Positions 1-64,000 of a stretch of 64,000 nt of DNA are shown here, in pieces. A model generated the notes under the pieces. The model did not search any database, was not told the DNA's origin, and saw only the letters and a program-made list of their open reading frames with translations. Position 1 is the first letter of the stretch, and the number at the start of each line of letters is the position of its first letter. A program made the position numbers and the translations under genes. This stretch comes from Microbacterium mitrae (GTDB lineage Bacteria > Actinomycetota > Actinomycetes > Actinomycetales > Microbacteriaceae), in assembly GCF_008017445.1 (NCBI RefSeq), contig NZ_VRSW01000003.1, positions 170,279 to 234,278 on the forward strand, written 5' to 3'.

Positions 1-1623
1 CGCAACGCCTTGTGTGTGGATTCCCCGGACGACCTTGGTGGCGACGATCTTCGCATCACGTCGGCCGGTCAGACGAGGCGCGGAGCGCGTGGCGCGCACG
101 GTCGTCAGTCACAACGTAACGTCATCGGCTTCGACAACGTTGATCTTCGCGGGGAACTGGCAGCGGAGCTCGCTTCGACTGAGGTGGCTTTGGTGCGACT
201 GAATGAAAGCAGCGCCGGAATCGCACGCGAACTCCAGGAACTGGAAGCGAAGCGGTCGGCATTTCAGCGCGTACTGGAGACGAACTGGTCGGAGATTGAC
301 CTAGCGGGCGTCACCGCGGAGCAGGCTGAGCTGGAGAAGCGTCGCAACGACATCCGTGACAACAATGACGTCTTGGCGGCACTTGATCAGCAGATCATTG
401 ATCTGGAAACGAATCTGGACGAGACACAACGTCAGCGGCATGCAAGCGCTGAATCGGTGACGCGACTGGACTTGAGACATGCGGAACTCGTCGACATCGA
501 AGACCGGATAAACCCGGCTCTCACCTTTGCTGATTCTGATGACACGATCGTGTTGCGCGACGACTTGGTGGCAGGCCTTGACCGTATCTGGGACTCGCTC
601 GTCGTTGGCGATCCTGTGACACCTGCCACGTTTGATCGCTATGCGTTGCGTATCGCGGATGTACTTAAAGAGCGAGTGGCTCAGGCGCAAACCGAGGTAG
701 CTCGGATGACTCAGCACATCGAAGGCATTTTCCGCCGGTATCTGGCGCAATGGCCGGAGCCGAACCTGATGGCGACCGTCGACTTCTACGATGACTTTGC
801 GGCGATTCTCGCATCGATCGTGGAGTCAGGTTTGCGTGAGCGTCGCGACGAGTGGCGCCGTCGTTTGTTGCAATGGAGCGGTGAGCACCTGCAGCAGCTG
901 GCGACTTCGTTGACGACTGCGGTGGAGGACATCGAGAACCGCCTCTATCCGATTAACCAGATTCTTCGCGATTTGCCGTTCGGCGCGACAGATGACCGGC
1001 TGCAGATCGATCTTCGCAAGCTTTCGTCAGAGGCCGTGACAAGGTTCCGCAAGGAACTGACAGCGCATGCACGAATTGCGACGACCGGGCTGGACGAAGA
1101 AGCATTGGAGAAGCGGTTCAAAGACCTGCAACGATTCATGGCGCAGATCAGGCGGAAGGATGACTTACGTCTTCCCCGCAACCTCATGGATCGTGCAGAC
1201 CGTGATCGACTGCTTGATGTACGTCGTCATGTTGAAATCACTGCGCAACGTGTGGATGGGGACGGTGAGGTGCTGAGCGTGTACAGCACGTTGCGTGGCA
1301 AGAGCGGCGGCGAGATGCAGGAGCTGATCGCTTTCATCGTCGGAAGCGCTCTGCGGTTTCAGCTCGGCGACCAGGAGCGTTCGCGACCAACGTTCGCACC
1401 CGTGTTCCTCGACGAGGGTTTCATCAAGGCTGATGGCCAGTTCACGGGTCGAGCGGTTCAGGCGTGGCGCAAGCTCGGCTTCCAGTTGATTGTGGGTGCC
1501 CCGATCGACAAAGCTCCGGCGCTGGAGGCTCACGCCGAGTTGGTGGTGATGGTTACGAAAAACCTGACCACGCACCGCTCCTACATCGCCGATATTCGCC
1601 GACATGACGACGTGACACCATGA
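1..1623 (+). CDS. jetC: Wadjet JetC, SMC-like ATPase (C-terminal half, 5' truncated by window edge)
   Basis: JetC is the SMC-type ATPase of the Wadjet complex, which extrudes plasmid DNA loops until JetD cuts them. About 540 residues are visible and the frame is open to base 1, so the N-terminal P-loop lies outside the window; family members are usually about 1,100 residues. The first ~250 residues are charged and heptad-like, as expected of the returning coiled coil. An ABC signature (KSGGE, near nt 1300) and a Walker B (PVFLDEGF, near nt 1400) follow, then a C-terminal region typical of SbcC/MukB-like ATPases. The stop overlaps jetD by 4 bp (ATGA), implying translational coupling. jetA and jetB should lie to the left. 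The assignment rests mainly on the JetD neighbour plus the SMC-type C-terminus. Confidence 0.85.
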   Translation, partial: RNALCVDSPDDLGGDDLRITSAGQTRRGARGAHGRQSQRNVIGFDNVDLRGELAAELASTEVALVRLNESSAGIARELQELEAKRSAFQRVLETNWSEIDLAGVTAEQAELEKRRNDIRDNNDVLAALDQQIIDLETNLDETQRQRHASAESVTRLDLRHAELVDIEDRINPALTFADSDDTIVLRDDLVAGLDRIWDSLVVGDPVTPATFDRYALRIADVLKERVAQAQTEVARMTQHIEGIFRRYLAQWPEPNLMATVDFYDDFAAILASIVESGLRERRDEWRRRLLQWSGEHLQQLATSLTTAVEDIENRLYPINQILRDLPFGATDDRLQIDLRKLSSEAVTRFRKELTAHARIATTGLDEEALEKRFKDLQRFMAQIRRKDDLRLPRNLMDRADRDRLLDVRRHVEITAQRVDGDGEVLSVYSTLRGKSGGEMQELIAFIVGSALRFQLGDQERSRPTFAPVFLDEGFIKADGQFTGRAVQAWRKLGFQLIVGAPIDKAPALEAHAELVVMVTKNLTTHRSYIADIRRHDDVTP

Positions 1624-2801
1624 AGTCGTCAGCCGAGTTCGAGCGCGATGTGACACGACGTCTCGAACGATCGTGGGCGGAGGAGCTCGTGGGGCCGACG
1701 GGGGATTGGCCGCGGAAGTTCCCACTCGGGTTGGAGTCGGCGGACGTGCTCGGCGCGGACTTCGGGAGCTTCGTCGGCCAGATTGATGCGTGGCGACGCT
1801 ATGCCCGTGAGCGAGGGTTGACGCTTCATGAGACCGGCAGGCGGGTGGGCGCGGTGACGCATCGTATTCCGTCGCACGTAACGGTGGAGGACCCGGGTGA
1901 GGCGGCGGCACTTGTCGGCTCTGGCTGGCCGGAGCGGTTGGCGCGAGGCGCCGTGCGTGTTCGGGAGGTGGGGGCGAGGTTCCCCGCGTTTAACGGGGTC
2001 GCTCGTCTCGTGCGCGCGACGGACTCCTACACCGATACCGATTTTGACCTGCTGCTGAACGCAGGAGAGTGGTTCCGCGAGAACACGGCTCAAGGGCTCA
2101 CTCCCCGTCAGGTGCCGATCGAAGGGTTCCACGCAAAGTGGCTCAACACGAGCCAGCACCTGGTCGCGATGCTCGCAGGGCAAGACAGCCTTGGAGTGGA
2201 ACCAAAGCATCCGGGACGAATTCACTTCAGCTACCTTGACCCGGAGTACTTAGCAACGGGTACTCGTCGGCACGATAGCGCGACGGTGGGTGACAGCGTG
2301 ATGCCGGCGTACCACCCACGAGTGGTGATCATTTCCGAGAACAAAGACACCGCGATCTTTTTCCCACAGGTGCCGGGTGGTATCAGCGTGGAAGGTGTCG
2401 GGCGCGGAGCACGTGCGATCGCATCGTTCGATTGGATCAAGAGCGCGCCCGCGGTCATCTACTGGGGCGACATGGACGCCGATGGGCTCGAGATCCTCAA
2501 TGAGTTCCGCGCGGCGGGAGTCCCCGCAACATCGATCCTGATGGATCAGGATGCGTTCGACGAGTGGGAGCGATTCGGAACCAACGTTGACTCGCGCGGC
2601 CTGGCACTATCTGGGCGCAAGCCGCGCGACGTGCCACACCTTATCCGGGAGCGGGAGTTGTACCTCGCGCTCGTGGATGCGGAGTGGCCACGAGTGAGGC
2701 GCATTGAGCAGGAGCGAATCCCGCTCGACATCGCTTTGCGGGAGGTCGAGCGGGTGACATCCCATGTCGGATCCGAAAATCTGCGGCATCGCGCTGACTA
2801 G
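1620..2801 (+). CDS. jetD: Wadjet JetD nuclease (DUF3322/DUF2220, TOPRIM-like)
   Basis: JetD is the topoisomerase VI-like nuclease subunit of Wadjet and cleaves circular DNA trapped by the JetABC motor. The protein is 393 residues, normal for the family. The N-terminal ~190 residues match the DUF3322 type and the C-terminal ~200 the DUF2220/TOPRIM type. The metal-binding set is present: a Glu in ISENKDTA (about residue 240) and the acidic cluster in YWGDMDADG (about residue 285). It appears intact. Its ATG lies inside the jetC stop. It is the last gene of the operon, because degraded transposon sequence follows directly. Confidence 0.88.
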   Translation: MKSSAEFERDVTRRLERSWAEELVGPTGDWPRKFPLGLESADVLGADFGSFVGQIDAWRRYARERGLTLHETGRRVGAVTHRIPSHVTVEDPGEAAALVGSGWPERLARGAVRVREVGARFPAFNGVARLVRATDSYTDTDFDLLLNAGEWFRENTAQGLTPRQVPIEGFHAKWLNTSQHLVAMLAGQDSLGVEPKHPGRIHFSYLDPEYLATGTRRHDSATVGDSVMPAYHPRVVIISENKDTAIFFPQVPGGISVEGVGRGARAIASFDWIKSAPAVIYWGDMDADGLEILNEFRAAGVPATSILMDQDAFDEWERFGTNVDSRGLALSGRKPRDVPHLIRERELYLALVDAEWPRVRRIEQERIPLDIALREVERVTSHVGSENLRHRAD

Positions 2802-2839
2802 TTGTTCTTCCCTTCTTGAACCGTCCTGGGCTCTGTTCA

Positions 2840-3656
2840 GGTGTCTATGTGTGCGCCGGTTTGGTGATCTCTGATTGTTAGCGGGCGGCTTTGGTGGCTG
2901 TTGCGGGCGTAGCCGAGGGCTCTGTGGAGGCGGTCGTTGTCCCGCCAGCGCACCCAAGCCATGGTTGTTCGGAACGCGACCTCGGTCGCGGAGGGTCATG
3001 CTGGGCGGGCGTTCTGCCTTGTAGAGCCCATCCAGGGCGTCAGCGAGGCGATGTAGTAGCTGTCGTCGACGGTGCCAACTGAACCGGTGATTTGAGCTTC
3101 GGCCAGGCACTCGAATTATCGACCTGAGACGCATTGGCTTCCTCGGTCGGAGTCATAGGCCAGCCCGTCGAGTGGGTGCTCTCTCGCGGACGGGAGTGCG
3201 TGTTCGAGTGCTTTCACCGGGAGGTCTTCGGTGCGCATTTCGGTGCGAGTCGAACAGCCGAAGATCTTCCGATTGAACACCTCCGTGACGAGCGCAGGGC
3301 AACATCAACCTGACGTGATGCGGACGGAGGTGGTATCCGCGACCGAGGGCCGGTTCGGTCGATCGGTGCCGAAGCGCAGCTTGACGAGATTCGCACTATC
3401 GTCCGGGGCTCGCGCGGGATCGTCGTGCGTGGTGTTCGGCCACGTGTCACGCCGACAAGACCAGCCCTCGGCATGAGGCGAGGGATGTGCTCGCGACCAA
3501 CGCGCCAGCCTTCCCGGGGTGCATGAGATGCCACATCTTCCTGGCCCCATGAACGCGAACTTGCGCGTAGAGGCGAGTGATGACGGGGATCATCCTTTGG
3601 CCAATAAGCCAGCCCCGGAACCACCCCTCACCAACCCAAAGCAAAACCCCCGCCAT
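2840..3656 (-). pseudogene. Degraded IS3-family transposase (OrfB/integrase core remnant)
   Basis: No intact frame exists, but reading the minus strand across frames gives ordered IS3-type OrfB pieces. From 5' to 3' these are GARKMWHLM and GREHIPRLM (N-terminal HTH-like region, about 3440–3560), NRPSVADTTSVRITSG (first catalytic Asp region, about 3310–3360), YDSDRGSQCVSG (second Asp, about 3125–3165), GLYKAE (near the catalytic Glu, about 3030) and WRDNDRLHRALGY (C-terminal motif, about 2905–2950). Frameshifts and stops separate them, and no terminal inverted repeats were found. It is a dead insertion between Wadjet and the tRNA-Phe-derived repeat, consistent with an old accessory region. Confidence 0.8.
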
Positions 3657-3747
3657 GTAGAAGCTAGGCGATGGCTTCTGGGATCACTGTAATGATGATC
3701 CTTGTGGCTCCGACCGGCATCGATCCGGTGACCTTTCGATTTTCAGT
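3638..3747. repeat. tRNA-Phe-derived attachment-site copy A
   Basis: This 110-bp segment nearly repeats 10614–10723. It holds the 3' 43 nt of tRNA-Phe (from the anticodon loop to the discriminator base, minus strand) plus 67 bp beyond it, including the tRNA terminator. One arm of that terminator has decayed here. To the right of the shared core, copies A and B continue similarly (TTGGATGC...GTGGG) while the intact tRNA diverges. This is the pattern expected of attachment sites left by tandem site-specific integrations into one tRNA gene. Confidence 0.85.
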
Positions 3748-3945
3748 TGGATGCTGTGGGCTTTTGGGTATCGATTGGCCGAGGTTTGCGGCGGAATCAC
3801 GCGGATCCGGTCATGGTTGGCGCCATTCGGACCTGGTGGTTTCATCCGGGCTACCGGCACCTGACCGACACGTTCTGGATGATCTAACGTCTCTTTGGCC
3901 AAATCCCTTGATGGGAGTGGAACCTATCGCCGCTCCGAGCTCGTG

Positions 3946-4404
3946 CTATACGCTAGACGCTGGATCGGCGTCGTCCGCTTCCGGTGAGCTCTCGGTGATT
4001 TTCATATCGCCGGGGCGTACGAAGTCGAGTAGCGGGCCGGGACGGTTCAGGCGGGCAGCGCTTGAAGTTAGATACTCTCGCAGATACGGAAAAAGTGCCA
4101 TAAAGCCGACACGCTCGGCGAAGTCGATGCGGACGTCCTGGGGGATTTCGGCATCCAAATCGAGCGTGTAGATCGCGCCCAGCTCGAACAGGTAGTCCGT
4201 TGAGGGCGTTTCGACAACGAAGCGAAAGCGATCTTCAAGCTCGCGGCCTTCGGTGCGCTCGGCGTAGCCCAGATTGAAGTTGACCGCTGACGCTTCCAAG
4301 TCGTCATAGGACTTCGCCCGGGAGCCTGTTTCATAGACGCGAATCTGGCTAAGCGACACATGTTCGACGAGTTCTGCCGTCGAGTCAATCGTGTATGAAC
4401 TCAT
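3946..4404 (-). CDS. SecB-like chaperone of a toxin–antitoxin–chaperone (TAC) module
   Basis: This 152-residue protein has the SecB fold signature in its C-terminal half: ERVGFMALFPYLREYLTSSAARLNRPG closely follows the layout of Rv1957, the SecB-like chaperone of the M. tuberculosis HigBA TAC system (FALYPYIREYVYDLTGRLA...P in the relative). The N-terminal half (YTIDSTAELVEHVSLSQIRV) fits the strand-rich part of the family. In TAC modules the chaperone binds a C-terminal tag on the antitoxin and protects it from proteolysis. It is the third gene of a three-gene minus-strand set, 6 bp after the HTH gene, so co-transcription is likely. A role in general protein export cannot be excluded, but the neighbours favour TAC. 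Confidence 0.7.
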   Translation of the reverse strand: MSSYTIDSTAELVEHVSLSQIRVYETGSRAKSYDDLEASAVNFNLGYAERTEGRELEDRFRFVVETPSTDYLFELGAIYTLDLDAEIPQDVRIDFAERVGFMALFPYLREYLTSSAARLNRPGPLLDFVRPGDMKITESSPEADDADPASSV

Positions 4405-4410
4405 GGTGCG

Positions 4411-4812
4411 TTACGCTGCCATCGCGAAATCGGTTCGTTTCGCCGATTGGAGACCCATCTCGACGCGGACCTGCTTCGAGCGGTTCAGGTTGGCGCCTGG
4501 TGTCCGGAATCGCGGCTGCCACCGTGCGTCGTTGAATGCAGTGTCCTGCGGTTCGACATGGTGTGTAATCGTGGCGCAGAGCGCGTGCGCGTATCGGCGC
4601 ACGGTGGAAAGCTTAGGATCCGTCTCCGATTCGAACGCAGATACGCTCGCCTGAGAGACGCCAAGCAACTCACCAAGCTCCGTTTGGCTGAGTCCGCGGT
4701 CTTCCCGGATCTGGCGCAGCATTGCGAGCATCGCAAGGTCTGCTTCCATGTTGAGACGCGCAATCTGCTCGCGCGGAGTCTCCTCATCAAATCCAAGGTC
4801 GTCATCGTTCAT
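4411..4812 (-). CDS. higA: HigA-type antitoxin, XRE-family HTH
   Basis: The protein has 133 residues from the chosen ATG at 4812. That start sits 7 nt after GGAGGT; an ATG 15 bp upstream has no ribosome site of its own. The core, DRGLSQTELGELLGVSQASVSAFESETDPKLSTVRRYA, is a textbook XRE/Cro helix-turn-helix. About 45 residues follow, including ARWQPRF. This lies where the chaperone-addiction tail sits in TAC antitoxins, though its role here is inferred. The gene stands between a RelE/HigB-like frame and a SecB-like gene, the order seen in Rv1955–Rv1957. It probably represses its own operon. Confidence 0.75.
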   Translation of the reverse strand: MNDDDLGFDEETPREQIARLNMEADLAMLAMLRQIREDRGLSQTELGELLGVSQASVSAFESETDPKLSTVRRYAHALCATITHHVEPQDTAFNDARWQPRFRTPGANLNRSKQVRVEMGLQSAKRTDFAMAA

Positions 4813-4844
4813 GATGTCTACCTCCATAGACTGGAGCTTATATC

Positions 4845-5366
4845 TTACATCACGGTGGCGCCACCCCAGTTGGTCGAGCGCCCCTCGTAGTAGTGGTCAC
4901 GAGCAATCTGCAAGGCGACATCCTGCGCGGCGTTCGGGTCCTGACCCGGCTCGATCGCCTTCTCGTGGACGTGGAGTCCGACGATCGTAGAGCCGTGAGG
5001 CGGGCGCTGAAGTGAGGTGGGTTCGGAATGGTAGATGCGCACCTGTGCTGTCAGATCCTCGCCGTAGTCGGTCCCGCTACGTACTTCGTACACGTCAATG
5101 TCGGTGACCGTGTGCATCGGCCCCTTGATGTGTCGTACGGGGGTGAGTGTGCCGTTCTTGAGTGCCACGAGTCGCGCGCGAGTTTCGCCCCGCAACCGTT
5201 CGCGATCTATTTCAGGCATGCTGATACCGTCGATCACAGCCCGGACTGCCGGCCAAACTGCCGTGTAGGCGGATGCGGCGCCGCCGTACCAGTGGTAGCT
5301 AATCGGGCGGAAGGGGGGCTGAGTGCAGATCGACGATGATCCGTCGCCGTCCGGGGAAACTGGCAT
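4845..5366 (-). CDS. Putative HigB/RelE-like toxin of the TAC module
   Basis: This 173-residue protein starts at ATG 5366; a longer in-frame extension upstream has no support. It occupies the toxin position, first of the three genes. The region from about residue 75 to the end follows a HigB/RelE layout: ARLVALKNG, then VRHIKGP, then DVYEVRSG, a strand QVRIYH, then STIVGLHVHEKAI and a closing helix NAAQDVALQIARDHY. In HigB proteins the equivalent blocks are the helix, core strands and terminal Lys-rich segment of a ribosome-dependent mRNA endonuclease. The first ~60 residues and the insert between strands are unusual, and overall similarity is weak. Function is inferred from position plus this layout. 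Confidence 0.5.
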   Translation of the reverse strand: MPVSPDGDGSSSICTQPPFRPISYHWYGGAASAYTAVWPAVRAVIDGISMPEIDRERLRGETRARLVALKNGTLTPVRHIKGPMHTVTDIDVYEVRSGTDYGEDLTAQVRIYHSEPTSLQRPPHGSTIVGLHVHEKAIEPGQDPNAAQDVALQIARDHYYEGRSTNWGGATVM

Positions 5367-5475
5367 GTCGTCAATCCTAAGTGGCTTCGCCGACACCGAC
5401 CGGGGGTCTGCTGAAGGTTTGGTTGGCTCCTGCCCGCGATCTGTGAGGAGGGTGGGGACGGAATGATTGCCCGTG

Positions 5476-5526
5476 ATGAGGTATTCGGAAGAGTTCAAAC
5501 GGGATGCGGCCGACTTGGCCACGCAA
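5476..5526 (+). pseudogene. Fragment of IS3-family OrfA
   Basis: The translation MRYSEEFKRDAADLA matches the characteristic start of IS3-family OrfA (YSEEFKRDAV...). After about 17 residues the frame continues into unrelated sequence, so only a stump remains. It lies on the opposite strand to the OrfB remnant near 3 kb and is probably from a separate insertion. The rest of 5367–5720 shows no supportable gene. Confidence 0.55.
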
Positions 5527-5720
5527 AAGACAAGCCCGAGTCGACCCAACCTTCAGCAGACCCATGTGTGGTCGGCGGGGGACGGACCGCAGTACGGCAC
5601 GGCAGGTTGTCGCCTGAGCCTCTGCCGTTGTTGCCACGCGGATTCAATGAGATCCCCCTCATGTTCCTCGAACGAAGGAGCGGCGGTGCATAGGGTTGTT
5701 GTCAAAGGAAAGGCAGCGCA

Positions 5721-5996
5721 ATGAGTGCATATGAACGTGACGAGATCGGTGCGGTAATGGTGTTGATGGCTTTGCGACAGCTACTGCGAGCCACTCCTGA
5801 ACCGGATGACGGGCAGGTTGTCGACGAGGTCGATGACGTCATTAGTGCGTTAGTGCGCGATATTCACCTCAGCGAAGAAGAAGTGGATCAGTCCTGGAAG
5901 ATGGGTGGTTCCGAGTGGCTGACGGCGCTTGGCCTGAAGCTCTGGCCGGGAGAAGAAATGGTTCGTATCGTCAGCCGGGCAAAGCTCCTGTCTTGA
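5721..5996 (+). CDS. Small acidic hypothetical protein
   Basis: A 91-residue protein with a good ribosome site (AAAGGAAAGG, about 9 nt before ATG 5721). It is acidic and helix-rich (DDGQVVDEVDDVISALVRDIHLSEEEVDQSW), has no membrane segment or signal peptide, and was not recognised. It stands alone between the TAC module and attachment-site copy B, so it is island cargo of unknown role. One copy of the CGGAACC-type motif (GGTTCCG, near 5908) lies inside it, one of only two seen between 2.8 and 10.6 kb. Confidence 0.55.
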   Translation: MSAYERDEIGAVMVLMALRQLLRATPEPDDGQVVDEVDDVISALVRDIHLSEEEVDQSWKMGGSEWLTALGLKLWPGEEMVRIVSRAKLLS

Positions 5997-6366
5997 GCAG
6001 AGAGTGGCAATCCCTGCAGAACCATCCGGAGTAGGCACAGAACCGATCAGCTCAGAGCAACAAGCGGCCTGATGTTCGGCATCGCATCGGCTTCCGGCGA
6101 TCTCGCGGGGATCTTCTCGTTGCATTTGATGCACGGGCGGGATGTATCGTTCATGTCAGCTCCGCCGCCTTCGTGGGCTTGCACGAGACTACTTAGGGGG
6201 CCCGACGTTGAGAATCGGCACAGAACTGCCACAGTGCCACGGCCAGTTGCATGCGCGATGCACAGCTAGAGGAGCGAATCGCTCAACTCAACTCACCTCA
6301 GCTCTGCGAGGTGACCGAGTGAAGCCGGCGGCGTGAACACGTCGCAGCTCCAACCCTCACCAACCC
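5997..6366. other. Island spacer without a convincing gene
   Basis: Nothing well supported was found. A 35-codon minus-strand frame (6047–6154; MNDTSRPCIKCNEK...) has a GGCGGAG sequence in front of its ATG and a CxxC pair. It is too short and isolated to call. The right end carries CCCTCACCAACCC, also found just left of attachment copy A, so it is probably the end sequence of the integrated unit. Confidence 0.4.
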
Positions 6367-6476
6367 AAAGCAAAACCCCCGCCATATAGAAGCTACGCGG
6401 GGGTTTCTAGGATCACTGTAATGATGATCCTTGTGGCTCCGACCGGCATCGACCCGGTGACCGCGCGATTTTCAGT
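6367..6476. repeat. tRNA-Phe-derived attachment-site copy B
   Basis: The second displaced copy of the 110-bp tRNA-Phe 3'-end segment. It has a handful of substitutions relative to 10614–10723 (for example GACCCGG for GATCCGG, and CCGCGCG for CCTTTCG near the anticodon arm). The terminator arms are intact. It shares flanking sequence with copy A on both sides but not with the intact tRNA. It separates the TAC unit from the ATPase–partner unit. Confidence 0.85.
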
Positions 6477-6615
6477 TGGATGCGGTGGGGTAGTGGGTGC
6501 TCGATGGTCATCGTTTGCCGCGTGATTCCGAGGAAGTCGACATGGTCGGCCGTGGCCCGTGCGAGGTGGCTTCCGCAGTACTACCGGCACAGGGCCGGTA
6601 CGCAGCCACCGATTC

Positions 6616-7584
6616 TCAGGTACCTAGATGATCCGTGATGATGCCTATGAAGACAGTGTCTACCGTCCGTTGCTCGCCCCCTATCTCCACGGCCTTCTGG
6701 CCGACGGCGAAGTGGATGCGGTTTATGTTGGGCCTTAGCTTTGTGTGCCATTCGCAACGAACGCTCTGATCGCCAAACTGGAAGGTCCGCTCGGCCATCG
6801 CTGCGGCGTTCCTTCGTGTATTGCTATTCTCGGGCGACGCGGCAATCCCGAGCGAGCCCAGAGCGGACTGGCGTGCGGTCGTTTCGGTCTCGGATGCCCA
6901 TATCTCAAGAACCTCATCGTTGAGCGCTCCCAGATGCTGCATTAGGCCGGGTACCACCTCGTCGGCACTACCGCGTAGCGAGTTGGCTCTGCTCCACGCT
7001 GAAGGGTGGAACGTCAAGACGGGGAACATGCTTGAAGCATGTTCTTTCATCGCATCCAGACTGGCGCCGTACTCTTCCGCTACCGAGGCGCGCATTGCTC
7101 GAGCTCTGTTTCGCGCTTGCGTTGACTTGCTCGCAGTTTCGAACTCGAGAAAGAGTGCTGGCGCCGTGCACTGATCGCATTCGGTGGAGGGTGGGATCCA
7201 GCAAGCTGCGCGAGACTTCAAGGCCACTCGAGCCCCTTGGCCTGTGGCAGCAATATCTGTGGCGAGGCGGGAGGCGTTTTCTGGCGACCCCATCTCTGGC
7301 AGATACCTCGCCACAAGATGTTCGCACACAGCGCGCGCGCCAGAGGTGGCAGACAAACCGCGAGACGAGTACTGGCCGACTATTCGCCAGAAGTCGTTCT
7401 GCGCTATAGCGGTCGGAGGTGTACCCGCAAGTTCTTCGAGCGCGCGCAAGGTTGAGGGGCCGAGGCGAGGGCCTTTGTCTTCTGCGCACGCGAGCATGCG
7501 ATCCCAGAACGCGACGTCGGTGGCGCTTTCTACCGACGGTACAACGTACTCTGGGTCGAGCAGATGAATCGACGAATTAGGCAT
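6616..7584 (-). CDS. Unclassified partner of the DUF3696-type ATPase (candidate effector)
   Basis: A 322-residue protein from ATG 7584, whose start codon lies inside the end of the ATPase gene (8-bp overlap), so the two are translationally coupled. The first ~150 residues are helical. ECDQC (CxxC) near residue 145 suggests a small metal site or structural pair. The middle is Ala/Arg-rich helix. The last ~55 residues (CEWHTKLRPNINRIHF..., ending VFIGIITDHL) look like a compact strand-rich domain in the style of RelE/ParE-like toxins. That comparison is by eye and weak. Two-gene ATPase–effector pairs are common in defence islands, which is the main reason to suspect an effector role. No family was recognised. 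Confidence 0.6.
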   Translation of the reverse strand: MPNSSIHLLDPEYVVPSVESATDVAFWDRMLACAEDKGPRLGPSTLRALEELAGTPPTAIAQNDFWRIVGQYSSRGLSATSGARAVCEHLVARYLPEMGSPENASRLATDIAATGQGARVALKSRAACWIPPSTECDQCTAPALFLEFETASKSTQARNRARAMRASVAEEYGASLDAMKEHASSMFPVLTFHPSAWSRANSLRGSADEVVPGLMQHLGALNDEVLEIWASETETTARQSALGSLGIAASPENSNTRRNAAAMAERTFQFGDQSVRCEWHTKLRPNINRIHFAVGQKAVEIGGEQRTVDTVFIGIITDHLGT

Positions 7585-9313
7585 TCGTGATTCCCTGCGA
7601 ACGTTCGATGTTTTTGCGTAGTATTTCCCGGATGTCCTCCTCGGCTGAGGACAGGAACCCGGCTGGCCACTCGTCGAGATCACCAAATTCGGTGAGGCCG
7701 AGTTTGCGAGCGATGGCACCATGCGCCGACGGCTCAACGAAAGTGATGTCAACCGCATGAGGCCTCAGAATGCCCTCCGCCGCGCGCCTTCGGATCCGCG
7801 TGATGAAGGCTTCGCTGTGTGTCTCCACGATGAGTGAAACATCAGGGCGAGCTCGGAGCAGGAAATCGGCGAGGCGCGCCTGCACCGCCGGATGAAGATG
7901 AAGCTCTGGCTGCTCAACAATAAAGACTGATGCATGTGGAGACCTCAAGAGGCCGACCAGAAGCGGAAGAGCTTGGCTTACGCCAACACCAACTGACGTG
8001 AGGTCCCGTGTCTGGCCGTTGATCTGAAGGTCGAAACCGACGCCAAGCTTTCCTTGTGGTCTTGCAACCACATCGTCGCCTATCTCAAGGTGAGCCAGCC
8101 ACTGGTTGACTGCAACAGACAACGGCGCGATTCGCGGTTCACCCGCTGGGGTTTGATAATTGACGAGCGACGAGTCGCCGCGGGACAAGACGGCGGCACT
8201 GAATTCGCCTCGCGTCCCCACTGGCAGCCCTCGCGCAAGTTCATTCCAATGATTCCAGACAACCCGCGGCTCATCGCGCAGCGGCCCGAGGTACTGCACT
8301 CGCCTTGAGAGCTCGTCGAGTGCGTCGCTGAGCATTGTCAGCGCGACGTAGCTGTCGCCCATCGCCTCCTCAAGTTGGCCTTCGAGTACACCCTCCTGCA
8401 TCCTGTAGCCCCACCTTGAACCCTTGACGGTCAGGAAGGCCCAGGGGGAACGAGACCGATACTCGGCAGCAACGTCGAGAACTCTTTCCTGGTCCTCGTC
8501 CTTCAGCTCGTGCCATGCTCTTTTCAGGCCCATCGGAGTCACCGCACGCGAGCGAAGGATCTCGTGAATCGGAATGTTCTCCAGTTGCTCGCTCTGAGCG
8601 GCCTCCGAGAGCACACGCAAGAATTCTCGGACTACGGACGGTGTGAATGCAGGCGAACCATCCAGTCGGTGGAGTGATGCGTCCTCCTCCGCGAGCCACC
8701 CCGCGAGGGACTTCCGATAGCGGGTCCGAACATCTTCGGGATTGAGTAGCTGAACCACAACGACAGGGCGGAGGCCCTGCATTGCGACGTAAGTGCGGAG
8801 CTGTCGGCTCCCGTCTCCTAGTAGCGACTTGACATGCAGCACGTCCCTTTCGCCGAGCTGGCGGGTCGCTTGGAGTGCCAGTTCCACGTCGCTTCCGCGA
8901 GAGTTTTGACGCGCAAGAACGAGCGGTAGGCCCTCGAAATCTGGTCCGTCGATGGTTACCTTTCGAGCGCGAAGTGTGGCGTGATCCTCCGCAGCGACCA
9001 ACTCATATGACGCGACCCGAACGACTGGACTACCCCCGCGTGCCGTGTATCCGCTCTCCAGACTCAGCTGGATTCCTATGCTCTTGCTCTGGGCGCCTTC
9101 TCGAACCAGATCCTCAGCATCGCCGAGGCGGACGAGAGGACCGTTCAGCACGATGGGACCATCGTCGTACAGGCTTTGGGCGGCCAATAGTAAGGACTGG
9201 ATTGTCGAAGACTTGCCGCTACTGTTTACGCCTGTCATGACGGTGGCGTGACCGGGACTGATGTCGAGGTCAGCCCTTGCTATGCCTTTAAAATCTGTGA
9301 TTTGCCAGCGCAC
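7577..9313 (-). CDS. AAA ATPase, SMC/OLD-like with DUF3696-type C-terminus
   Basis: A 578-residue ATPase. Walker A is GVNSSGKSS near residue 30, after an N-terminal strand FKGIARADLDI. A long middle region follows, then TSVGVGVSQALPLL (signature-like), Walker B FIVEQPELHLHP near residue 475, and the switch ETHSE. The end, EFGDLDEWPAGF, is the hallmark of DUF3696-type ATPases. Such proteins act with a nuclease or other effector in several defence systems; no classified system was matched here. There is no TOPRIM domain, so it is not a plain OLD nuclease. It is the first gene of a two-gene operon with 6616–7584, inside the tRNA-Phe island. Confidence 0.82.
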   Translation of the reverse strand: MRWQITDFKGIARADLDISPGHATVMTGVNSSGKSSTIQSLLLAAQSLYDDGPIVLNGPLVRLGDAEDLVREGAQSKSIGIQLSLESGYTARGGSPVVRVASYELVAAEDHATLRARKVTIDGPDFEGLPLVLARQNSRGSDVELALQATRQLGERDVLHVKSLLGDGSRQLRTYVAMQGLRPVVVVQLLNPEDVRTRYRKSLAGWLAEEDASLHRLDGSPAFTPSVVREFLRVLSEAAQSEQLENIPIHEILRSRAVTPMGLKRAWHELKDEDQERVLDVAAEYRSRSPWAFLTVKGSRWGYRMQEGVLEGQLEEAMGDSYVALTMLSDALDELSRRVQYLGPLRDEPRVVWNHWNELARGLPVGTRGEFSAAVLSRGDSSLVNYQTPAGEPRIAPLSVAVNQWLAHLEIGDDVVARPQGKLGVGFDLQINGQTRDLTSVGVGVSQALPLLVGLLRSPHASVFIVEQPELHLHPAVQARLADFLLRARPDVSLIVETHSEAFITRIRRRAAEGILRPHAVDITFVEPSAHGAIARKLGLTEFGDLDEWPAGFLSSAEEDIREILRKNIERSQGITNA

Positions 9314-9554
9314 CTTTGAGCCTTTCGCTAACTGCGGAGATCGGATGTGGAGGGGCTGCCGATCCGAGGTGCGCGTGGACCGCTGCTGAGTGAGGGCCGC
9401 ACGCGCCGCAGGGTTGGTGGCTCCGACGGTGCCCAGTCCGGCCCGGGGCCGGTCTGGAATGAGTATAGAAAGTCCTCACAGCTCTGGTCCTGCTGACCGC
9501 GCTGTGGCGGGTTCGAATGGGGGATCGAGCCGCATGCGGAATCAGAAATCGGCG

Positions 9555-9971
9555 TCAGTTTCCAGGCAGACGTCGATTAGGCTCACAGGTGGCGATGGAA
9601 GAACGGATATGAGTGTTGGCTTCGTTGATGCTCCGCTGATCGTGTCGCGAACGGCGATATCCGTCCGGTCGGTACCCCGCCGCAGGAGGCCCTGTCGCGA
9701 GGTCCCCTGCGCCTTCGCGATCCGCATGACGTTTGGTCGCGCCTGGTGATGCGTAGGCGGAGGTCAGTGAGCGCAAGTCCTTGGACAGTTCGTTGATTCG
9801 ATTGGTTAACTCGATTGACTTCGCGAGAGCTGGCTCGATGTCCCCTGCGGTCGGGGAGAACGGGACGGCGCGTAGCTCCGCGCTTGCGTCGTCGATCTGC
9901 GTTTCGACGAGACGAATGAGGAGGAGTCGTGCGGGAACGACCCCCCGCTCGGCCAGCCTCGTATTGGTCAT
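9555..9971 (-). CDS. Hypothetical protein, possible coiled coil
   Basis: From ATG 9971 the frame encodes 138 residues. The first ~75 look protein-like and helical (RLLLIRLVETQIDDASAELRAV, then ALAKSIELTNRINELSKDL). The remainder is Arg-rich and low in structure, so the natural gene may end earlier or carry a frameshift near 9775. It was not recognised. It stands alone upstream of the ATPase operon on the same strand, separated from it by about 240 bp in which nothing was identified. Confidence 0.35.
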   Translation of the reverse strand: MTNTRLAERGVVPARLLLIRLVETQIDDASAELRAVPFSPTAGDIEPALAKSIELTNRINELSKDLRSLTSAYASPGATKRHADREGAGDLATGPPAAGYRPDGYRRSRHDQRSINEANTHIRSSIATCEPNRRLPGN

Positions 9972-10272
9972 GAACAAGATTCTACGCCTCTTCACGTCTG
10001 TGATCGATGGGACCGGTTGGCTCTCGTTGGTCGCAGCACGCTTGCGCCGCCCGAGCACCCAAATTGCCCGGTGCACGCGTTGCTGGATCTCACGGAATCG
10101 ATATTGGCAACATTTTTGCGGTGCTCACGCAATTATGACTTGATGCAGTTGGTCAAAAGGTGATGCGTCGTTACCTCGACTCGTCGGGGCTATCTAGTTC
10201 CAGAGGCGACGAATGGAGGCAGAGATCATGCTCGTGGCCTGGCAGGCGCAGTGTCGGCCAGGAAGGGGGAGT

Positions 10273-10594
10273 GGTGAGCCGTGATGAAGAGCTGGACGAG
10301 ATCGTTCTCGCCAGGTTCGAGGAAGATTCGCAATTGACGCGACGTGAGGCGGCCGCACGGTGTCGTGCGCCGGTGCGGGTATTCGCCTCGCTGATGTGGC
10401 AGGCGCGTGTGTCGTTTCCGGACGCGCGTAGGAAGCCCATTCTTTGGGGTTTCCAGCATCGATCCGTTCCTGGGCGATGGTTGCGCTCATGCCTTCGGTT
10501 AATTGGTAGTGTAAGGCGCGAAGGCAGCTGCGGGAGGCATCTGCTGAGGCGTCGCGTTCCGTTTCGACTCGTCTTGTTCGCTCAACGGCGGTGA
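10273..10594 (+). CDS. Questionable small ORF next to tRNA-Phe
   Basis: A GTG at 10273 preceded by AGGAAGGGGGAG opens 106 residues (VSRDEELDEIVLARFEEDS...). The first ~50 residues are plausible: acidic helix, then LTRREAAARCRAP, reminiscent of a small DNA-binding motif. The tail is Arg/Trp/Leu-rich and unconvincing. It sits where an excisionase or integrase gene might be expected, but no such similarity is visible. The surrounding 9972–10613 holds nothing else I can support. Confidence 0.25.
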
Positions 10595-10613
10595 ATCCAA
10601 CCGGAGCCGACGC

Positions 10614-10723
10614 AAAGCAAAACCCCCGCCATGTAGAAGCTAGGCGAGGGTTTCTGGGATCACTGTAATGATGATCCTTGTGGCTCCGACCGGCATCGAT
10701 CCGGTGACCTTTCGATTTTCAGT
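10614..10723. repeat. Attachment-site copy C (overlaps the intact tRNA-Phe)
   Basis: The parental copy of the 110-bp repeat. Its right 43 nt are the 3' part of the functional tRNA-Phe, and its left part is the downstream hairpin AAACCCCCGCC...GGCGAGGGTTT that should terminate the tRNA transcript. Copies A and B stop matching at the anticodon loop, which places the likely crossover in or beside that loop. Confidence 0.85.
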
Positions 10724-10753
10724 CGAACGCTCTACCAACTGAGCTACAGAGCC
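10681..10753 (-). tRNA. tRNA-Phe (GAA)
   Basis: The minus strand folds into a complete 73-nt cloverleaf. The acceptor GGCTCTG pairs with CGGAGCC, the D-arm is GCTCAGTTGGTAGAGC, the anticodon loop CTGAAAA holds GAA, and the discriminator base is A. CCA is not encoded. It is the integration target of the island to its left. Confidence 0.97.
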
Positions 10754-10821
10754 TCACGGCACAAGTGTCGTGATCTGATATGCGAAAGGCCCTCTCGAAG
10801 AAAGGGCCCGTCGCTCCAGAG

Positions 10822-10895
10822 CGACCCTGACGGGACTTGAACCCGCGACCTCCGCCGTGACAGGGCGGCACGCTAACCAACTGCGCTACAGGGCC
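10822..10895 (-). tRNA. tRNA-Asp (GTC)
   Basis: A 74-nt minus-strand cloverleaf. GGCCCTG pairs with CAGGGTC, the anticodon loop CTGTCAC holds GTC, and the T-arm GGGTTCAAGTCC is canonical. It lies between tRNA-Phe and tRNA-Glu in the same orientation, probably as one transcript. Confidence 0.97.
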
Positions 10896-10916
10896 ATGAG
10901 ATATTCAGTTGTATTG

Positions 10917-10989
10917 TGACCCCAACGGGATTCGAACCCGTGCTACTGCCGTGAAAGGGCAGCGTCCTAGGCCACTAAACGATGGGGCC
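10917..10989 (-). tRNA. tRNA-Glu (TTC)
   Basis: A 73-nt minus-strand cloverleaf. GGCCCCA pairs with TGGGGTC (one G-T), the anticodon loop CTTTCAC holds TTC, and the T-arm is GGGTTCGAATCCC. It is the first gene of the Glu–Asp–Phe tRNA set in transcription order. Confidence 0.97.
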
Positions 10990-11278
10990 GGAGTGGCAGG
11001 CTACCGAGGTAGTTGCTCCTTGCCGACACCCAAGCATAAGGGGATTTTCGCCGCAAAACCAATTCGAGCGTGAATCTCGCGCGTGGCGCGCGTGCCGGAA
11101 CCATAAAAAAGCCGGATCAACAAAAGAAAAATTCTCGACGCAAAGATTCGCCACCGCGAGCGAAACCACCCCTTCAGCCCAAATCCCCGCGCGCACGAAT
11201 GTCGCGCACCCCCGTTACAAATGTGACTGATGTTGTTAGTGTGGTTTGGTGACTGGCCCGCAGTCGAGGGAGTTTCTT

Positions 11279-12673
11279 GTGCCGACGACACATACTGCAG
11301 ACGAAACAAGCGAAAGCGGAACCAAGAAGATCCGTGGTTCCCGCCGCATGAGCGTCGCCGCTCGTCGAGCCCTCATGTCGACCCTCGCGGTCGCCGGGCT
11401 CCTCATGACCGGTCTCTCCGGTTTCGCGGCCCCGCCTGCAGACGCCGCCGCCGGCTACCCCTCGTGGGAAGACGTGCAGAACGCGAAGAACAACGAAGCG
11501 CTCAAGCAGACCGAAATCGCCAACATTCAGGGCCTGATCTCGGGGCTGCAGACCGAAGTTGAGGTGACTCAGGCTGCATCCATCGCCGCCGGTGACGCCT
11601 ATTACAACGCGCAACAGCAGTTCCTGATGCAGGAATACCGCGCCACCGAGCTGCAGACGCAGGCCGACGCCGAAGCCGCGAACGCCAGCGACGCCGAGAC
11701 CAAGGTTGGTCAGGTTGCATCCCAGCTCTACCGCAGTGGTGGCGACGACACCGCACTCAAGCTTCTCTTCTCCGATGACAGCGCCGACGCCGACCAGCTG
11801 CTCAACCAGCTCGGCCAGATGGACAAGCTGATGGAGCGCAACCAGACCGTCTACGATGACGCCGTCTTGGCCACGAACTCCGCACAGTCCCTCAGCGACC
11901 AGGCGCAGGTTGCGCGTGACGAGCGCGACCGACTCAAGAAGATCGCCGAAGACGCTTGGCTGACGGCTCAGGCAGCAGCCCAGGCGGCGGCCGACGCTCT
12001 CGCCGCCCAGCAGACCAACCTGATGACGCTCGAAGCACAGCTGCTCGCTCTGCAAGACGAGACCACCAACGTCACAACGCAATACGAGGCCGGCGTTGAA
12101 GCCGAGCGTCAGCGGCTGGCCGCCGAAGAGGCTGCCCGCATCGCGGCCGCCGAAGAAGCCCGCCGCCGTGCCGAAGAAGAGGCAGCGAAGAACCCGCCCG
12201 TGACCACCCCGCAGCCGCCGTCGGCTGGCGGTGGCGGCGGATCATCAGGCGGAACCGGTGGCTGGGTACGCCCCAGCTACGGCGAGCGCACCTCCGGTTA
12301 CGGCCCGCGCTACTCGCAGTGCGGCCCGAACTACTGCATGTCGAGCTTCCACCAGGGCGTTGACCTCGCTTCGGGTTGTGGCTCAGGAATCTACGCCGCG
12401 CAATCCGGAACCGTCACCTACTCCGGCTACAACGGCGGCTACGGAAACTACGTTCGCATCGACCACGGCGGCGGCATCAGCACCGGGTACGCCCACATTC
12501 AGTCCGGCGGACTCCTCGTCAGCTACGGCCAATGGGTGAACGCCGGAGACCTGATCGCTCTCGAGGGCAACACCGGCAACTCCTTCGGCTGCCACGTGCA
12601 CTTCGAGGTCTACAACTGGGGTAGCACCATCAACCCCATCGACTTCATGGCCGGCCGCGGCATCTGGGTCTAA
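11279..12673 (+). CDS. Secreted M23-family peptidoglycan endopeptidase with coiled coil
   Basis: A 464-residue exported peptidase. The chosen start is GTG 11279, 7 nt after GAGGGAG; an upstream in-frame TTG has no ribosome site. A signal peptide follows a basic stretch (SRRMSVAARRALMSTLAVAGLL...) with likely cleavage near PADAAAG. Residues about 60–300 form a long Ala/Gln/Glu-rich coiled coil, then a Gly-rich linker. The C-terminal LytM/M23 domain has its zinc motifs: HQGVD and HVHFE. The layout resembles cell-wall hydrolases that act with FtsEX in division or RipA-like separation. It is the first backbone gene after the tRNA set and is monocistronic, with a bidirectional terminator behind it. 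Confidence 0.92.
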   Translation: MPTTHTADETSESGTKKIRGSRRMSVAARRALMSTLAVAGLLMTGLSGFAAPPADAAAGYPSWEDVQNAKNNEALKQTEIANIQGLISGLQTEVEVTQAASIAAGDAYYNAQQQFLMQEYRATELQTQADAEAANASDAETKVGQVASQLYRSGGDDTALKLLFSDDSADADQLLNQLGQMDKLMERNQTVYDDAVLATNSAQSLSDQAQVARDERDRLKKIAEDAWLTAQAAAQAAADALAAQQTNLMTLEAQLLALQDETTNVTTQYEAGVEAERQRLAAEEAARIAAAEEARRRAEEEAAKNPPVTTPQPPSAGGGGGSSGGTGGWVRPSYGERTSGYGPRYSQCGPNYCMSSFHQGVDLASGCGSGIYAAQSGTVTYSGYNGGYGNYVRIDHGGGISTGYAHIQSGGLLVSYGQWVNAGDLIALEGNTGNSFGCHVHFEVYNWGSTINPIDFMAGRGIWV

Positions 12674-12738
12674 ACCCGCACCACTCCTGGTCCCGCACCA
12701 CTCCTGGTTCCGCTCATCAAGCGAGCAGAACGAAACGC

Positions 12739-12768
12739 AGAACGGCCGCCCCGAAGGACGGCCGTTCT
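12739..12768. terminator. Bidirectional terminator between the M23 peptidase and ppa
   Basis: AGAACGGCCG pairs with CGGCCGTTCT across a 10-nt loop, in the gap between two convergent genes. The stem is short but perfect and GC-rich. Confidence 0.8.
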
Positions 12769-12779
12769 GACGAAAAGAC

Positions 12780-13313
12780 TTAGAGAGTCGAGGGAGCCTC
12801 GCCCGAACCCTGGGTCTTGGTCTGACCCTCGTGCTCGTCGAAGCGCTCGTAGGCTTCCTTCACCAGGCGCTCAGCCTCGGCGGCGTCTGCCCAGTCGTCA
12901 ACCTTGACCCACTTGTTGGGCTCAAGGTCTTTGTAGTGCTCGAAGAAGTGCGAAATCTCCTTCTTCGTGTACTCAGGAATGTCGCCCACGTCCTGAATGT
13001 GGTCCCAACGCGGGTCGCCGGCCAGCACAGCAACAACCTTGTCGTCGCCGCCAGCCTCGTCGCTCATCTTGAGCACGCCGACGGGGCGAACCGAGGCCAT
13101 AACACCCGGGAACAACTGCTGGTCAAGCAGCAGCATGACGTCGAGCGGGTCGCCGTCTTCACCGAGGGTGTTCTCAAAGAAGCCGTAGTCGGTGGGGTAA
13201 CCGAAGACCGTGTACAAAACGCGGTCCAGGAATACGCGACCGGTTCCGTGGTCAACCTCGTACTTCACGCGGCTGCCGCGCGGAATCTCAATAACGGCGT
13301 CGTACGCGCCCAT
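12780..13313 (-). CDS. ppa: Inorganic pyrophosphatase, family I
   Basis: A 177-residue soluble enzyme hydrolysing PPi to drive biosynthetic reactions. The family I motif set is clear: [15 protein letters not shown] near the N-terminus, the YPTDYGFF segment, the signature [12 protein letters not shown] with its metal-binding Asp residues, and [22 protein letters not shown] toward the C-terminus. The length is normal. The ATG at 13313 follows GAGGAG. It stands alone, divergent from tilS. Confidence 0.97.
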
Positions 13314-13467
13314 GCGTTTCTCCTCAAAGAAATTTGGAAGGGATCACATAAGACTACTCGCCCGCACCCGGCATTCCCCACCGCCGAAAGTGCGGATCGG
13401 CTGGGCAAAGCGCCGATGACGAGCGGAACCATCGGGCAGCATCCTGCGGGGCGAGTACCGTTGAGGG

Positions 13468-14445
13468 GTGCCTTCGTTGAGTCCTGCTGTCGCTGAAGTT
13501 CGTCGCGCCGTGCGCGTGGTTCTGGCCGAGCGTGCGGGGGAGCGGGTGATCGTTGCCCTCTCGGGTGGCGCCGACTCCTTGGCCCTGACGGCCGCGGCAG
13601 CCCACGAAGCGACCGCCGCCAACGTCGCGGTCACGGCGGTCATCGTCGACCACGGCTTGCAAGATGGATCGGCAGGCATTGCCGGGCAGGCAGCAACCCA
13701 GGCGCGCGCGCTGGGCGTTGACGCGATTGTGGTTGCCGCCGACGTCGAACGGAACCATGCAGATGGCCCAGAAGCCGCAGCGCGCGAGGCGCGGTACGCG
13801 GCATTGGAGCGTGTGGCGGCCGAGGTCGGCGCGAGCGCCATTCTGCTGGGGCACACGCGCGACGACCAAGCCGAAACCGTTCTTCTCGGCCTTGCCCGTG
13901 GTTCCGGCGCCGCCAGCCTCATGGGTATGGCGCCCGTTATGGGGCTGCGGGTGCGCCCCATGCTTGATGTTTCACGCGAAACGACGCGCGCGGCGTGCGC
14001 TGCCGAGGGCCTTGCGCCGTGGCATGACCCGCACAATACCGACCCGAGCTTCGCGCGGGTGCGGGTGCGCACAACGGTATTGCCGGTGCTGGAGGCGGAG
14101 CTTGGCCCAGGCATTGCCGAAGCCCTCGCCCGCACGGCTGAGCAGCTTCGCGAAGACCACGACGCCTTTCAATCGATGATTGACGAGACCATCGAAGACA
14201 TCGTGGAACCAGCCGAGGCGGGCATCGCGATCTCCGTTCCGGCGCTGGCCGCGAACCCCGCGGCGCTGCGCAACCGCATCATCCGCTACGTCGTTTCGAG
14301 CGAGTTTCATGTGAGCCTGACCCGCAGTCAGACCCTTGAGGTGGCGCGCCTCGTGACCGATTGGCGCGGCCAAGGCCCCATCGACCTTCCCGCCTGCACC
14401 GCTCGCCGCGAAGCCGGCAAGGTCATCATCGCCGCCCGCCCTTAG
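13468..14445 (+). CDS. tilS: tRNA(Ile)-lysidine synthase
   Basis: TilS converts C34 of the CAU-anticodon tRNA-Ile to lysidine, so that it reads AUA. The N-terminal PP-loop motif SGGADS is at about residue 33 and a second family motif, LGHTRDDQAETVLLGL, near residue 130. The protein has 325 residues, consistent with the shorter actinobacterial form. The start is GTG 13468 after GAGGGGT. In actinobacteria tilS commonly precedes hpt and ftsH. Here the order is kept, but a DUF937 gene lies between tilS and hpt on the other strand. Confidence 0.93.
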   Translation: MPSLSPAVAEVRRAVRVVLAERAGERVIVALSGGADSLALTAAAAHEATAANVAVTAVIVDHGLQDGSAGIAGQAATQARALGVDAIVVAADVERNHADGPEAAAREARYAALERVAAEVGASAILLGHTRDDQAETVLLGLARGSGAASLMGMAPVMGLRVRPMLDVSRETTRAACAAEGLAPWHDPHNTDPSFARVRVRTTVLPVLEAELGPGIAEALARTAEQLREDHDAFQSMIDETIEDIVEPAEAGIAISVPALAANPAALRNRIIRYVVSSEFHVSLTRSQTLEVARLVTDWRGQGPIDLPACTARREAGKVIIAARP

Positions 14446-14579
14446 TCGCTCAAATCGGCTGACCCTGTTTGCCTCCGCGACGCCGGGCTTCGGCGGTGAC
14501 TCTCACCGAGGTTCCGCCCTGCTCCGGTGGTTCCGCCGTCCGACTTCGGTGGTTCCGCCCGTCCCTCCACCCTTGGCGC

Positions 14580-14663
14580 GACGTTATGCATCAACGGGTG
14601 TGGCTGGAGTTGCCCAAAGTGGTGAATGTCAACGATTTGACCGAATTGCCGATGCATAATGCC
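14580..14663. repeat. Intergenic inverted-repeat element, ATGCATC type, copy 1
   Basis: The left arm GACGTTATGCATCAAC and right arm GATGCATAATG enclose about 55 bp. Read in the opposite direction, the whole element is homologous to the element at 16204–16287, interior included (shared TGTGGC, then AGTG and TGTC.ACGAT blocks). So it is a mobile or amplified repeat and not a chance palindrome. The rest of 14446–14814 holds a cluster of CGGAACC/GGTTCCG motifs and a terminator, with no gene. Confidence 0.7.
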
Positions 14664-14762
14664 TAGAACCTCGGAACCCCGGAACGCCGGAACCCGGAAC
14701 CACGGCCTCCGGAACCACGGAACAGCGGAGCACCAGAATCACCAAGCCCCAGAACCAAAAAA

Positions 14763-14786
14763 GGTGGCGCCCCGAGGGGCGCCACC
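14763..14786. terminator. Bidirectional terminator between tilS and the DUF937 gene
   Basis: The perfect stem GGTGGCGCCCC/GGGGCGCCACC has a 2-nt loop. It lies between convergent genes, 29 bp from the stop of the DUF937 gene and preceded by an A-rich run. Confidence 0.85.
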
Positions 14787-14814
14787 TGAAATCTAGGCCG
14801 AGGAGCCGAGAAAC

Positions 14815-15405
14815 TTACTTCTTGCCGCCGAAGAGGCCGCCGAGCAGGTCGGTGATTCCGCCGAGCGGGCCGCCGTCCTTTTTGCCGTCGTCGTTGCCGC
14901 CGCCGAGCACGCCGCTCAGCAGGTCGCCAATGCCACCGGTGGCTGCATCTCCGCCGCTCAGCAGGCCACCGATGACGTCGGTGATTCCGCCGCCGCCCTG
15001 AGCCTGGCCAGACGACTGACCCTGGTTCTTGGAGAGCATGCCCATGATGATCGGCGCGAGCATCGGCAGGAGCTTGCCGAAATCAATGCCGGCCGTCTTG
15101 GGGCTGTCGGTGAGCTCCTTTTCGACCGTCTTGGTCTTGTCGCCGAAGATGTGGTTGAGAATCTTGCCGCCGTCAACCGCGTCGACCGACTTGACGTCAA
15201 CGGTGTCGCCCTGGCCGCTGTGCTTGCTCAGCGCCTTTTCAATCGCCGATGCGCCCTCTTCGGTTTGAGCGTTCTTTGCCAGGCCGCCGAGAATCGTCGC
15301 CGATCCTTCTTCTACAGCCTGCGACGCCACCGACGGGTCAACGCCCAGTTGCGTGGCAATGTCATCAATCGGAAGCATCTTCAAAATGTCGCTCAGGCCC
15401 GCCAT
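14815..15405 (-). CDS. DUF937 family protein
   Basis: A 196-residue protein starting at ATG 15405, 5 nt after AAAGGGGA. The N-terminal ~140 residues are a helical DUF937 domain (MLPIDDIATQLGVDPSVASQAVEEG..., then LLPMLAPIIMGMLSKN). The C-terminal ~55 residues are a Gly-rich tail with repeated GGLLSGG, GDLLSGVLGGG and DLLGGLFGG units. It has no signal peptide. Function is unknown; YidB-like relatives are abundant in bacteria. It is convergent with tilS and divergent from hpt. Confidence 0.88.
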   Translation of the reverse strand: MAGLSDILKMLPIDDIATQLGVDPSVASQAVEEGSATILGGLAKNAQTEEGASAIEKALSKHSGQGDTVDVKSVDAVDGGKILNHIFGDKTKTVEKELTDSPKTAGIDFGKLLPMLAPIIMGMLSKNQGQSSGQAQGGGGITDVIGGLLSGGDAATGGIGDLLSGVLGGGNDDGKKDGGPLGGITDLLGGLFGGKK

Positions 15406-15576
15406 GGGGTCCCCTTTCGTTGCAGAAATGCGCTGTCGACGCATGAGATTCATCGATAACGTATCGCCACTGTGACGCACGCGACGGCGCCGCACAAGGC
15501 CGTGCACAGATTCCTGCGCAAATGCGCGTGGCGTGATCGCCTCGGCGCACCCGCCGGAGGTGCCTAGAATTGTTCC

Positions 15577-16128
15577 ATGCGTGCGGCAGATATTGCAGAT
15601 GACCTGACCACCGTCCTCGTGACCGAAGAGCAGATTCATGCTCGCCTGGCTGAACTCGGCCAGCAGGTTACCGAGGATTATGACGGCAAGGAGCTCGTGC
15701 TCGTTGGCGTGCTCAAGGGTGCGGTCATGGTGATGGCTGACTTCATGCGCGCGCTGCCCAAGCACGTCACGATGGACTGGATGGCCGTGTCGTCCTACGG
15801 CGCCAGCACGAAGTCCAGCGGTGTCGTGCAGATTCGTAAAGACCTCGACATCGACCTCGCCGACAAGCACGTGCTCATCGTCGAAGACATCATTGACTCG
15901 GGTCTCACCCTCGCCTGGTTGCTGGAGAACTTCGAGTCGCGCGGCGCCGCCTCCATCGAGGTGCTCGCCCTGCTTCGCAAGCCCGACGCGATGAAGGTTG
16001 AGATCAACAGCCGCTACGTCGGCTTCGATATTCCGAGCGACTTTGTGGTCGGCTACGGCCTCGACTACGACGAGCGCTACCGCAACCTGCGCGACGTCGC
16101 CGTGCTCGCACCGCACGTCTACAGCTAG
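15577..16128 (+). CDS. hpt: Hypoxanthine phosphoribosyltransferase
   Basis: A purine salvage enzyme converting hypoxanthine or guanine plus PRPP to IMP or GMP. It has 183 residues, normal length. The PRPP-binding motif VLIVEDIIDSGLTLAWL is near residue 95. Other family blocks are VLVGVLKGAVMVMADFMRAL near residue 45 and FVVGYGLDYDERYRNL near the end. Its place upstream of ftsH is the usual actinobacterial order. The start ATG 15577 gives the family's normal N-terminus. Confidence 0.96.
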   Translation: MRAADIADDLTTVLVTEEQIHARLAELGQQVTEDYDGKELVLVGVLKGAVMVMADFMRALPKHVTMDWMAVSSYGASTKSSGVVQIRKDLDIDLADKHVLIVEDIIDSGLTLAWLLENFESRGAASIEVLALLRKPDAMKVEINSRYVGFDIPSDFVVGYGLDYDERYRNLRDVAVLAPHVYS

Positions 16129-16203
16129 CCGCACCGCGGTTCCGCCCGCCTGCCGCGACTGCGGAGGCGCCGGTCATTTCTGCCTGAGTTGCGGCCGCTG
16201 CCC

Positions 16204-16287
16204 GACGTTATGCATCAACCAGATCGGTGCATCGTCGACAATCGTCACTCTGGGTCACTTCTGCCACAAGAATTGATGCATAACGTC
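16204..16287. repeat. Intergenic inverted-repeat element, ATGCATC type, copy 2
   Basis: The perfect 15-bp arms GACGTTATGCATCAA and TTGATGCATAACGTC are separated by 54 bp. The interior reads as the reverse complement of copy 1 at 14580–14663. It lies 75 bp after hpt and 215 bp before ftsH. The remaining part of 16129–16501 contains further CGGAACC motifs but no gene. Confidence 0.8.
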
Positions 16288-16501
16288 GCCGCGAATGATT
16301 CAAGGCGGACACGGAACCAGAGAAGCGGCACCACGGCGGAACCAGAGCGGAACCACGCCGCGACCACGGCGCGCGCCTCGGCGTGGCGGCGTACGCCTTG
16401 GGCGAATCATCAGGCGGCGCATAGCGCCTGCGCGATAGCCTGGACAGCAACGCTTACGGGCGCGCACGCGAGAGAAGGGCCCTGGGGTATCGCCCCGCAC
16501 C

Positions 16502-18727
<2,226 letters not shown>

Positions 18728-18728
18728 C

Positions 18729-19316
18729 ATGGCCGTTGATCGCGCTCGCATCGCGGAGCTCGTTCGCGAACTGATTGTCGCGATCGGTGAAGATCCCGAT
18801 CGTCCGGGGCTGCACGGAACCCCGGAGCGCGTCGCGCTGACGTGGCAAGAATTCTTCAGCGGCGTGGGGGAGGACGAGAGCGAACCGCTGTCACACACCA
18901 TCAGTGTTTCGCACGGTCCGGCACCCGAGACGGTGCCGTCTGGCGCGGTGATTCTGCGTGATGTGCACTTTCGCTCGATGTGTGAGCACCACCTGTTGCC
19001 GTTCTTGGGGCGGGCGCATATTGCGTATCTCCCCGGCGACGACGTGGTGGGGTTGGGCGCATTGCCGAAGGTTGTCGAGATTCTTGCGGCTCGCCCCCAG
19101 GTGCAGGAGCGCCTTGGTGAGCAAATCGCGGAGACCATCGCGGTCAAGCTGAACGCGCGCGGGTCGCTGGTGATTTTGGATGCCCAGCATCAGTGCGTGA
19201 CGGCGCGCGGCGGCAAGCAGGTCGACGCCAGCACCGTGACAATCGCGGCGCGGGGGGAGCTTGCCGAGCCCGCGGCGCGCGCGGAGATTATTGCTCTGAT
19301 TGGCCGCGGCGCATGA
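18729..19316 (+). CDS. folE: GTP cyclohydrolase I
   Basis: First committed step of tetrahydrofolate synthesis: GTP to dihydroneopterin triphosphate. It has 195 residues from ATG 18729, immediately after the ftsH stop. Motifs include RPGLHGTPERVA, the zinc-binding SMCEHHLLPF, and CVTARGGKQ close to the C-terminus, where a second zinc Cys occurs (QHQCVTARG). An upstream in-frame extension lies inside ftsH and is not used. It overlaps folP by 4 bp. Confidence 0.97.
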   Translation: MAVDRARIAELVRELIVAIGEDPDRPGLHGTPERVALTWQEFFSGVGEDESEPLSHTISVSHGPAPETVPSGAVILRDVHFRSMCEHHLLPFLGRAHIAYLPGDDVVGLGALPKVVEILAARPQVQERLGEQIAETIAVKLNARGSLVILDAQHQCVTARGGKQVDASTVTIAARGELAEPAARAEIIALIGRGA

Positions 19317-20116
19317 CTGAGCTGTGGGGCATCGTCAATGCCACCCCCGACTCGTTCTCTGAGGGCGGCCGCTACGCCTCCGTCGATGCCGCCATCAAGC
19401 ACGGTCGCGCGCTGCGCGAAGCCGGAGCCGATGTGCTCGACATTGGCGGCGAATCAACCAGGCCCGGCGCCGAACGGGTGCCGATCGCCGTCGAGCAGCA
19501 GCGCGTGGTTCCGGTGATCGCAGCCCTCGCCGCCGAGGGCGCGGTGATCAGCGTCGACACCATGAATGCCGCAACGGCCGTCGCCGCGGTGCGGGCAGGC
19601 GCACGCTACGTCAATGATGTGGCCGGTGGGCTCGCCGATGCCGACATGTATCAGGCTGTTGCCGACAGCGGCGCCGAGTACGTCATTGGGCATTGGCGCG
19701 GCCCGTCGAGCGATATGTACGCCCGCGCGAACTATACGAACGTCGGCGCCGAGGTCGCCGCCGAAATGAAGGAGCGGATTGCTGCGGCGCTCGCTGCTGG
19801 CATCGCACCCGAGCGCATTGTGGTTGACCCCGGAGTCGGATTTGCCAAGACGGCCGAACACAATTGGGCGTTGCTTCGCGAGCTCGCATCGGTCACGGAG
19901 CTGGGCTACCGAGTGCTCGTGGGCACCTCGCGCAAACGCTTTCTGACGACGGCGCTCGGTGAAGAACCGAGCGAACAACAGCGCGACCTGGCGACGGCCG
20001 TCACCTCGGTGCTGGCTTCTCAAGCCGGCGCCTGGGCCGTGCGAGTGCACAACGTTGCCGCCAGCCGAGACGCGCTCGCCGTGGCACACGCCTGGCAAGG
20101 AGTCACCCATGACTGA
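19313..20116 (+). CDS. folP: Dihydropteroate synthase
   Basis: Condenses p-aminobenzoate with hydroxymethyl-dihydropterin diphosphate and is the sulfonamide target. It has 267 residues, with the TIM-barrel signatures GIVNATPDSFSEGG at the N-terminus, DIGGESTRPGA near residue 45, and VDPGVGFAKT and VGTSRKRF toward the C-terminus. ATG 19313 overlaps the folE stop (ATGA), and a longer in-frame start lies within folE and is rejected. The gene overlaps folB by 8 bp. Confidence 0.97.
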   Translation: MTELWGIVNATPDSFSEGGRYASVDAAIKHGRALREAGADVLDIGGESTRPGAERVPIAVEQQRVVPVIAALAAEGAVISVDTMNAATAVAAVRAGARYVNDVAGGLADADMYQAVADSGAEYVIGHWRGPSSDMYARANYTNVGAEVAAEMKERIAAALAAGIAPERIVVDPGVGFAKTAEHNWALLRELASVTELGYRVLVGTSRKRFLTTALGEEPSEQQRDLATAVTSVLASQAGAWAVRVHNVAASRDALAVAHAWQGVTHD

Positions 20117-20528
20117 TCTCATCACCCTCACCGGCCTGCGCGTTTTCGGGCGCCACGGTGTCTTCGACTTTGAACGTGAAAACGGTCAGGAGTTCGTCAT
20201 CGATGTGACGCTCCGCCTTGACCTTGCCGCTGCCGCCGTCTCCGATGACGTGCTCGACACCGTGCACTATGGTGAGCTGGCCGAGGCGCTGGCCGCCATT
20301 GTCGCGGGGGAGCCGGTCAACCTGATCGAAACGCTCGCCGAACGCCTCGCCGCGGCCGCGCTCGCCGACCCGCGGGTGCAGTGGTGCCGAATCACGGTGC
20401 ACAAGCCGCAGGCCCCGATTGAACAGGCCTTCGCCGACGTTGCGGTGACCATCGAGCGAACGCAGTCGGCAGACGGAACCAGGGGCGCGGCTGATGACGT
20501 GCGCTCGGCAGAGGAGAAAACAGCATGA
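20109..20528 (+). CDS. folB: Dihydroneopterin aldolase
   Basis: Cleaves dihydroneopterin to 6-hydroxymethyl-dihydropterin. It has 139 residues. Conserved features include the N-terminal TGLRVFGRHGVFDFE, the helix ETLAERLAAAAL, and the catalytic-Lys strand ITVHKPQAPI. A ~25-residue polar tail extends past the usual ~120 residues. It overlaps folP (8 bp) and folK (4 bp), so translation is coupled along the operon. Confidence 0.95.
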   Translation: MTDLITLTGLRVFGRHGVFDFERENGQEFVIDVTLRLDLAAAAVSDDVLDTVHYGELAEALAAIVAGEPVNLIETLAERLAAAALADPRVQWCRITVHKPQAPIEQAFADVAVTIERTQSADGTRGAADDVRSAEEKTA

Positions 20529-21049
20529 GGCGTCTTCCGATCACACCGCCGCCGGCTGGCGAGCGCCGCACTCCGGTGCGTGCGGTCGTTGCGCTCGGTT
20601 CAAACCTGGGTGATCGTGCGCAGATCATCGCCGACGCGCGCGACGCGTTGGTGAAGCTCCCGCTCACCACCGATGTGGTGATGGCCGAGCCGATTGAGTC
20701 GGTCGCGCTCACGCTCGACGGCCTCGACGAAACAAAGCCGCCGTACCTCAACACCGTCGCGCTGCTCACCACGACGCTCGCGCCAAGCATGCTGCTCGCG
20801 CACCTGCACGGTATCGAGCGAGAGCACGGCCGCGAACGAACCGAGCGCTGGGGCGATCGCACCCTTGACCTTGATCTCATCGCGTATGGGCGGGTGCAGA
20901 GCGATGACCCGCACCTGCTGCTGCCGCACCCGCGTGCCGCTGACCGTGATTTTGTGTTGGCACCGTGGCTCACCCTCGACGGCGATGCCGAGCTTGTCGG
21001 CTACGGCCGGGTCGCCGATCTCCTCGCCGCCCTGCGAGCGCAGGCGTGA
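20525..21049 (+). CDS. folK: 2-amino-4-hydroxy-6-hydroxymethyldihydropteridine pyrophosphokinase
   Basis: Transfers pyrophosphate from ATP to hydroxymethyl-dihydropterin, feeding FolP. It has 174 residues. HPPK motifs are VALGSNLGDR near residue 24, the RxRWGDR-type segment ERWGDRTLDLDLIAYG, and LPHPRAADRDFVLAPW. A ~15-residue N-terminal Pro/Arg-rich extension precedes the fold. The start ATG is within the folB stop, and its own stop overlaps the next GTG. Confidence 0.96.
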   Translation: MRRLPITPPPAGERRTPVRAVVALGSNLGDRAQIIADARDALVKLPLTTDVVMAEPIESVALTLDGLDETKPPYLNTVALLTTTLAPSMLLAHLHGIEREHGRERTERWGDRTLDLDLIAYGRVQSDDPHLLLPHPRAADRDFVLAPWLTLDGDAELVGYGRVADLLAALRAQA

Positions 21050-21513
21050 AACGCACCGGAGCCGCCGCTCTCGCCATCGCCGGTGGCGCCGGTCTCGTCG
21101 CCGGGTTCGGCACCGATCAGATTCTCACCTGGGTGCGCCAGCCCACCTTCACACCCGCGTGGTCGTTGCCGATCGTGCTCGGTCTGCTCGCCCTTGCCTG
21201 CCTGTACTTCGCCTGGCCCGTGAGGCAACAGCTCAAGGGTAAGAAGCCGGGTAGCGTCGATGCGATTCGGGCTTTTCGCACCGTCACCCTCGCGCGTTCC
21301 GCGAGCCTGGTGGGTGCCGTCTCGGCCGGGTTCGGCCTTGGCCTGCTGTTGTTCTTGTTGACCCGGCCGGTGCAACCCCCGGTAGGCTCAGTCACGGTTA
21401 TTGGGGTGACCATCGGCGTTGCTGTCGTGCTGGTCGTCGCGGCCCTGCTGGCCGAGAGTTTTTGCGCGCTGCCGAAGGATGATGATGACAACCCCCATGC
21501 AACCGAATCTTGA
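21046..21513 (+). CDS. DUF3180 membrane protein
   Basis: A 155-residue protein from GTG 21046, which overlaps the folK stop. Four hydrophobic segments are visible (about residues 5–22, 42–60, 88–108 and 116–138), with an acidic C-terminal tail (PKDDDDNPHA). DUF3180 proteins sit after folK in many actinobacteria; the function is unknown. Its 3' end overlaps the start of the PH-domain gene by about 29 bp, so the cluster continues. Confidence 0.88.
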   Translation: MKRTGAAALAIAGGAGLVAGFGTDQILTWVRQPTFTPAWSLPIVLGLLALACLYFAWPVRQQLKGKKPGSVDAIRAFRTVTLARSASLVGAVSAGFGLGLLLFLLTRPVQPPVGSVTVIGVTIGVAVVLVVAALLAESFCALPKDDDDNPHATES

Positions 21514-22114
21514 GTCGGTCGTACCGCCGCAGCCCCCACTGCCCGCGCAGCCCGCGCCACTTGAGAGCGCAGATTCGCTCGCGGTATTGGATACCGGAAC
21601 CTTCACCGCGTTGAAGACGGCACGCTCGCCGAAGCGGCTGGAGCTGGACGGCACGTGGCATCAGATTTCTCCGAAGTATGTCAGAGAGCAGTTGTTGGCC
21701 AACGCGCTGCTGCTGCTGATCCCGATCGCCGTTGCCGGCGGCATTCTGATGGGGTTCATCATGAATCAGCCCTGGATCTGGATTGTGCTGGCGGCAGGCA
21801 GCGCCATCGTGCTGTTCACCATGATCGTGACGCCGCGCCAGGCTCGCGCGATCGGTTACCGGTTGCGTGATGACGACCTGGTGTTCCGTAAGGGAATTCT
21901 GTGGCAGCGCATCGTGGCGGTGCCCTACGGTCGCATGCAGTTGGTTGACATTTCGCACGGCCCGATGGACCGCGGATTTGGCCTTGCGCAGTTGAAGATG
22001 GTGACGGCCGCCGCCACCACCGGCGTCACCATTCCCGGGCTCACCCAGGAGGCCGCCGAGGTGCTGCGTGACACGCTCATCGACGTGGCGGAGACGCGAC
22101 GGACCGGACTGTGA
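21485..22114 (+). CDS. Bacterial PH-domain membrane protein (YdbS-like)
   Basis: A 209-residue protein. Of three closely spaced ATGs, 21485 has the best spacing (about 7 nt) from GAAGG. A Pro-rich N-terminus is followed by two membrane segments (about residues 75–115) and a bPH2 domain (DDLVFRKGILWQRIVAVPYGRMQLVDISHGPMDR). Pairs of YdbS/YdbT-like proteins are linked in Bacillus to resistance to some antimicrobial peptides; whether that holds here is unknown. The 4-bp overlap with the next gene supports action as a pair. Confidence 0.85.
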   Translation: MTTPMQPNLESVVPPQPPLPAQPAPLESADSLAVLDTGTFTALKTARSPKRLELDGTWHQISPKYVREQLLANALLLLIPIAVAGGILMGFIMNQPWIWIVLAAGSAIVLFTMIVTPRQARAIGYRLRDDDLVFRKGILWQRIVAVPYGRMQLVDISHGPMDRGFGLAQLKMVTAAATTGVTIPGLTQEAAEVLRDTLIDVAETRRTGL

Positions 22115-23922
22115 GCGACAACCTTTACCCGCCGCGCATACCCAACGATGCCGCCGGCGGCGTCGTACCAGCACCGCAACCACCGCACCCTGGTTCCGCG
22201 CCCACGGACGCAACGTTCGCACCTGGTTCCGAGGGCGTGACGGCGCTCGCCTCACCGCCGGTACTGCAAAGTGACCTGAGCGACGGCGAGTGGCATCGCA
22301 TGCACCCGCTCACGCCGCTGTTGCAGGGCGGCATCGTGTTGATCGTGCTGTTTGGTGTGGTCATCAGCAACATGCAGGGCCGGATCGTCAGCTTTCTGTT
22401 TCCGCGCGACGAGGTTGACGAGTACGCCGAGGTCTTCAATGGCGACCCGGTCGACTGGGTGTTGGCCAACAACCTGTGGCTCGCCGCGCTCGGCGTGATT
22501 GCTGGGCTGCTGGTGCTGTTTATCGGTTGGTTCTATCTGTCGTGGCGGTTTCACAAGTTCCGCATTAGCGAGGCCGACGTTGAGGTGGTGCAGGGCATCC
22601 TGTTTCGCAAGCACCGCCGTGCGCCGCTTGACCGGGTGCAGGGCGTTAACCTGACCCGTCCGTTTCTTGCCCGACTGATTGGCCTCGCCAAGCTTGAAGT
22701 CGTCGGGGCGGGCAATGATGCCAATGTGCCGTTGGAATACCTGACGACGAGCAATGCCGAACTTGTTCGCGCCGATATCTTGCGCTTGGCCTCGGGGGCT
22801 CGCGCCGCCCGCGCTGCCCGCACCGGGGTTCCGGCGCCACGCAGTCACCTGCTTGATACGTTCGGCGCCGGAGTGACAGGTCTCGTTAGCGGCGCGGAAA
22901 CGCCGGTGGCGGAGCCTGCCAGCGTGGTATCGATTCCGACCGGGCGGCTGGTGGGCTCAACGTTGATCAGCACCAGCACGATCGGCCTGCTGCTGCTTGC
23001 CGGGCTCATTTTCATTGTCGTCAATGCGACCGACCAGCCGTGGATGTTGTTCTCACTCGTCCCGACGTTCTTGGCGATCGCCGGCGTCAACCTCAGCCAG
23101 CTGTTGAAATCGTTGCGGTATTCGATCGCGCCCACACCCGACGGCGTGCGGGTGGTGTTTGGCCTCACCACGACGGTGACCGAGATCTTGCCTCCCGGGC
23201 GAGTACACGCCTTGGCGGTCACCCAGTCGCTGCTGTGGCGGCCTTTCGGCTGGTATCGAGTGCGACTCATCCGCCTCAGCGGCAAGAACATCAACCAGGG
23301 CCAGGTTGACCAATTCACCGTCGCGCTGCCCGTTGGTAAGCGCGCGGACGTCGAAAAGGTGCTCGCCCTGCTCATGCCAGATGTCGCCCCGAGCGACTGG
23401 GCATACGCGTTCGAGCACGGCGCCGGTCGGCCGCTCGCCGGCGATCCGTTTACGGTCACGCCGAAGCGTGCCTGGTTCATTCGCCCCCTCTCGTTCAAGC
23501 GCAACGGCTTCTTGATGCACCCGCGCGCCATCATGCTGCGCCGTGGCCAGCTGTGGCGCTCGCTCGCCATCTTCCCGCTCGCCCGCGTGCAGAGCGTCGC
23601 CATGACGCAGGGGCCGATCGACCGCATGGTGGGCGTCGGAACGTTGCAGGTGAACACCGTGATGGGCTCATTCACCGGAAACCTCGGCGCCGTTGACCGC
23701 GACGCCCTGCTCACGGTGTGGGCGCAAGCCGAAGCCGGAATTCTCGCCGCAGGCAACGAAGACCACACCCACCGTTGGGGCTCGACATCCGCGGCGGGGG
23801 AGCAGGCGTCCGCGGCGGGGGAGCAGCAGGCTGCGGAACCACGGGCTGCGGAACCAGAAGCTGCGGACCCACGGGCTGCGGAACCAGAGACCGCGGCCGC
23901 TGAGCCGGGGCCGCAGGCATGA
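22111..23922 (+). CDS. Multi-PH-domain membrane protein (YdbT-like)
   Basis: A 603-residue partner of the preceding gene, started by GTG 22111 in a GTGA overlap. It has repeated hydrophobic pairs (about residues 70–95, 125–150 and 295–335) and three bPH2-like units, recognisable by VVQGILFRKHRRAPLDRVQGVNL, the block around TTTVTEILPPGRVHAL, and LRRGQLWRSLAIFPLARVQSVA. The C-terminal ~45 residues are an Ala/Glu/Pro repeat (AAEPRAAEPEAADP). Its DNA is built on GCGGAACCA-like units, an in-gene cluster of the window's repeated motif. Confidence 0.86.
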   Translation: MSDNLYPPRIPNDAAGGVVPAPQPPHPGSAPTDATFAPGSEGVTALASPPVLQSDLSDGEWHRMHPLTPLLQGGIVLIVLFGVVISNMQGRIVSFLFPRDEVDEYAEVFNGDPVDWVLANNLWLAALGVIAGLLVLFIGWFYLSWRFHKFRISEADVEVVQGILFRKHRRAPLDRVQGVNLTRPFLARLIGLAKLEVVGAGNDANVPLEYLTTSNAELVRADILRLASGARAARAARTGVPAPRSHLLDTFGAGVTGLVSGAETPVAEPASVVSIPTGRLVGSTLISTSTIGLLLLAGLIFIVVNATDQPWMLFSLVPTFLAIAGVNLSQLLKSLRYSIAPTPDGVRVVFGLTTTVTEILPPGRVHALAVTQSLLWRPFGWYRVRLIRLSGKNINQGQVDQFTVALPVGKRADVEKVLALLMPDVAPSDWAYAFEHGAGRPLAGDPFTVTPKRAWFIRPLSFKRNGFLMHPRAIMLRRGQLWRSLAIFPLARVQSVAMTQGPIDRMVGVGTLQVNTVMGSFTGNLGAVDRDALLTVWAQAEAGILAAGNEDHTHRWGSTSAAGEQASAAGEQQAAEPRAAEPEAADPRAAEPETAAAEPGPQA

Positions 23923-24644
23923 ACCGCGAGGGGCGCCTCGGCGTCGGTGTGATTGGTGCCGGAACGGTTGGGCCGGTGATCGCAGCGGCGCTCGCGGGAG
24001 CGGGTCACGCGTTGACCGGCATCACCCGTGGTGGCGACGATGACCGTGTCGCCGCCATTCTTCCGAACGTGCCGCAACTCGACGCGGATGAGGTGATTCG
24101 CCGTAGCGAACTGGTGGTGTTGGCGGTGCCTCACGACGAACTTCCCGGTTTGGTGGCGGGCCTTGCCGATCTCGGCGCCTGGCAACTGGGCCAGCTCGTG
24201 ATGCACGTTGACCCCGCCTACGGGGTCGACGTGCTGCGGCCCGCCGCCGAGAAGGGCGCGATCCCGCTGGCCGTTCACCCCGCGATCACGTTTACCGGCT
24301 CGCGCATTGACCTCACGCAGTTGCAGTCGGCCTGGGCAGCAGTGACCGCACCCGGTCCGGTGCTGCCGATCGCGCAGGCGCTCGCCGTAGAGATGGGGTG
24401 CGAGCCCATCGTCGTTGCCGAGAGCGACCGTGCCGCGTATGCCGAGGCAATCCACACCGCGACGACATTCTCTACCGCCATCGTGCATCAGGCCTCCGAC
24501 CTGCTTCGCGGCATCGGGGTTCCGAACCCCGGCGGGTACCTCTCTGCGCTGGTGCGGTCCACGATCGATCGCGCTTTGAGCGAAGCGACCCCGCGCGATC
24601 TCGCCCTCGGTGACTACGGCGACTACGACGACATCGACGAGTAG
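23919..24644 (+). CDS. Rossmann-like oxidoreductase, DUF2520 family
   Basis: A 241-residue protein. The N-terminal NAD(P)-binding fold has GVIGAGTVGPVIAAAL and continues to VVLAVPHDELPGLV. The C-terminal helical half contains HPAITFTGS and the family's conserved block up to NPGGYLSALVRSTIDRAL. DUF2520 proteins resemble ProC/HIBADH-type dehydrogenases; the reaction is unproven. In many actinobacteria this gene precedes panC, which is absent here. ATG 23919 overlaps the previous stop. Confidence 0.85.
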   Translation: MNREGRLGVGVIGAGTVGPVIAAALAGAGHALTGITRGGDDDRVAAILPNVPQLDADEVIRRSELVVLAVPHDELPGLVAGLADLGAWQLGQLVMHVDPAYGVDVLRPAAEKGAIPLAVHPAITFTGSRIDLTQLQSAWAAVTAPGPVLPIAQALAVEMGCEPIVVAESDRAAYAEAIHTATTFSTAIVHQASDLLRGIGVPNPGGYLSALVRSTIDRALSEATPRDLALGDYGDYDDIDE

Positions 24645-24688
24645 CAAGGCGAGCCCATGACTCGAAAAGTAATCACCGCCACCTCTTA

Positions 24689-24718
24689 TTGATAATGATT
24701 CTCACTCTCATCTATAGT
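24689..24718 (+). promoter_or_regulatory. Promoter with Fur/Zur-like operator, leaderless start
   Basis: The −35 TTGATA (24689–24694) and −10 TATAGT (24713–24718) have an 18-bp spacer. Between them lies TGATAATGATTCTCA, an imperfect palindrome of the Fur/Zur type. Transcription should begin within a base or two of the ATG at 24726, and no ribosome site is present, so the mRNA is probably leaderless. The operator position predicts metal-dependent repression, most likely zinc because of the gene served. Confidence 0.75.
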
Positions 24719-24725
24719 GAAAATC

Positions 24726-25988
24726 ATGAAGAAATCACAGCAACGAATCCGGCTGGCCTCGGTCAGCGCGATCCTTCTTGCCTCCCTGGTGGGTTGCGCC
24801 ACCGTGGGCGCCACGCAATCGCCAGACGCGACGCCGTCAACCACGGCAGATGGTTCCGCCCCCACCATGACCGAAGTCGACAGTGTGGGGCCGCGCGCGC
24901 TGCTGGCGCACGATGGCGGCCTGACGCTGCTCGACACCGAAAGCGGTGACGCGGTGGCCACGGTCGATCGTCCCGGCTTCTTGCGGCTTAACGATGCGGG
25001 CGATGGCCGTCACATCGTGATCTCGGACGGCGATCAATTTCTGATTTACGACGCCGGAATTCTTGCTGAGGCGCACGGCGATCATGCGCACTACTACGAG
25101 GGCATCCCGGGTCTCACCGATATCGCCATCGGCGCACCCAAGGCCGGGCACGTGGTGACCCATGACGACCACACCACGCTGTTCGCGGATGGCACGGGCA
25201 TCGCGGTGACGGTGAAATCGCACGATATCGCCGATCGTGACGCCACGTTCATGGAGCATGACACGGGCAACGCGCACCATGGTGTTGCGGTGCAACTGAG
25301 GGACGGAACCATGCTGTCGACGGCCGGTACGTCGGAGGGGCGCACCACCGTTCAAGCTTTCCGCGATCACAAGATGATCGCCTCGACCGATGCCTGCCCC
25401 GGTGTGCACGGTGAGGCTGTCGCGGCCGACGAGGCCGCCGTGTTTGGGTGCGAAGACGGCCCGGTGATTTGGCGTGATGACGCGTTTCACAAGGTGACGG
25501 CCGCTGATGCGTACGCTCGCACCGGCAATGTTGCCGCACACCCCGATTCGGCCGTGGTGCTCGGTGACTACAAGACAATCGCGGGCGCAGAGGCCGAACA
25601 CCCGACGCGCGTGGTCTTGATCGACACGCTCACCGCTTCGCAAACGATTGTTGAGCTGGGAAGTGCGTACTGGTTCCGCTCGCTTGCGCGAGGCCCCGAG
25701 GGCGAGGCGCTGATTCTTACCGGCGACGGTTCGCTGCGCATCGTTGACCCCGTCACGGCTCAGCAGGTGGCGGCTGTGCCTGCGATCTCTGCATGGACGG
25801 AACCAGAAGAGTGGCAGCAGCCTGGCCCGGTTCTCAAGGTTGTTGACGGGTTCGCCTACCTCACCGACCCCGCGACGGATGAGCTTGTTGTGATTGACCT
25901 TGAACGGCAGTCGGTCGTTGAGCGTTGGTCGATTCCAGCGGGCACCGGGGAACTTGCCGTCGTGACCGGAAGCGCGGGAGAGCACTAG
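24726..25988 (+). CDS. aztD: AztD-like zinc-binding lipoprotein
   Basis: A 420-residue exported lipoprotein. The signal peptide ends in the lipobox LVGC (about residues 16–19). The mature part looks like a beta-propeller with several His-rich loops: EAHGDHAHYYEG, THDDHTT, MEHDTGNAHHGVAV and CPGVHGEA. This pattern fits AztD, the periplasmic zinc chaperone that hands zinc to the AztC binding protein. No aztABC lies beside it, so its partner transporter must be elsewhere. The chosen ATG 24726 lies 9 bp inside an alternative GTG and matches the promoter geometry. It interrupts the usual DUF2520–lysS neighbourhood. Confidence 0.7.
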   Translation: MKKSQQRIRLASVSAILLASLVGCATVGATQSPDATPSTTADGSAPTMTEVDSVGPRALLAHDGGLTLLDTESGDAVATVDRPGFLRLNDAGDGRHIVISDGDQFLIYDAGILAEAHGDHAHYYEGIPGLTDIAIGAPKAGHVVTHDDHTTLFADGTGIAVTVKSHDIADRDATFMEHDTGNAHHGVAVQLRDGTMLSTAGTSEGRTTVQAFRDHKMIASTDACPGVHGEAVAADEAAVFGCEDGPVIWRDDAFHKVTAADAYARTGNVAAHPDSAVVLGDYKTIAGAEAEHPTRVVLIDTLTASQTIVELGSAYWFRSLARGPEGEALILTGDGSLRIVDPVTAQQVAAVPAISAWTEPEEWQQPGPVLKVVDGFAYLTDPATDELVVIDLERQSVVERWSIPAGTGELAVVTGSAGEH

Positions 25989-26140
25989 GGGCTACGCGCG
26001 GCGCGATGAATTTGTCGCGCCGCGCGGGCATCTCGCACCTCGGATGGTGCCCCGACAGTGGGGCATTTCGGAGGTGACGGTGGTCTTTTCGCAGGTGGGC
26101 GCTCGGTAAACTGGTGGCTGAGATCACAAGGAGCACCCCT

Positions 26141-27664
26141 ATGTCTGACCAGCAGTCCGCTGAGCCCACCGAACCCACCGAAGACGACATCTTCGAGCAG
26201 AAGGCCGTTCGTCTGGCGAAGCGCGCGAAGCTGATCGAGCAGCGCGACAACCTCGCCGGCGGTGCCTACCCGGTGACGGTTCCGGTTACCACGACGATCG
26301 GTGCGCTGCGCCAGCAGTATGGCGAGCTCGAAGCCGACACGGCGACCGGCGTCATCGCGGGCGTAGCAGGCCGCGTGGTCTTTAACCGCAACACCGGAAA
26401 GCTGTGCTTCGCAACCCTTCAGGCGGGCGACGGATCGCGCATTCAGGCGATGATCTCGCTCGCAAAGGTTGGCGAAGAGTCCCTCGCCGCCTACAAGGAG
26501 CTCGTTGACCTTGGCGACCACCTGTTTGTCTCGGGCGAAGTCATTTCGTCGCGCCGCGGTGAGCTGTCGATCATGGTGGATGAGTGGCAGATCGCGGCAA
26601 AGGCCATCTTGCCGCTGCCGAACATGTATTCCGACCTCAGCGAAGAGACGCGCGTTCGCAGCCGTTTTCTTGACCTGATTGTGCGCGACCAGGCACGCGC
26701 CAACGCGATTGCCCGCGCCAAGACGAACGCGTCGCTTCGCGCGACCTTCGCGAAGCACGACTTCCTTGAAGTTGAGACTCCCATGCTGCAGGTGCAGCAC
26801 GGTGGCGCCTCGGCCCGTCCGTTTGTAACGCACTCGAACGCGTTCGACACCGAACTCTTCTTGCGGATCGCCCCGGAGCTTTACCTCAAGCGCGCCGTCG
26901 TCGGCGGGCTTGACCGGGTGTTTGAGATCAACCGCAACTTCCGCAACGAGGGCGCCGACTCCACGCACAGCCCCGAATTCGCGATGCTGGAGGCCTACCA
27001 GGCGTACAGCGACTACAACGGCATCGCCGACTTGACCCAAGAACTGATCCAAGAGGCAGCGATCGCCGTCTCCGGGTCCACCACGGTCACGTGGGCCGAC
27101 GGCACGGAGTTTGACCTCGGCGGCCAGTGGGATCGCATCTCGATGTACGACTCGCTGTCGGCCGCCGCGGGCGTCGCCATCACCCCACAAACGCCGCTGG
27201 CCGAGCTCAAGGCACTGGCCGAGAAGGAGGGCGTCGACGTTCCGGAGAAGGTCGCAACCCACGGCAAGTATGTTGAAGAACTGTGGGAGCACTTCGTGAA
27301 GGGTGATCTGGAGCGGCCCACCTTCGTCATGGACTTCCCGGTCGACACCAGCCCACTCGTGCGCGAACACCGCAGCATCCCCGGCGTCGTCGAAAAGTGG
27401 GACCTCTACGTTCGCGGTTTCGAGCTCGCAACCGGTTACTCCGAGCTGATTGACCCCGTCATTCAGCGCGAGCGTTTTGTTGAGCAGGCGAAGCTTGCCG
27501 CGCGCGGCGACGATGAGGCCATGCCGGTCGACGACGAATTCTTGCGGGCTCTCGAGCACGCCATGCCGCCGACCGGTGGCATGGGCATGGGCATCGACCG
27601 CCTGCTGATGGCCATCACCGGCCTCGGCATTCGCGAGACCATCCTCTTCCCCCTGGTGAAGTAA
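26141..27664 (+). CDS. lysS: Lysyl-tRNA synthetase, class II
   Basis: A 507-residue enzyme charging tRNA-Lys. ATG 26141 follows AAGGAG by 7 nt, the best start. It has an N-terminal OB-fold anticodon-binding domain (about 60–180) and the class II core. Motif 2 is FEINRNFRNEG with TDSTHSPEF-like context (GADSTHSPEFAMLEAY), and motif 3 is GGMGMGIDRLLMAI. Length and order are typical. It is separately promoted from the aztD-like gene. Confidence 0.96.
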   Translation: MSDQQSAEPTEPTEDDIFEQKAVRLAKRAKLIEQRDNLAGGAYPVTVPVTTTIGALRQQYGELEADTATGVIAGVAGRVVFNRNTGKLCFATLQAGDGSRIQAMISLAKVGEESLAAYKELVDLGDHLFVSGEVISSRRGELSIMVDEWQIAAKAILPLPNMYSDLSEETRVRSRFLDLIVRDQARANAIARAKTNASLRATFAKHDFLEVETPMLQVQHGGASARPFVTHSNAFDTELFLRIAPELYLKRAVVGGLDRVFEINRNFRNEGADSTHSPEFAMLEAYQAYSDYNGIADLTQELIQEAAIAVSGSTTVTWADGTEFDLGGQWDRISMYDSLSAAAGVAITPQTPLAELKALAEKEGVDVPEKVATHGKYVEELWEHFVKGDLERPTFVMDFPVDTSPLVREHRSIPGVVEKWDLYVRGFELATGYSELIDPVIQRERFVEQAKLAARGDDEAMPVDDEFLRALEHAMPPTGGMGMGIDRLLMAITGLGIRETILFPLVK

Positions 27665-27793
27665 CACTCTTCCCCCTGGGGACGTAGTCCTACAACGCCA
27701 TTGGCGTATCGCGCGCTCAGCCGGTGCGCCAATGGCGTTTCTGCCACGCATCGTCGATTCACGCCCCAATCGCACGCTCACCGGCGCCGCCCC

Positions 27794-28852
27794 TTACGTC
27801 GACCGGCGGTTTTCTGCCGGAAAGGCCCACAGCGGGAGGTGGCCGTTGGCGCAGATGGAGGCGACGATCTGGGCAAGGCCGTGGCGTGGCTGTGCGCGCA
27901 GTGCTTTCTGCGCGTACGAGGCTGCGTGCGTCGACATGCCCAGTGCCCAACTCAGCCACGCGGCGCAGGCCAGAGGAGCCGCGCGGTCGCGGCCAGAGGC
28001 GGATGCCGCTAGCTGACGAACCCGCCGCAATGCCGCCCGAAGACGGTCGGGGTCAGGCGCCGGCCCCTCGCCCATGAGAAAGAGATCTTCGGGCGGGTTC
28101 GGTGATCCATCGAGCCAATCGAGTTGAAACTCGAGCGTTTTCGCCCCGGCCGAGATGCCGTGGCACCACTGCGACATCGCGACATCGCGCAGTGACGGTC
28201 GTGCCACCAGCCAGAGCAGTACGGCATCATCTTCGACAGTGCCGCGCTGAGCTTCGACGGCCGCTTCAAAAATCGCGTGTACGTCACCCAGCCGCTCAAC
28301 AATCTCGCGCGGCGACTCGCTGCCATGCTCACGCTCCAGCGCCGTGACCTGAGCCCGAATCGTGCGCATGCGGTCGGCGTCTATGCGCGGCAGCCTGGTT
28401 CCGCTGCTCTGACTTGCCTTAGGCTTTGGCGCTCCGACATCAGGCGGATCACCGATCTCGCGGTGGGAATGGACGACGTTATCGACCTCGCTGAACCAGC
28501 CGTTGCGCGCCACCGTAATGACATCACCCACCTCGATGCCGCACGCATCTGCGGTGAGCCGCAGCGCTTCGGTGACCGGCGCGAACGGGTTTGAGTTCGG
28601 CGTGGCATCGACAGAGTCGGCGTAGAGCACCACGATCATCCCGGTCGCCTCTTCGAGCCGGCAGACGATGCCGAGTGCAGACGCCGCGAACTGTTGTGGC
28701 CCAATATGGGGGAGATCAAAGCGAAAGAGCCCGACCGAGGAGCTACCGGCAAACGGCAGAATGACGATCGAATCGCGCGGGGTGTAACCCGCCATTGTCG
28801 GAATCGCCGAAAGCAGGTCGGCGGCTGAGTGTGCACGAAAAGTTGTAGTCAT
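27794..28852 (-). CDS. DUF4192 family protein
   Basis: A 352-residue actinobacterial protein of unknown role. The start MTTTFRAHSAADLLSAIPTMAGYTPRDSIVI is the characteristic DUF4192 beginning, so ATG 28852 is preferred over a longer frame. The C-terminal half carries the family's helical block (ACAAWLSWALGMSTHAASYAQKALRAQPRHGLAQIV). It has no membrane segment. It is transcribed alone on the minus strand, convergent with lysS. Confidence 0.85.
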   Translation of the reverse strand: MTTTFRAHSAADLLSAIPTMAGYTPRDSIVILPFAGSSSVGLFRFDLPHIGPQQFAASALGIVCRLEEATGMIVVLYADSVDATPNSNPFAPVTEALRLTADACGIEVGDVITVARNGWFSEVDNVVHSHREIGDPPDVGAPKPKASQSSGTRLPRIDADRMRTIRAQVTALEREHGSESPREIVERLGDVHAIFEAAVEAQRGTVEDDAVLLWLVARPSLRDVAMSQWCHGISAGAKTLEFQLDWLDGSPNPPEDLFLMGEGPAPDPDRLRAALRRVRQLAASASGRDRAAPLACAAWLSWALGMSTHAASYAQKALRAQPRHGLAQIVASICANGHLPLWAFPAENRRST

Positions 28853-28984
28853 GCCTTCAGCGTGACGAGCTGTGCATGACTCGGAACCACGCGGCAGCCA
28901 AGAGAGGAAAGATGCGCCCCCGAGGCTCGCTGGGGAGAGATGTTTGCCCGCACGACACTCAGGCAAGCCCGGTAGACTGCGGGC

Positions 28985-29161
28985 ATGGATCCCTACTGGT
29001 CAGCCGTTGTCTGGTCGCTGTTGCCGACCCTCGCCGTATCGGTGATCTTCTTCTTTGTGATGCGATCGATTGTGCGCATTGACCGCAAGGAACGCTCCAC
29101 CTACGCGCAGATCGAAGCCGAAGAACGCGCCGCTCGGGGCATGCCCCCGAAAGCCAGCTAG
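28985..29161 (+). CDS. Small single-pass membrane protein
   Basis: A 58-residue ORF, ATG 28985 to TAG 29161. It has one hydrophobic helix (WSLLPTLAVSVIFFFVMRSIV) and then a basic, charged cytoplasmic tail (RIDRKERSTYAQIEAEERAARG). The amino-acid pattern and codon use look coding. Similar short proteins occur upstream of cardiolipin synthase genes in Microbacteriaceae as far as I recall, but I could not check. Function unknown. Confidence 0.65.
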   Translation: MDPYWSAVVWSLLPTLAVSVIFFFVMRSIVRIDRKERSTYAQIEAEERAARGMPPKAS

Positions 29162-29229
29162 ACCTGATTCTCAGTTAAGCGAGATTATCCGCGCCGACCA
29201 CTACGCTAAGCGTGAGGGGAAGGCGGGGA

Positions 29230-30678
29230 ATGGAGATCTCGTGGTGGCTGGTTGCGGTCTTCGTTGTTGACCTCGCGATTCGTATCGCGGCGATCATCAT
29301 CGTTCCGCGAAATCGCAGGCCGACGGCCGCGATGGCGTGGTTGCTGGCGATCTACTTCATTCCCTTCGTCGGTGTTTTCCTGTTCTTACTGATCGGAAAC
29401 CCGCGATTGCCGCGCGCACGACGGCGCAAGCAAGACCGTATTAATGAGTACGCGCGCGAGGCGGCGGCACAGATTGACGGCGGAACCCTGCGCCCCAACG
29501 CGCCGCAGTGGTTCCAATCGATCGTTCGCATGAACTCGACGTTTGGCGCCCTGCCGATCGTCGGAGATAACGACGCTCACCTCATCTCCGATTACCAGGA
29601 GAGCCTCGACGCGATGGCCGAAGAAATTCGCACCGCGGAGCGATTTGTCTACATCGAGTTCTACATATTTCAGTCCGACGCATCGACCGACAACCTCTTT
29701 CGCGCGCTCGAAGAGGTCGCGGCCCGCGGCGTCACGGTGCGCGTACTGCTTGACCACTGGGCAAACCGCTGGAAGCCGTTCTATAAGGCAACCCTTCGTC
29801 GCCTCGACGCGATGGGCGCCGACTGGCACCTCATGTTGCCGGTGCAGCCGCTCAAGGGCAACACGCAACGACCCGACCTACGCAATCACCGTAAGCTCCT
29901 CGTGGTCGATGGGATGGTCGCGTACCTCGGCTCGCAGAACGTCACCGACTCGACCTACAACCTGCCGAAGAACATCAAACGCGGCCTGCACTGGGTCGAC
30001 CTCATGGTGCGCCTCGAAGGCCCCGTTGTCACCAGCGTGGTGGCGGTGTTCCTCTCCGACTGGTACTCCGAGACCGACACGATCCCCGATGACGGAACCG
30101 AGGCTGCAAGGCCGGTGAGCGACGGCGACCTGGACTGCCAGGTGGTTCCGTCTGGCCCTGGCTTCGAGTTTGAGAACAACCAGCGGCTGTTCGTTGAGCT
30201 GTTGCACGCCGCCCAAAAACGCATCAGCGTGATTAGCCCGTACTTTGTGCCAGACAGTTCGGTGCTCGGGGCAATCACTGCGGCCACCGCGCGCGGCGTT
30301 GCCGTCGAACTCTTCGTCTCTGAGGAGGGCGATCAGGCCCTGGTCTATCACGCCCAGCGCAGCTACTACGAGGCGCTCTTGCGCGCCGGCATCACCATTT
30401 GGATGTACCCGAAGCCCTACATTTTGCACACCAAGGGGCTCATGATCGACGATGAGGTTGCCGTCATCGGGTCAAGCAATATGGACATGCGCTCGTTCGG
30501 CCTCAACCTCGAAGTTTCGTTGCTGGTGCGCGGCGAGGAGTTCATCGCCGAACTCGACGAGGTGGCCAGCGAGTACCGCAGACTCAGCCGTCAGCTCACC
30601 GCCGAAGAGTGGGCTCAGCAGCCGCTGCGTTCGACGGTGCTAGACAACCTGGCCCGCCTCACGTCCGCCCTGCAGTAA
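29230..30678 (+). CDS. cls: Cardiolipin synthase (phospholipase D family)
   Basis: A 482-residue membrane enzyme making cardiolipin from phosphatidylglycerol. It has two N-terminal helices (about 3–20 and 35–55), then two PLD domains with HKD motifs: NHRKLLVVDG near residue 222 and HTKGLMIDDEVAVIGSSN near residue 400. The chosen ATG 29230 is preceded by GGGGAAGG, with an earlier in-frame GTG less likely. Length is normal for bacterial Cls. The small membrane protein just upstream may be co-transcribed. Confidence 0.93.
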   Translation: MEISWWLVAVFVVDLAIRIAAIIIVPRNRRPTAAMAWLLAIYFIPFVGVFLFLLIGNPRLPRARRRKQDRINEYAREAAAQIDGGTLRPNAPQWFQSIVRMNSTFGALPIVGDNDAHLISDYQESLDAMAEEIRTAERFVYIEFYIFQSDASTDNLFRALEEVAARGVTVRVLLDHWANRWKPFYKATLRRLDAMGADWHLMLPVQPLKGNTQRPDLRNHRKLLVVDGMVAYLGSQNVTDSTYNLPKNIKRGLHWVDLMVRLEGPVVTSVVAVFLSDWYSETDTIPDDGTEAARPVSDGDLDCQVVPSGPGFEFENNQRLFVELLHAAQKRISVISPYFVPDSSVLGAITAATARGVAVELFVSEEGDQALVYHAQRSYYEALLRAGITIWMYPKPYILHTKGLMIDDEVAVIGSSNMDMRSFGLNLEVSLLVRGEEFIAELDEVASEYRRLSRQLTAEEWAQQPLRSTVLDNLARLTSALQ

Positions 30679-30794
30679 TCGTCTCAAGCCTGCGGAGACT
30701 TCTCGGCGAAGGTGCGAAAAATCGCGTAATTCCGCGGGTTTTTCCTGCACGGAACCACCAGGCGGCGGAGGCAGAATCTCGCTACCGTTAGAGC

Positions 30795-31520
30795 ATGCGG
30801 AATCGTCTTCTCGTTACCGCGTCTGTTCTCGGCCTGGCCGCACTCCTCTCCGGATGTGCCACCACGGCATCAACCTCGCCAACCGATTCGCCGAGCGCGA
30901 CGGCAGCGCCAACCGAAACCCCCGACGAGATGGCCGTCGCGCCGGCTGATATCACCGTGGGGTGGGTGGCGAACGGAACCATGATTGGCATCGTGACGAC
31001 GGGAAGCGGCAGCTGCGTGCCTGCCGTCATGACGGTCACCGGCGAGGGCGACACGATTGCCGTCGCGCTGACCGACCCGGAGCTTCTGCAACCGTGCACG
31101 CGAGACCTCCAGCCGCGTGTCACCGGGGTGGCTGTGCCGCCGGAAGTCGATGTGACCAATCCGGTCACGGTGGAGGTCACCTACAACGACGCGACCACAA
31201 ACCTGGAGCTTGCGGCTGCCGACGAGCCGATCGCCGATGCGACGGCGATGATGCCATCGGCCGGCTACGTCGGGCCCAATGCGATCGGCCTGGTCACGTA
31301 TGGCTCGTCAACCTGCGTCCCAGAGGTCGAATCCACCACGGCGGGCACGACCGACGAATCGCTCGTCGTCACGCTGCTGGCGCTCGACCCGATGGCGCCG
31401 TGCACGGCTGATTACGCACCACGGGTGACGCTTGTTCCCGCCGATGCCGGGGTCAAGACGCTCACCGTCGTCGATGGCGAAACGTCGACCGATGTTGAGG
31501 TGCTCGCGAACGGCTTCTAG
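30795..31520 (+). CDS. Lipoprotein with internally duplicated domain
   Basis: A 241-residue exported lipoprotein: signal peptide plus lipobox LSGC at about residues 18–21, then a Ser/Thr/Pro linker. Two halves repeat the same plan. The first is GTMIGIVTTGSGSCVP ... LQPCTRDLQPRVTGV ... VTVEVTY. The second is NAIGLVTYGSSTCVP ... MAPCTADYAPRVTLV ... KTLTVV. Each half has a Cys pair likely forming a disulfide. Function unknown. It is convergent with the diacylglycerol kinase gene, only 4 bp apart. Confidence 0.75.
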   Translation: MRNRLLVTASVLGLAALLSGCATTASTSPTDSPSATAAPTETPDEMAVAPADITVGWVANGTMIGIVTTGSGSCVPAVMTVTGEGDTIAVALTDPELLQPCTRDLQPRVTGVAVPPEVDVTNPVTVEVTYNDATTNLELAAADEPIADATAMMPSAGYVGPNAIGLVTYGSSTCVPEVESTTAGTTDESLVVTLLALDPMAPCTADYAPRVTLVPADAGVKTLTVVDGETSTDVEVLANGF

Positions 31521-31524
31521 CCGC

Positions 31525-32538
31525 TCAGAGCCGCGCGTCGGCGGCGTTCTTGTGCGGCGCAGGCAACATCACGGTGACCGCGCCGGGTTCGACAAAGCAC
31601 CGCATGCGCACCGCCTCACCAAATTCATCGCCATCAAGCTCAATGGGCTGTGGTTCCGTCGCCACTGCCTCTAACGAACGGCCCTGCAAAAAATGGACGT
31701 GCGTTGAGTTGCCTGCTCGCCGTTTGGCGAGAGTGCGCCCGGCGCGAAAGCGGCTGAGAACGCTGTGATCCCACCACACGGTGCGCCACACAAACAGCCA
31801 GCCAAAGAGCCCCGTCGGCTTGAAAACGGCGACATCGAGCAGGCCATCGACAATCGACGCGTCGGGCAGCAGCGCGATGCCGCCGGGTAGCTGGCCGCAG
31901 TTGGCAAACAGAATGCTGTGCACCTTGCCGCTGTGTTCGCGATGCCCCGCGAGCTGATAGGTCGTGCGAAACGGCTTCGCGCCCTTCAGCGAGCGCGCGG
32001 CCCCGCTGACGTAGGCGATCCAGCCGACCCGCTCCTTCATTTTGTCGCTGGTGTTCTGAATCATTGTGGCATCCAACCCCATGCCTGCCATCACCACGAA
32101 CCCGTGGCGTTCGGTGTAGCCGGTTGCGCGCTCCACCTCCGCAAAGCCGACATCAACGGGGGTGGCGGTGCCGCTGAACGTTGCGGCGATAACCTCGTGC
32201 GGGCGGTTGAGGGGCAAATGCAGGTTGCGCGCGAGCAGGTTGCCGGTGCCGCTGGGAATGATGGTGAGCGGAACCTCAGTGCCGGAGAGTGCCTCCATAG
32301 CCGCACGCACGGTTCCGTCGCCGCCGGCGACCAGAATATGCGTTGCCCCGAGTTCGCGAGCGTCGGCGGTGACCTGCTGACCCAGGTCTTCGACGGTGGT
32401 TTCAAGAAAGAGCGGGGTTGCCCACCCCGCCTTCGCCGACTGTCGCAGGATCTCTTCAGAGAGTTCTGAGAAATCAACCTTGATCGGGTTGTAGATCAGG
32501 GCGGCTCGAGAGGGGGCGGGTGCCGCTGCGTCGGACAT
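31525..32538 (-). CDS. Diacylglycerol kinase-family lipid kinase
   Basis: A 337-residue protein with the DAGK catalytic fold: LIYNPIKVDFSELSEEI at the N-terminus, the nucleotide-binding VAGGDGTVRAAMEAL near residue 90, and a PSGTGNLLARNLHLP motif near residue 120. Family members phosphorylate diacylglycerol or related lipids. The C-terminal half has the usual beta-sandwich. The start ATG 32538 lies 42 bp from the divergent serS start, so the two promoters must overlap. Confidence 0.9.
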   Translation of the reverse strand: MSDAAAPAPSRAALIYNPIKVDFSELSEEILRQSAKAGWATPLFLETTVEDLGQQVTADARELGATHILVAGGDGTVRAAMEALSGTEVPLTIIPSGTGNLLARNLHLPLNRPHEVIAATFSGTATPVDVGFAEVERATGYTERHGFVVMAGMGLDATMIQNTSDKMKERVGWIAYVSGAARSLKGAKPFRTTYQLAGHREHSGKVHSILFANCGQLPGGIALLPDASIVDGLLDVAVFKPTGLFGWLFVWRTVWWDHSVLSRFRAGRTLAKRRAGNSTHVHFLQGRSLEAVATEPQPIELDGDEFGEAVRMRCFVEPGAVTVMLPAPHKNAADARL

Positions 32539-32580
32539 GGGGACAGCATACGGGTAGCGGCCTGCGGATAGACTTCATCT

Positions 32581-33846
32581 GTGATTGATCCCGCGCTCCT
32601 TCGTGATAACCCTGATGTCATTCGCCAGTCGCAGGTTGCTCGCGGCCACTCGGCCGACACCGTCGACGAAGCCATCGAAGCAGACAAGTCGCGTCGCGCG
32701 GCCATCAGTCGGTTTGAAGAGCTGCGCGCGGAGCAGAACGCATTCGGCAAGAAGGTGGCCGCGGCGCCCAAGGATGAGAAGGCCGAACTGGTCGCTCAGG
32801 CCAAGGGGCTTGCCGAAGGTGTGAAGGCCGCACAGGCTGACGCAACGGCCGCCGAAGAGGTTGCCGACAAGGCGATGCGCCGCATCGAGAACATCGTGAT
32901 TGACGGCGTGCCCGCCGGTGGCGAAAAAGACTTCGTGGTGTTGCGCCACGTTGGCGAGGTTCCGTCGTTCGATTTCGAGCCGCGCGATCACCTCGAACTC
33001 GGCGAAATGCTCGGCGCCATCGACATGGAACGCGGTGCCAAGGTTTCTGGTGCTCGGTTCTACTTCTTGCGAGGTGTCGGCGCCCGCCTGGAAATCGCGT
33101 TGATGACGCACGCGCTCAACACCGCGCTGAAGTACGGCTTCGTGCCGCTGATCACCCCGACCTTGGTTCGCCCCGACATCATGGCGGGCACCGGCTTCTT
33201 GGGTGAGCACGCCGATGAGATTTACCACCTCGACGACGATGACCTCTACCTGGTCGGAACCAGCGAGGTCGCGCTCGCGGGCTACCACAAAGACGAAATT
33301 CTTGACCTGGCAGGCGGCCCGATGCGTTATGCCGGTTGGTCAACGTGCTACCGCCGTGAGGCCGGATCGCATGGCAAAGACACCCGCGGCATCATTCGCG
33401 TGCACCAGTTCAACAAGCTGGAGATGTTTGTCTACACGACGCCAGAGGAGGCCGAGGCCGAGCACCTTCGCCTGGTGCAGTGGCAAGAAGAAATGCTGCA
33501 GTCGCTGGGGCTCGCGTACCGCGTGATCGATGTGGCCGCGGGCGACCTCGGCTCATCGGCGGCGCGTAAATACGACATCGAAGCGTGGGTTCCCACCCAG
33601 GATGCCTTCCGTGAGCTCACCTCGACCTCGAACTGCACGACCTACCAGTCGCGCCGCCTCGACATTCGGTACCGCCCTGATGGTGGCAAGACCACGCCGG
33701 TTGCGACGCTGAACGGAACCTTGGCCACGACCCGATGGATCGTGGCGCTGCTCGAGACGCACCAGCAAGCAGACGGCTCTGTCGTGGTTCCGGAGGTCCT
33801 TCGTCCCTACCTCGGCGGCCTCGAAAAGTTTGAACCGCTTTCGTGA
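32581..33846 (+). CDS. serS: Seryl-tRNA synthetase
   Basis: A 421-residue class II synthetase starting at GTG 32581 ([18 protein letters not shown]). It has an N-terminal coiled-coil tRNA-binding arm (about 30–105). The core includes motif 2, [23 protein letters not shown]-like sequence, and motif 3, [18 protein letters not shown]. It ends in a 4-bp overlap with the HAD phosphatase gene, a common actinobacterial pairing. Confidence 0.96.
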
Positions 33847-34664
33847 CTGATAACGCCAGCGGCCACCGATTGTTGATCGCGCTTGACGTTGACGGCACGG
33901 TGGTGTTGGAAGACGAATCGCCCAGCCCCGGCGTGCTTGACGCCGTTGCCGAGGCGGTGCGCGACGGCCACGAGGTGATGCTTGCGACCGGGCGTTCGTG
34001 GGCGGCAACCGGACGAATCATGACGATGCTTGGCATCACGCCGCAGTACGCGGTGTGTGCCAACGGCGCCGCCATCTACAAGCTCACCGACAGCGGCGAG
34101 TACGAGCGATTTCACACGGAGGTGTTTGATCCGGCGCCCGCCCTCGACATTCTCGAGCAGCATCTTCCTGATGCGCACTACATGGTCGAGCACGGCGACG
34201 GCACGCGGTTGTATACCGATGAAATGCACGACTGGAGCCTGAACCTCGCCCACCAGGTGAGCTTTGACGAGCTCAAGGCGCAGCCGGTGTCGCGCATTGT
34301 GGTGGTATCGCCCGAGCATGACGAAAAGACCTTCGCAGAACTGGTGTCATCGATCGGCCTCAACCAGGTGTCGTATGCCGTCGGCTGGACCGCCTGGCTC
34401 GACATCGCACCGCAGGGTGTTGACAAGGGCTCGGCGCTTGATCTGGTGTGCGCGTGGCTCGGACATGACCGCGCGAACACCGTGGTGATTGGCGACGGAC
34501 GCAACGATCTCGGCATGTTCGAGTGGGCGCAGGAAAATGGTGCCACCGCGGTGGCGATGGGTCAGGCGCCGGAAGAGGTGAAAGACGCCGCGAGTTACAT
34601 CACCCGCCGGGTGCAAGACGGCGGCGTAACCGAGGTGCTACGAGGGCTCCGCCCCGCGCTGTGA
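33843..34664 (+). CDS. HAD-superfamily (Cof-type) phosphatase
   Basis: A 273-residue hydrolase. Motif I is ALDVDGTVV, motif II follows in MLATGRSW, and motif III/IV is [13 protein letters not shown] near residue 218. It has a C2B-type cap between motifs. Substrates of Cof-type enzymes are typically small phosphates and cannot be deduced here. It is translationally coupled to serS by a GTGA overlap. Confidence 0.88.
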
Positions 34665-34679
34665 GATAGCGTCGAGTGC

Positions 34680-35513
34680 ATGAGCACGAACGCGCGTAGT
34701 TATGCGGAGGCAGCCGCCACCTGGGCACCCGAATCATGGTGGGCATTGGAACGCGCCGCGCTGAACGCCGAAGGCGCCGAAAAGGTCCATGACGCCGTGA
34801 TGGTGATCGGCCCCGCGGAGCACAACGCGAGAATGCGTTCCGGCGGTGGCGGGTGCTTTCTGGGGCTGTTGAGCATGCTCAGTTTGATCATGCCCGCGGT
34901 CGCTCTGGGCTTTCTTCTCTTCGCCGAAGCCGACCTCATCGCCGATCTTTTGGTTCCGCTCGCCATTGCCGTTGGCGTCGGATGTCTCATCCTGGCCGCC
35001 ATTGAGCTGCGCGAACGATTTGCGGGCAAGCACACACTGTTTCGTGCCGTGGCCGCCATGGCGGTTTTTGTCAGCGTGCCGGCTGCCGTTGGCGGGTGGC
35101 TGATTTGGAGCCGCGTGCAGAGCGACAGCGACGATTCGCTCTGGAGTGACGAGGTGCTGTGGACGGTGATTCCGTTCGCGGCGATGGCCATCATTCCGCT
35201 CGGACTCATGATTGCCGGAACCATTGGTGCGCCGGCCGCGAAGCAGTCATCATCGTTGGTTTTGTACCTTGAGCAGCAGGTGGCCGAGATGCCGCCGGGT
35301 GCGGTTATCGCGGTTCGCGATGACCTTGGCGGGGCCGTTGACGTCTTGGAGCGCAAGCGCCTGATCACAAGCCACGCGGCGGCACAGGCGAAGGCGGCGC
35401 TCATCGGTCAGTTGGGTCTGACGATGGCGCCCGCGGTTGCACGCAAGGGCGGGCGGCTGGGAGATCGGGCGTCGGGAAGCTACGGCGTTGGTGGTTCTGT
35501 CACGCCGATCTAG
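34680..35513 (+). CDS. Membrane protein of unknown function
   Basis: A 277-residue protein with four hydrophobic segments (about residues 59–80, 84–104, 121–140 and 158–180) and a soluble C-terminal ~95 residues (EQQVAEMPPGAVIAVRDDLGGAVDVLERKRLI...). No family was recognised. The start ATG 34680 is 15 bp after the HAD gene stop, so it may be in the serS operon. Regulation and role cannot be inferred. Confidence 0.7.
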   Translation: MSTNARSYAEAAATWAPESWWALERAALNAEGAEKVHDAVMVIGPAEHNARMRSGGGGCFLGLLSMLSLIMPAVALGFLLFAEADLIADLLVPLAIAVGVGCLILAAIELRERFAGKHTLFRAVAAMAVFVSVPAAVGGWLIWSRVQSDSDDSLWSDEVLWTVIPFAAMAIIPLGLMIAGTIGAPAAKQSSSLVLYLEQQVAEMPPGAVIAVRDDLGGAVDVLERKRLITSHAAAQAKAALIGQLGLTMAPAVARKGGRLGDRASGSYGVGGSVTPI

Positions 35514-35644
35514 CGGTTTTTGCCCGGTGACGGCGTGAGTTGGCATTCAGCGTGCGACCATGCGTTCATCAGCAGGTGCTCAGGCGCATTCTGCACAATG
35601 AAGAGTCGGCTAGACTCATTCATACGAACGAGTGCGCTCGTTCG

Positions 35645-35729
35645 GGAAGGTTGTCCGAGTGGCCGATGGAGCTGGTCTTGAAAACCAGTGGGCAGCAATG
35701 TCTCGTGGGTTCGAATCCCACACCTTCCG
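35645..35729 (+). tRNA. tRNA-Ser (TGA)
   Basis: An 85-nt type II tRNA. GGAAGGT pairs with ACCTTCC, the D-arm is GTCCGAGTGGCC, the anticodon loop CTTGAAA holds TGA, there is a long variable arm, and the T-arm is GTGGGTTCGAATCCCAC. The discriminator base is G, as required for serine. Confidence 0.97.
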
Positions 35730-35773
35730 CACATACTGCGCGGTAAGTTTGGCAAGCGTAGGAGCACATACGA

Positions 35774-37087
35774 GTGAGTGAAACGACCCGGTCTGACATC
35801 GACCGCCGCCGCACCATTGCTCGTCACGGTTCGATGAAATCGCCCAGCGCCTGGGGTTCGATCGTGCGCTTTGTCAGCATTGGGTTGGCAACGCTCCTCG
35901 TTGCGGGTGCCGGTGTCGCCGCGTTCATCGCAACCGACCTCACGGCGTCGTTCAGTGCCGATGCCGTAGATATTGGCGGCGAGGCGCCGCCCGACATCGC
36001 CGCCTACGACGGCCCGGTTCAGATCTTGGTGGCGGGCACCGACGTGTGCGAGCCCGAATACGCCGACCTGTTTGGCGAGCGCTGCAGCGACGGTGAAGAC
36101 GGCGCACGCAGTGACGTTCTCATGCTGCTGAACATCTCAGCCCCGCCGCGCAAGGTGACCGTCATCTCGTTCCCGCGCGACCTCATGGTTCCGATTCCCG
36201 AGTGCACCGACGCCAACGGCAACTCCACCTGGGCCCAGAGCAAAGAGCAGATCAACTCGGCCTTTAACACGGGCGGCCTGGCCTGCACGGTGGCCACCGT
36301 GCGCGAGCTAACCGGTCAGCCGATTCAGTTTGCCGCCTCGATCAACTGGGGTGGCGTCATTCAGATGACCGACGCGATCGGCGGCGTCGACGTGTGTATC
36401 GGCAGCGACATGTACGACCGCCACACGGGGATTGACTGGAAGGCCGGCCCCCGTACGATCTCCGGCTATGAGGCGCTACAGTTCTTGCGCACGCGCCACG
36501 GCGTTGGCAATGGTTCCGACCTCGGCCGCATCTCAAACCAGCAGCAGTACATGTCAAACCTGGTCAAGAAGCTGATGAGCGAGCAGGTGCTGTCAAACCC
36601 TGGCACGCTGCTGCGACTCGCGAAGGTGGCCGTCGAGGCGATCGACCCATCGACCAGCATGGCTGACCCGTACACGCTGATGCAGATCGCGCTGGCTGTA
36701 AAAGACGTGCCGTTCGAAGACTTCGTGTTTGTGCAGTACCCGGTGCAGACCGACCCCGACAACGAGAACCGCGTGGTTCCGATCTACGACGATGCTGATG
36801 CGCTGTGGGCGGCGATCGCCTCCGGCCAGACGCTGACCGTGACGGGCGGAACCGGTGGCTCGCTCACCGAGGCCGAAGTTGCCGCGCAGCAGGCCGAGAA
36901 CATGTACGACGGTGATGGCGACGGCCTCGACGACGCGACGGGTCAGCCGATGCCGACCGAAATCGTCGAAGAAACTCCGCCTCCCGTCGACCCCGGCACC
37001 GAGGTTCCGGGGGCACTGCCCGAGTCGATCACCGGCACGAACGCCGCTCAGAACACGTGTTCAGACGGAACCATCAGCAACGAGTGA
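35774..37087 (+). CDS. LytR-CpsA-Psr (LCP) family protein
   Basis: A 437-residue membrane-anchored ligase-like protein that attaches glycopolymers to peptidoglycan. It has one N-terminal membrane helix (about 30–52) and then the LCP domain: ARSDVLMLLNI, the conserved Arg block ISFPRDLMVPIP, IQMTDAIGGVDVCI and LQFLRTRHGVGNGSDLGRISNQQQ. The C-terminal ~80 residues are acidic and Thr/Pro-rich, probably a disordered extracellular tail. The GTG start at 35774 lies 44 bp after tRNA-Ser. Seven CGGAACC/GGTTCCG motifs occur between 36.0 and 37.2 kb. Confidence 0.93.
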   Translation: MSETTRSDIDRRRTIARHGSMKSPSAWGSIVRFVSIGLATLLVAGAGVAAFIATDLTASFSADAVDIGGEAPPDIAAYDGPVQILVAGTDVCEPEYADLFGERCSDGEDGARSDVLMLLNISAPPRKVTVISFPRDLMVPIPECTDANGNSTWAQSKEQINSAFNTGGLACTVATVRELTGQPIQFAASINWGGVIQMTDAIGGVDVCIGSDMYDRHTGIDWKAGPRTISGYEALQFLRTRHGVGNGSDLGRISNQQQYMSNLVKKLMSEQVLSNPGTLLRLAKVAVEAIDPSTSMADPYTLMQIALAVKDVPFEDFVFVQYPVQTDPDNENRVVPIYDDADALWAAIASGQTLTVTGGTGGSLTEAEVAAQQAENMYDGDGDGLDDATGQPMPTEIVEETPPPVDPGTEVPGALPESITGTNAAQNTCSDGTISNE

Positions 37088-37214
37088 CGCCCGTAGCGGC
37101 ACCGAAATTGCGGGGGAGTTGGCTGCCGATTTGGGTATTCGGTCGCTTTGGTTCGAATCATGCTCCGGAACCCGTTAGTATTGCTGAGTGCCTTCTCCTC
37201 ACCGGAGAAGCCAC

Positions 37215-37303
37215 GGAGACGTCGCATAGTCAGGCCTAGTGCACCACCCTGCTAAGGTGGAGTCCTCGCAAGGGGACCGAGGGTTCAAATCCCTCCGTCT
37301 CCG
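37215..37303 (+). tRNA. tRNA-Ser (GCT)
   Basis: An 89-nt type II tRNA. GGAGACG pairs with CGTCTCC, the anticodon loop CTGCTAA holds GCT, there is a long variable arm (GTCCTCGCAAGGGGAC), the T-arm is GAGGGTTCAAATCCCTC and the discriminator base is G. Confidence 0.97.
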
Positions 37304-37311
37304 CCACGTGA

Positions 37312-37344
37312 AAAGCCCCGCATCCCTTCCGGACGCGGGGCTTT
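37312..37344 (+). terminator. Terminator of tRNA-Ser (GCT)
   Basis: The stem AAAGCCCCGC/GCGGGGCTTT with a 13-nt loop lies 9 bp after the tRNA. The T-run is short (TTT). Confidence 0.85.
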
Positions 37345-37394
37345 CGCGTTGCCGGCGACGCCGAGGCGGGCCCGTCATTTTGCAGGCAGAGCAT

Positions 37395-37455
37395 CATTTT
37401 GTCGTAAGAATTTGCACGAGAATGGCGGGTTTTTCACAAACCTGACGACAAAATG
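37395..37455. repeat. Intergenic inverted-repeat element, TTTTGTCG type
   Basis: CATTTTGTCGT and ACGACAAAATG (11-bp perfect arms) are separated by 39 bp. It lies in the gap between tRNA-Ser and the E2 gene. The architecture resembles the ATGCATC and AAATGTCGG elements elsewhere in the window, but the arm sequence differs. Confidence 0.6.
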
Positions 37456-37522
37456 GTGGGCATGACGCCGCACCCCCAGCGCCCCGTGGCGCTCGTCGAG
37501 CTACCGCAACCCTTTTGGGTAT

Positions 37523-38266
37523 TTACAGCGTGAAGTCGCCGGATTCGAGTCGCGCCTTGACGTGGCCGAGAAAGCGGGCGGCGTCGGCGCCGTCAACCAG
37601 GCGGTGGTCGTAGCTAAGCGAGAGGTACATCATGTCGCGAATGGCCACGGTCTCCGTGCCAGCCTCCTCGCGCACCACAATGGGGCGGCGCACGAGCGCG
37701 CCAGTGCCGAGAATGGCGACCTGCGGCATGTTGATGATCGGGGTGTCAAACAGCGTGCCGACGGAGCCGTAGTTGGTGACCGTGAACGTTCCGCCTGCGA
37801 GGTCGGCGAGGCCCAGCTTGCCCTCGCGCGCCCGGCCGCCAATCTCGCCGATCTGCTTCGCGATATCGCCGACGCTCATGGCGCCCGCCTCGTGGATCAC
37901 CGGAACCAGGAGGCCGCGGGGAGTATCGACGGCGATGCCGATGTTCTCGGCCTCGGCGTAGCGGATAACGCCCTCTTCGAAATCGACCGTCGCGTTCACC
38001 TTGGGGTACTCCTGAAGCGCCTCAATCGCCGCGCGCACGATGAAGGGGAGGTAGCTCAGGCTCGCACCCTCGCGCTCGCGGAACGCCTCCTTTTCGCGCT
38101 GGCGAATCTCCGACACGGCGCCGAGGTCGACCTCGACGGTCGCGGTGAGTTGCGCGGAATTCTGCAGAGATTCCATCATGCGCTTGGCGATGGTGGCGCG
38201 TACTCGGGAGACCTTTTCGGTCGTTCCGGCGAGTTGTGCGGCGGGAGTTTGGGCGGTGTTGTGCAC
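37523..38266 (-). CDS. Stand-alone 2-oxoacid dehydrogenase E2 catalytic core
   Basis: A 247-residue dihydrolipoamide acyltransferase catalytic domain without the usual N-terminal lipoyl and E1/E3-binding domains. It begins almost at the catalytic fold (VSRVRATIAKRMMESLQNSAQ) and ends with the active-site block SYDHRLVDGADAARFL (HRxxDG). The start GTG 38266 follows GAGGATT; a longer frame upstream would read through the promoter and operator and is rejected. The missing lipoyl domain is encoded separately at 44744–44971, with the E1 subunits. A palindrome shared with the TRAP operon lies in the promoter, tying it to that cluster although it is 6.5 kb away and divergent. Confidence 0.88.
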   Translation of the reverse strand: MHNTAQTPAAQLAGTTEKVSRVRATIAKRMMESLQNSAQLTATVEVDLGAVSEIRQREKEAFREREGASLSYLPFIVRAAIEALQEYPKVNATVDFEEGVIRYAEAENIGIAVDTPRGLLVPVIHEAGAMSVGDIAKQIGEIGGRAREGKLGLADLAGGTFTVTNYGSVGTLFDTPIINMPQVAILGTGALVRRPIVVREEAGTETVAIRDMMYLSLSYDHRLVDGADAARFLGHVKARLESGDFTL

Positions 38267-38288
38267 GATCGAATCCTCGTTGACTAGG

Positions 38289-38334
38289 CTGGTAGAACCA
38301 GAAGTATCCTGACACGGACACTTCTTCAGGTCAA
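38289..38334 (-). promoter_or_regulatory. Promoter and FadR-type operator of the E2 core gene
   Basis: On the minus strand, −35 TTGACC (38329–38334), a 17-bp spacer and −10 CAGGAT (38306–38311) are followed at once by CTGGTTCTACCAG (38289–38301), a 13-bp palindrome covering the expected start site. The same word occurs at 39568–39580 and a close variant at 48736–48748. The TGGTnnnACCA core matches the FadR branch of GntR regulators, so repression by the protein at 47929–48675 is the natural inference. Confidence 0.78.
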
Positions 38335-38382
38335 CGCGCCTTGGGCGCCTCGGCACTCGCGAAGAAGCGAAAGGCACTCAGC

Positions 38383-39366
38383 ATGTTGCACGTACTCGGA
38401 ATCATCGCCCCGATGTTCCTGCTGCTCGGCGTCGGCATGGCGGCCAGCTTTTCCGAACGATTTCGTAGCGCCCAGCCCGGGCTCAATGCGTTCGTGTTCT
38501 ACTTCTCGCTACCCGCCTTCATCTTCATCGCCGTCGCTAATGCGCCCCTCAATGACGGGGTTCCGCTCGCGTTTATCGCGATCTCGCTGGGTGTCACGGC
38601 ACTCGTCTTCGCGATTGCCTACCTGGGCGCCATCGCCATCAATCGCGTGCGAAAGCGCCCGGACGACGTTGCTGGCGTCGCCCCGGGGGCGTTTGCCATC
38701 GCGTCAACCTACGGCAACGTGGGTTATCTGGGTGTGCCCATCGTGCTGAGCGTGCTGGGGCCGGAAGCGGCGCTCGGCGCGGCGCTGGGCCAACTCCTTC
38801 ACAATGTGCTGTTTATGGTCGGCTATCCGCTGATGAAGACCCTGGGGCGCGAGACGCGCGCTCGGGCAGCTGGCGGCATTGGCATGTTGTTGTGGCGGGT
38901 TGCCAAGCGGTCGGTCGTGTTTAACCCGGTGGTGCTGAGCGTGGTTGCGGGTGTCATTGTGGGGGTGACCGAGGTGCGCCCGCCCGCGGTCATTACCGCG
39001 AGCATCGAGATGCTGGGCAACGCCGCCATTCCCACCGCGATGTTTGCCGTTGGACTCACGATCAAGCCGGCGTGGGAGGGGTTTCGTACCCGCAGTGTCT
39101 CGCCCGGTGGGGTTGCGGTCGCCACCGTGCTCAAGCTGGCCGTGCTGCCGCTGGCAACCCTGGCCGCCGTGCTTCTGATGGGTGACGCACTGAGCCCGCA
39201 GTGGGGTGCCGCCGCCGTCATCATGGCGGCGATGCCCGTCTCGTCTACCGCGAACATTGTCGCCTTTGAATACGACGGTGACAGTCGCCTGGTTGGCGCG
39301 ACGACGTTGGTCACCAGCGTGCTTGCGGTCGCAACGATTCCGCTCATCATCGGGCTGCTCGGGTAG
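38383..39366 (+). CDS. AEC-family (auxin efflux carrier-like) transporter
   Basis: A 327-residue integral membrane protein with about ten hydrophobic helices and the two-half AEC arrangement. The N-terminal half has FLLLGVGMAASFSERFR and AFAIASTYGNVGYLGVPIVL; the C-terminal half has IPTAMFAVGLTIKP and AVIMAAMPVSSTANIVAFEY. Members move organic acids such as malate or malonate, or auxin. The start ATG 38383 follows AAAGG. It is divergent from the E2 core gene across a 116-bp region containing the regulator palindrome, so it may share control and substrate with the catabolic cluster. Confidence 0.85.
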   Translation: MLHVLGIIAPMFLLLGVGMAASFSERFRSAQPGLNAFVFYFSLPAFIFIAVANAPLNDGVPLAFIAISLGVTALVFAIAYLGAIAINRVRKRPDDVAGVAPGAFAIASTYGNVGYLGVPIVLSVLGPEAALGAALGQLLHNVLFMVGYPLMKTLGRETRARAAGGIGMLLWRVAKRSVVFNPVVLSVVAGVIVGVTEVRPPAVITASIEMLGNAAIPTAMFAVGLTIKPAWEGFRTRSVSPGGVAVATVLKLAVLPLATLAAVLLMGDALSPQWGAAAVIMAAMPVSSTANIVAFEYDGDSRLVGATTLVTSVLAVATIPLIIGLLG

Positions 39367-39720
39367 CCCGCGCCTCGATCGCTATTGGGTTGCTCGCGTA
39401 GCCGCGCCTCGCTGCGCGAGGGTGCCGCTCGGTGCTGCCGTCACCATCCGTCGAGGCTAAACATAACAACTTTATAACGGGGCGGTGCGCGAAATTCCGC
39501 GGCGATTCGACGCATGGGCAGTTTTTGAACTCGCTATAAAAAATCTCTGGTCGAACCAGAGGCTTGCCTGGTTCTACCAGGAGGTTCATAATGGGTTCAT
39601 GCCCTCCGCTGGGCACAAAGCGGAACGGGTATCTCGCGGAATCACCGCTGTCAAACAGTGCCTGATCCGGGCGGACACACACATCCCACCGGTCACCCAC
39701 ATCTCAAGGAGGAGATCACA
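39367..39720 (+). promoter_or_regulatory. Control region of the TRAP–SDR–E1 operon with two FadR-type operators
   Basis: There is no gene in these 354 bp. A TATAAA (39535–39540) may be the −10 box, though no good −35 was found. Just downstream are two palindromes: CTCTGGTCGAACCAGAG (39545–39561) and CTGGTTCTACCAG (39568–39580), 23 bp apart centre to centre, about two helical turns. The second is identical to the E2 operator. About 140 bp of untranslated leader follow to the strong ribosome site AAGGAGGAGATCACA of dctP. Blocking just downstream of −10 predicts repression relieved by an inducer. Confidence 0.75.
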
Positions 39721-40740
39721 GTGAAGAAAACCACTCTGGTAGCAGGCCTCGCGGCTTCCGCGCTTTTGCTCGCTGGTTGCGGCGGCGGTGCCACTGGCGG
39801 CACCGACGGCGGCTCGGCTGAGGGCGAGACGTACGAATGGGACATGACGATCACGGTCTCCGAGACGTCGACCTGGTATGCGGGTGCGGAAAAGTTTGGT
39901 GAGCTCCTCGACGAGAAGTCAGACGGCCGCATGAAGCTCAGCATCTTCGCAAATGAGCAGCTCTCCGGCGGCGACCCCGCTGCCGGCGTTGAGATGCTCG
40001 CCAACGGCGACAAGGCGTTCTCCTACAACTCGCCGATCATTTACTCCGGCATCGACCCCCGATTCTCGGCCATCACTGCGCCGTTCCTGTACGCCGACTA
40101 CGCCGAGGCTGACGCGGCCATCGCAGACGGCGGCGCTGAGGCGTACGCGACCCTCACGGATGACATGGGCATCAAGATGCTGGGCTTTGGTGAGTCTGGC
40201 TTCCGCCAGATCACCAACAGCAAGCACGAGATCCTCGAGCCGGCCGACATCAAGGGCCTCAAGCTCCGCGTTGCTGGTTCCGAGTTGTTCCTCAACATCT
40301 ATAAGGAGCTCGGTGCCGACCCCGTCACGATGAACTTCTCCGAGGTGTTCACCTCGCTGCAGAACGGAACCATCGACGGTCAGGAGAACCCGTTTGACGT
40401 CATCTACTCGAACGGTCTCATGGAGGTTCAGCAGTACCTCTCGGTTTGGAACTACGTTTATGACCCGCTGATTCTCGGCATGAACAAGGAAATGTTCGAG
40501 AACCTGAGTGCTGAAGACCAGAAGATCGTTGAAGAGGCTGCCGCCGAGGCCAACGAATACCAGATCACGCTGAGCCGTGAGAAGGAAGCTTCGCAGCTCG
40601 CCGAAATGGAAGAGCAGATGACGGTCAGCACCCTGGACGCCGACCAGCTCGCCGCGTTCCGTGAGGCACTGCAGCCGGTCTACGACGCTTACGAAAGCAA
40701 GTGGACCGCCGAGGTCGCCGAGGCTGTTCAGCCCAAGTAG
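39721..40740 (+). CDS. TRAP transporter solute-binding lipoprotein (DctP)
   Basis: A 339-residue extracytoplasmic receptor. GTG 39721 sits 6 nt after an ideal AAGGAGG. The signal peptide ends in the lipobox LLAGC, so the protein is lipid-anchored, normal in a monoderm. The DctP fold is clear: VEMLANGDKAFSYNSPIIYSGIDPRF, then LKLRVAGSELFLNIYKELGADPVTMNFSEVFTSLQNGTIDGQENP, the segment with the conserved substrate Arg and the LQxGxIDGxEN motif. Ligands of the family are mostly C4-dicarboxylates and other organic acids. It is the first gene of a long plus-strand operon. Confidence 0.93.
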   Translation: MKKTTLVAGLAASALLLAGCGGGATGGTDGGSAEGETYEWDMTITVSETSTWYAGAEKFGELLDEKSDGRMKLSIFANEQLSGGDPAAGVEMLANGDKAFSYNSPIIYSGIDPRFSAITAPFLYADYAEADAAIADGGAEAYATLTDDMGIKMLGFGESGFRQITNSKHEILEPADIKGLKLRVAGSELFLNIYKELGADPVTMNFSEVFTSLQNGTIDGQENPFDVIYSNGLMEVQQYLSVWNYVYDPLILGMNKEMFENLSAEDQKIVEEAAAEANEYQITLSREKEASQLAEMEEQMTVSTLDADQLAAFREALQPVYDAYESKWTAEVAEAVQPK

Positions 40741-40793
40741 TTCTCTGGAGGGGCGGTGCAAGAGCGCCGCCCCTTCGAGGATCGGAGCAACCC

Positions 40794-41420
40794 ATGTTTG
40801 ACATCATCCTTCGCAGGGTGGAAAACACGATCATCGCGATCACGTTCTTGTTCATCACGCTGTTGGCCTTTGCCAACGCGGTGGCCCGGTATGTTTTCCA
40901 CGCCTCGTTCTCGTTCACGAGCGAGCTTCTCGTGAACCTCGCGGTGCTACTGACGATGGTCGGCGCTTCTGCGGCGACCCGCCTCGGCACCCACCCCGCC
41001 TTCACCCTGCTGCGCGACTCCACCCGCGGCATCGCCCGCAAGATCATCGTGGTGCTGGTATGCCTCGGCATGCTCATCTTCTTCGTGATCTTCCTGTGGC
41101 TGGGAATCGAAACGGCCCTCAAGCAGCTTGAATCTGGGCGTCTGACGCCGGCGCTGCAGATTCCGCAGTGGATCTTCTCCATGGGCTTGCCGCTGGGCGC
41201 TCTGCTCGGCGCGATTCGCACCGTGCAGATCGCGGTGATCGAACTGCGCGGCGGCGAAGCCTTCTCAAGCGAAGAGGCAGAGGCCATCGAAATGGCCGAT
41301 CGCGTTCAGGCCGAGGAGCAGGCCCGACTCGACGCCGATCTGGCCGAAGTTGACGCCGCGACGGCAAAGGCCCACGCACATGACCATGATGCAGACCCGA
41401 AAGAAGGTGCACAGAAATGA
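40794..41420 (+). CDS. TRAP transporter small membrane subunit (DctQ)
   Basis: A 208-residue protein from ATG 40794. Four hydrophobic helices (about 13–32, 42–62, 82–108 and 122–142) match DctQ, including the typical SELLVNLAVLLTMVGASAATRLGTHPAF stretch. An unusual ~55-residue charged, Ala/Glu-rich tail with HAHDHD follows the last helix and is cytoplasmic by topology. It overlaps dctM by 4 bp. Confidence 0.9.
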   Translation: MFDIILRRVENTIIAITFLFITLLAFANAVARYVFHASFSFTSELLVNLAVLLTMVGASAATRLGTHPAFTLLRDSTRGIARKIIVVLVCLGMLIFFVIFLWLGIETALKQLESGRLTPALQIPQWIFSMGLPLGALLGAIRTVQIAVIELRGGEAFSSEEAEAIEMADRVQAEEQARLDADLAEVDAATAKAHAHDHDADPKEGAQK

Positions 41421-42898
41421 TTGAACTCGTCTTGTTTGGCACCTTCTTGGTGTGCCTGTTCATCGGTATTCCGGTGGCGATGTCTATGGGCCTGTCGGCC
41501 TTTGCCACCATCATGTTTACCGGGGGAGTGAAAGCTCTCTCGCCCGCCTCGAGCATTCTTTACGCCGGCATGTCGTCGGAGACGCTGCTCGCGATTCCGT
41601 TCTTCATCCTGGCCGGCGTCATCATGGAGCTCACCGGGATCTCGCGACGCCTCATCGAATTTGCTGATGCCTGCTTTGGGCACCTCAAAGGCGGCATCGC
41701 GATCACCGCGATCTTGACGGCGTTGCTGTTCTCCTCGATCTCCGGATCGGGCCCCGCGACCGTCGCGGCGATCGGTGGCATTCTGATCCCCGCCCTCGTC
41801 AAGCACGGCTACAGCAAGCGCCACGCGGCGTCGCTGGTGGCTACCTCGGGCGAGCTCGGCATCATCATTCCGCCATCGATCGCGTACATCGTGTTTGCCG
41901 TCGTGGCCGCAGACTATGCGGGCTCCTCTGGCGAGCGTGTGACCATCGGCCGCCTCTTCATGGCGGGTGTGGTTCCGGGTTTGATCCTCGTGGTTGTGCT
42001 GTATCTGCTTGCGCGTTTCTTGCCGCGTGAGATGGCGGTGGCCGGCGGCAACGCCTCTGCCCACCTGAGCAAGGTCATGGGTAAGAACAAGCGCCAGAAG
42101 ACGCAGACGGTGACCGCAACGGGCGGCATCGCAAGCACCGCCGACAACACCGGCCTCATCACGATTGACGAGGTCACCCCCGTCAACGCTGAATCAGGCG
42201 GCGGCTTGGGCTTTCGAACGCAACGCGCCCCGGGCAGCGTCATTTTCAAGGCGTTCCTGGCCGCTGTTCCTGGTCTTCTGGTTCCGGTTATCATTCTCGG
42301 CGGCATTTACGGCGGCGTCTTCACGCCGACCGAGTCGGCAGCCGTCGCCTCGGTGTACGCCCTGGTTGTTGGCCTGTTCATCACGCGGGACTTGAAGTTC
42401 TCCGACGTCTTTAAGATCTTCACCTCGGCGGGTATGCTCTCCGGCCGCATCATGCTGATCATCGCGTCGGCGACGCTGTTTGCGTACGTGATCACGCGGA
42501 ACCAGATTGCCAAGCACGTCGCTGACTGGATGCTCAGCATCACCGACAACGCGGTGATTCTGATTCTGATCATCAACGTCGCGCTGCTGATTGCCGGTAT
42601 GTTCCTCGACGCCATTTCGGCCTTCTACCTGTTCATTCCGCTGTTCGTTCCGGTGCTGCTGGAGCTGGGCATGGACCTCACCACGATCGGCGTGATGATG
42701 ACCATGAACCTCGCCATCGGCCTCATCACCCCGCCCGTCGGTATCGACCTCTTCGTTGCCGCGGGCATCGCGAAGATCTCGTTCGCCGAGGCCGCCAAGG
42801 GTGTGCTGCCGTTCATCGCCTGTGGCGTTGGCGTGCTCATGCTCGTCACCTTCGTGCCCGCGATCAGCAACTTCTTGCCTGACTTGCTCGGGCTGTAA
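41417..42898 (+). CDS. TRAP transporter large membrane subunit (DctM)
   Basis: A 493-residue, ~12-helix permease driving Na+- or H+-coupled uptake with DctP and DctQ. Conserved elements are SPASSILYAGMSSETLLAIPFFILAG near residue 40, the SGSGPATVAAIGGILIP hairpin near residue 110, the matching hairpin FTPTESAAVASVYALVVG near residue 300, and GLITPPVGIDLFVAAGI at the end. Between helices at about residues 210–275 lies a ~60-residue polar insertion (KVMGKNKRQKTQTVTATGG...) that most DctM proteins lack. Confidence 0.93.
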   Translation: MIELVLFGTFLVCLFIGIPVAMSMGLSAFATIMFTGGVKALSPASSILYAGMSSETLLAIPFFILAGVIMELTGISRRLIEFADACFGHLKGGIAITAILTALLFSSISGSGPATVAAIGGILIPALVKHGYSKRHAASLVATSGELGIIIPPSIAYIVFAVVAADYAGSSGERVTIGRLFMAGVVPGLILVVVLYLLARFLPREMAVAGGNASAHLSKVMGKNKRQKTQTVTATGGIASTADNTGLITIDEVTPVNAESGGGLGFRTQRAPGSVIFKAFLAAVPGLLVPVIILGGIYGGVFTPTESAAVASVYALVVGLFITRDLKFSDVFKIFTSAGMLSGRIMLIIASATLFAYVITRNQIAKHVADWMLSITDNAVILILIINVALLIAGMFLDAISAFYLFIPLFVPVLLELGMDLTTIGVMMTMNLAIGLITPPVGIDLFVAAGIAKISFAEAAKGVLPFIACGVGVLMLVTFVPAISNFLPDLLGL

Positions 42899-42919
42899 CG
42901 CACGCAAAGGAGACATGAC

Positions 42920-43687
42920 ATGTCACAAGATTTCGCAGGCAAGGTGGCCGTGGTCACCGGTGCTGGCGGCGGCATCGGCGCAGCCATCGCCATTGAACTC
43001 GCCAGCCGTGGCGCTGACATTCTGATCGTCGATGTGATCGACGGCGCAGACACCGTCTCGCGCATTGCGCAGGCGACGGGCGGAACCACGCGAGCGCGGA
43101 GCGAGATCGTGGACATTCGTGATCGCGCAGCCGTCAAAGCCTGCCTCGACGGGCTTGTCGCAGACTGGGGCTCGCTCGACGTGCTGGTGAACAACGCCGG
43201 CACGGCGGGCCGCCTCAGCCTTCAAGACATGACGGATGAGATTTGGGATCGCGACCTCGAGACAAACCTCAAGGGAACGTTCCTGATGACGCAGAACGCG
43301 GTGTATCCGCACATGCGCGACGCTGGTTCCGGAGCCATCGTGAACGTGAGTTCCATCTCCGGCATCATCGGTGGAGCTAACTCCGGCGGCGACGGCGCAG
43401 CGCGCACCGGGCCCGCCTATGCCGCCTCGAAGGGTGGCGTGATCGCGTTCACCAAATGGGTGGCGAAAGAAGTTGGCCCGCTGGGTATCACATGCAACTC
43501 GGTGGCCCCCGGGCCCGTCGAGACACCGATGACTAAGGGCGTTCCCTACCCGGTCGATGCGCAGCCGATTAAGCGCATTGGCCAGCCCGAAGACATCGCA
43601 ACAGCCGTTGCCTTCCTCGCCTCCTCCGGCGCCACGTACATCACGGGCGAGACGCTGAAGGTGTGCGGAGGAACCGCGATCGGCTGA
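42920..43687 (+). CDS. Short-chain dehydrogenase/reductase
   Basis: A 255-residue classical SDR. The cofactor motif is TGAGGGIGAAIA (TGxxxGxG), with an acidic residue after strand 2 (IVDVIDG), which favours NAD over NADP. The NNAG motif is present, the catalytic Ser lies in NVSSISGI, and YAASKGG carries Tyr and Lys. It is likely to oxidise the hydroxyl of the imported substrate to a keto group, but the substrate is unknown. The gene begins 21 bp after dctM with AAAGGAG upstream, so it is in the operon. Confidence 0.93.
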   Translation: MSQDFAGKVAVVTGAGGGIGAAIAIELASRGADILIVDVIDGADTVSRIAQATGGTTRARSEIVDIRDRAAVKACLDGLVADWGSLDVLVNNAGTAGRLSLQDMTDEIWDRDLETNLKGTFLMTQNAVYPHMRDAGSGAIVNVSSISGIIGGANSGGDGAARTGPAYAASKGGVIAFTKWVAKEVGPLGITCNSVAPGPVETPMTKGVPYPVDAQPIKRIGQPEDIATAVAFLASSGATYITGETLKVCGGTAIG

Positions 43688-43709
43688 TCCAGGCACCTGC
43701 CGAACGTCT

Positions 43710-43764
43710 GGTGTGCTCCCCAACCCGGGAGCACACCGGTTAGCCCCACACGAGAGGGGCTAAC
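43710..43764 (+). promoter_or_regulatory. Two intra-operon hairpins
   Basis: GGTGTGCTCCC/GGGAGCACACC (43710–43737) is followed by GTTAGCCCC/GGGGCTAAC (43739–43764). Neither has a T-run, so they may protect or process the mRNA between the SDR and the next gene instead of ending it. The next gene has its own site, AAAGGAGAC. Confidence 0.55.
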
Positions 43765-43812
43765 TGCGGACCCCAAAAACCTTTCACAGGTCACAAGCTG
43801 AAAGGAGACCTC

Positions 43813-44721
43813 ATGCAACCTCTGGTTCATCCCGGTCCCAAGACCGAACCCCGAATCATCGCCCAAAACGTCGCAACGCGGCGCGCGATGTGCGTGCTGA
43901 CCGATGACCGCCCCCTCATCGACCAGCTGCACGAAACCCTGGCGGCGCTCGGAACCGACAGCGGCTTCGCCGAGATTCACGGCGGCGACTACGCCCCGCT
44001 GAGCTACTGCGTTCCCGATGTTGCGACCGCCGAAAAGGCGCTCAGCTTCTCCGAGACCCGCGAGCACGACGCCGCGCACCTGATGTACGGTTCCGTCACT
44101 CTCGGCGTGCGCGATGGCGCGCCCTATATGCACAGTCACTGCTTCTGGCAGACCACAGACGGCACCTTCGAGGGCGGCCATGTGTGGCTTGAAACCGAGC
44201 CCGGTCACAACGCCCCGTTTGCCGTTGTGACCGGCATTTACGGAGCCCAATGGCAGAGCACAACCGACCCAGAAACCCACATGCCGGTGTTTACGCCGGT
44301 GAAGCGGAGGAGCACCATGTACGAGGCGCAAACCGCAGCAGAGGGCACCGTTATCGCCCGGGTGCTGCCCAATATCGACATCACCGACGCCGTGCTGCGG
44401 GTATGCCGCGAGGCGGGCTACGAGACCGCCTCGGTACGTGCGGGCCTCGGCAGCTTCGTGGGCGCCACATTCATCGACCGTGCTACCGGCCAGATCCGCC
44501 TCGCCGACGGTCCGGCGACCGAAGTCATCGCGCTCGTCGGCGATGTACGCACGATCGGTGGCGAACTGGCCGTGCGGCTCACCGCGACACTGGTTGACCG
44601 CCACGGCGTGATTCACGCCGGCGAACTGGTTCCAGGCGAAAACCTGGTCGCAGCCACTTTTGAACTGACCATCCAACGTATTGATACCCCGGCCGTCGAC
44701 GTCATTCGTCGCGCGGCTTAA
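43813..44721 (+). CDS. Protein with two PPC/DUF296-like domains
   Basis: A 302-residue protein made of two similar halves. The first (about 15–165) has LMYGSVTLGVRDGAPYMHSHCFW and GGHVWLETEP; the second (about 180–300) has ARVLPNIDITDAVLRVCREAGYETASVRAGLGSFVGATF and VDRHGVIHAGELVPGENLVAATFEL. Both follow the PPC (DUF296) plan: strand–helix pair, a 'GLGS' turn, then H.....G..GG. Bacterial PPC proteins are small trimers of mostly unknown role. One possibility is a binding or lyase-like step on the pathway intermediate. The operon position between an SDR and the E1/lipoyl genes makes a catabolic role more likely than DNA binding. Confidence 0.6.
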   Translation: MQPLVHPGPKTEPRIIAQNVATRRAMCVLTDDRPLIDQLHETLAALGTDSGFAEIHGGDYAPLSYCVPDVATAEKALSFSETREHDAAHLMYGSVTLGVRDGAPYMHSHCFWQTTDGTFEGGHVWLETEPGHNAPFAVVTGIYGAQWQSTTDPETHMPVFTPVKRRSTMYEAQTAAEGTVIARVLPNIDITDAVLRVCREAGYETASVRAGLGSFVGATFIDRATGQIRLADGPATEVIALVGDVRTIGGELAVRLTATLVDRHGVIHAGELVPGENLVAATFELTIQRIDTPAVDVIRRAA

Positions 44722-44743
44722 GACCTGACAAAGGAGAACCACC

Positions 44744-44971
44744 ATGGACGTGAACCTCACCAAAGACCTGCTGGGCGATGAAGAAGAAGCCGACCTCGTG
44801 GAATGGCTCGTCGAAGACGGCGCAACCGTTGCCGCGGGCCAGCCGATCGCGTCATTTGAGACGTCGAAGCTCGTGAGCGAGCTGGAAGCTCCGGCTGACG
44901 GCGTCATCACGATCAAGAAGGAAGCGGGCGAACTCGTCGAACTCGACGAGACCATCGCCACGATCGACTAG
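44744..44971 (+). CDS. Stand-alone lipoyl (biotinyl-lipoyl) carrier domain
   Basis: A 75-residue protein that is just one lipoyl domain. The modified lysine should be Lys42 in FETSKLVSELEAP, with the flanking Gly residues of the hairpin at EDGATVAAGQ and APADGV. It lacks any E2 catalytic or subunit-binding part. It lies 7 bp before E1 alpha and would carry the acyl group from E1 to the separately encoded E2 core at 37523–38266. A biotin carrier is less likely, because the lysine context is ETSK rather than AMKM and there is no carboxylase nearby. Confidence 0.85.
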   Translation: MDVNLTKDLLGDEEEADLVEWLVEDGATVAAGQPIASFETSKLVSELEAPADGVITIKKEAGELVELDETIATID

Positions 44972-44978
44972 GACAACC

Positions 44979-45953
44979 ATGGCTGACTACAACGCAGCAG
45001 AGCAGGGCCTTTCAGGCCTCGAACTCATGGCGAAGATTCGCGAGTTCGAGCGCCGCATGCCGCTGCTCTCGGATGAAGGATTGATTCGCGGATCGACCCA
45101 CCCATCACTGGGCATGGAGGCGATCGCCGTTGGCGTTTCGCTCGCCCTGACCGATGACGACGCGATTGCCTCGACCCACCGTGGCCACGCGCACACGCTC
45201 GCCAAGGGTGCCGACTTTGGTCGCACCATGGCTGAGATTCTGGGCCGGGCTGACGGATACTGCTCGGGCAAGGGTGGATCGATGCACATCGGTGCAAAAG
45301 AGATTGGCGTGCTCGGAACCAATGGCATCGTTGGCGCCGGAATTGGCATTGCCACCGGTGCGGCTTTGGCATCCAAGGTCAAGGGCGACAACACGGTTGC
45401 CGTCTCCTACTTTGGTGATGGTGCATCGAACCAGGGCGTGCTGGCCGAGGCATTCAACCTCGCAGCGATCTGGAAGTTGCCGGTGATCTTCGTGTTGGAG
45501 AACAACCACTACGCGCAGTCGTCGGCGGTCGAGGAGATGGTGGCGCAGCCCGATCTCACGCGCCGTGGCGAGGCATACGGTGTTCCGTCGTTTAGCGGCG
45601 ATGGCATGAACCTGCAGGAAGTTTTTGAGCTCGCGACGGCCGCCGTTGAACGCGCCCGCGCGGGTGAGGGGCCGACACTGCTGGTGCTTGAGACCTATCG
45701 CTACCTCGGCCACATGGCCGGAGACACCGAGATTTACCGCACCAAGGAAGAGGTCGAAGCCGCGAAGGCAAACGACCCCATCGAGAAGTTGCTCGCCGAG
45801 CTGATTGCCCAGGGCATCATCACGGCCGAGCAGTGGGAGGCCCGCCGCGACGTGCTGTTCGCCGAGGTTGAAGCCGCCGAGCAGTTTGCTCGCAACTCGC
45901 CATTTCCGGAGGCCTCCGAAGCCTTCACCGATGTCTACGCGAAGGGGGCATGA
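44979..45953 (+). CDS. TPP-dependent dehydrogenase E1, alpha subunit (AcoA-like)
   Basis: A 324-residue alpha subunit of a 2-oxoacid or acetoin dehydrogenase. The thiamine diphosphate motif is FGDGASNQGVLAEAFNLAAIWKLPVIFVLENN (GDG...N). Other family blocks are STHRGHAHTLAKGAD, GKGGSMHIG and ETYRYLGHMAGD. The length matches AcoA/PdhA of the shorter group. The substrate cannot be fixed by eye; branched-chain, pyruvate and acetoin enzymes share these motifs, though the length and blocks lean toward the acetoin type. It is followed directly by E1 beta. Confidence 0.9.
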   Translation: MADYNAAEQGLSGLELMAKIREFERRMPLLSDEGLIRGSTHPSLGMEAIAVGVSLALTDDDAIASTHRGHAHTLAKGADFGRTMAEILGRADGYCSGKGGSMHIGAKEIGVLGTNGIVGAGIGIATGAALASKVKGDNTVAVSYFGDGASNQGVLAEAFNLAAIWKLPVIFVLENNHYAQSSAVEEMVAQPDLTRRGEAYGVPSFSGDGMNLQEVFELATAAVERARAGEGPTLLVLETYRYLGHMAGDTEIYRTKEEVEAAKANDPIEKLLAELIAQGIITAEQWEARRDVLFAEVEAAEQFARNSPFPEASEAFTDVYAKGA

Positions 45954-45955
45954 TC

Positions 45956-46942
45956 ATGGCCGAAACGAAAGATTTGGTGACCTGGCGCGCGTTGAACGCC
46001 GCCATGCACGACATCATGGAGGAGTTTCCCGAGTCATTCACCCTGGGTGAAGACATCACCACGTGGGGAACGGGCGGTGGCACCTACGGCGTGACGCGCG
46101 GGCTGAAGAAGAAGTTCGGTGCGGAACGCGTGATGGACACCCCCATCAGCGAAGAGGTGCTGCTTGCAGCCGTCTCGGCTGCCGCAACGCGTGGAGTCCG
46201 TCCGATTCTCGAGATCATGTATTCGGACTTCTCGTTCCTCGGCTTTGACGGCATCATCAACCAGGCAGCGAAGGCGCGTTACATGTTTGGCGGGCAGTTT
46301 GATACGCCACTCGTGATCCGCAGCAATGGTGGTTCCGGCATCGGCAAGGCCGCCCAGCACTCCCAGTCGCTGGAGACGCTCTTTGCTCACATTCCTGGGC
46401 TCGAGGTCGTGGTTCCCGGCACCCCCGGCGACGCGTATGGACTGTTGCGTACGGCCGCGAAGTCCGACAACCCGACCATCTTTCTTGAGCACAAGAACAT
46501 GTACTACGACAAGGGGCCGGTCGATTTTCAGCCGATCCCGTTCGGTCAGGCGCGCATTGCTCGTGAGGGTCAGCACGCCACCATCGTGGCAACGCAGCAG
46601 ATTCTGAACTACTCGCTGGCTGCTGCAGAAGAGCTGGCGGCCGAGGGCATCGAGGTTGAGATTATCGACCCGCGCACGCTGTACCCGTTCGATATGGACG
46701 CCGTGTACGCGTCGGTCGGCAAGACGCGCCACCTGGTCGTCGGCCACGAGGCGGTTCGCGACTATGGCTGGGGTGCCGAGTTTGTTGCGCAGACCGTGGA
46801 AGCGGCCTGGGACAAGCTTGACGCCGCTCCGGTTCGCGTTGGCGCGGCCCGCACACCGATTCCGTACGCGCAGACGCTGGAAGAGGCAGTCATTCCGTCG
46901 AAGGACGACATCGTCGCCGCCGTAAAGAAGACGCTGGCGTAA
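45956..46942 (+). CDS. TPP-dependent dehydrogenase E1, beta subunit (AcoB-like)
   Basis: A 328-residue beta subunit. ATG 45956 (MAETKDLVTW) has AAGGGGG at better spacing than the ATG at 45950 that overlaps the alpha stop. Conserved parts are LGEDITTWGTGGGTYGVTRGL, MDTPISEEVLLAAVSAAATRG, the K+-site-like SNGGSGIGKAAQHSQSLETLFAHIPGL, and the C-terminal transketolase domain with IEVEIIDPRTLYPFD. Together with E1 alpha it forms the decarboxylating component. Confidence 0.92.
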   Translation: MAETKDLVTWRALNAAMHDIMEEFPESFTLGEDITTWGTGGGTYGVTRGLKKKFGAERVMDTPISEEVLLAAVSAAATRGVRPILEIMYSDFSFLGFDGIINQAAKARYMFGGQFDTPLVIRSNGGSGIGKAAQHSQSLETLFAHIPGLEVVVPGTPGDAYGLLRTAAKSDNPTIFLEHKNMYYDKGPVDFQPIPFGQARIAREGQHATIVATQQILNYSLAAAEELAAEGIEVEIIDPRTLYPFDMDAVYASVGKTRHLVVGHEAVRDYGWGAEFVAQTVEAAWDKLDAAPVRVGAARTPIPYAQTLEEAVIPSKDDIVAAVKKTLA

Positions 46943-46951
46943 CGCCGTAGC

Positions 46952-46984
46952 CGGAGGGAGGAGTCTCATGCGCTCCTCCCTCCG
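46952..46984 (+). promoter_or_regulatory. Hairpin between E1 beta and the second SDR
   Basis: A 12-bp perfect stem CGGAGGGAGGAG/CTCCTCCCTCCG with a 9-nt loop, without a T-run. It could attenuate or stabilise the transcript before the last gene of the cluster. Confidence 0.5.
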
Positions 46985-47017
46985 CGAAAAACGCATGATG
47001 ACGTGAAAGGCAAGAAC

Positions 47018-47845
47018 GTGAACCGGCTGCTCAACAAGACCGCACTGGTGTTTGGTGGTGGATCCATCGGGGGCGAAATCAACAATGGGCTGGCGACTGC
47101 GCTGACCTACGCTCGCGAGGGCGCAAATGTCGCCATCGTCGACATGAATCAAGACGCCGTCGACGGCGCTGTGCAGCGCATCATCGACGATCTCACCGCG
47201 CTTGGCCTGCAGCCCGCAGTGCTCGGTATCGTCGGCAATGTCACCGATGATGCGGAGGTGAGCGCGGCGGTTGCGACCACCGTACAACGGTTTGGGCGCA
47301 TCGATGTGTTGCACAATAACGTCGGCATCGCCCGCATGGGTGGGCCCATTGAGCAGCCCATCGACGAGTGGAACCTCATGCTCAACGTCAACCTCACCAG
47401 CGTCTTCTTGACCTGCAAGCATGTGCTTCCGCACATGGTCGCCCAGGGTTCCGGCAGCATCATCAACGTGGGCTCCGTGGGCGGCATGCGCTACATCGGC
47501 TACAACTACCCGAGCTATTCGGCAACGAAGGGCGCGGTAACGCAGTTCACGCAGAACCTGGCTTTGGAGTATGCCGCTCAGGGCATACGTGCCAACACCA
47601 TCGCTCCCGGGTACATCAACACCCCCATGATCTACAAGCAGATCAGCGGGGCGTACGACACCGTCGAAGAGATGGTGGCCGCTCGAGACGCCCTGTCACC
47701 CACGGGTCGCATGGGCACCTCGTTTGACGTGGCTAATGCCGCGCTGTTTCTGGCGTCTGACGAGTCGCGATACGTCAACGGCGTGTGCCTGCCCGTTGAC
47801 GGCGGTCTCGTGCAGAGCTCTGCTCCGCCAGCACACGCGCGGTAG
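47018..47845 (+). CDS. Short-chain dehydrogenase/reductase, second of the cluster
   Basis: A 275-residue SDR from GTG 47018, with GAAAGG 6 nt upstream; a GTG 15 bp earlier is a weaker option. The cofactor loop is FGGGSIGGEINNGLA, slightly different from the classical TGxxxGxG. Also present are HNNVG in place of NNAG, the Ser region NVGSVGG and the YSATKGA catalytic pair. An acidic residue after strand 2 (IVDMNQDA) suggests NAD. It closes the plus-strand operon and faces the regulator gene across a terminator. Confidence 0.9.
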   Translation: MNRLLNKTALVFGGGSIGGEINNGLATALTYAREGANVAIVDMNQDAVDGAVQRIIDDLTALGLQPAVLGIVGNVTDDAEVSAAVATTVQRFGRIDVLHNNVGIARMGGPIEQPIDEWNLMLNVNLTSVFLTCKHVLPHMVAQGSGSIINVGSVGGMRYIGYNYPSYSATKGAVTQFTQNLALEYAAQGIRANTIAPGYINTPMIYKQISGAYDTVEEMVAARDALSPTGRMGTSFDVANAALFLASDESRYVNGVCLPVDGGLVQSSAPPAHAR

Positions 47846-47854
47846 GAGTCGCGA

Positions 47855-47886
47855 AAGGCGGCGCCAGCTCGTGCTGGCGCCGCCTT
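47855..47886. terminator. Bidirectional terminator ending the catabolic operon
   Basis: A 14-bp perfect stem AAGGCGGCGCCAGC/GCTGGCGCCGCCTT with a TCGT loop, between the SDR gene and the convergent gntR gene. Confidence 0.9.
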
Positions 47887-47928
47887 GATTCGTTTTCGGA
47901 GGCGGTCCGCCGCTTGCGTGGTTCCGCT

Positions 47929-48675
47929 CTAGGCGTCGGCCGCGCTCTCGCGATCGCGCAGCACGTCCAGCCACGCGAAGTGGGCATCAATCGCCTCGGT
48001 CGCGCCATGGGTGTCGCCGGCCGTGACGCTGTGCAAGATGCTGTCATGTACCGAGCGCATGGTCTCGAAGTCTTGCGCGAGCGAAAGATGTTGCAGCGTG
48101 CCCTGCAGAATCGGCTGCAGGGCCTGGGAAAAGAACACCAGGGCGGGGGAGTCTGAGGCGGCGAAAAGCGCACGGTGAAACTCGATGTCGGCATCGAACA
48201 GTGCCTTGCCGTCGGTGGTCGAGTGCATGGCAGCGGCGCTCGCGGCAAGTGCCGCCAGGTTTTCTTCCGTCGCCGTCTTCGCCGCTTCGACGGCAGCCTG
48301 GCGTTCGAGGGCATGGCGTACCGAAATCAGTGAGTCAAGCGTCATCTGATGGAACATCATGCTGAGCACCAGCACATCGCCCGTTTGCTTGGGTTGCACG
48401 CCCGTGTAGAACGTGCCGAGGCGCTCCTTGCGCTGTAGCGCCCCCATCGACTCGAGGCGGGCGATCCGGTCGCGCAGCGTATTGCGGCTGAGTCCGAGCT
48501 GCTGCGTGAGATCACGCTCACTCGGAAGCTGCTGGCCCGGTTGCATGGTGAGCAGCAGATTGACCAGAGAACTCAGCGCCCCATCGTTGATGAGGCTTGC
48601 GGCGAAGTTGCTCGCGTCAGGCGTCATCTCGTTGGGTTCTGCGGGCGCGTTGACCGTGACGGCGTCGTCATTCAT
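47929..48675 (-). CDS. GntR/FadR-family transcriptional regulator
   Basis: A 248-residue regulator. The winged HTH is LPSERDLTQQLGLSRNTLRDRIARLESMGAL. The C-terminal FCD domain has its metal/ligand residues in DADIEFHRALF, HDSILHSV and AHFAWLDVL. FCD regulators usually respond to organic acids. Its own upstream region carries TTGGTTCTACCTG, a variant of the palindrome in front of the TRAP operon and the E2 gene, which predicts autoregulation and control of the cluster. A ~35-residue polar N-terminal extension precedes the HTH. Confidence 0.9.
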   Translation of the reverse strand: MNDDAVTVNAPAEPNEMTPDASNFAASLINDGALSSLVNLLLTMQPGQQLPSERDLTQQLGLSRNTLRDRIARLESMGALQRKERLGTFYTGVQPKQTGDVLVLSMMFHQMTLDSLISVRHALERQAAVEAAKTATEENLAALAASAAAMHSTTDGKALFDADIEFHRALFAASDSPALVFFSQALQPILQGTLQHLSLAQDFETMRSVHDSILHSVTAGDTHGATEAIDAHFAWLDVLRDRESAADA

Positions 48676-48735
48676 CTCGGGCCCCCTTTCAGCAGGCAGG
48701 GAGAACCGATTCCCCCGTGATCATCACCAATTCTA

Positions 48736-48748
48736 TTGGTTCTACCTG
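48736..48748 (-). promoter_or_regulatory. FadR-type operator variant upstream of gntR
   Basis: TTGGTTCTACCTG matches 10 of 13 bases of CTGGTTCTACCAG, including the whole GGTTCTACC centre. It lies about 60 bp before the gntR start codon. Confidence 0.65.
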
Positions 48749-48973
48749 ACGATACTGCCTGATCATAACGATATTGGCATTTAAATTCGGGTGGCGCTCA
48801 CAGGCGGCTATCGCGGTGAAAACCATCCTTTTCTCGCGCGAGAACAGGATCGCGCGGTACATTCTTCACGATGTCGACGGACGCGCCCATTTGTAGAACC
48901 CCTCCTAAAGTGTCGGGTTCGGGTGAGAGGGTTCGTATACTCGGAGGGCTTGCCCACAGAAGGAGATATTGCC

Positions 48974-50686
48974 GTGCGTGAATCGCTGTACACCGCCCCT
49001 GTCGACGACTACCGCTTTCTGTATTCGCGCGCGTTCGGGCTTGACCTCATCGCCCGTTCCACCGATGGTGCCCTCAACGCCGAAGACGCAACCGACATTG
49101 TTCAGCACGCAGGCGATTTTGCCGCCAGTGTGCTGGCGCCGCTGAGTCGCATTGGCGACACCGAGGGTGCCCGCCTCGTTGATGGCACCGTGCAGTTGCC
49201 CGACGGTTACGCCGAGGCGTATCGCGAGATGGTTGAAGGCGGATGGATCAGCGCCGAGGCGCCCGCCTCCGCGGGCGGTGACGGCCTGCCCGACGCCGTG
49301 CGCGCCGCGCTGGGCGAGATTTGGAACTCGGCAAACGCCGCTTTTGCGCTCAGCTGGCTGCTGACGCAGGGTCAGATTCACGCGCTCGATGCCAAGGCAT
49401 CTGACGCGATCCGTGAGACCTATTTGACCAAGTTGGTTTCGGGGGAGTGGACCGGAACCATGAACCTCACGGAGCCGGAGGCTGGCACCGACCTCGGCGC
49501 CATTCGCACGATGGCGACCCCGCAGCCCGATGGCTCGTGGTCGCTCAAGGGCGACAAGATTTTCATCACGTGGGGCGACCACGAGGTGGCCGAAAACATC
49601 GTGCACCTTGTGCTTGCCCGCACGCCAGATGCCCCCGAAGGTGCCCGCGGACTCTCGCTCTTCGTGGTTCCGAAGTACCTGGTGAATGCAGACGGAACGC
49701 TCGGCACCCGCAACGGGGTCAGCACCGTGTCGCTCGAGCACAAGCTCGGAATTCACGCGAGCCCGACGGCCGTGCTCAACTACGACGGCGCGGTTGGCTA
49801 CCTCGTTGGCGATCTGCACGGCGGTCTTGCCGGCATGTTCGTGATGATGAACTCGGCACGTGTTGGCATGGGTTTTCAGGCCACCGGCATCTCGGAGCGC
49901 GCCTACCAGGGCGCGCTGCAGTACGCCACGCAGCGCCTGCAGGGTCCCGTCATCGGCCGTGACGGCGGGGCGCCCATCTCGGAGCACCCGGATGTGCGTC
50001 GCCTGCTGTTGTCGATGCGCAGCGACATCTATGCGATGCGTGCGCTCGGCGTCTACACCGCCGATCTCTTTGACCGTGCCGCCGAAGACGGAACCGGTGA
50101 ACTCGCCGAATTCTTTGTTCCGATCTTGAAGGGGTGGGCGACAGAAGACGCGCTCATCGTCACCAGCGACGGCATTCAGGTGCACGGCGGCATGGGATTC
50201 ATCGAAGAGACTGGTGCTGCGCAGCATTACCGCGACGCGCGCATCATGCCGATCTATGAGGGCACGACCGCGATTCAGTCCAACGACCTGGTCGGTCGCA
50301 AGGTGATTCGCAACCAGGGCGCGACCGCCGAGGCGCTGTTCGTCGCCATGGGTGAGACCGTCACGGCCCTTTCGGCCTTCGACCACCCGGTGGCAACCCG
50401 CCTGGCCGATCGCCTCACCCGCGCCATTGACTCCGCGCGCCGGGCAACCGCGGCGCTCGTCGGTTTCGCCGCCTCCCCGCGTGACGCGTACGCGGTGAGC
50501 GTGCCGTATCTCATGCTGCTTGGCACTCTTTCGGGCGGCTGGATGCACGCGCTCGCGGCGATCGCCGTGCTCGACGATGGCAAGACAACGTCCGAGCGCC
50601 TCACCATCGCCGACTTCTACGGCAGCCACCACTTGCCGCGCGTGCACGCCCTCGCCGAGACGGTCGCCGCGGGGGAAGTTGCCTAA
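48974..50686 (+). CDS. Acyl-CoA dehydrogenase
   Basis: A 570-residue flavoprotein oxidising acyl-CoA to enoyl-CoA. GTG 48974 follows AAGGAGATATTGCC. It belongs to the long form (FadE5/AidB-like length) with an extra N-terminal domain (ESLYTAPVDDYRFLYSRAF...). Core blocks are MNLTEPEAGTDLGAIRT, GDKIFITWGDHE and the GGMGFIEETGAAQHYRDARIMPIYEGTTAIQ region that normally supplies the catalytic Glu (IYEGT). A −10-like TATACT at 48938–48943 may be its promoter. A strong terminator follows. It is probably linked functionally with the thiolase 2.3 kb downstream. Confidence 0.93.
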   Translation: MRESLYTAPVDDYRFLYSRAFGLDLIARSTDGALNAEDATDIVQHAGDFAASVLAPLSRIGDTEGARLVDGTVQLPDGYAEAYREMVEGGWISAEAPASAGGDGLPDAVRAALGEIWNSANAAFALSWLLTQGQIHALDAKASDAIRETYLTKLVSGEWTGTMNLTEPEAGTDLGAIRTMATPQPDGSWSLKGDKIFITWGDHEVAENIVHLVLARTPDAPEGARGLSLFVVPKYLVNADGTLGTRNGVSTVSLEHKLGIHASPTAVLNYDGAVGYLVGDLHGGLAGMFVMMNSARVGMGFQATGISERAYQGALQYATQRLQGPVIGRDGGAPISEHPDVRRLLLSMRSDIYAMRALGVYTADLFDRAAEDGTGELAEFFVPILKGWATEDALIVTSDGIQVHGGMGFIEETGAAQHYRDARIMPIYEGTTAIQSNDLVGRKVIRNQGATAEALFVAMGETVTALSAFDHPVATRLADRLTRAIDSARRATAALVGFAASPRDAYAVSVPYLMLLGTLSGGWMHALAAIAVLDDGKTTSERLTIADFYGSHHLPRVHALAETVAAGEVA

Positions 50687-50706
50687 CGCTTCACCCCTCT
50701 GAGAAC

Positions 50707-50743
50707 CGGAACCACGTGCTCGCGACCCGAGCACGTGGTTCCG
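50707..50743 (+). terminator. Terminator built from an inverted CGGAACCA pair
   Basis: The 16-bp perfect stem CGGAACCACGTGCTCG/CGAGCACGTGGTTCCG has a 5-nt loop and is followed by TCTTTCG. It lies 21 bp after the acyl-CoA dehydrogenase. The stem ends are the two orientations of the window's repeated motif. Confidence 0.9.
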
Positions 50744-50763
50744 TCTTTCGTCTCCTGGGCGCG

Positions 50764-50830
50764 CGAAACGCACTCTGGTCGGCGAGAAACATGCGGCGCG
50801 GTGGGGTTTCGCCGACCAAAATGTGTTTCG
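50764..50830. repeat. Intergenic inverted-repeat element with long imperfect arms
   Basis: A 27-nt left arm (starting CGAAACGCACTCTGGTCGG) pairs imperfectly with a 25-nt right arm (ending CCGACCAAAATGTGTTTCG), with a 2-nt gap and three mismatches, around a 15-bp centre. It lies between the dehydrogenase terminator and the TetR gene. 50687–51002 holds no gene. Confidence 0.6.
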
Positions 50831-51002
50831 GGGAGGTGGGAGGGTGCGCGGTGGCGGAACCAGGCAGGGGCGGGTGCGCTCGCATATGGACGGGGGAGGA
50901 GCCAGGGGGCGGAAAGGGCGACGCTTCTGGCGGAGGGCACCTCGATGCGCGGCGAACAGTGGTAGGACAGATACGAAACAAACGCTTGGTGAGGAGACAA
51001 CG

Positions 51003-51617
51003 ATGCCAGCAAGTGTCGGCGCACGTGATGAGCCGAGTTCAGGGCGCCGCGAGCAGATTCTAGCCATCGCCGCACGCCTGATGGCGAGGCAAGGCTATGC
51101 GGCGACGACGGTTCGCGAAATCGCGGATGAAGCGGGGATTCTGTCTGGCAGCCTGTACCACCACTTCACGTCAAAAGAGGCGATTCTGCTCGAGGTGCTG
51201 CGCGGGTTTACGAGCACACTCGTTGCAGAGGTGGAACTGCTGGCGCAAGAAACGAGTAGTCCGCTGGAGCGGCTCGACAGACTCGTCGCCGTGGTTCTTG
51301 ACACCATTGAACGTCAGCCAGCAGCGGTGGGGCTGTACCAGCAGGAGTCCGCCTATTTGGCGACCGTTTCGGGCTTCGAATTCTTGAGCGAAGATACCGA
51401 ACGCATCGAGGCCGTTTGGATCGCGACCATCGAGGAGGCGCAGGAGTCTGGGGACTTTCGGGCCGACCTCGATGCCGCCTTCACCTTCCGTTTTATCCGT
51501 GACGCGGCGTGGTCAACGGCGCGCTGGTTCCGCCCCGACGGACGCCACACGACGAAAACCCTCACCGATCATTTGCTGAGCTTGCTGCACACCGGCATTC
51601 TGACGCCCGCGGAGTGA
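51003..51617 (+). CDS. TetR-family transcriptional regulator
   Basis: A 204-residue regulator. ATG 51003 follows GAGGAG by 6 nt. The N-terminal HTH is YAATTVREIADEAGILSGSLYHHFTSKEAIL. The C-terminal ligand domain resembles KstR2-type regulators (ILSGSLYHHF...; AAWSTARWFRPDGRHT). Given the acyl-CoA dehydrogenase and thiolase around it, an acyl-CoA ligand is plausible. No operator was identified with confidence. Confidence 0.9.
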   Translation: MPASVGARDEPSSGRREQILAIAARLMARQGYAATTVREIADEAGILSGSLYHHFTSKEAILLEVLRGFTSTLVAEVELLAQETSSPLERLDRLVAVVLDTIERQPAAVGLYQQESAYLATVSGFEFLSEDTERIEAVWIATIEEAQESGDFRADLDAAFTFRFIRDAAWSTARWFRPDGRHTTKTLTDHLLSLLHTGILTPAE

Positions 51618-51627
51618 TTGGCCCGGA

Positions 51628-52035
51628 CTATTCGCCATCGGCGAGTGGGCCGAGGTGAACGAGCATGGCGTCCACCGCGTCGTCCGCATTGCCGGGCGCG
51701 CCGCTTGCCGCCCACTCAATGAGTGCCGCAAACATGACGGATTGGTAGGCGGCGGCGATCGCGTGAGCCACGGCGGGTGGCAGCGCGGGCCGTCGCGAGG
51801 CGATGAATGAAGCCACCTCGGCGATCCACGGGCTGTGTGCGCTCGGTGCGAGCGCCGCGATTTCTGGCTCGGTCATCACGAGTCGAAAGAAGTCGGGGCC
51901 AAATTCGGCGACTTTCGGATCGCGTTCGAGCATTCCGCTCAACGCGGTTGCACCCGGAACCGTGCTGACGCCGAAGACGGCGGGAATGCTGGCAGATCCC
52001 GAGATGGAAAGGTGGTCGATACGACCGGGTCACAC
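51628..52035 (-). pseudogene. Truncated TetR-family regulator (C-terminal domain only)
   Basis: About 130 codons are open on the minus strand. Residues from SGMLERDPKVAEFGPDFFRLVMTEPEIAAL through AAYQSVMFAALIEWAASGAPGNADDAVDAML read as the C-terminal ligand domain of a TetR regulator. The DNA-binding HTH that should precede it is missing: upstream there is a stop and then the divergent hydrolase gene. It is convergent with the intact TetR gene, 10 bp apart. It is probably a decayed regulator; a stand-alone ligand domain starting at ATG 51942 is an alternative. Confidence 0.6.
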
Positions 52036-52077
52036 GCTGGCGTCGTGAGGTGCGCCCTGGTTCCGTAGGCTAGCAAC

Positions 52078-52920
52078 ATGGCTACGAACCCCGGCGCACC
52101 CGACGACAGCCTGTCGGACGCTGTGACGGAGGCCGCGGGCGCGCCGGCTCTTGAAGGTCACGTCGGAACCTTTTTGTGGCAGGGCGCCGAGCTCGTGTAC
52201 GAAGAATTCGGCGCAGGTAGCAGCCCGGTGTTCGTGCTGGTTCACGGTATTGGCATGGGGCGCGTGGTGTTCGCCGAGCTGATCGATGACCTCAAGCGCC
52301 TCGGCCGCGTTATCGCGATTGATCAGCCCGGTTACGGCGATTCGCCGGAACCACCGCGCACCCCGACGATGGAGCGCACCGCCGACATGGTGGCTGCGTT
52401 GTTGCGCGAGCGCGGTGTCTCGCAGGTCACGGCAATTGGGCATTCGATGGGTACCCAGGTCGTGGCCGAGCTCGCGGTGCGCCACCCCGACCTTGTCGAC
52501 CGCCTCGTACTGATCGCGCCAACGGTCGATGTGTCGGCGCGGCACATCGCCGTTCAGGCAGCCCGCCTGGTGCGTGACCTGTGGGGCGAGAGCCCCAAGG
52601 TCGTGATGCTCGGCGGTTTCGAGTATTTGCGAGCGGGTCCCAACCTCATCCGCAAGATGCGCGCCATGATGGTGCATCGGCCGGAGAGGAGTTACCCGCG
52701 CATCACCCAGCGAACGCTCGTGCTTCGCGGCGAACGCGACTACGTGGTTCCGGAACCATGGGCACGGCAAGCGGCAGCGCTCATTCCCAACGCGCGGTTT
52801 GACACGCTGCCTGACACGAGCCACCAGTCGATGATCCGCAACGCCGGGCCCACCACCCGCCGCATCATGGACTTTCTGCGGAGTGAGCGGTTCGAGCCTG
52901 CGGCAGGGCTCGCGGGTTAG
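52078..52920 (+). CDS. Alpha/beta-hydrolase
   Basis: A 280-residue hydrolase. The oxyanion strand is LVHGIGMGRVVF, the nucleophile elbow is GHSMG (Ser near residue 123), the acid is in RGERDYVVPE and the His in DTSHQSM. It has no signal peptide. Esterase, lipase or C–C hydrolase activity is possible. The neighbours suggest lipid-related metabolism. It precedes the thiolase gene by 87 bp. Confidence 0.88.
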   Translation: MATNPGAPDDSLSDAVTEAAGAPALEGHVGTFLWQGAELVYEEFGAGSSPVFVLVHGIGMGRVVFAELIDDLKRLGRVIAIDQPGYGDSPEPPRTPTMERTADMVAALLRERGVSQVTAIGHSMGTQVVAELAVRHPDLVDRLVLIAPTVDVSARHIAVQAARLVRDLWGESPKVVMLGGFEYLRAGPNLIRKMRAMMVHRPERSYPRITQRTLVLRGERDYVVPEPWARQAAALIPNARFDTLPDTSHQSMIRNAGPTTRRIMDFLRSERFEPAAGLAG

Positions 52921-53007
52921 GGTGATTCACGCGGGTGTATCTGCGGTGACGCCGCGGTGACGCCGCTGGCAGGCACGACGCACAGACTCAAACAAGAGTG
53001 GGGCACC

Positions 53008-54159
53008 ATGGCAGAGGCATATATCGTCGACGCGGTTCGCTCACCGGTTGGCAAGCGAGGCGGGTCGCTTTCCCAGATTCATCCGATCGACCTCGGGGCA
53101 CACTCATTGCGTGCGCTGGTTGATCGAGTCGGCATTGACCCGGGCGCGATTGACGATGTGATCGTCGGAACCATCGACGCGATCGGTGGGCAATCGGGCA
53201 ATGTTGGGCGATCCGCGTTGCTCGCCGCAGGCTTTCCCGAGCACGTGCCCGGTGTCACGATCGACCGCCAATGTGGGTCAAGCCAGCAGGCCGTGCACTT
53301 TGCGGCGCAGGCGGTGATGTCCGGAACACAAGACCTCGTCATCGCTGGTGGTCTACAAAACATGTCGCAGGTTCCGATTCTCTCGGCGGCAACCGTCGGT
53401 GAGCAGTTCGGATTCTCGATGCCGTACGCCGAATCTCCGGCGTGGAACGCGCGATACCCGGGTGAGGAGATTTCGCAGTTCCGTGGTGCTGAGTTGATCG
53501 CGCAACAGTGGAACATCACGCGCGAGGAGATGGAACAGTACGCGCTCACGAGTCATCAGCGGGCGGCAGCCGCACAAGAAGCGGGGCGGTTCGCCAACGA
53601 AATCGCGCCGCTTAACGGCTTGGACTTCGACGAGGGTGTGCGTCGCGACACCACACTGGAGCGCATGTCGGGGCTCAAACCGCTCACCCCAGGCGGACGC
53701 CTGACAGCGGCCGTCGCCTCGCAAATTTCTGACGCTTCATCTGCCGTGCTGATCGCCTCAGAACAGGCAGTGAAAGATCACGGCCTCACCCCGCGCGCCC
53801 GTATTCACCACATGTCGGTGCGGGGTGACAGCCCCGTTCTGATGCTGACGGCGCCCATCGCGGCAACGCAGCACGCGCTTGCGAAGACCGGCCTGACGGT
53901 TGATGACATTGACCTGTTCGAAGTTAATGAGGCGTTCGCCTCCGTTGTGCTTGCGTGGATGGCGGAGACCGGCGCGCCGCACGGCAAGGTCAACGTCAAC
54001 GGCGGAGGCATCGCGCTGGGTCACCCCATTGGCGCCACCGGCACGCGCATTCTCGCGACCATGCTCAACGAGCTCGAACGCCGCCAGGGGCGATACGCGC
54101 TACAGACCATGTGCGAAGGCGGCGGGCTCGCAAACGTCACCATCATTGAACGCCTCTGA
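53008..54159 (+). CDS. Acetyl-CoA acetyltransferase (thiolase)
   Basis: A 383-residue thiolase. ATG 53008 (MAEAYIVDAVRSPVGKRGG) gives the normal start; a longer frame upstream has no support. The acyl-accepting Cys is in IDRQCGSSQQAVHFAAQ (about residue 89), the catalytic His in NGGGIALGHPIGATG, and the second Cys in MCEGGGLANVTII. The CEGGG in place of the common CIGGG is a feature of one thiolase subgroup. It may finish beta-oxidation with the nearby acyl-CoA dehydrogenase. Confidence 0.93.
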   Translation: MAEAYIVDAVRSPVGKRGGSLSQIHPIDLGAHSLRALVDRVGIDPGAIDDVIVGTIDAIGGQSGNVGRSALLAAGFPEHVPGVTIDRQCGSSQQAVHFAAQAVMSGTQDLVIAGGLQNMSQVPILSAATVGEQFGFSMPYAESPAWNARYPGEEISQFRGAELIAQQWNITREEMEQYALTSHQRAAAAQEAGRFANEIAPLNGLDFDEGVRRDTTLERMSGLKPLTPGGRLTAAVASQISDASSAVLIASEQAVKDHGLTPRARIHHMSVRGDSPVLMLTAPIAATQHALAKTGLTVDDIDLFEVNEAFASVVLAWMAETGAPHGKVNVNGGGIALGHPIGATGTRILATMLNELERRQGRYALQTMCEGGGLANVTIIERL

Positions 54160-54189
54160 TCGGGCTTTCAACAGGCGAGAGCGTTGAGA

Positions 54190-54474
54190 CTAGCGGCTGT
54201 AATAGAAAGCCCAGCCGCGATTGGTAGACGAGTAGAAGCACCCGCCGGTCCAGTAACCCTGACTGCGAAAACTCAGCCGCTCGGCGTTGCACAGACCCAC
54301 CGTGGGGAAGAAGCCTTCCAGGGGTTGTTCGACCAGCGGGCCGGGGCCGACGGCCGGAACCACGACGGCAGCCGCCGGGGCTGCGACGGCGGTGGGAGCG
54401 GCGGCAGATGCTGCGACGGGCGCGGCGAGGAGGAGTGCTGCGGCGCAGACGGTGGCGGCCAAGTAACGCTTCAT
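54190..54474 (-). CDS. Small secreted protein
   Basis: A 94-residue protein. A clear signal peptide (MKRYLAATVCAAALLLAAPVAASA) leads to an Ala/Val/Pro linker. The ~45-residue compact C-terminus is PLEGFFPTVGLCNAERLSFRSQGYWTGGCFYSSTNRGWAFYYSR. Two Cys could form one disulfide, and the end is aromatic. No family was recognised. The start ATG 54474 follows GGATG-type sequence at modest spacing. It lies downstream of the LuxR regulator on the same strand. Confidence 0.7.
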   Translation of the reverse strand: MKRYLAATVCAAALLLAAPVAASAAAPTAVAAPAAAVVVPAVGPGPLVEQPLEGFFPTVGLCNAERLSFRSQGYWTGGCFYSSTNRGWAFYYSR

Positions 54475-54583
54475 GGTGACATCCTTCGGTGCGCGGTCGT
54501 CGCGCCGAAGCGCTCTCGACCGCGATGAGTGCTTGGGCACAGCATAGGTGCGGTTGCTGAATACCGGCCTCGGGTGAACAGCG

Positions 54584-57088
54584 CTACGACTCGATCCCGA
54601 TCCGCAACAGCACGGAGGGGTGCAGACCCTTACGGTCAACGGCGAGTTTGCGCATGGCCCGGTACAGATGCGACTCGACCGTGCGAACCGAGAGAAACAG
54701 ACGCTGGGCGATGTCGGCGTTACGGTGCCCCTGGGCTGCCAACAACGCGATTTCGTACTCGCGCGGCGTCAATGGTTCCGCCTTCTCATCCATTGCCCGC
54801 AACCGAGAACTCACGGTGCGCTTGAGTGGGCGCAGTGATTTTTCGAAGGCGTGATCGCCGGAGACGAGGGGGGCGAGTGCGGTGAGGGCGGCCTGAGCCT
54901 GCTCGCCGCCGCCCATGGATTGAAAGGTGAACGCGGCGCGGCGCAGACGCATGGGGTCGGCATTGGCCACACCGATGCAGAAGTCCACCATGGCGCCCGG
55001 AATCGTGGCGTCTTCGAGGCCCGCAATCTCGTCTACCTGTGCGGTGGCGCCGGTGGCGCCGGTGGCGGCGGTGGCAATGAACTGCTGCGCCAGGCGGGTC
55101 AGCGGAATGGACTGGTCAGGCAGGGCGTCGATGGCCTCGGTGAAGGTGTGCTGCCCGCGCTGCATCTCGACGGTGAGCGCGAGAACGAGTGACACTGCCT
55201 GCGACAGCGCGGAGGTTACTGGCGAGAACAGGGGAGCGGGCTCGCGCCCAGCGGCCGCCGCCAATACCCATGCCGACGTGTCGGTACGGCTCTCGCGGGT
55301 GAGAAAACGCAGGCCGCCGTGCAGCTCTTCCTGCTGGTCATGCTGGGCGGCGCTGATGAGGTGACAGATGGTGGCCGACGTGCTCATGGAGAGGTCGTCG
55401 TGCAGCAAGCCCTCGGTCAAGAAGCGGTCGGTGACCTGCTCAATGCTGCTCGGCACGCGTTGGCCGGCGGCGCCAAATGCGCAGGCAATGACGGTGAGCG
55501 CGTCGAGCGTCATCCGGCGGGTGAGGTCGGCCTTCAGCCCGCGCTCGAACGTGGTCGCGGTCGCGAGTTGAGCGAACCCTTCGGCCGTGGCGCGCAACGC
55601 TGCGTGATCGAGTCGCTGCGCGTGCACGAGCGAGTCGACGCTGTAGGCGCGCAGGGCGGCCAACGTGTCGCGATGCGACGGAACCAGCAGCGGCGCGGTG
55701 AGGCGCAGTGCCTCATCGAATTCGCCGCGATCGAGAGCCGCGGCCGCGACCAGGCTGGCGCGATGAGTTTCGAGGCCATAGCGATCAATCCGCGCGCTTT
55801 GAACACCGATTTCGACGAGAAGTTCATCGACACCTTCAGCGCCCGACGTCAGCGGAATCTGCAAACACAGCGCCCAGAGGCAGAGGTCGTAGACAGGCAG
55901 GTTCATGCCGGCGCGAAGATCGGCGGTGAGACGTTCAAAGTCGTCGCCCTCTTGCCGCGCCGTGCGCAGCAGTCCGTCACTGGTGGCAGCAGGATGCATG
56001 GTGAGAATGCGTCGGGCAAGCGCGGCAGCTTGTTCCGACTCGCCGCGACGGCGGCTGAGCCACATGGCCATGCTGAGCACGGCAAGCTGTGCATCGGGGT
56101 CGATCAGGGCGCGAAGAGTGGCATCGATCGTGAGAGCACGCGCGGCGACACCAACCTCGCTCTCCGTACACTCGGCGTCAATGACGACCGACGCGCAAAT
56201 GTCGGCAATGATGTCTTGCGCGAGCGGTGTCATCTCTGGCTCGGTCATCATGCGCAGTGCCGCCTGGATCGGCCCCGGGATGCACAGGGTGTCGCGGTGG
56301 TCGCTGATGACGTGAGATTCAATCAAGAGTGACAGTTCGACTCGATTAAAGAAGCGGCGGATGCGCGTAAAGCTCACCCCGACCAGGGGGAGCAGGCTGC
56401 CGGCGAAGCGTTGCAGCGCCGGCGGCAAGCCAGCGAGAACGGATGAGGCTTCGATCAGTGTGCGTCGCGATGGCGTCGACAGACTGTCTTCTTCAACCGG
56501 AGCTTCACTGAGGCTTTGCAAGAGCGACATCGCGATACGCGGAAATCCGCCGCTCTGCGCCCAGATCCACCGACGCTCGACGAGAGTTGGTTCGGTTGGC
56601 ATCGGCGTGATGCCAACCTGCTCTTCGATGAGGGCGTCGCACTGAGCCAATGTCAGAGGCATCAACGTGATTGTTGTGGCGCGCGAGATGATCGGCGCGC
56701 GCGTCTGGCTCGAGGTTGACGCGAAAGGGTGCGGCGGTCGGCGAGTGGCGAACAGGCGCACGCCGTCCACCCGCTGCAACTCGGAGAGGCGGTTGAGGTC
56801 GGCCGAGCTCAGGGTGTCGAGGTCGGTGATCACGATCGCGCGCTCGCCACCCGAAACGGTTGCCGGCTGGTCGAGACGAATGGTGCGCCAGCCCTCGGCA
56901 CGCGCCACCCGTGCCACCGTGGCTCGCAGCATCGATTTGCCCAGGCCGGTTTCGCCCTCAACGATGACATCGCGCTGCGACGCGAGATTGTCGAGGATCG
57001 CCGCGACGGTCTCCGCGCGGCCGTAGTACATCGGCGTAGAAGAGTCGGTGAGTATCGTCCTCGGAGACGAGAGATCTGTGTGTGACAT
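54584..57088 (-). CDS. Large ATP-binding LuxR-family regulator (LAL-like)
   Basis: An 834-residue regulator. The N-terminal P-loop is VEGETGLGKSMLRATVA near residue 44, with Walker B-like IVITDLDTLSS near residue 90. About 550 residues of helical repeat follow. The C-terminal LuxR/GerE HTH (about 770–834) is LTPREYEIALLAAQGHRNADIAQRLFLSVRTVESHLYRAMRKL. Such proteins act as ligand- or ATP-switched activators. A target is not evident; the adjacent small secreted protein is one candidate. The start ATG 57088 is the first reasonable one. Confidence 0.88.
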   Translation of the reverse strand: MSHTDLSSPRTILTDSSTPMYYGRAETVAAILDNLASQRDVIVEGETGLGKSMLRATVARVARAEGWRTIRLDQPATVSGGERAIVITDLDTLSSADLNRLSELQRVDGVRLFATRRPPHPFASTSSQTRAPIISRATTITLMPLTLAQCDALIEEQVGITPMPTEPTLVERRWIWAQSGGFPRIAMSLLQSLSEAPVEEDSLSTPSRRTLIEASSVLAGLPPALQRFAGSLLPLVGVSFTRIRRFFNRVELSLLIESHVISDHRDTLCIPGPIQAALRMMTEPEMTPLAQDIIADICASVVIDAECTESEVGVAARALTIDATLRALIDPDAQLAVLSMAMWLSRRRGESEQAAALARRILTMHPAATSDGLLRTARQEGDDFERLTADLRAGMNLPVYDLCLWALCLQIPLTSGAEGVDELLVEIGVQSARIDRYGLETHRASLVAAAALDRGEFDEALRLTAPLLVPSHRDTLAALRAYSVDSLVHAQRLDHAALRATAEGFAQLATATTFERGLKADLTRRMTLDALTVIACAFGAAGQRVPSSIEQVTDRFLTEGLLHDDLSMSTSATICHLISAAQHDQQEELHGGLRFLTRESRTDTSAWVLAAAAGREPAPLFSPVTSALSQAVSLVLALTVEMQRGQHTFTEAIDALPDQSIPLTRLAQQFIATAATGATGATAQVDEIAGLEDATIPGAMVDFCIGVANADPMRLRRAAFTFQSMGGGEQAQAALTALAPLVSGDHAFEKSLRPLKRTVSSRLRAMDEKAEPLTPREYEIALLAAQGHRNADIAQRLFLSVRTVESHLYRAMRKLAVDRKGLHPSVLLRIGIES

Positions 57089-57523
57089 TGCGAACTGCCT
57101 GTGGGAGGTGAATTGGTGCTGCGTGAACTGCTACTTCTTGGTGCTGTGGTTGCGTGCCCAAAACCGCGTTCTCGGAAAAGAGGATTGGAACCAGATATGC
57201 CATGTTCGGATTTTCAACGACCGTATTCCGAATCGGCGTTGAATTGTCCGAATTCGCCCATGCTCAGGGCTTCCCTGGCACAGATTCACGGGTTTCTCCG
57301 TGAAATATGACCCCATCGCCGTAATTTTCTCAGCGTGTCTGCGTAAGTGGAAGTGCCTGAGTCCGTACAATCACCCCCTACAGCGACAAATGCTCACGAT
57401 TACCTCTCCTCGGAGAGGGAATGTGACGCACTCAGTACGGAGACAACATCTGATGTTTCAGGCCCTGAGCGCCGCGGATCTGACGGTGAGGGTGCAGTGG
57501 CGTAGCGGCCCCAGAAACAGAAA
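57089..57523. other. Intergenic region upstream of the LuxR regulator
   Basis: About 435 bp without a supportable gene. It is noticeably AT-richer than its surroundings (for example around 57130–57400), fitting a promoter region for the large regulator on the minus strand. No clear operator or RNA motif was recognised. Confidence 0.5.
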
Positions 57524-57565
57524 ACGTCGTCCTCGGAACCGCAGTGCGGGTTCCGAGGACGACGT
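57524..57565 (-). terminator. Terminator of the threonine aldolase gene with an inverted CGGAACC pair
   Basis: A 17-bp perfect stem ACGTCGTCCTCGGAACC/GGTTCCGAGGACGACGT with an 8-nt loop. On the minus strand it is followed by TTTTCTGTTTC. It lies 15 bp after the aldolase stop and is the second terminator in the window whose stem contains both orientations of the repeated motif. Confidence 0.92.
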
Positions 57566-57579
57566 GTGCAGCGGGGAGG

Positions 57580-58647
57580 TTAGCGCGTGGTCTCGTGTGC
57601 GATGAGCTGCACCAAAGCGTCGATATCGGCTTCGCTAGTGTCAAAGCTGCACATCAGGCGCACTTCGCGGTTGGCGGCATTCCAGTCATAAAAACGGAAC
57701 GTCTCGCGCACGCGATCGGCGACACCCTCGGGCAGGGTCGCAAAGACGCCGTTGGACTGAGTGGGCTGCGTAAACCCGACGCCGCGAATGGAACCATCGG
57801 CAGCGCCGGCCTCGAGAGCGGAGCGCAGACGCTGAGCCATTGCGTTGGCGTGCGAGGCGTTGCGCAACCACAGGTCGCCTTCGAGCAGCGCGATGAGCTG
57901 CGCCGAAACGAAGCGCATCTTCGATGAGAGCTGCATGTTGAGCTTGCGGAGATATTTGAGGCCCGTCGCGGCTTCTTGGTTCATCACCACGATCGCTTCG
58001 CCCAGCATGGCGCCATTCTTGGTTCCGCCGAAGCTCATGACATCAACGCCGGCATCCCGGGTGAAGGCACGCATGGGCGCACCCAGCGCCGCGGCGGCAT
58101 TCGCCAGGCGAGCGCCATCCATGTGCACGGTCATGCCGAGGCTGTGAGCGTGAGACGCGATCGCGCGGATCTCATCGATGGAGTACAGCGTGCCGAGCTC
58201 GGTGGTCTGAGTGATCGAAACAACCAGCGGCTGCGCGCGGTGCTCATCACCCCAGCCCCACGCCTCTTTGTCGATGAGCTCGGGCGTGAGCTTGCCGTCG
58301 GGGGTGTCTACGGTCAGCAGCTTGATGCCGCCGACGCGTTCGGGGGCGCCGCCCTCGTCAACGTTGATGTGAGCGGTGGAGGCGGCAATAACGGCTCCCC
58401 AACGGGGGATCATCGACTGGAGGCCGACAACGTTTGCGCCCGTGCCGTTGAACACCGGAAAAGCTTCAACGCCCTCGCCCAGATGAGCGGCAAAAACGGC
58501 CTGCAGGCGCTCACTGTACTGGTCATCGCCATACGCGATCTGGTGCCCGCCGTTTGCTTCGGCGATGGCCGCGAGTACCTCCGGGTGAATGCCGGAGTAG
58601 TTGTCGGAAGCGAAGCCGCGTACGTTCACATCGTGCAGATTGGTCAC
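57580..58647 (-). CDS. ltaE: Low-specificity L-threonine aldolase
   Basis: A 355-residue PLP enzyme cleaving threonine (and allo-threonine) to glycine and acetaldehyde. It has the beta-eliminating lyase fold. The N-terminal FASDNYSGIHPEVLAAIAEANGGH and the DDQYSERLQAVFAAHLGEG segment are typical, and the PLP lysine lies in VMSFGGTKNGAMLGEAI. Length is normal. It is monocistronic with its own strong terminator. Some homologues act on phenylserine or other beta-hydroxy amino acids. Confidence 0.92.
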   Translation of the reverse strand: MTNLHDVNVRGFASDNYSGIHPEVLAAIAEANGGHQIAYGDDQYSERLQAVFAAHLGEGVEAFPVFNGTGANVVGLQSMIPRWGAVIAASTAHINVDEGGAPERVGGIKLLTVDTPDGKLTPELIDKEAWGWGDEHRAQPLVVSITQTTELGTLYSIDEIRAIASHAHSLGMTVHMDGARLANAAAALGAPMRAFTRDAGVDVMSFGGTKNGAMLGEAIVVMNQEAATGLKYLRKLNMQLSSKMRFVSAQLIALLEGDLWLRNASHANAMAQRLRSALEAGAADGSIRGVGFTQPTQSNGVFATLPEGVADRVRETFRFYDWNAANREVRLMCSFDTSEADIDALVQLIAHETTR

Positions 58648-58803
58648 CGAGATAGCCTATGACCTTTTCGAGGTGGCACAGCATTCTCGTAAGCCGCGGC
58701 GTGGTTCCGTGCGCCCGTGCTGGAACTTGCCGCGTGGTTGCGCGAACGTACGCCGGCGCTGGAACCTGGTGCGTGGTTCCGCGAACCCCTGCGGTGGCGA
58801 GAA

Positions 58804-59655
58804 TTAGGCAATCGGCGTGGTGGTGTCGGTGGCCTCGCGCAGCGGGCCGCGCATGAAAGACCAGTGCCGCACGGGGAGCGCGCGCACGAGCACGTCAACG
58901 ATGTAGGCCTTGCGGCCGATCATGGTGCGTGCGCGTCGTTTCAGGGTGGCGTTGACGATGATGCCTGCCGCGACCGCGGGCTCGGTGTCGTACATGCGCG
59001 CTTGTGCGGTGGCGGCGCGGTCGGCGATGGCCGGGTCGAGGGCTGCGGCGAACCGACCTCGCAAGATGATGCCGGTCTTCACTCCGGCTGGGTAGATGGC
59101 GCCGACCGTGATCGGTGAGCCTTCGAGTTCGTGGCGCAGGGCTTCGGAGAAACCGCGCACCGCGAACTTGCTCATTGAATAGGGAATGCGTCCGCCCGGG
59201 GCTGCGAGCGCGTAGATGCTCGCAAGGTGGGTGATGTGGGCGCGGCGAGACGCGTGGAGGGCCGGCAGCAAGCCCTTGGTGATGTTGACTGTTCCCCACA
59301 GGTTCACATCCATCAGCCAGCGCATCTCGGCCATGGTGAGCTGTTCGAGCGAGCCGAGCATGGATGAGCCGGCGCACGTGATCAGCGACTGCAGCGCGGT
59401 GTGTTCGGCGATGATCTCGGTGCAGGTGGCGGCGACCGCGTCATCGTCGGCCAGGTCGACGACATGGGTTGTGATGACCGCTTGGGGTGCGAGCGCTTGG
59501 ATTTCGGCCGCGACGGTGGCGAGGGCGGTAGCGTCGCGGTCGATGAGGGCGAGGTTTGCTCCGAGCTGGGCGAGTTGGCGAGCGACTTCGGCGCCCATGC
59601 CGGCGGCGGCTCCGGTGATGGCGCTGGTGTGTCCGGTGGCATTAAGTCGGGGCAT
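58804..59655 (-). CDS. Short-chain dehydrogenase/reductase
   Basis: A 283-residue SDR. The cofactor motif is TGAAAGMGAEVARQLA, with an Asp after strand 2 (LIDRDATAL) pointing to NAD. An atypical TCAGSSMLGS replaces NNAG, and the catalytic residues lie in HLASIYALAAPGGRIPYSMSKFAVRGF (Ser, Tyr, Lys). The C-terminal ~40 residues are hydrophobic and basic (MIGRKAYIVDVLVRALPVRHWSFM), typical of membrane-associated lipid-acting SDRs. Substrate unknown. Confidence 0.9.
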   Translation of the reverse strand: MPRLNATGHTSAITGAAAGMGAEVARQLAQLGANLALIDRDATALATVAAEIQALAPQAVITTHVVDLADDDAVAATCTEIIAEHTALQSLITCAGSSMLGSLEQLTMAEMRWLMDVNLWGTVNITKGLLPALHASRRAHITHLASIYALAAPGGRIPYSMSKFAVRGFSEALRHELEGSPITVGAIYPAGVKTGIILRGRFAAALDPAIADRAATAQARMYDTEPAVAAGIIVNATLKRRARTMIGRKAYIVDVLVRALPVRHWSFMRGPLREATDTTTPIA

Positions 59656-59796
59656 CGGGATCCTTCCGCGGCATCATTGCGCGCAGTCTCATCGTGGCGC
59701 ACCGCCCGCCGAATCCGCGCCCGCCATGCCGAGGTTCCGATTTGTGATGACCTCCCGTGCCGGTGCGACTACTCTCGTCAGTGAGGGGAGGTTTCA

Positions 59797-60357
59797 ATGA
59801 GGAAAAAACACGCCGACGCGATTGCCGAAGGAGTCGCCATTGCGCTCGCGGCAGCCCGGCTGATTGTGAAGAATCACATCCTCGTTGACACCATCGCCGA
59901 CGGCGAAAACTTTGACGTAGGGCACTTTGACGCGGTCGCTCGCAACGCCATGGAGACGCTCGCGAAAGAGTCGGAGAAGGCGGCCCGACGCCTCAAGAAA
60001 ATGCAGCGTGCCGCATTCGGGCGCTACTCGCTGTCTGACGGCACGCACGATTACCGTGATCGCGACGTGAAAAATCTCCGCCAGCGACGCAAACACTCCG
60101 AACAGGTCGCCGCGAAGTTGCGCGAAATGATGGACGACGAATCCGCCGTGCGCGCCCTCGTCGAATCGAGCCGCGAGGCGGCCTGGACCGACGTCGCCAA
60201 CAATCTGCAGAATCGATTGCGGGTTGAGGCCATGCGCCCCGACGCCGACCCCGACTACGAGAGCATGCGCGACGCCCGAATCCAAGCGCTGTTGATGATT
60301 GACTTGCAAAACCTCGAGGCCCAGGCCAAGAAACGTCAGGAGTGGGCCGGGCAGTAG
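59797..60357 (+). CDS. Conserved hypothetical protein of Microbacteriaceae type
   Basis: A 186-residue charged, helical protein starting at ATG 59797 after GGGGAGG. It has no signal or membrane segment. Blocks such as EGVAIALAAARLIVKNHILVDTI and HDYRDRDVKNLRQRRKHSEQVAAKLREM match, from memory, a protein family in this group that databases sometimes label 'asparagine synthase' without evidence of such activity. No catalytic motif is visible. Role unknown. Confidence 0.75.
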   Translation: MRKKHADAIAEGVAIALAAARLIVKNHILVDTIADGENFDVGHFDAVARNAMETLAKESEKAARRLKKMQRAAFGRYSLSDGTHDYRDRDVKNLRQRRKHSEQVAAKLREMMDDESAVRALVESSREAAWTDVANNLQNRLRVEAMRPDADPDYESMRDARIQALLMIDLQNLEAQAKKRQEWAGQ

Positions 60358-60515
60358 GTTCTGGCGTGGGGGTGTGCGGCGTGCTGCGTGCGCGTCGCGG
60401 AACCGCGGGGCTGGGTATGTGCGGCGCGCCCGGGATTCCGTTGCGCCGCCGCCGATTCGCTCCTAGGCGGAGAGTGTTGTAAGCTTATCTACGGCCAAGC
60501 GAAAGCAACGGCCGG

Positions 60516-60588
60516 GCGTTCGTAGCTCAATGGATAGAGCATCTGACTACGGATCAGAAGGTTGGGGGTTCGAGTCCCTTCGAGCGCA
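60516..60588 (+). tRNA. tRNA-Arg (ACG)
   Basis: A 73-nt cloverleaf. GCGTTCG pairs with CGAGCGC (one T-G), the D-arm is GCTCAATGGATAGAGC, the anticodon loop CTACGGA holds ACG (probably read as ICG), and the T-arm is GGGGTTCGAGTCCC. A terminator follows directly. Confidence 0.97.
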
Positions 60589-60607
60589 CACTGTGTTGAG
60601 ACAGTCC

Positions 60608-60637
60608 AGAAAGCCTCTGCGAAAGCAGAGGCTTTCT
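60608..60637 (+). terminator. Terminator of tRNA-Arg
   Basis: A 13-bp stem AGAAAGCCTCTGC/GCAGAGGCTTTCT closed by a stable GAAA tetraloop, 20 bp after the tRNA. Confidence 0.92.
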
Positions 60638-60750
60638 TCGTTTCTGCAGGTTGTCAGGGAGGCGCGGCGTCACGCCTTGAGTCTGGCGCGAAGCGCCCGT
60701 CGCGGCAAGCGTCGTGCCGGTTTCGGCGGCTTCGGGCTCTGCGAAGTCTC

Positions 60751-61171
60751 CCAAATGTCGGACGCGTTTGGCGACGCGCCGGCCGATCGGCCCCTGTGGG
60801 GGTATTCGGAACCACTTCTCCGACATTTGGCAACGGCGCGAGCCGCGGGGGTGGTTCCGCGAGCCTCGGGGGTGGTTCCGTAACCCGCGGTGGTCGTTCC
60901 GCGTTAAATCCGGCGGCCTTGGGTGCGGCGAAGCTTCCCAAATGTCGGAAGAATTTCGCGACGCGCCGGTGGATGGGCCCCGGTGAGGGTATTTGGAACC
61001 ATGTCTCCGACATTTGGCAACGGCGCGCGGCGCGGGCGTGGTTCCGTGTAGCGCCGTGCCGATTCCCGAGGCTTCGGGCGCGGCGGAGTTCCCAAATGTC
61101 GGACGAATTTGGCGACGCGCCGGTGGATGGGCCCCGGTGAGGGTATTTGGAACCATGTCTCCGACATTTGG
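60751..61171. repeat. Triple tandem inverted-repeat element, AAATGTCGG type
   Basis: Three units (60751–60830, 60938–61017, 61092–61171) are each bounded by CCAAATGTCGGA and TCCGACATTTGG and are exactly 80 bp long. Interiors share GGCGACGCGCCGG, a GTGAGGGTATTTGGAACCA-like stretch and GGCAACGGCGCG beyond the right arm. Units 2 and 3 are nearly identical, and unit 1 is diverged. Flanks carry GGTTCCG motifs. The open frames across this tract on both strands reflect high GC, not genes. Nothing else was found between 60638 and 61256. Confidence 0.85.
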
Positions 61172-61256
61172 CAACGGCGCGCGGCGCGGGCGTGGTTCCG
61201 TGCGCCGGCTCGGGTGAGATGTGAGCGCACACAGCTTGGGGGCGTAACGTCCAGAA

Positions 61257-61514
61257 ATGAGAAGAAATCAGCGAACTGACCGGGAGTCAGATAGAAGAAG
61301 TTCCGAGCGGTGGGACAACGAAGGCGGGCACGCCGCTCCCACTGCGCCGCGAATCGAAACCGAATCGGGTTGGTTGCGAGCGATTGGGCGCCACTGGCAG
61401 GGCTACAAGCCCACCGCCGAAACCCAGGGCCGTGCCGAGGTGCAAGCGCGAACACGCGCGCAGAAGCCGTTCGACATTCCGTCCTACCCGCCGCAGGAGG
61501 GTGGGCTGAGCTGA
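61257..61514 (+). CDS. Small hypothetical protein
   Basis: 85 residues from ATG 61257, without a strong ribosome site. It is charged and probably disordered for the first ~35 residues. A more conserved-looking C-terminus follows: WLRAIGRHWQGYKPTAETQG ... TRAQKPFDIPSYPPQEGG. The natural ending in a Pro-rich segment and plausible codon use support coding, but no family was recognised. Confidence 0.4.
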   Translation: MRRNQRTDRESDRRSSERWDNEGGHAAPTAPRIETESGWLRAIGRHWQGYKPTAETQGRAEVQARTRAQKPFDIPSYPPQEGGLS

Positions 61515-61682
61515 TGCGCGGGGTCGCCGCAGCTTGCCGCCCGATCTAGACCGACACCGAAGGGGGTCGGACTAACCCCGCGCCATCGAGCCTCTGCAGT
61601 GGCAGGGGCTTTTTCGTTGTCGATCGGTGCGACATGCGTGCCGCACCGACCCGCGATGCTAGTCGCCAGCAGCTAACCGCTC

Positions 61683-62063
61683 CTACTTCACCGCGACAAC
61701 GGTGAGTTCCATGCCCATCTCGCGGTGATTTCCGATGGCGCACCAGCCCTCGAGATCCGAACCAATCACACCGACCGTGATGGTTTCGCTCGCACCGGGT
61801 GCCAGGTCATCCGTCTTCACACCGTTGGCGAACTCGAGGTCGTGCATCACGGTTCCGGTGTTCTCAAACGTGACCACCAGCTCATTGCCGACCGGAACCT
61901 CGATGACGTTGGGCACGTAGCTCATGCCAGAAACCGTGACCGTCACTTCGGTCGTCTCGCCCGTGGCGGCCACCGCGTCAGAAGAACCCGAGGCGCAGCC
62001 GGTGAGAAGCAACAGCGTTGCGGCGATGGCGCCCAGCTTGATGACGGATGTGCGAAGAGGCAC
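61683..62063 (-). CDS. Cupredoxin-like copper-binding lipoprotein
   Basis: A 126-residue lipoprotein. GTG 62063 follows CAGGAGCG. The signal peptide ends in the lipobox LLTGC. The mature part is a single cupredoxin domain (SGMSYVPNVIEVPVGNELVVTFENTG). A type 1 copper site is indicated by the His in VMHDLEF and the Cys, His and Met in CAIGNHREMGM. It could act in electron transfer or copper handling. It stands alone, divergent from serine dehydratase. Confidence 0.85.
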   Translation of the reverse strand: MPLRTSVIKLGAIAATLLLLTGCASGSSDAVAATGETTEVTVTVSGMSYVPNVIEVPVGNELVVTFENTGTVMHDLEFANGVKTDDLAPGASETITVGVIGSDLEGWCAIGNHREMGMELTVVAVK

Positions 62064-62215
62064 GGCACGCTCCTGACGTGTTGAGTTTGACGGTGGTTCC
62101 ATCCTCTCTCATCACCCGCGCCCCACCCAAAGCATCCCCCAAAGCGCCACCCCCAAAGCATCACCCACGCCACCCAAAGCGCCGGTGCAACCGCTAACAG
62201 ATCTAGGCTGGGGAG

Positions 62216-63706
62216 GTGACTGCGTACGTCTCTGCTTTTGACCTGTTCTCCATTGGTGTCGGACCGTCAAGCTCCCACACCGTTGGCCCCATGCGGGCCG
62301 CCGTCGACTTTGTCGAACGGTTGCAGCAGAGCGGAACCATTGCTCGCGTCACGCGGGTGAGTTGCGCACTGTACGGCTCGCTCGGAGCCACCGGCATTGG
62401 CCACGGAACCCCGGATGCCGTGGTCGCAGGGCTGCGCGGCCTGCACCCCGAAACCGTCGACCCGGCCGCGGTGCGAAACGCCTGGACAAACTACCCCGAG
62501 AACGAGCCACTGAATCTTGCCGGCGAGCACGAGGTCGCGTTCGTCAAGGCGGACATCACCTTCGAGCCGCGCACGCGCCTGCCCGGTCACCCCAACGCGA
62601 TGACGCTGTGGGCCTACAGCGGCGACGAGGTCGTCGCAGAAGAGACCTACTACTCCGTCGGCGGCGGGTTTATTCGCCGCGAGGGTCAGGGCGAAAGCCT
62701 TGGCACGCGATCCTTCCCCTACGCCTACCGCGACGCCGAATCGCTGCTTGAGCTGTGCGATGAGCACGGCCTCAGCATCGCCGAAATTGCACGTCACAAC
62801 GAGGAGTCGCTGCGCGGCGAAGCGGAAGTCGCCGAAGGCCTTGACGCCATTTGGAACGCCATGGCTGGCTGCGTCGACGCGGGGCTGCACACTCCCGGCG
62901 TGCTGCCCGGAATTCTGGGCGTCAAGCGCCGCGCCAACACCATCCGCGAGCAGCTCGAGGCCTCAGAATCTGACGGCCATCGCGAGCTTCCCGGCGAGTG
63001 GCTCGGTGCGTTCGCACTCGCCGTCAACGAAGAGAACGCCGCGGGTGGCCGCGTCGTCACCGCTCCCACCAACGGCGCCGCAGGTATCCTCCCCGCCGTC
63101 GCGATGTACTGGTGGCGCTTCTTGGCTGACTCCGGCCTCGGCCAGGGCAACGCCGTCACCCCGCACGGCGAGCTCGTCGGCAGTGCGCTGCTCGGCTTCA
63201 CATCAGAGGCCACGGAACCAAATCCCAACAACCTGAGCGAAGAAGAGCTTGCCGACGCGAATCGCCGCCGCGGCATTCGCCGATTCCTCCTCACGGCGAC
63301 GGCCCTTGGTTCCCTCTTCAAAGCCAACGCCTCCATCTCGGGAGCCGAAGGCGGCTGCCAAGCCGAAGTTGGTTCCGCGTGCGCGATGGCGGCCGGCGGC
63401 CTCACCGCTGTGATGGGCGGCACCAACCGGCAGATCGAAAACGCTGCCGAGATTGCGATGGAGCACCACCTCGGCCTCACGTGCGACCCGGTTGGTGGCC
63501 TCGTGCAGATTCCGTGTATCGAGCGCAACGCGATCGCCGCCTCCACCGCTGTCACCGCCGCGCGCCTCGCGCTGCGTGGCGACGGCACGCACTACGTCTC
63601 ACTCGATGCCGTGGTCGAAACCATGCGCCAGACCGGCATCGACATGTCAACGAAGTACAAGGAGACCAGCGAGGGCGGCCTCGCCGTTAACGTCATCGAG
63701 TGCTAA
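62216..63706 (+). CDS. sdaA: L-serine ammonia-lyase, iron-sulfur, single-chain
   Basis: A 496-residue enzyme converting serine to pyruvate and ammonia. The N-terminal beta domain (about 1–160) opens with DLFSIGVGPSSSHTVGPMRAA. The C-terminal alpha domain holds the 4Fe-4S cysteines in GGCQAEVGSACAMAAGG and LTCDPVGGLVQIPCIERN, and the TAPTNGAAGILPAV substrate loop. GTG 62216 after GGGGAG is the start. Its length and the fused domains are normal for the single-chain form. Confidence 0.96.
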   Translation: MTAYVSAFDLFSIGVGPSSSHTVGPMRAAVDFVERLQQSGTIARVTRVSCALYGSLGATGIGHGTPDAVVAGLRGLHPETVDPAAVRNAWTNYPENEPLNLAGEHEVAFVKADITFEPRTRLPGHPNAMTLWAYSGDEVVAEETYYSVGGGFIRREGQGESLGTRSFPYAYRDAESLLELCDEHGLSIAEIARHNEESLRGEAEVAEGLDAIWNAMAGCVDAGLHTPGVLPGILGVKRRANTIREQLEASESDGHRELPGEWLGAFALAVNEENAAGGRVVTAPTNGAAGILPAVAMYWWRFLADSGLGQGNAVTPHGELVGSALLGFTSEATEPNPNNLSEEELADANRRRGIRRFLLTATALGSLFKANASISGAEGGCQAEVGSACAMAAGGLTAVMGGTNRQIENAAEIAMEHHLGLTCDPVGGLVQIPCIERNAIAASTAVTAARLALRGDGTHYVSLDAVVETMRQTGIDMSTKYKETSEGGLAVNVIEC

Positions 63707-63805
63707 CCGCGCACTCTCGACGGCCCAACCTCGCCCGACGGCCCAACCCCACTTGACAAGCTGGGGTCTCTTGACGGGCTGGGCTCTGCGGAGCATATTC
63801 GAGCC

Positions 63806-64000
63806 ATGACCACGAATCCGGCCGTCACCGTGCGCGACCTTCACGTCAAGCGCGGCAATACGTCTGTGTTTCGCGGTTTTGACCTCGACATCGCGCCGGG
63901 AAAGCTGGTTGGCCTGCTCGGGCCGTCTGGCTGCGGCAAGACCACGCTGATGCGCTGCATTGTTGGGGCGCAACGGATTGCGTCGGGGCAGGTGACGGTG
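63806..64000 (+). CDS. ABC transporter ATP-binding protein (3' truncated by window edge)
   Basis: The first 65 codons of an ABC ATPase from ATG 63806. The Walker A motif GPSGCGKTT is at about residue 44, after the standard strand VRDLHVKRGNTSVFRGFDLDI. The single-polypeptide look and absence of a preceding permease suggest a drug- or lipid-type exporter ATPase, but the visible part cannot decide. Two TTGAC boxes (63755 and 63772) upstream may include its promoter. Confidence 0.9.
   Translation, partial: MTTNPAVTVRDLHVKRGNTSVFRGFDLDIAPGKLVGLLGPSGCGKTTLMRCIVGAQRIASGQVTV

Follow-up and report, generated by a model that had tools for sequence, protein, structure and literature searches.

A repeated motif in predicted transcription terminators of a Microbacterium clade and its resemblance to DNA uptake sequences

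Results and discussion

Two predicted terminators carrying a repeated motif

The window analyzed here is a stretch of 64,000 nucleotides from Microbacterium mitrae (genome G000), in which two hairpins with CGGAACC on one arm and GGTTCCG on the other lie shortly behind the ends of genes (Table 1). The first begins 20 nt after the stop of a plus-strand gene with acyl-CoA dehydrogenase domains, whose transcript it would end; the start of this gene was set by our own gene caller, the longest open reading frame being 48791-50686. The second lies 14 nt past the stop of a minus-strand gene of the Beta-eliminating lyase family, and its T-run is present on the minus strand only, which is the strand of its terminator reading. 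A first-pass annotation had described both as perfect 16-17 bp stems with these arms, had ranked them among the strongest terminators and had noted a T-run after the second. The stems and arms are as it stated, the two hairpins are the longest of the 19 terminator-like sites found in 45000-64000, and the first hairpin also has a T-rich tail. Their folding energies are -34.9 kcal/mol (z = -8.1) and -35.2 kcal/mol (z = -7.4), respectively, with none of 200 shuffles as good in either case. Both thus have the features of intrinsic terminators, namely a GC-rich hairpin close to a stop codon and a T-rich tail.

Table 1 Features of the two motif-bearing hairpins and of the genes that precede them (positions in the window)
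Feature	Position	Strand	Details
Acyl-CoA dehydrogenase-like gene	48974..50686	+	Acyl-CoA_dh domains
Predicted intrinsic-terminator hairpin	50707..50743	+	16 bp perfect stem, loop of 5, motif pair at stem base, tail TCTTTCGTCT
Motif copy CGGAACC(A), 5' arm	50707..50713	+	within hairpin 50707-50743
Motif copy, 3' arm (GGTTCCG on +)	50737..50743	-	within hairpin 50707-50743
Predicted intrinsic-terminator hairpin	57524..57565	-	17 bp perfect stem, loop of 8, motif pair adjoining loop, tail TTTCTGTTTC
Motif copy CGGAACC, 3' arm as read on -	57534..57540	+	within hairpin 57524-57565
Motif copy (GGTTCCG on +), 5' arm as read on -	57549..57555	-	within hairpin 57524-57565
Beta-eliminating lyase family gene	57580..58647	-	upstream of hairpin 57524-57565

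Since the motif occurs 120 times in the window, where 13.2 copies are expected, a single motif inside a stem is unremarkable on its own. Nevertheless, both hairpins carry it on both arms, after orthologous genes, in all three motif-rich Microbacterium species, the two others being G425 and G486 (loci L252 and L251 for the first hairpin, L057 and L058 for the second). By comparison, for other orthologous hairpins the stem 7-mers are shared in 44 of 181 cases. This conservation across three species is independent support for the two hairpins. The inner stem of the first is partly imperfect in the relatives. The lyase hairpin shows compensatory changes on both sides at 5 of 16 pairs over the three species, as would a stem kept by selection; these are confined to the outer stem, and the nine inner pairs, motif included, are invariant. 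Neither of the two motif-poor acyl-CoA dehydrogenase orthologs inspected has the motif after its stop, and either motif word occurs within about 127 nt past the stop in 3 of the 30 lyase orthologs examined, which are those of the three motif-rich species. Both hairpins therefore appear to be intrinsic transcription terminators made of facing motif copies that would act as such in vivo.

Abundance, distribution and conservation of the motif

The motif, CGGAACC with the preferred form CGGAACCA, is seven to eight letters long and present in thousands of copies per genome (2917 copies of the preferred form and 4768 of CGGAACC in 2.82 Mb). Its density reaches 1-2 per kb in a clade of three Microbacterium species, and its enrichment is about 20-fold in the two species measured. 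Only 3 of the 366 Microbacterium genomes surveyed are motif-rich, and they form one clade (100/96); among 394 genomes of the class, G000 is the only one. The sampled copies show no strand bias (760 on the plus and 737 on the minus strand), nor are they concentrated on the G-rich strand, which holds 738 against 759 on its complement; GC skew, used here in place of a mapped replication direction, gives a correlation of 0.03. Intergenic DNA is preferred, and the density is 3.93/kb behind genes versus 1.22/kb before them. Copies in coding DNA are retained in 147 of 272 cases (54%), compared with 1254/4918 and 968/5314 for permuted 7-mers. The motif-poor G394 is identical at none of 103 gap-free aligned motif sites, which indicates that these sites arose by substitution.

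Motif-free stretches of at least 5 kb number six in the G000 sample, where 0.26 are expected. Ten proteins scanned from four motif-free regions comprise two integrases, one relaxase, two defence-like helicase/DUF499 proteins, one metal-type ATPase and four without match. The stretches are island-like and, judging by this gene content, were probably acquired. Around the motif, G seems to be preferred at positions -6/-5, +15/+16 and +24 in both species and also in the intergenic copies of G000; these preferences are weak, with codon phase adding noise, and seem to be spaced one or two helical turns apart. GGAACC stands alone among the GGNNCC words in its strong enrichment, and the most enriched one-letter deviations concern the first and last letter of the motif (TGGAACCA, 139 versus 24; CGGAACCT, 191 versus 35).

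Frequency of motif hairpins and orientation of motif pairs

Hairpins and pairs were counted in 1.66 Mb, which covers some 31% of G000 and 28% of G425; the hairpins are unique ones, and loops longer than 10 nt were excluded, so loose motif hairpins are missed. Of the 195 strong 3'-end hairpins in the two species, 14 contain the motif (about 7%, 6.5 expected), and 11 of 184 do when the window and one ortholog are left out (6.1 expected, P = 0.047). The two hairpins of the window thus have counterparts elsewhere. Motif-bearing hairpins exceed chance in the G425 sample (9/108 versus 3.4 expected, P = 0.008) but not in that of G000 alone (5/87 versus 3.1, P = 0.2). Motif-bearing hairpins are a small minority of gene-end stop signals.

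The orientation of pairs was assessed on isolated pairs, defined as clusters of exactly two copies with a gap of at most 26 nt, the 3'-end set lying no more than 60 nt from the 3' end of a gene. Near 3' ends there are 14 facing, 2 back-to-back and 8 same-direction pairs (facing share against 1/4: P = 0.0005), or 10, 2 and 8 once the two pairs of the window and their two orthologs in G425 are removed. Coding DNA has 20 facing, 16 back-to-back and 25 same-direction pairs, plus 19 overlapping back-to-back ones. In their balance of facing and back-to-back pairs, 3' ends differ only marginally from coding DNA (Fisher P = 0.049, or 0.12 when window-related pairs are omitted). In a crude count behind genes, facing pairs number 19 versus 3.9 expected from density and same-direction pairs 38 versus twice 3.9; since the two excesses match, they mostly reflect clustering, and the orientations come apart solely among the isolated pairs. 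With seven overlapping back-to-back pairs added, facing and back-to-back pairs at 3' ends number 19 and 12, and the overlapping GGTTCCGGAACC copies (16 and 37) make back-to-back the commoner orientation overall. Same-direction pairs with short gaps are numerous (51 and 21 at gaps of 0-10), and intergenic DNA has many same-direction arrays. Gaps between facing copies peak at 21 nt (12 pairs versus 1.3-1.9, 5 of the 12 inside genes) and at 8 nt (8 pairs), but these peaks are suggestive only. At gaps of 3-20, the G000 sample has 16 facing and 17 back-to-back pairs. The whole genome has 57 CGGAACC..GGTTCCG pairs at such gaps and the reversed-pattern control none; this raw count was set aside as weak evidence, as 36.3 are expected from the density of 4768 copies alone. 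The claim that motif pairs form terminators hence survives through the facing excess among isolated pairs and the conserved hairpins, but not as a common arrangement.

Comparison with known repeated words

Several repeated words of other bacteria invite comparison. The neisserial DUS GCCGTCTGAA is non-palindromic, has roughly one copy per kb on either strand, is more conserved than its surroundings and builds terminators from facing pairs behind genes (PMC2397512, PMC1852404). The Microbacterium motif is likewise non-palindromic, present on both strands and conserved above control words, and it too forms facing pairs behind genes, here in predicted terminators. In the Neisseria data published, DUS occur in 54-57% of the best terminators, facing pairs outnumber back-to-back ones 226 to 5 and same-direction pairs are nearly absent, whereas in Microbacterium about 7% of strong 3'-end hairpins have the motif and same-direction pairs are common. 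The DUS receptor is the type IV minor pilin ComP (PMC6370729, PMC12616744). Unlike the proteobacterial Neisseria, the host is an actinomycetote, and the type IV prepilin signature PF07963 was not found in G000 or G425, so that a ComP-like receptor is not evident and the motif is not placed in the DUS/USS family.

The Pasteurellaceae USS AAGTGCGGT combines a core with weaker flanks and has facing-pair gaps near 8 and 19-22 nt (PMC1852404); the Microbacterium motif may resemble it in its weak flank preferences, and its favored gaps of 8 and 21 are similar. The USS occurs in a published 16-29% of terminators and has A/T-rich flanks, whereas those of Microbacterium seem to prefer G, and the word, phylum and envelope differ. 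The parallel with Neisseria and Haemophilus drawn in the first-pass annotation thus extends to these gaps, but breaks down for the share of terminators (about 7% versus a published 16-57%) and for the close same-direction pairs, which are frequent here.

The cyanobacterial HIP1 GCGATCGC is palindromic, highly repeated, tracks methyltransferases and deviates at its ends (PMC4390886). A HIP1-like word spread by methylation-coupled repair bias would account for the high repetition and for the enriched deviations in the end letters. Yet the motif is non-palindromic, GGAACC is the sole strongly enriched GGNNCC word and, of the two methyltransferase families searched, neither is specific to the clade nor provides a match: G000 yielded no C5 methyltransferase (PF00145), and PF01555 occurs in motif-poor relatives as well (16/17 genomes). 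This explanation seems quite improbable.

Origin of the motif and of its terminators

The motif could also be a site for some other binding or processing, such as a Chi-like recombination hot spot or the target of a nucleoid or segregation protein, its terminators following merely from abundance. The conservation of coding copies above controls would fit such a site, as would the overlapping palindromic copies and same-direction arrays, which are atypical of known uptake genomes. However, Chi or segregation motifs are usually biased to the G-rich strand, a bias absent here, and the motif is denser than is usual for Chi, nucleoid or segregation sites; its intergenic preference, highest behind genes, also speaks against this possibility, which we hold to be rather unlikely. 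Alternatively, a dense and clustered motif may land in some stems by chance, with no selection tying it to termination. The G000 sample agrees with this, both in its hairpins and in its balance of facing and back-to-back pairs at gaps of 3-20, and so does the equal enrichment of same-direction pairs at 3' ends when clusters are counted. The hairpin excess in G425, the predominance of facing pairs among isolated 3'-end pairs, kept when window pairs and their orthologs are removed, and the conservation of both window hairpins in 3/3 species, versus 44/181 for stem 7-mers of other hairpins, make pure chance improbable.

The motif shares further properties with uptake sequences: it is non-palindromic and occurs on both strands about once per kb, its sites came about through substitution and are retained across related species, it is scarce in DNA that its gene content suggests was recently acquired, and its facing pairs are enriched in terminators, in a share much below those published and with a density excess common to same-direction pairs. 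We infer from this resemblance to DNA uptake sequences that, of the explanations considered, the likeliest is a multiplication of the motif by sequence-biased uptake, facing pairs then being recruited as terminators, a reading to which we give about an even chance (0.5). The competence machinery (ComEA/ComEC with a Tad-type pilus) would then include a receptor that prefers DNA bearing the motif, and recombination with DNA of kin would continually spread and repair its copies. Two copies facing each other by chance behind a gene would provide a ready-made stem, which mutations yielding a T-tail and compensatory changes outside the motif could fix as a terminator.

To our knowledge, DNA uptake sequences are known from two proteobacterial families only. 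More tentatively, and with odds slightly against it, CGGAACCA could be an uptake sequence that serves this Microbacterium clade. No other would then be known from Actinomycetota or from any bacterium with a single membrane, and this one would have a Tad/ComEA receptor, an origin independent of Neisseriaceae and Pasteurellaceae and a convergent recruitment into terminators through the same facing-pair geometry. If so, uptake sequences would have arisen a third time, independently and recently, within a single clade of a genus that is large, well sampled and rich in motif-poor species for comparison. It could then be asked which genetic change starts an uptake-sequence system, what spreads the motif, selection or uptake bias, and whether facing pairs are generally drawn into terminators as a by-product.

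The ComEA, ComEC and Tad genes are present, but, being also common in motif-poor relatives (ComEC 16/16, T2SSF 14/14), they do not explain the restriction of the motif to the clade. A similar gene set is found in Micrococcus luteus, an actinomycete whose transformation depends on Flp/Tad pili (PMC6370729, in the part available, which mentions no uptake motif). The long ComEC frame of G000 (1135 aa) was considered as a case of an extra domain and rejected, since homology ends near residue 754 and the tail of G425 is variable as well. The PF07963 signature occurs in 6 of 17 genomes and, among the motif-rich ones, in G486 only.

Motif-armed hairpins in the window

The first-pass annotation described two terminators in the window with perfect stems of 16–17 bp, one arm carrying CGGAACC and the other GGTTCCG, and both hairpins were found exactly where it had placed them (see table). 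Hairpin 1 begins 20 nt past the stop codon of an acyl-CoA dehydrogenase-like gene. Hairpin 2 lies 14 nt past that of a beta-eliminating-lyase family gene, and none of 200 shuffled versions comes close to either in folding. We consider it probable (about 0.85) that the two are terminators.

Positions of hairpins, repeats, Tad-cluster genes and motif-poor regions (L-numbers are sampled stretches)
Feature	Stretch	Positions	Strand	Details
Hairpin 1	window	50707–50743	+	perfect stem 16 bp, loop 5, tail TCTTTCGTCT
Hairpin 2	window	57524–57565	acts on −	perfect stem 17 bp, loop 8, tail TTTCTGTTTC
Second palindromic element	window	~60806–60860		intergenic; also L033, L045, L047 and others
Same-direction array	L038	12438–12582		intergenic, period ~9 bp
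Same-direction array	L019	8083–8221		intergenic, period ~15 bp
Same-direction array	L039	14046–14240		intergenic
Three predicted genes in Tad cluster	L040	8707–11299		161, 434 and 158 aa
Without or almost without motif	L053	1–14995		
Without or almost without motif	L024	5623–15852		
Without or almost without motif	L052	8336–18720		
Without or almost without motif	window	5906–11095		

Both hairpins recur in G425 and G486, two other motif-rich Microbacterium genomes. Downstream of the lyase gene the hairpin reads GCGGTCCTCGGAACC..GGTTCCGAGGACCGC in G425 and AAGCGGCTCTCGGAACC..GGTTCCGAGAGCCGCTT in G486; across the three species, 5 of 16 pairs have changed on both sides and the nine inner pairs, including the motif, are invariant. 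The dehydrogenase hairpin retains CGGAACCA..TGGTTCCG and T-rich tails in both genomes, and its interior has drifted. Neither motif word occurs within ~127 nt past the stop in 27 motif-poor lyase orthologs (30 fetched), and the facing pair 3′ of the dehydrogenase gene is absent from the two motif-poor orthologs inspected. For comparison, motif-less hairpins in 22 orthologous pairs from G000 (the genome of the window) and G425 have 44 of 181 stem 7-mers in common. JASDDH010000015.1 (L175), a record titled Planococcus sp. APC 4015 and probably mislabelled, encodes a lyase with 82% identity to the Microbacterium protein.

Share of 3′-end hairpins with the motif

Hairpins of 12 bp or more close to gene ends were counted once each (87 in the G000 sample, 108 in that of G425), and expected values were taken from the motif density of the non-hairpin DNA in those 3′ regions. 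Of these 195 strong hairpins, 14 (7%) have the motif in their stem against 6.45 expected (P 0.007), so the window pair are not the only examples. The excess over chance holds for both genomes together and for G425 (9/108 vs 3.4, P 0.008), but not for G000 alone (5/87 vs 3.1, P 0.20). Removing the window's 10 hairpins together with the lyase ortholog in G425 leaves 11/184 against 6.1 (P 0.047). Where the 8 tail bases include 5 T or more, 6 of 31 hairpins carry the motif (0.97 expected); the two from the window and the lyase ortholog of G425 account for three of these six. The sample of G394, a motif-poor relative, has the word in the stem of 1 of 26 hairpins.

Orientation and spacing of motif pairs

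Pairs of neighbouring copies (gap 0–26) lying no more than 60 nt from a gene 3′ end were classed by relative orientation in both genomes. Facing pairs number 19 (3.9 predicted from density alone), back-to-back pairs 5 (3.9 predicted) with a further 7 that overlap, and same-direction pairs 38 (7.8 predicted). The excess is thus about 5-fold for facing and same-direction pairs alike, as clustering would produce. Among isolated pairs (clusters of exactly two copies) at 3′ ends, 14 are facing, 2 back-to-back, none overlapping and 8 same-direction (facing vs 1/4, P 0.0005); once the window's two pairs and the G425 ortholog of each are set aside, the facing, back-to-back and same-direction counts are 10, 2 and 8. 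The corresponding counts in coding DNA are 20 facing, 16 back-to-back, 19 overlapping and 25 same-direction, and pairs near 5′ starts are rare (1 facing, 1 back-to-back). Compared with coding DNA, 3′ ends differ only marginally in their ratio of facing to back-to-back pairs (Fisher P 0.049; 0.12 without those four window-related pairs).

Facing pairs peak at gap 21 (12 vs 1.34 from distant or 1.92 from near offsets, P 9e-7) and at gap 8 (8 pairs, P 8e-4). Three features disagree with the facing-pair picture: at gaps 3–20 G000 shows no facing bias (16 vs 17 back-to-back; G425 21 vs 13); the commonest close pairs are same-direction (51 and 21 at gaps 0–10), many of them in intergenic arrays; and two overlapping copies form the perfect palindrome GGTTCCGGAACC, present 16 and 37 times in the G000 and G425 samples, in coding and intergenic DNA alike. 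A second interspersed palindromic element, with ends TTCCCAAATGTCGGA ... TCCGACATTTGGGAA and inner GGCGACACGCC / GGCGTGTCGC, also occurs between genes; its CAAATGTCGG has 59 copies in the 864 kb sampled from G000, frequently adjacent to clusters of the motif.

Distribution and evolution of the motif

The window contains 120 copies of CGGAACC (13.2 expected). Genome-wide (2.82 Mb) there are 2397 + 2371, compared with 179 + 195 copies of the reversed word. The preferred form CGGAACCA has 1460 + 1457 genomic copies and is enriched 19.7-fold (order-2 Markov) in the G000 sample and 18.2-fold in that of G425, as opposed to 0.45-fold in G394; no other GGNNCC word has comparable enrichment. Three of 366 Microbacterium genomes are motif-rich, G000, G425 (1268 + 1249) and G486 (1186 + 1186), the remaining 363 holding roughly 16 to 115 copies per strand. 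These three form a single clade in the lyase tree (32 rows, support 100/96). G000 alone is high in a family sample (150 genomes, 85 genera) and a class sample (394), neither of which includes G425 or G486.

Densities rest on samples of 864 kb for G000, made up of the window and 40 stretches, and of 800 kb for G425; our own simple gene caller predicted the genes. They are lower in coding than in intergenic DNA (1.54 vs 2.88/kb in G000, 1.57 vs 2.21/kb in G425; 0.08 and 0.20/kb in a 400 kb sample of G394). Over G000 and G425 together, the 60-nt zones next to gene 3′ ends have 3.93/kb and those preceding starts 1.22/kb. Copies are shared almost equally between the G-rich strand (738) and its complement (759), without strand preference, and a function as a strand-polar site is not supported.

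In 164 ortholog pairs with 76% DNA identity, 147 of 272 coding copies (54%) are retained; permuted control words are retained in 1254/4918 and 968/5314 cases. Split by orientation and phase, the copies show 51–56% retention in each of the four classes that exceed 20 sites; the two remaining classes contain 2 and 7 sites. None of 103 motif sites aligned between G000 and G394 is identical; in gap-free alignment blocks the G394 counterparts carry 1 to 6 substitutions, so the sites arose in place by point mutation. Both species, and the intergenic copies of G000, show weak preferences in the flanks (G at −6/−5, +15/+16 and +24), to which codon phase adds noise.

Comparison with known uptake sequences

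The first-pass annotation drew a parallel with the uptake sequences of Neisseria and Haemophilus. Closely spaced inverted pairs of the Neisseria sequence are described as acting as terminators in the relevant passage of PMC2397512, an explanation that a passage of PMC2346458 calls contentious because many copies are unpaired. In the figures of Kingsford and others used here (PMC1852404), the motif occurs in 54–57% of the best terminators in Neisseria and 16–29% in Pasteurellaceae; facing pairs are preferred over back-to-back ones in most such genomes (226/5 in N. meningitidis, 50/25 in H. influenzae, but 6/8 in H. ducreyi), same-direction pairs are nearly absent, and spacing spikes lie at ~8 and 19–22 nt. 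With respect to these figures, the parallel stands for pair arrangement and spacing. It fails for the share of terminators, which at 7% is lower here, although by a different detection method, and for same-direction pairs, abundant here and the opposite there. The short-period same-direction arrays are also unlike known uptake genomes.

G000 has competence genes: ComEA adjoins ComEC, and a Tad-type cluster includes T2SSE, two T2SSF and a TadE-like match slightly below cut-off. Micrococcus luteus uses a similar set, according to PMC6370729. These genes do not account for the restriction to one clade, because motif-poor relatives have them too. The PF07963 prepilin was not found in G000 or G425. 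The three predicted genes inside the G000 Tad cluster lack a counterpart in the equivalent stretches of G425 and G394. The relevant passage of PMC12616744 gives Neisseriaceae and Pasteurellaceae as the sole known users of such motifs, and we found no report of an actinobacterial or Gram-positive uptake motif, or of these letters, among the openly licensed papers searched. A methylation-related motif is a weakened, less likely alternative. That the motif is a DNA uptake sequence is a tentative reading, to which we give somewhat less than even odds; the count of isolated pairs leaves both this estimate and that for the terminators unchanged.

Motif-free stretches

Stretches of 5 kb or more that lack the motif number 6 in the G000 sample (0.26 expected) and 3 in that of G425 (0.33 expected). 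Ten proteins scanned from four such G000 regions include two integrases, a TrwC relaxase, a pair of helicase/DUF499 proteins and a metal-type ATPase; the remaining four gave no match. The L053 stretch holds two integrases and the TrwC relaxase; that of L052, with a helicase and a DUF499/Swt1-HEPN protein, looks like a defence island.
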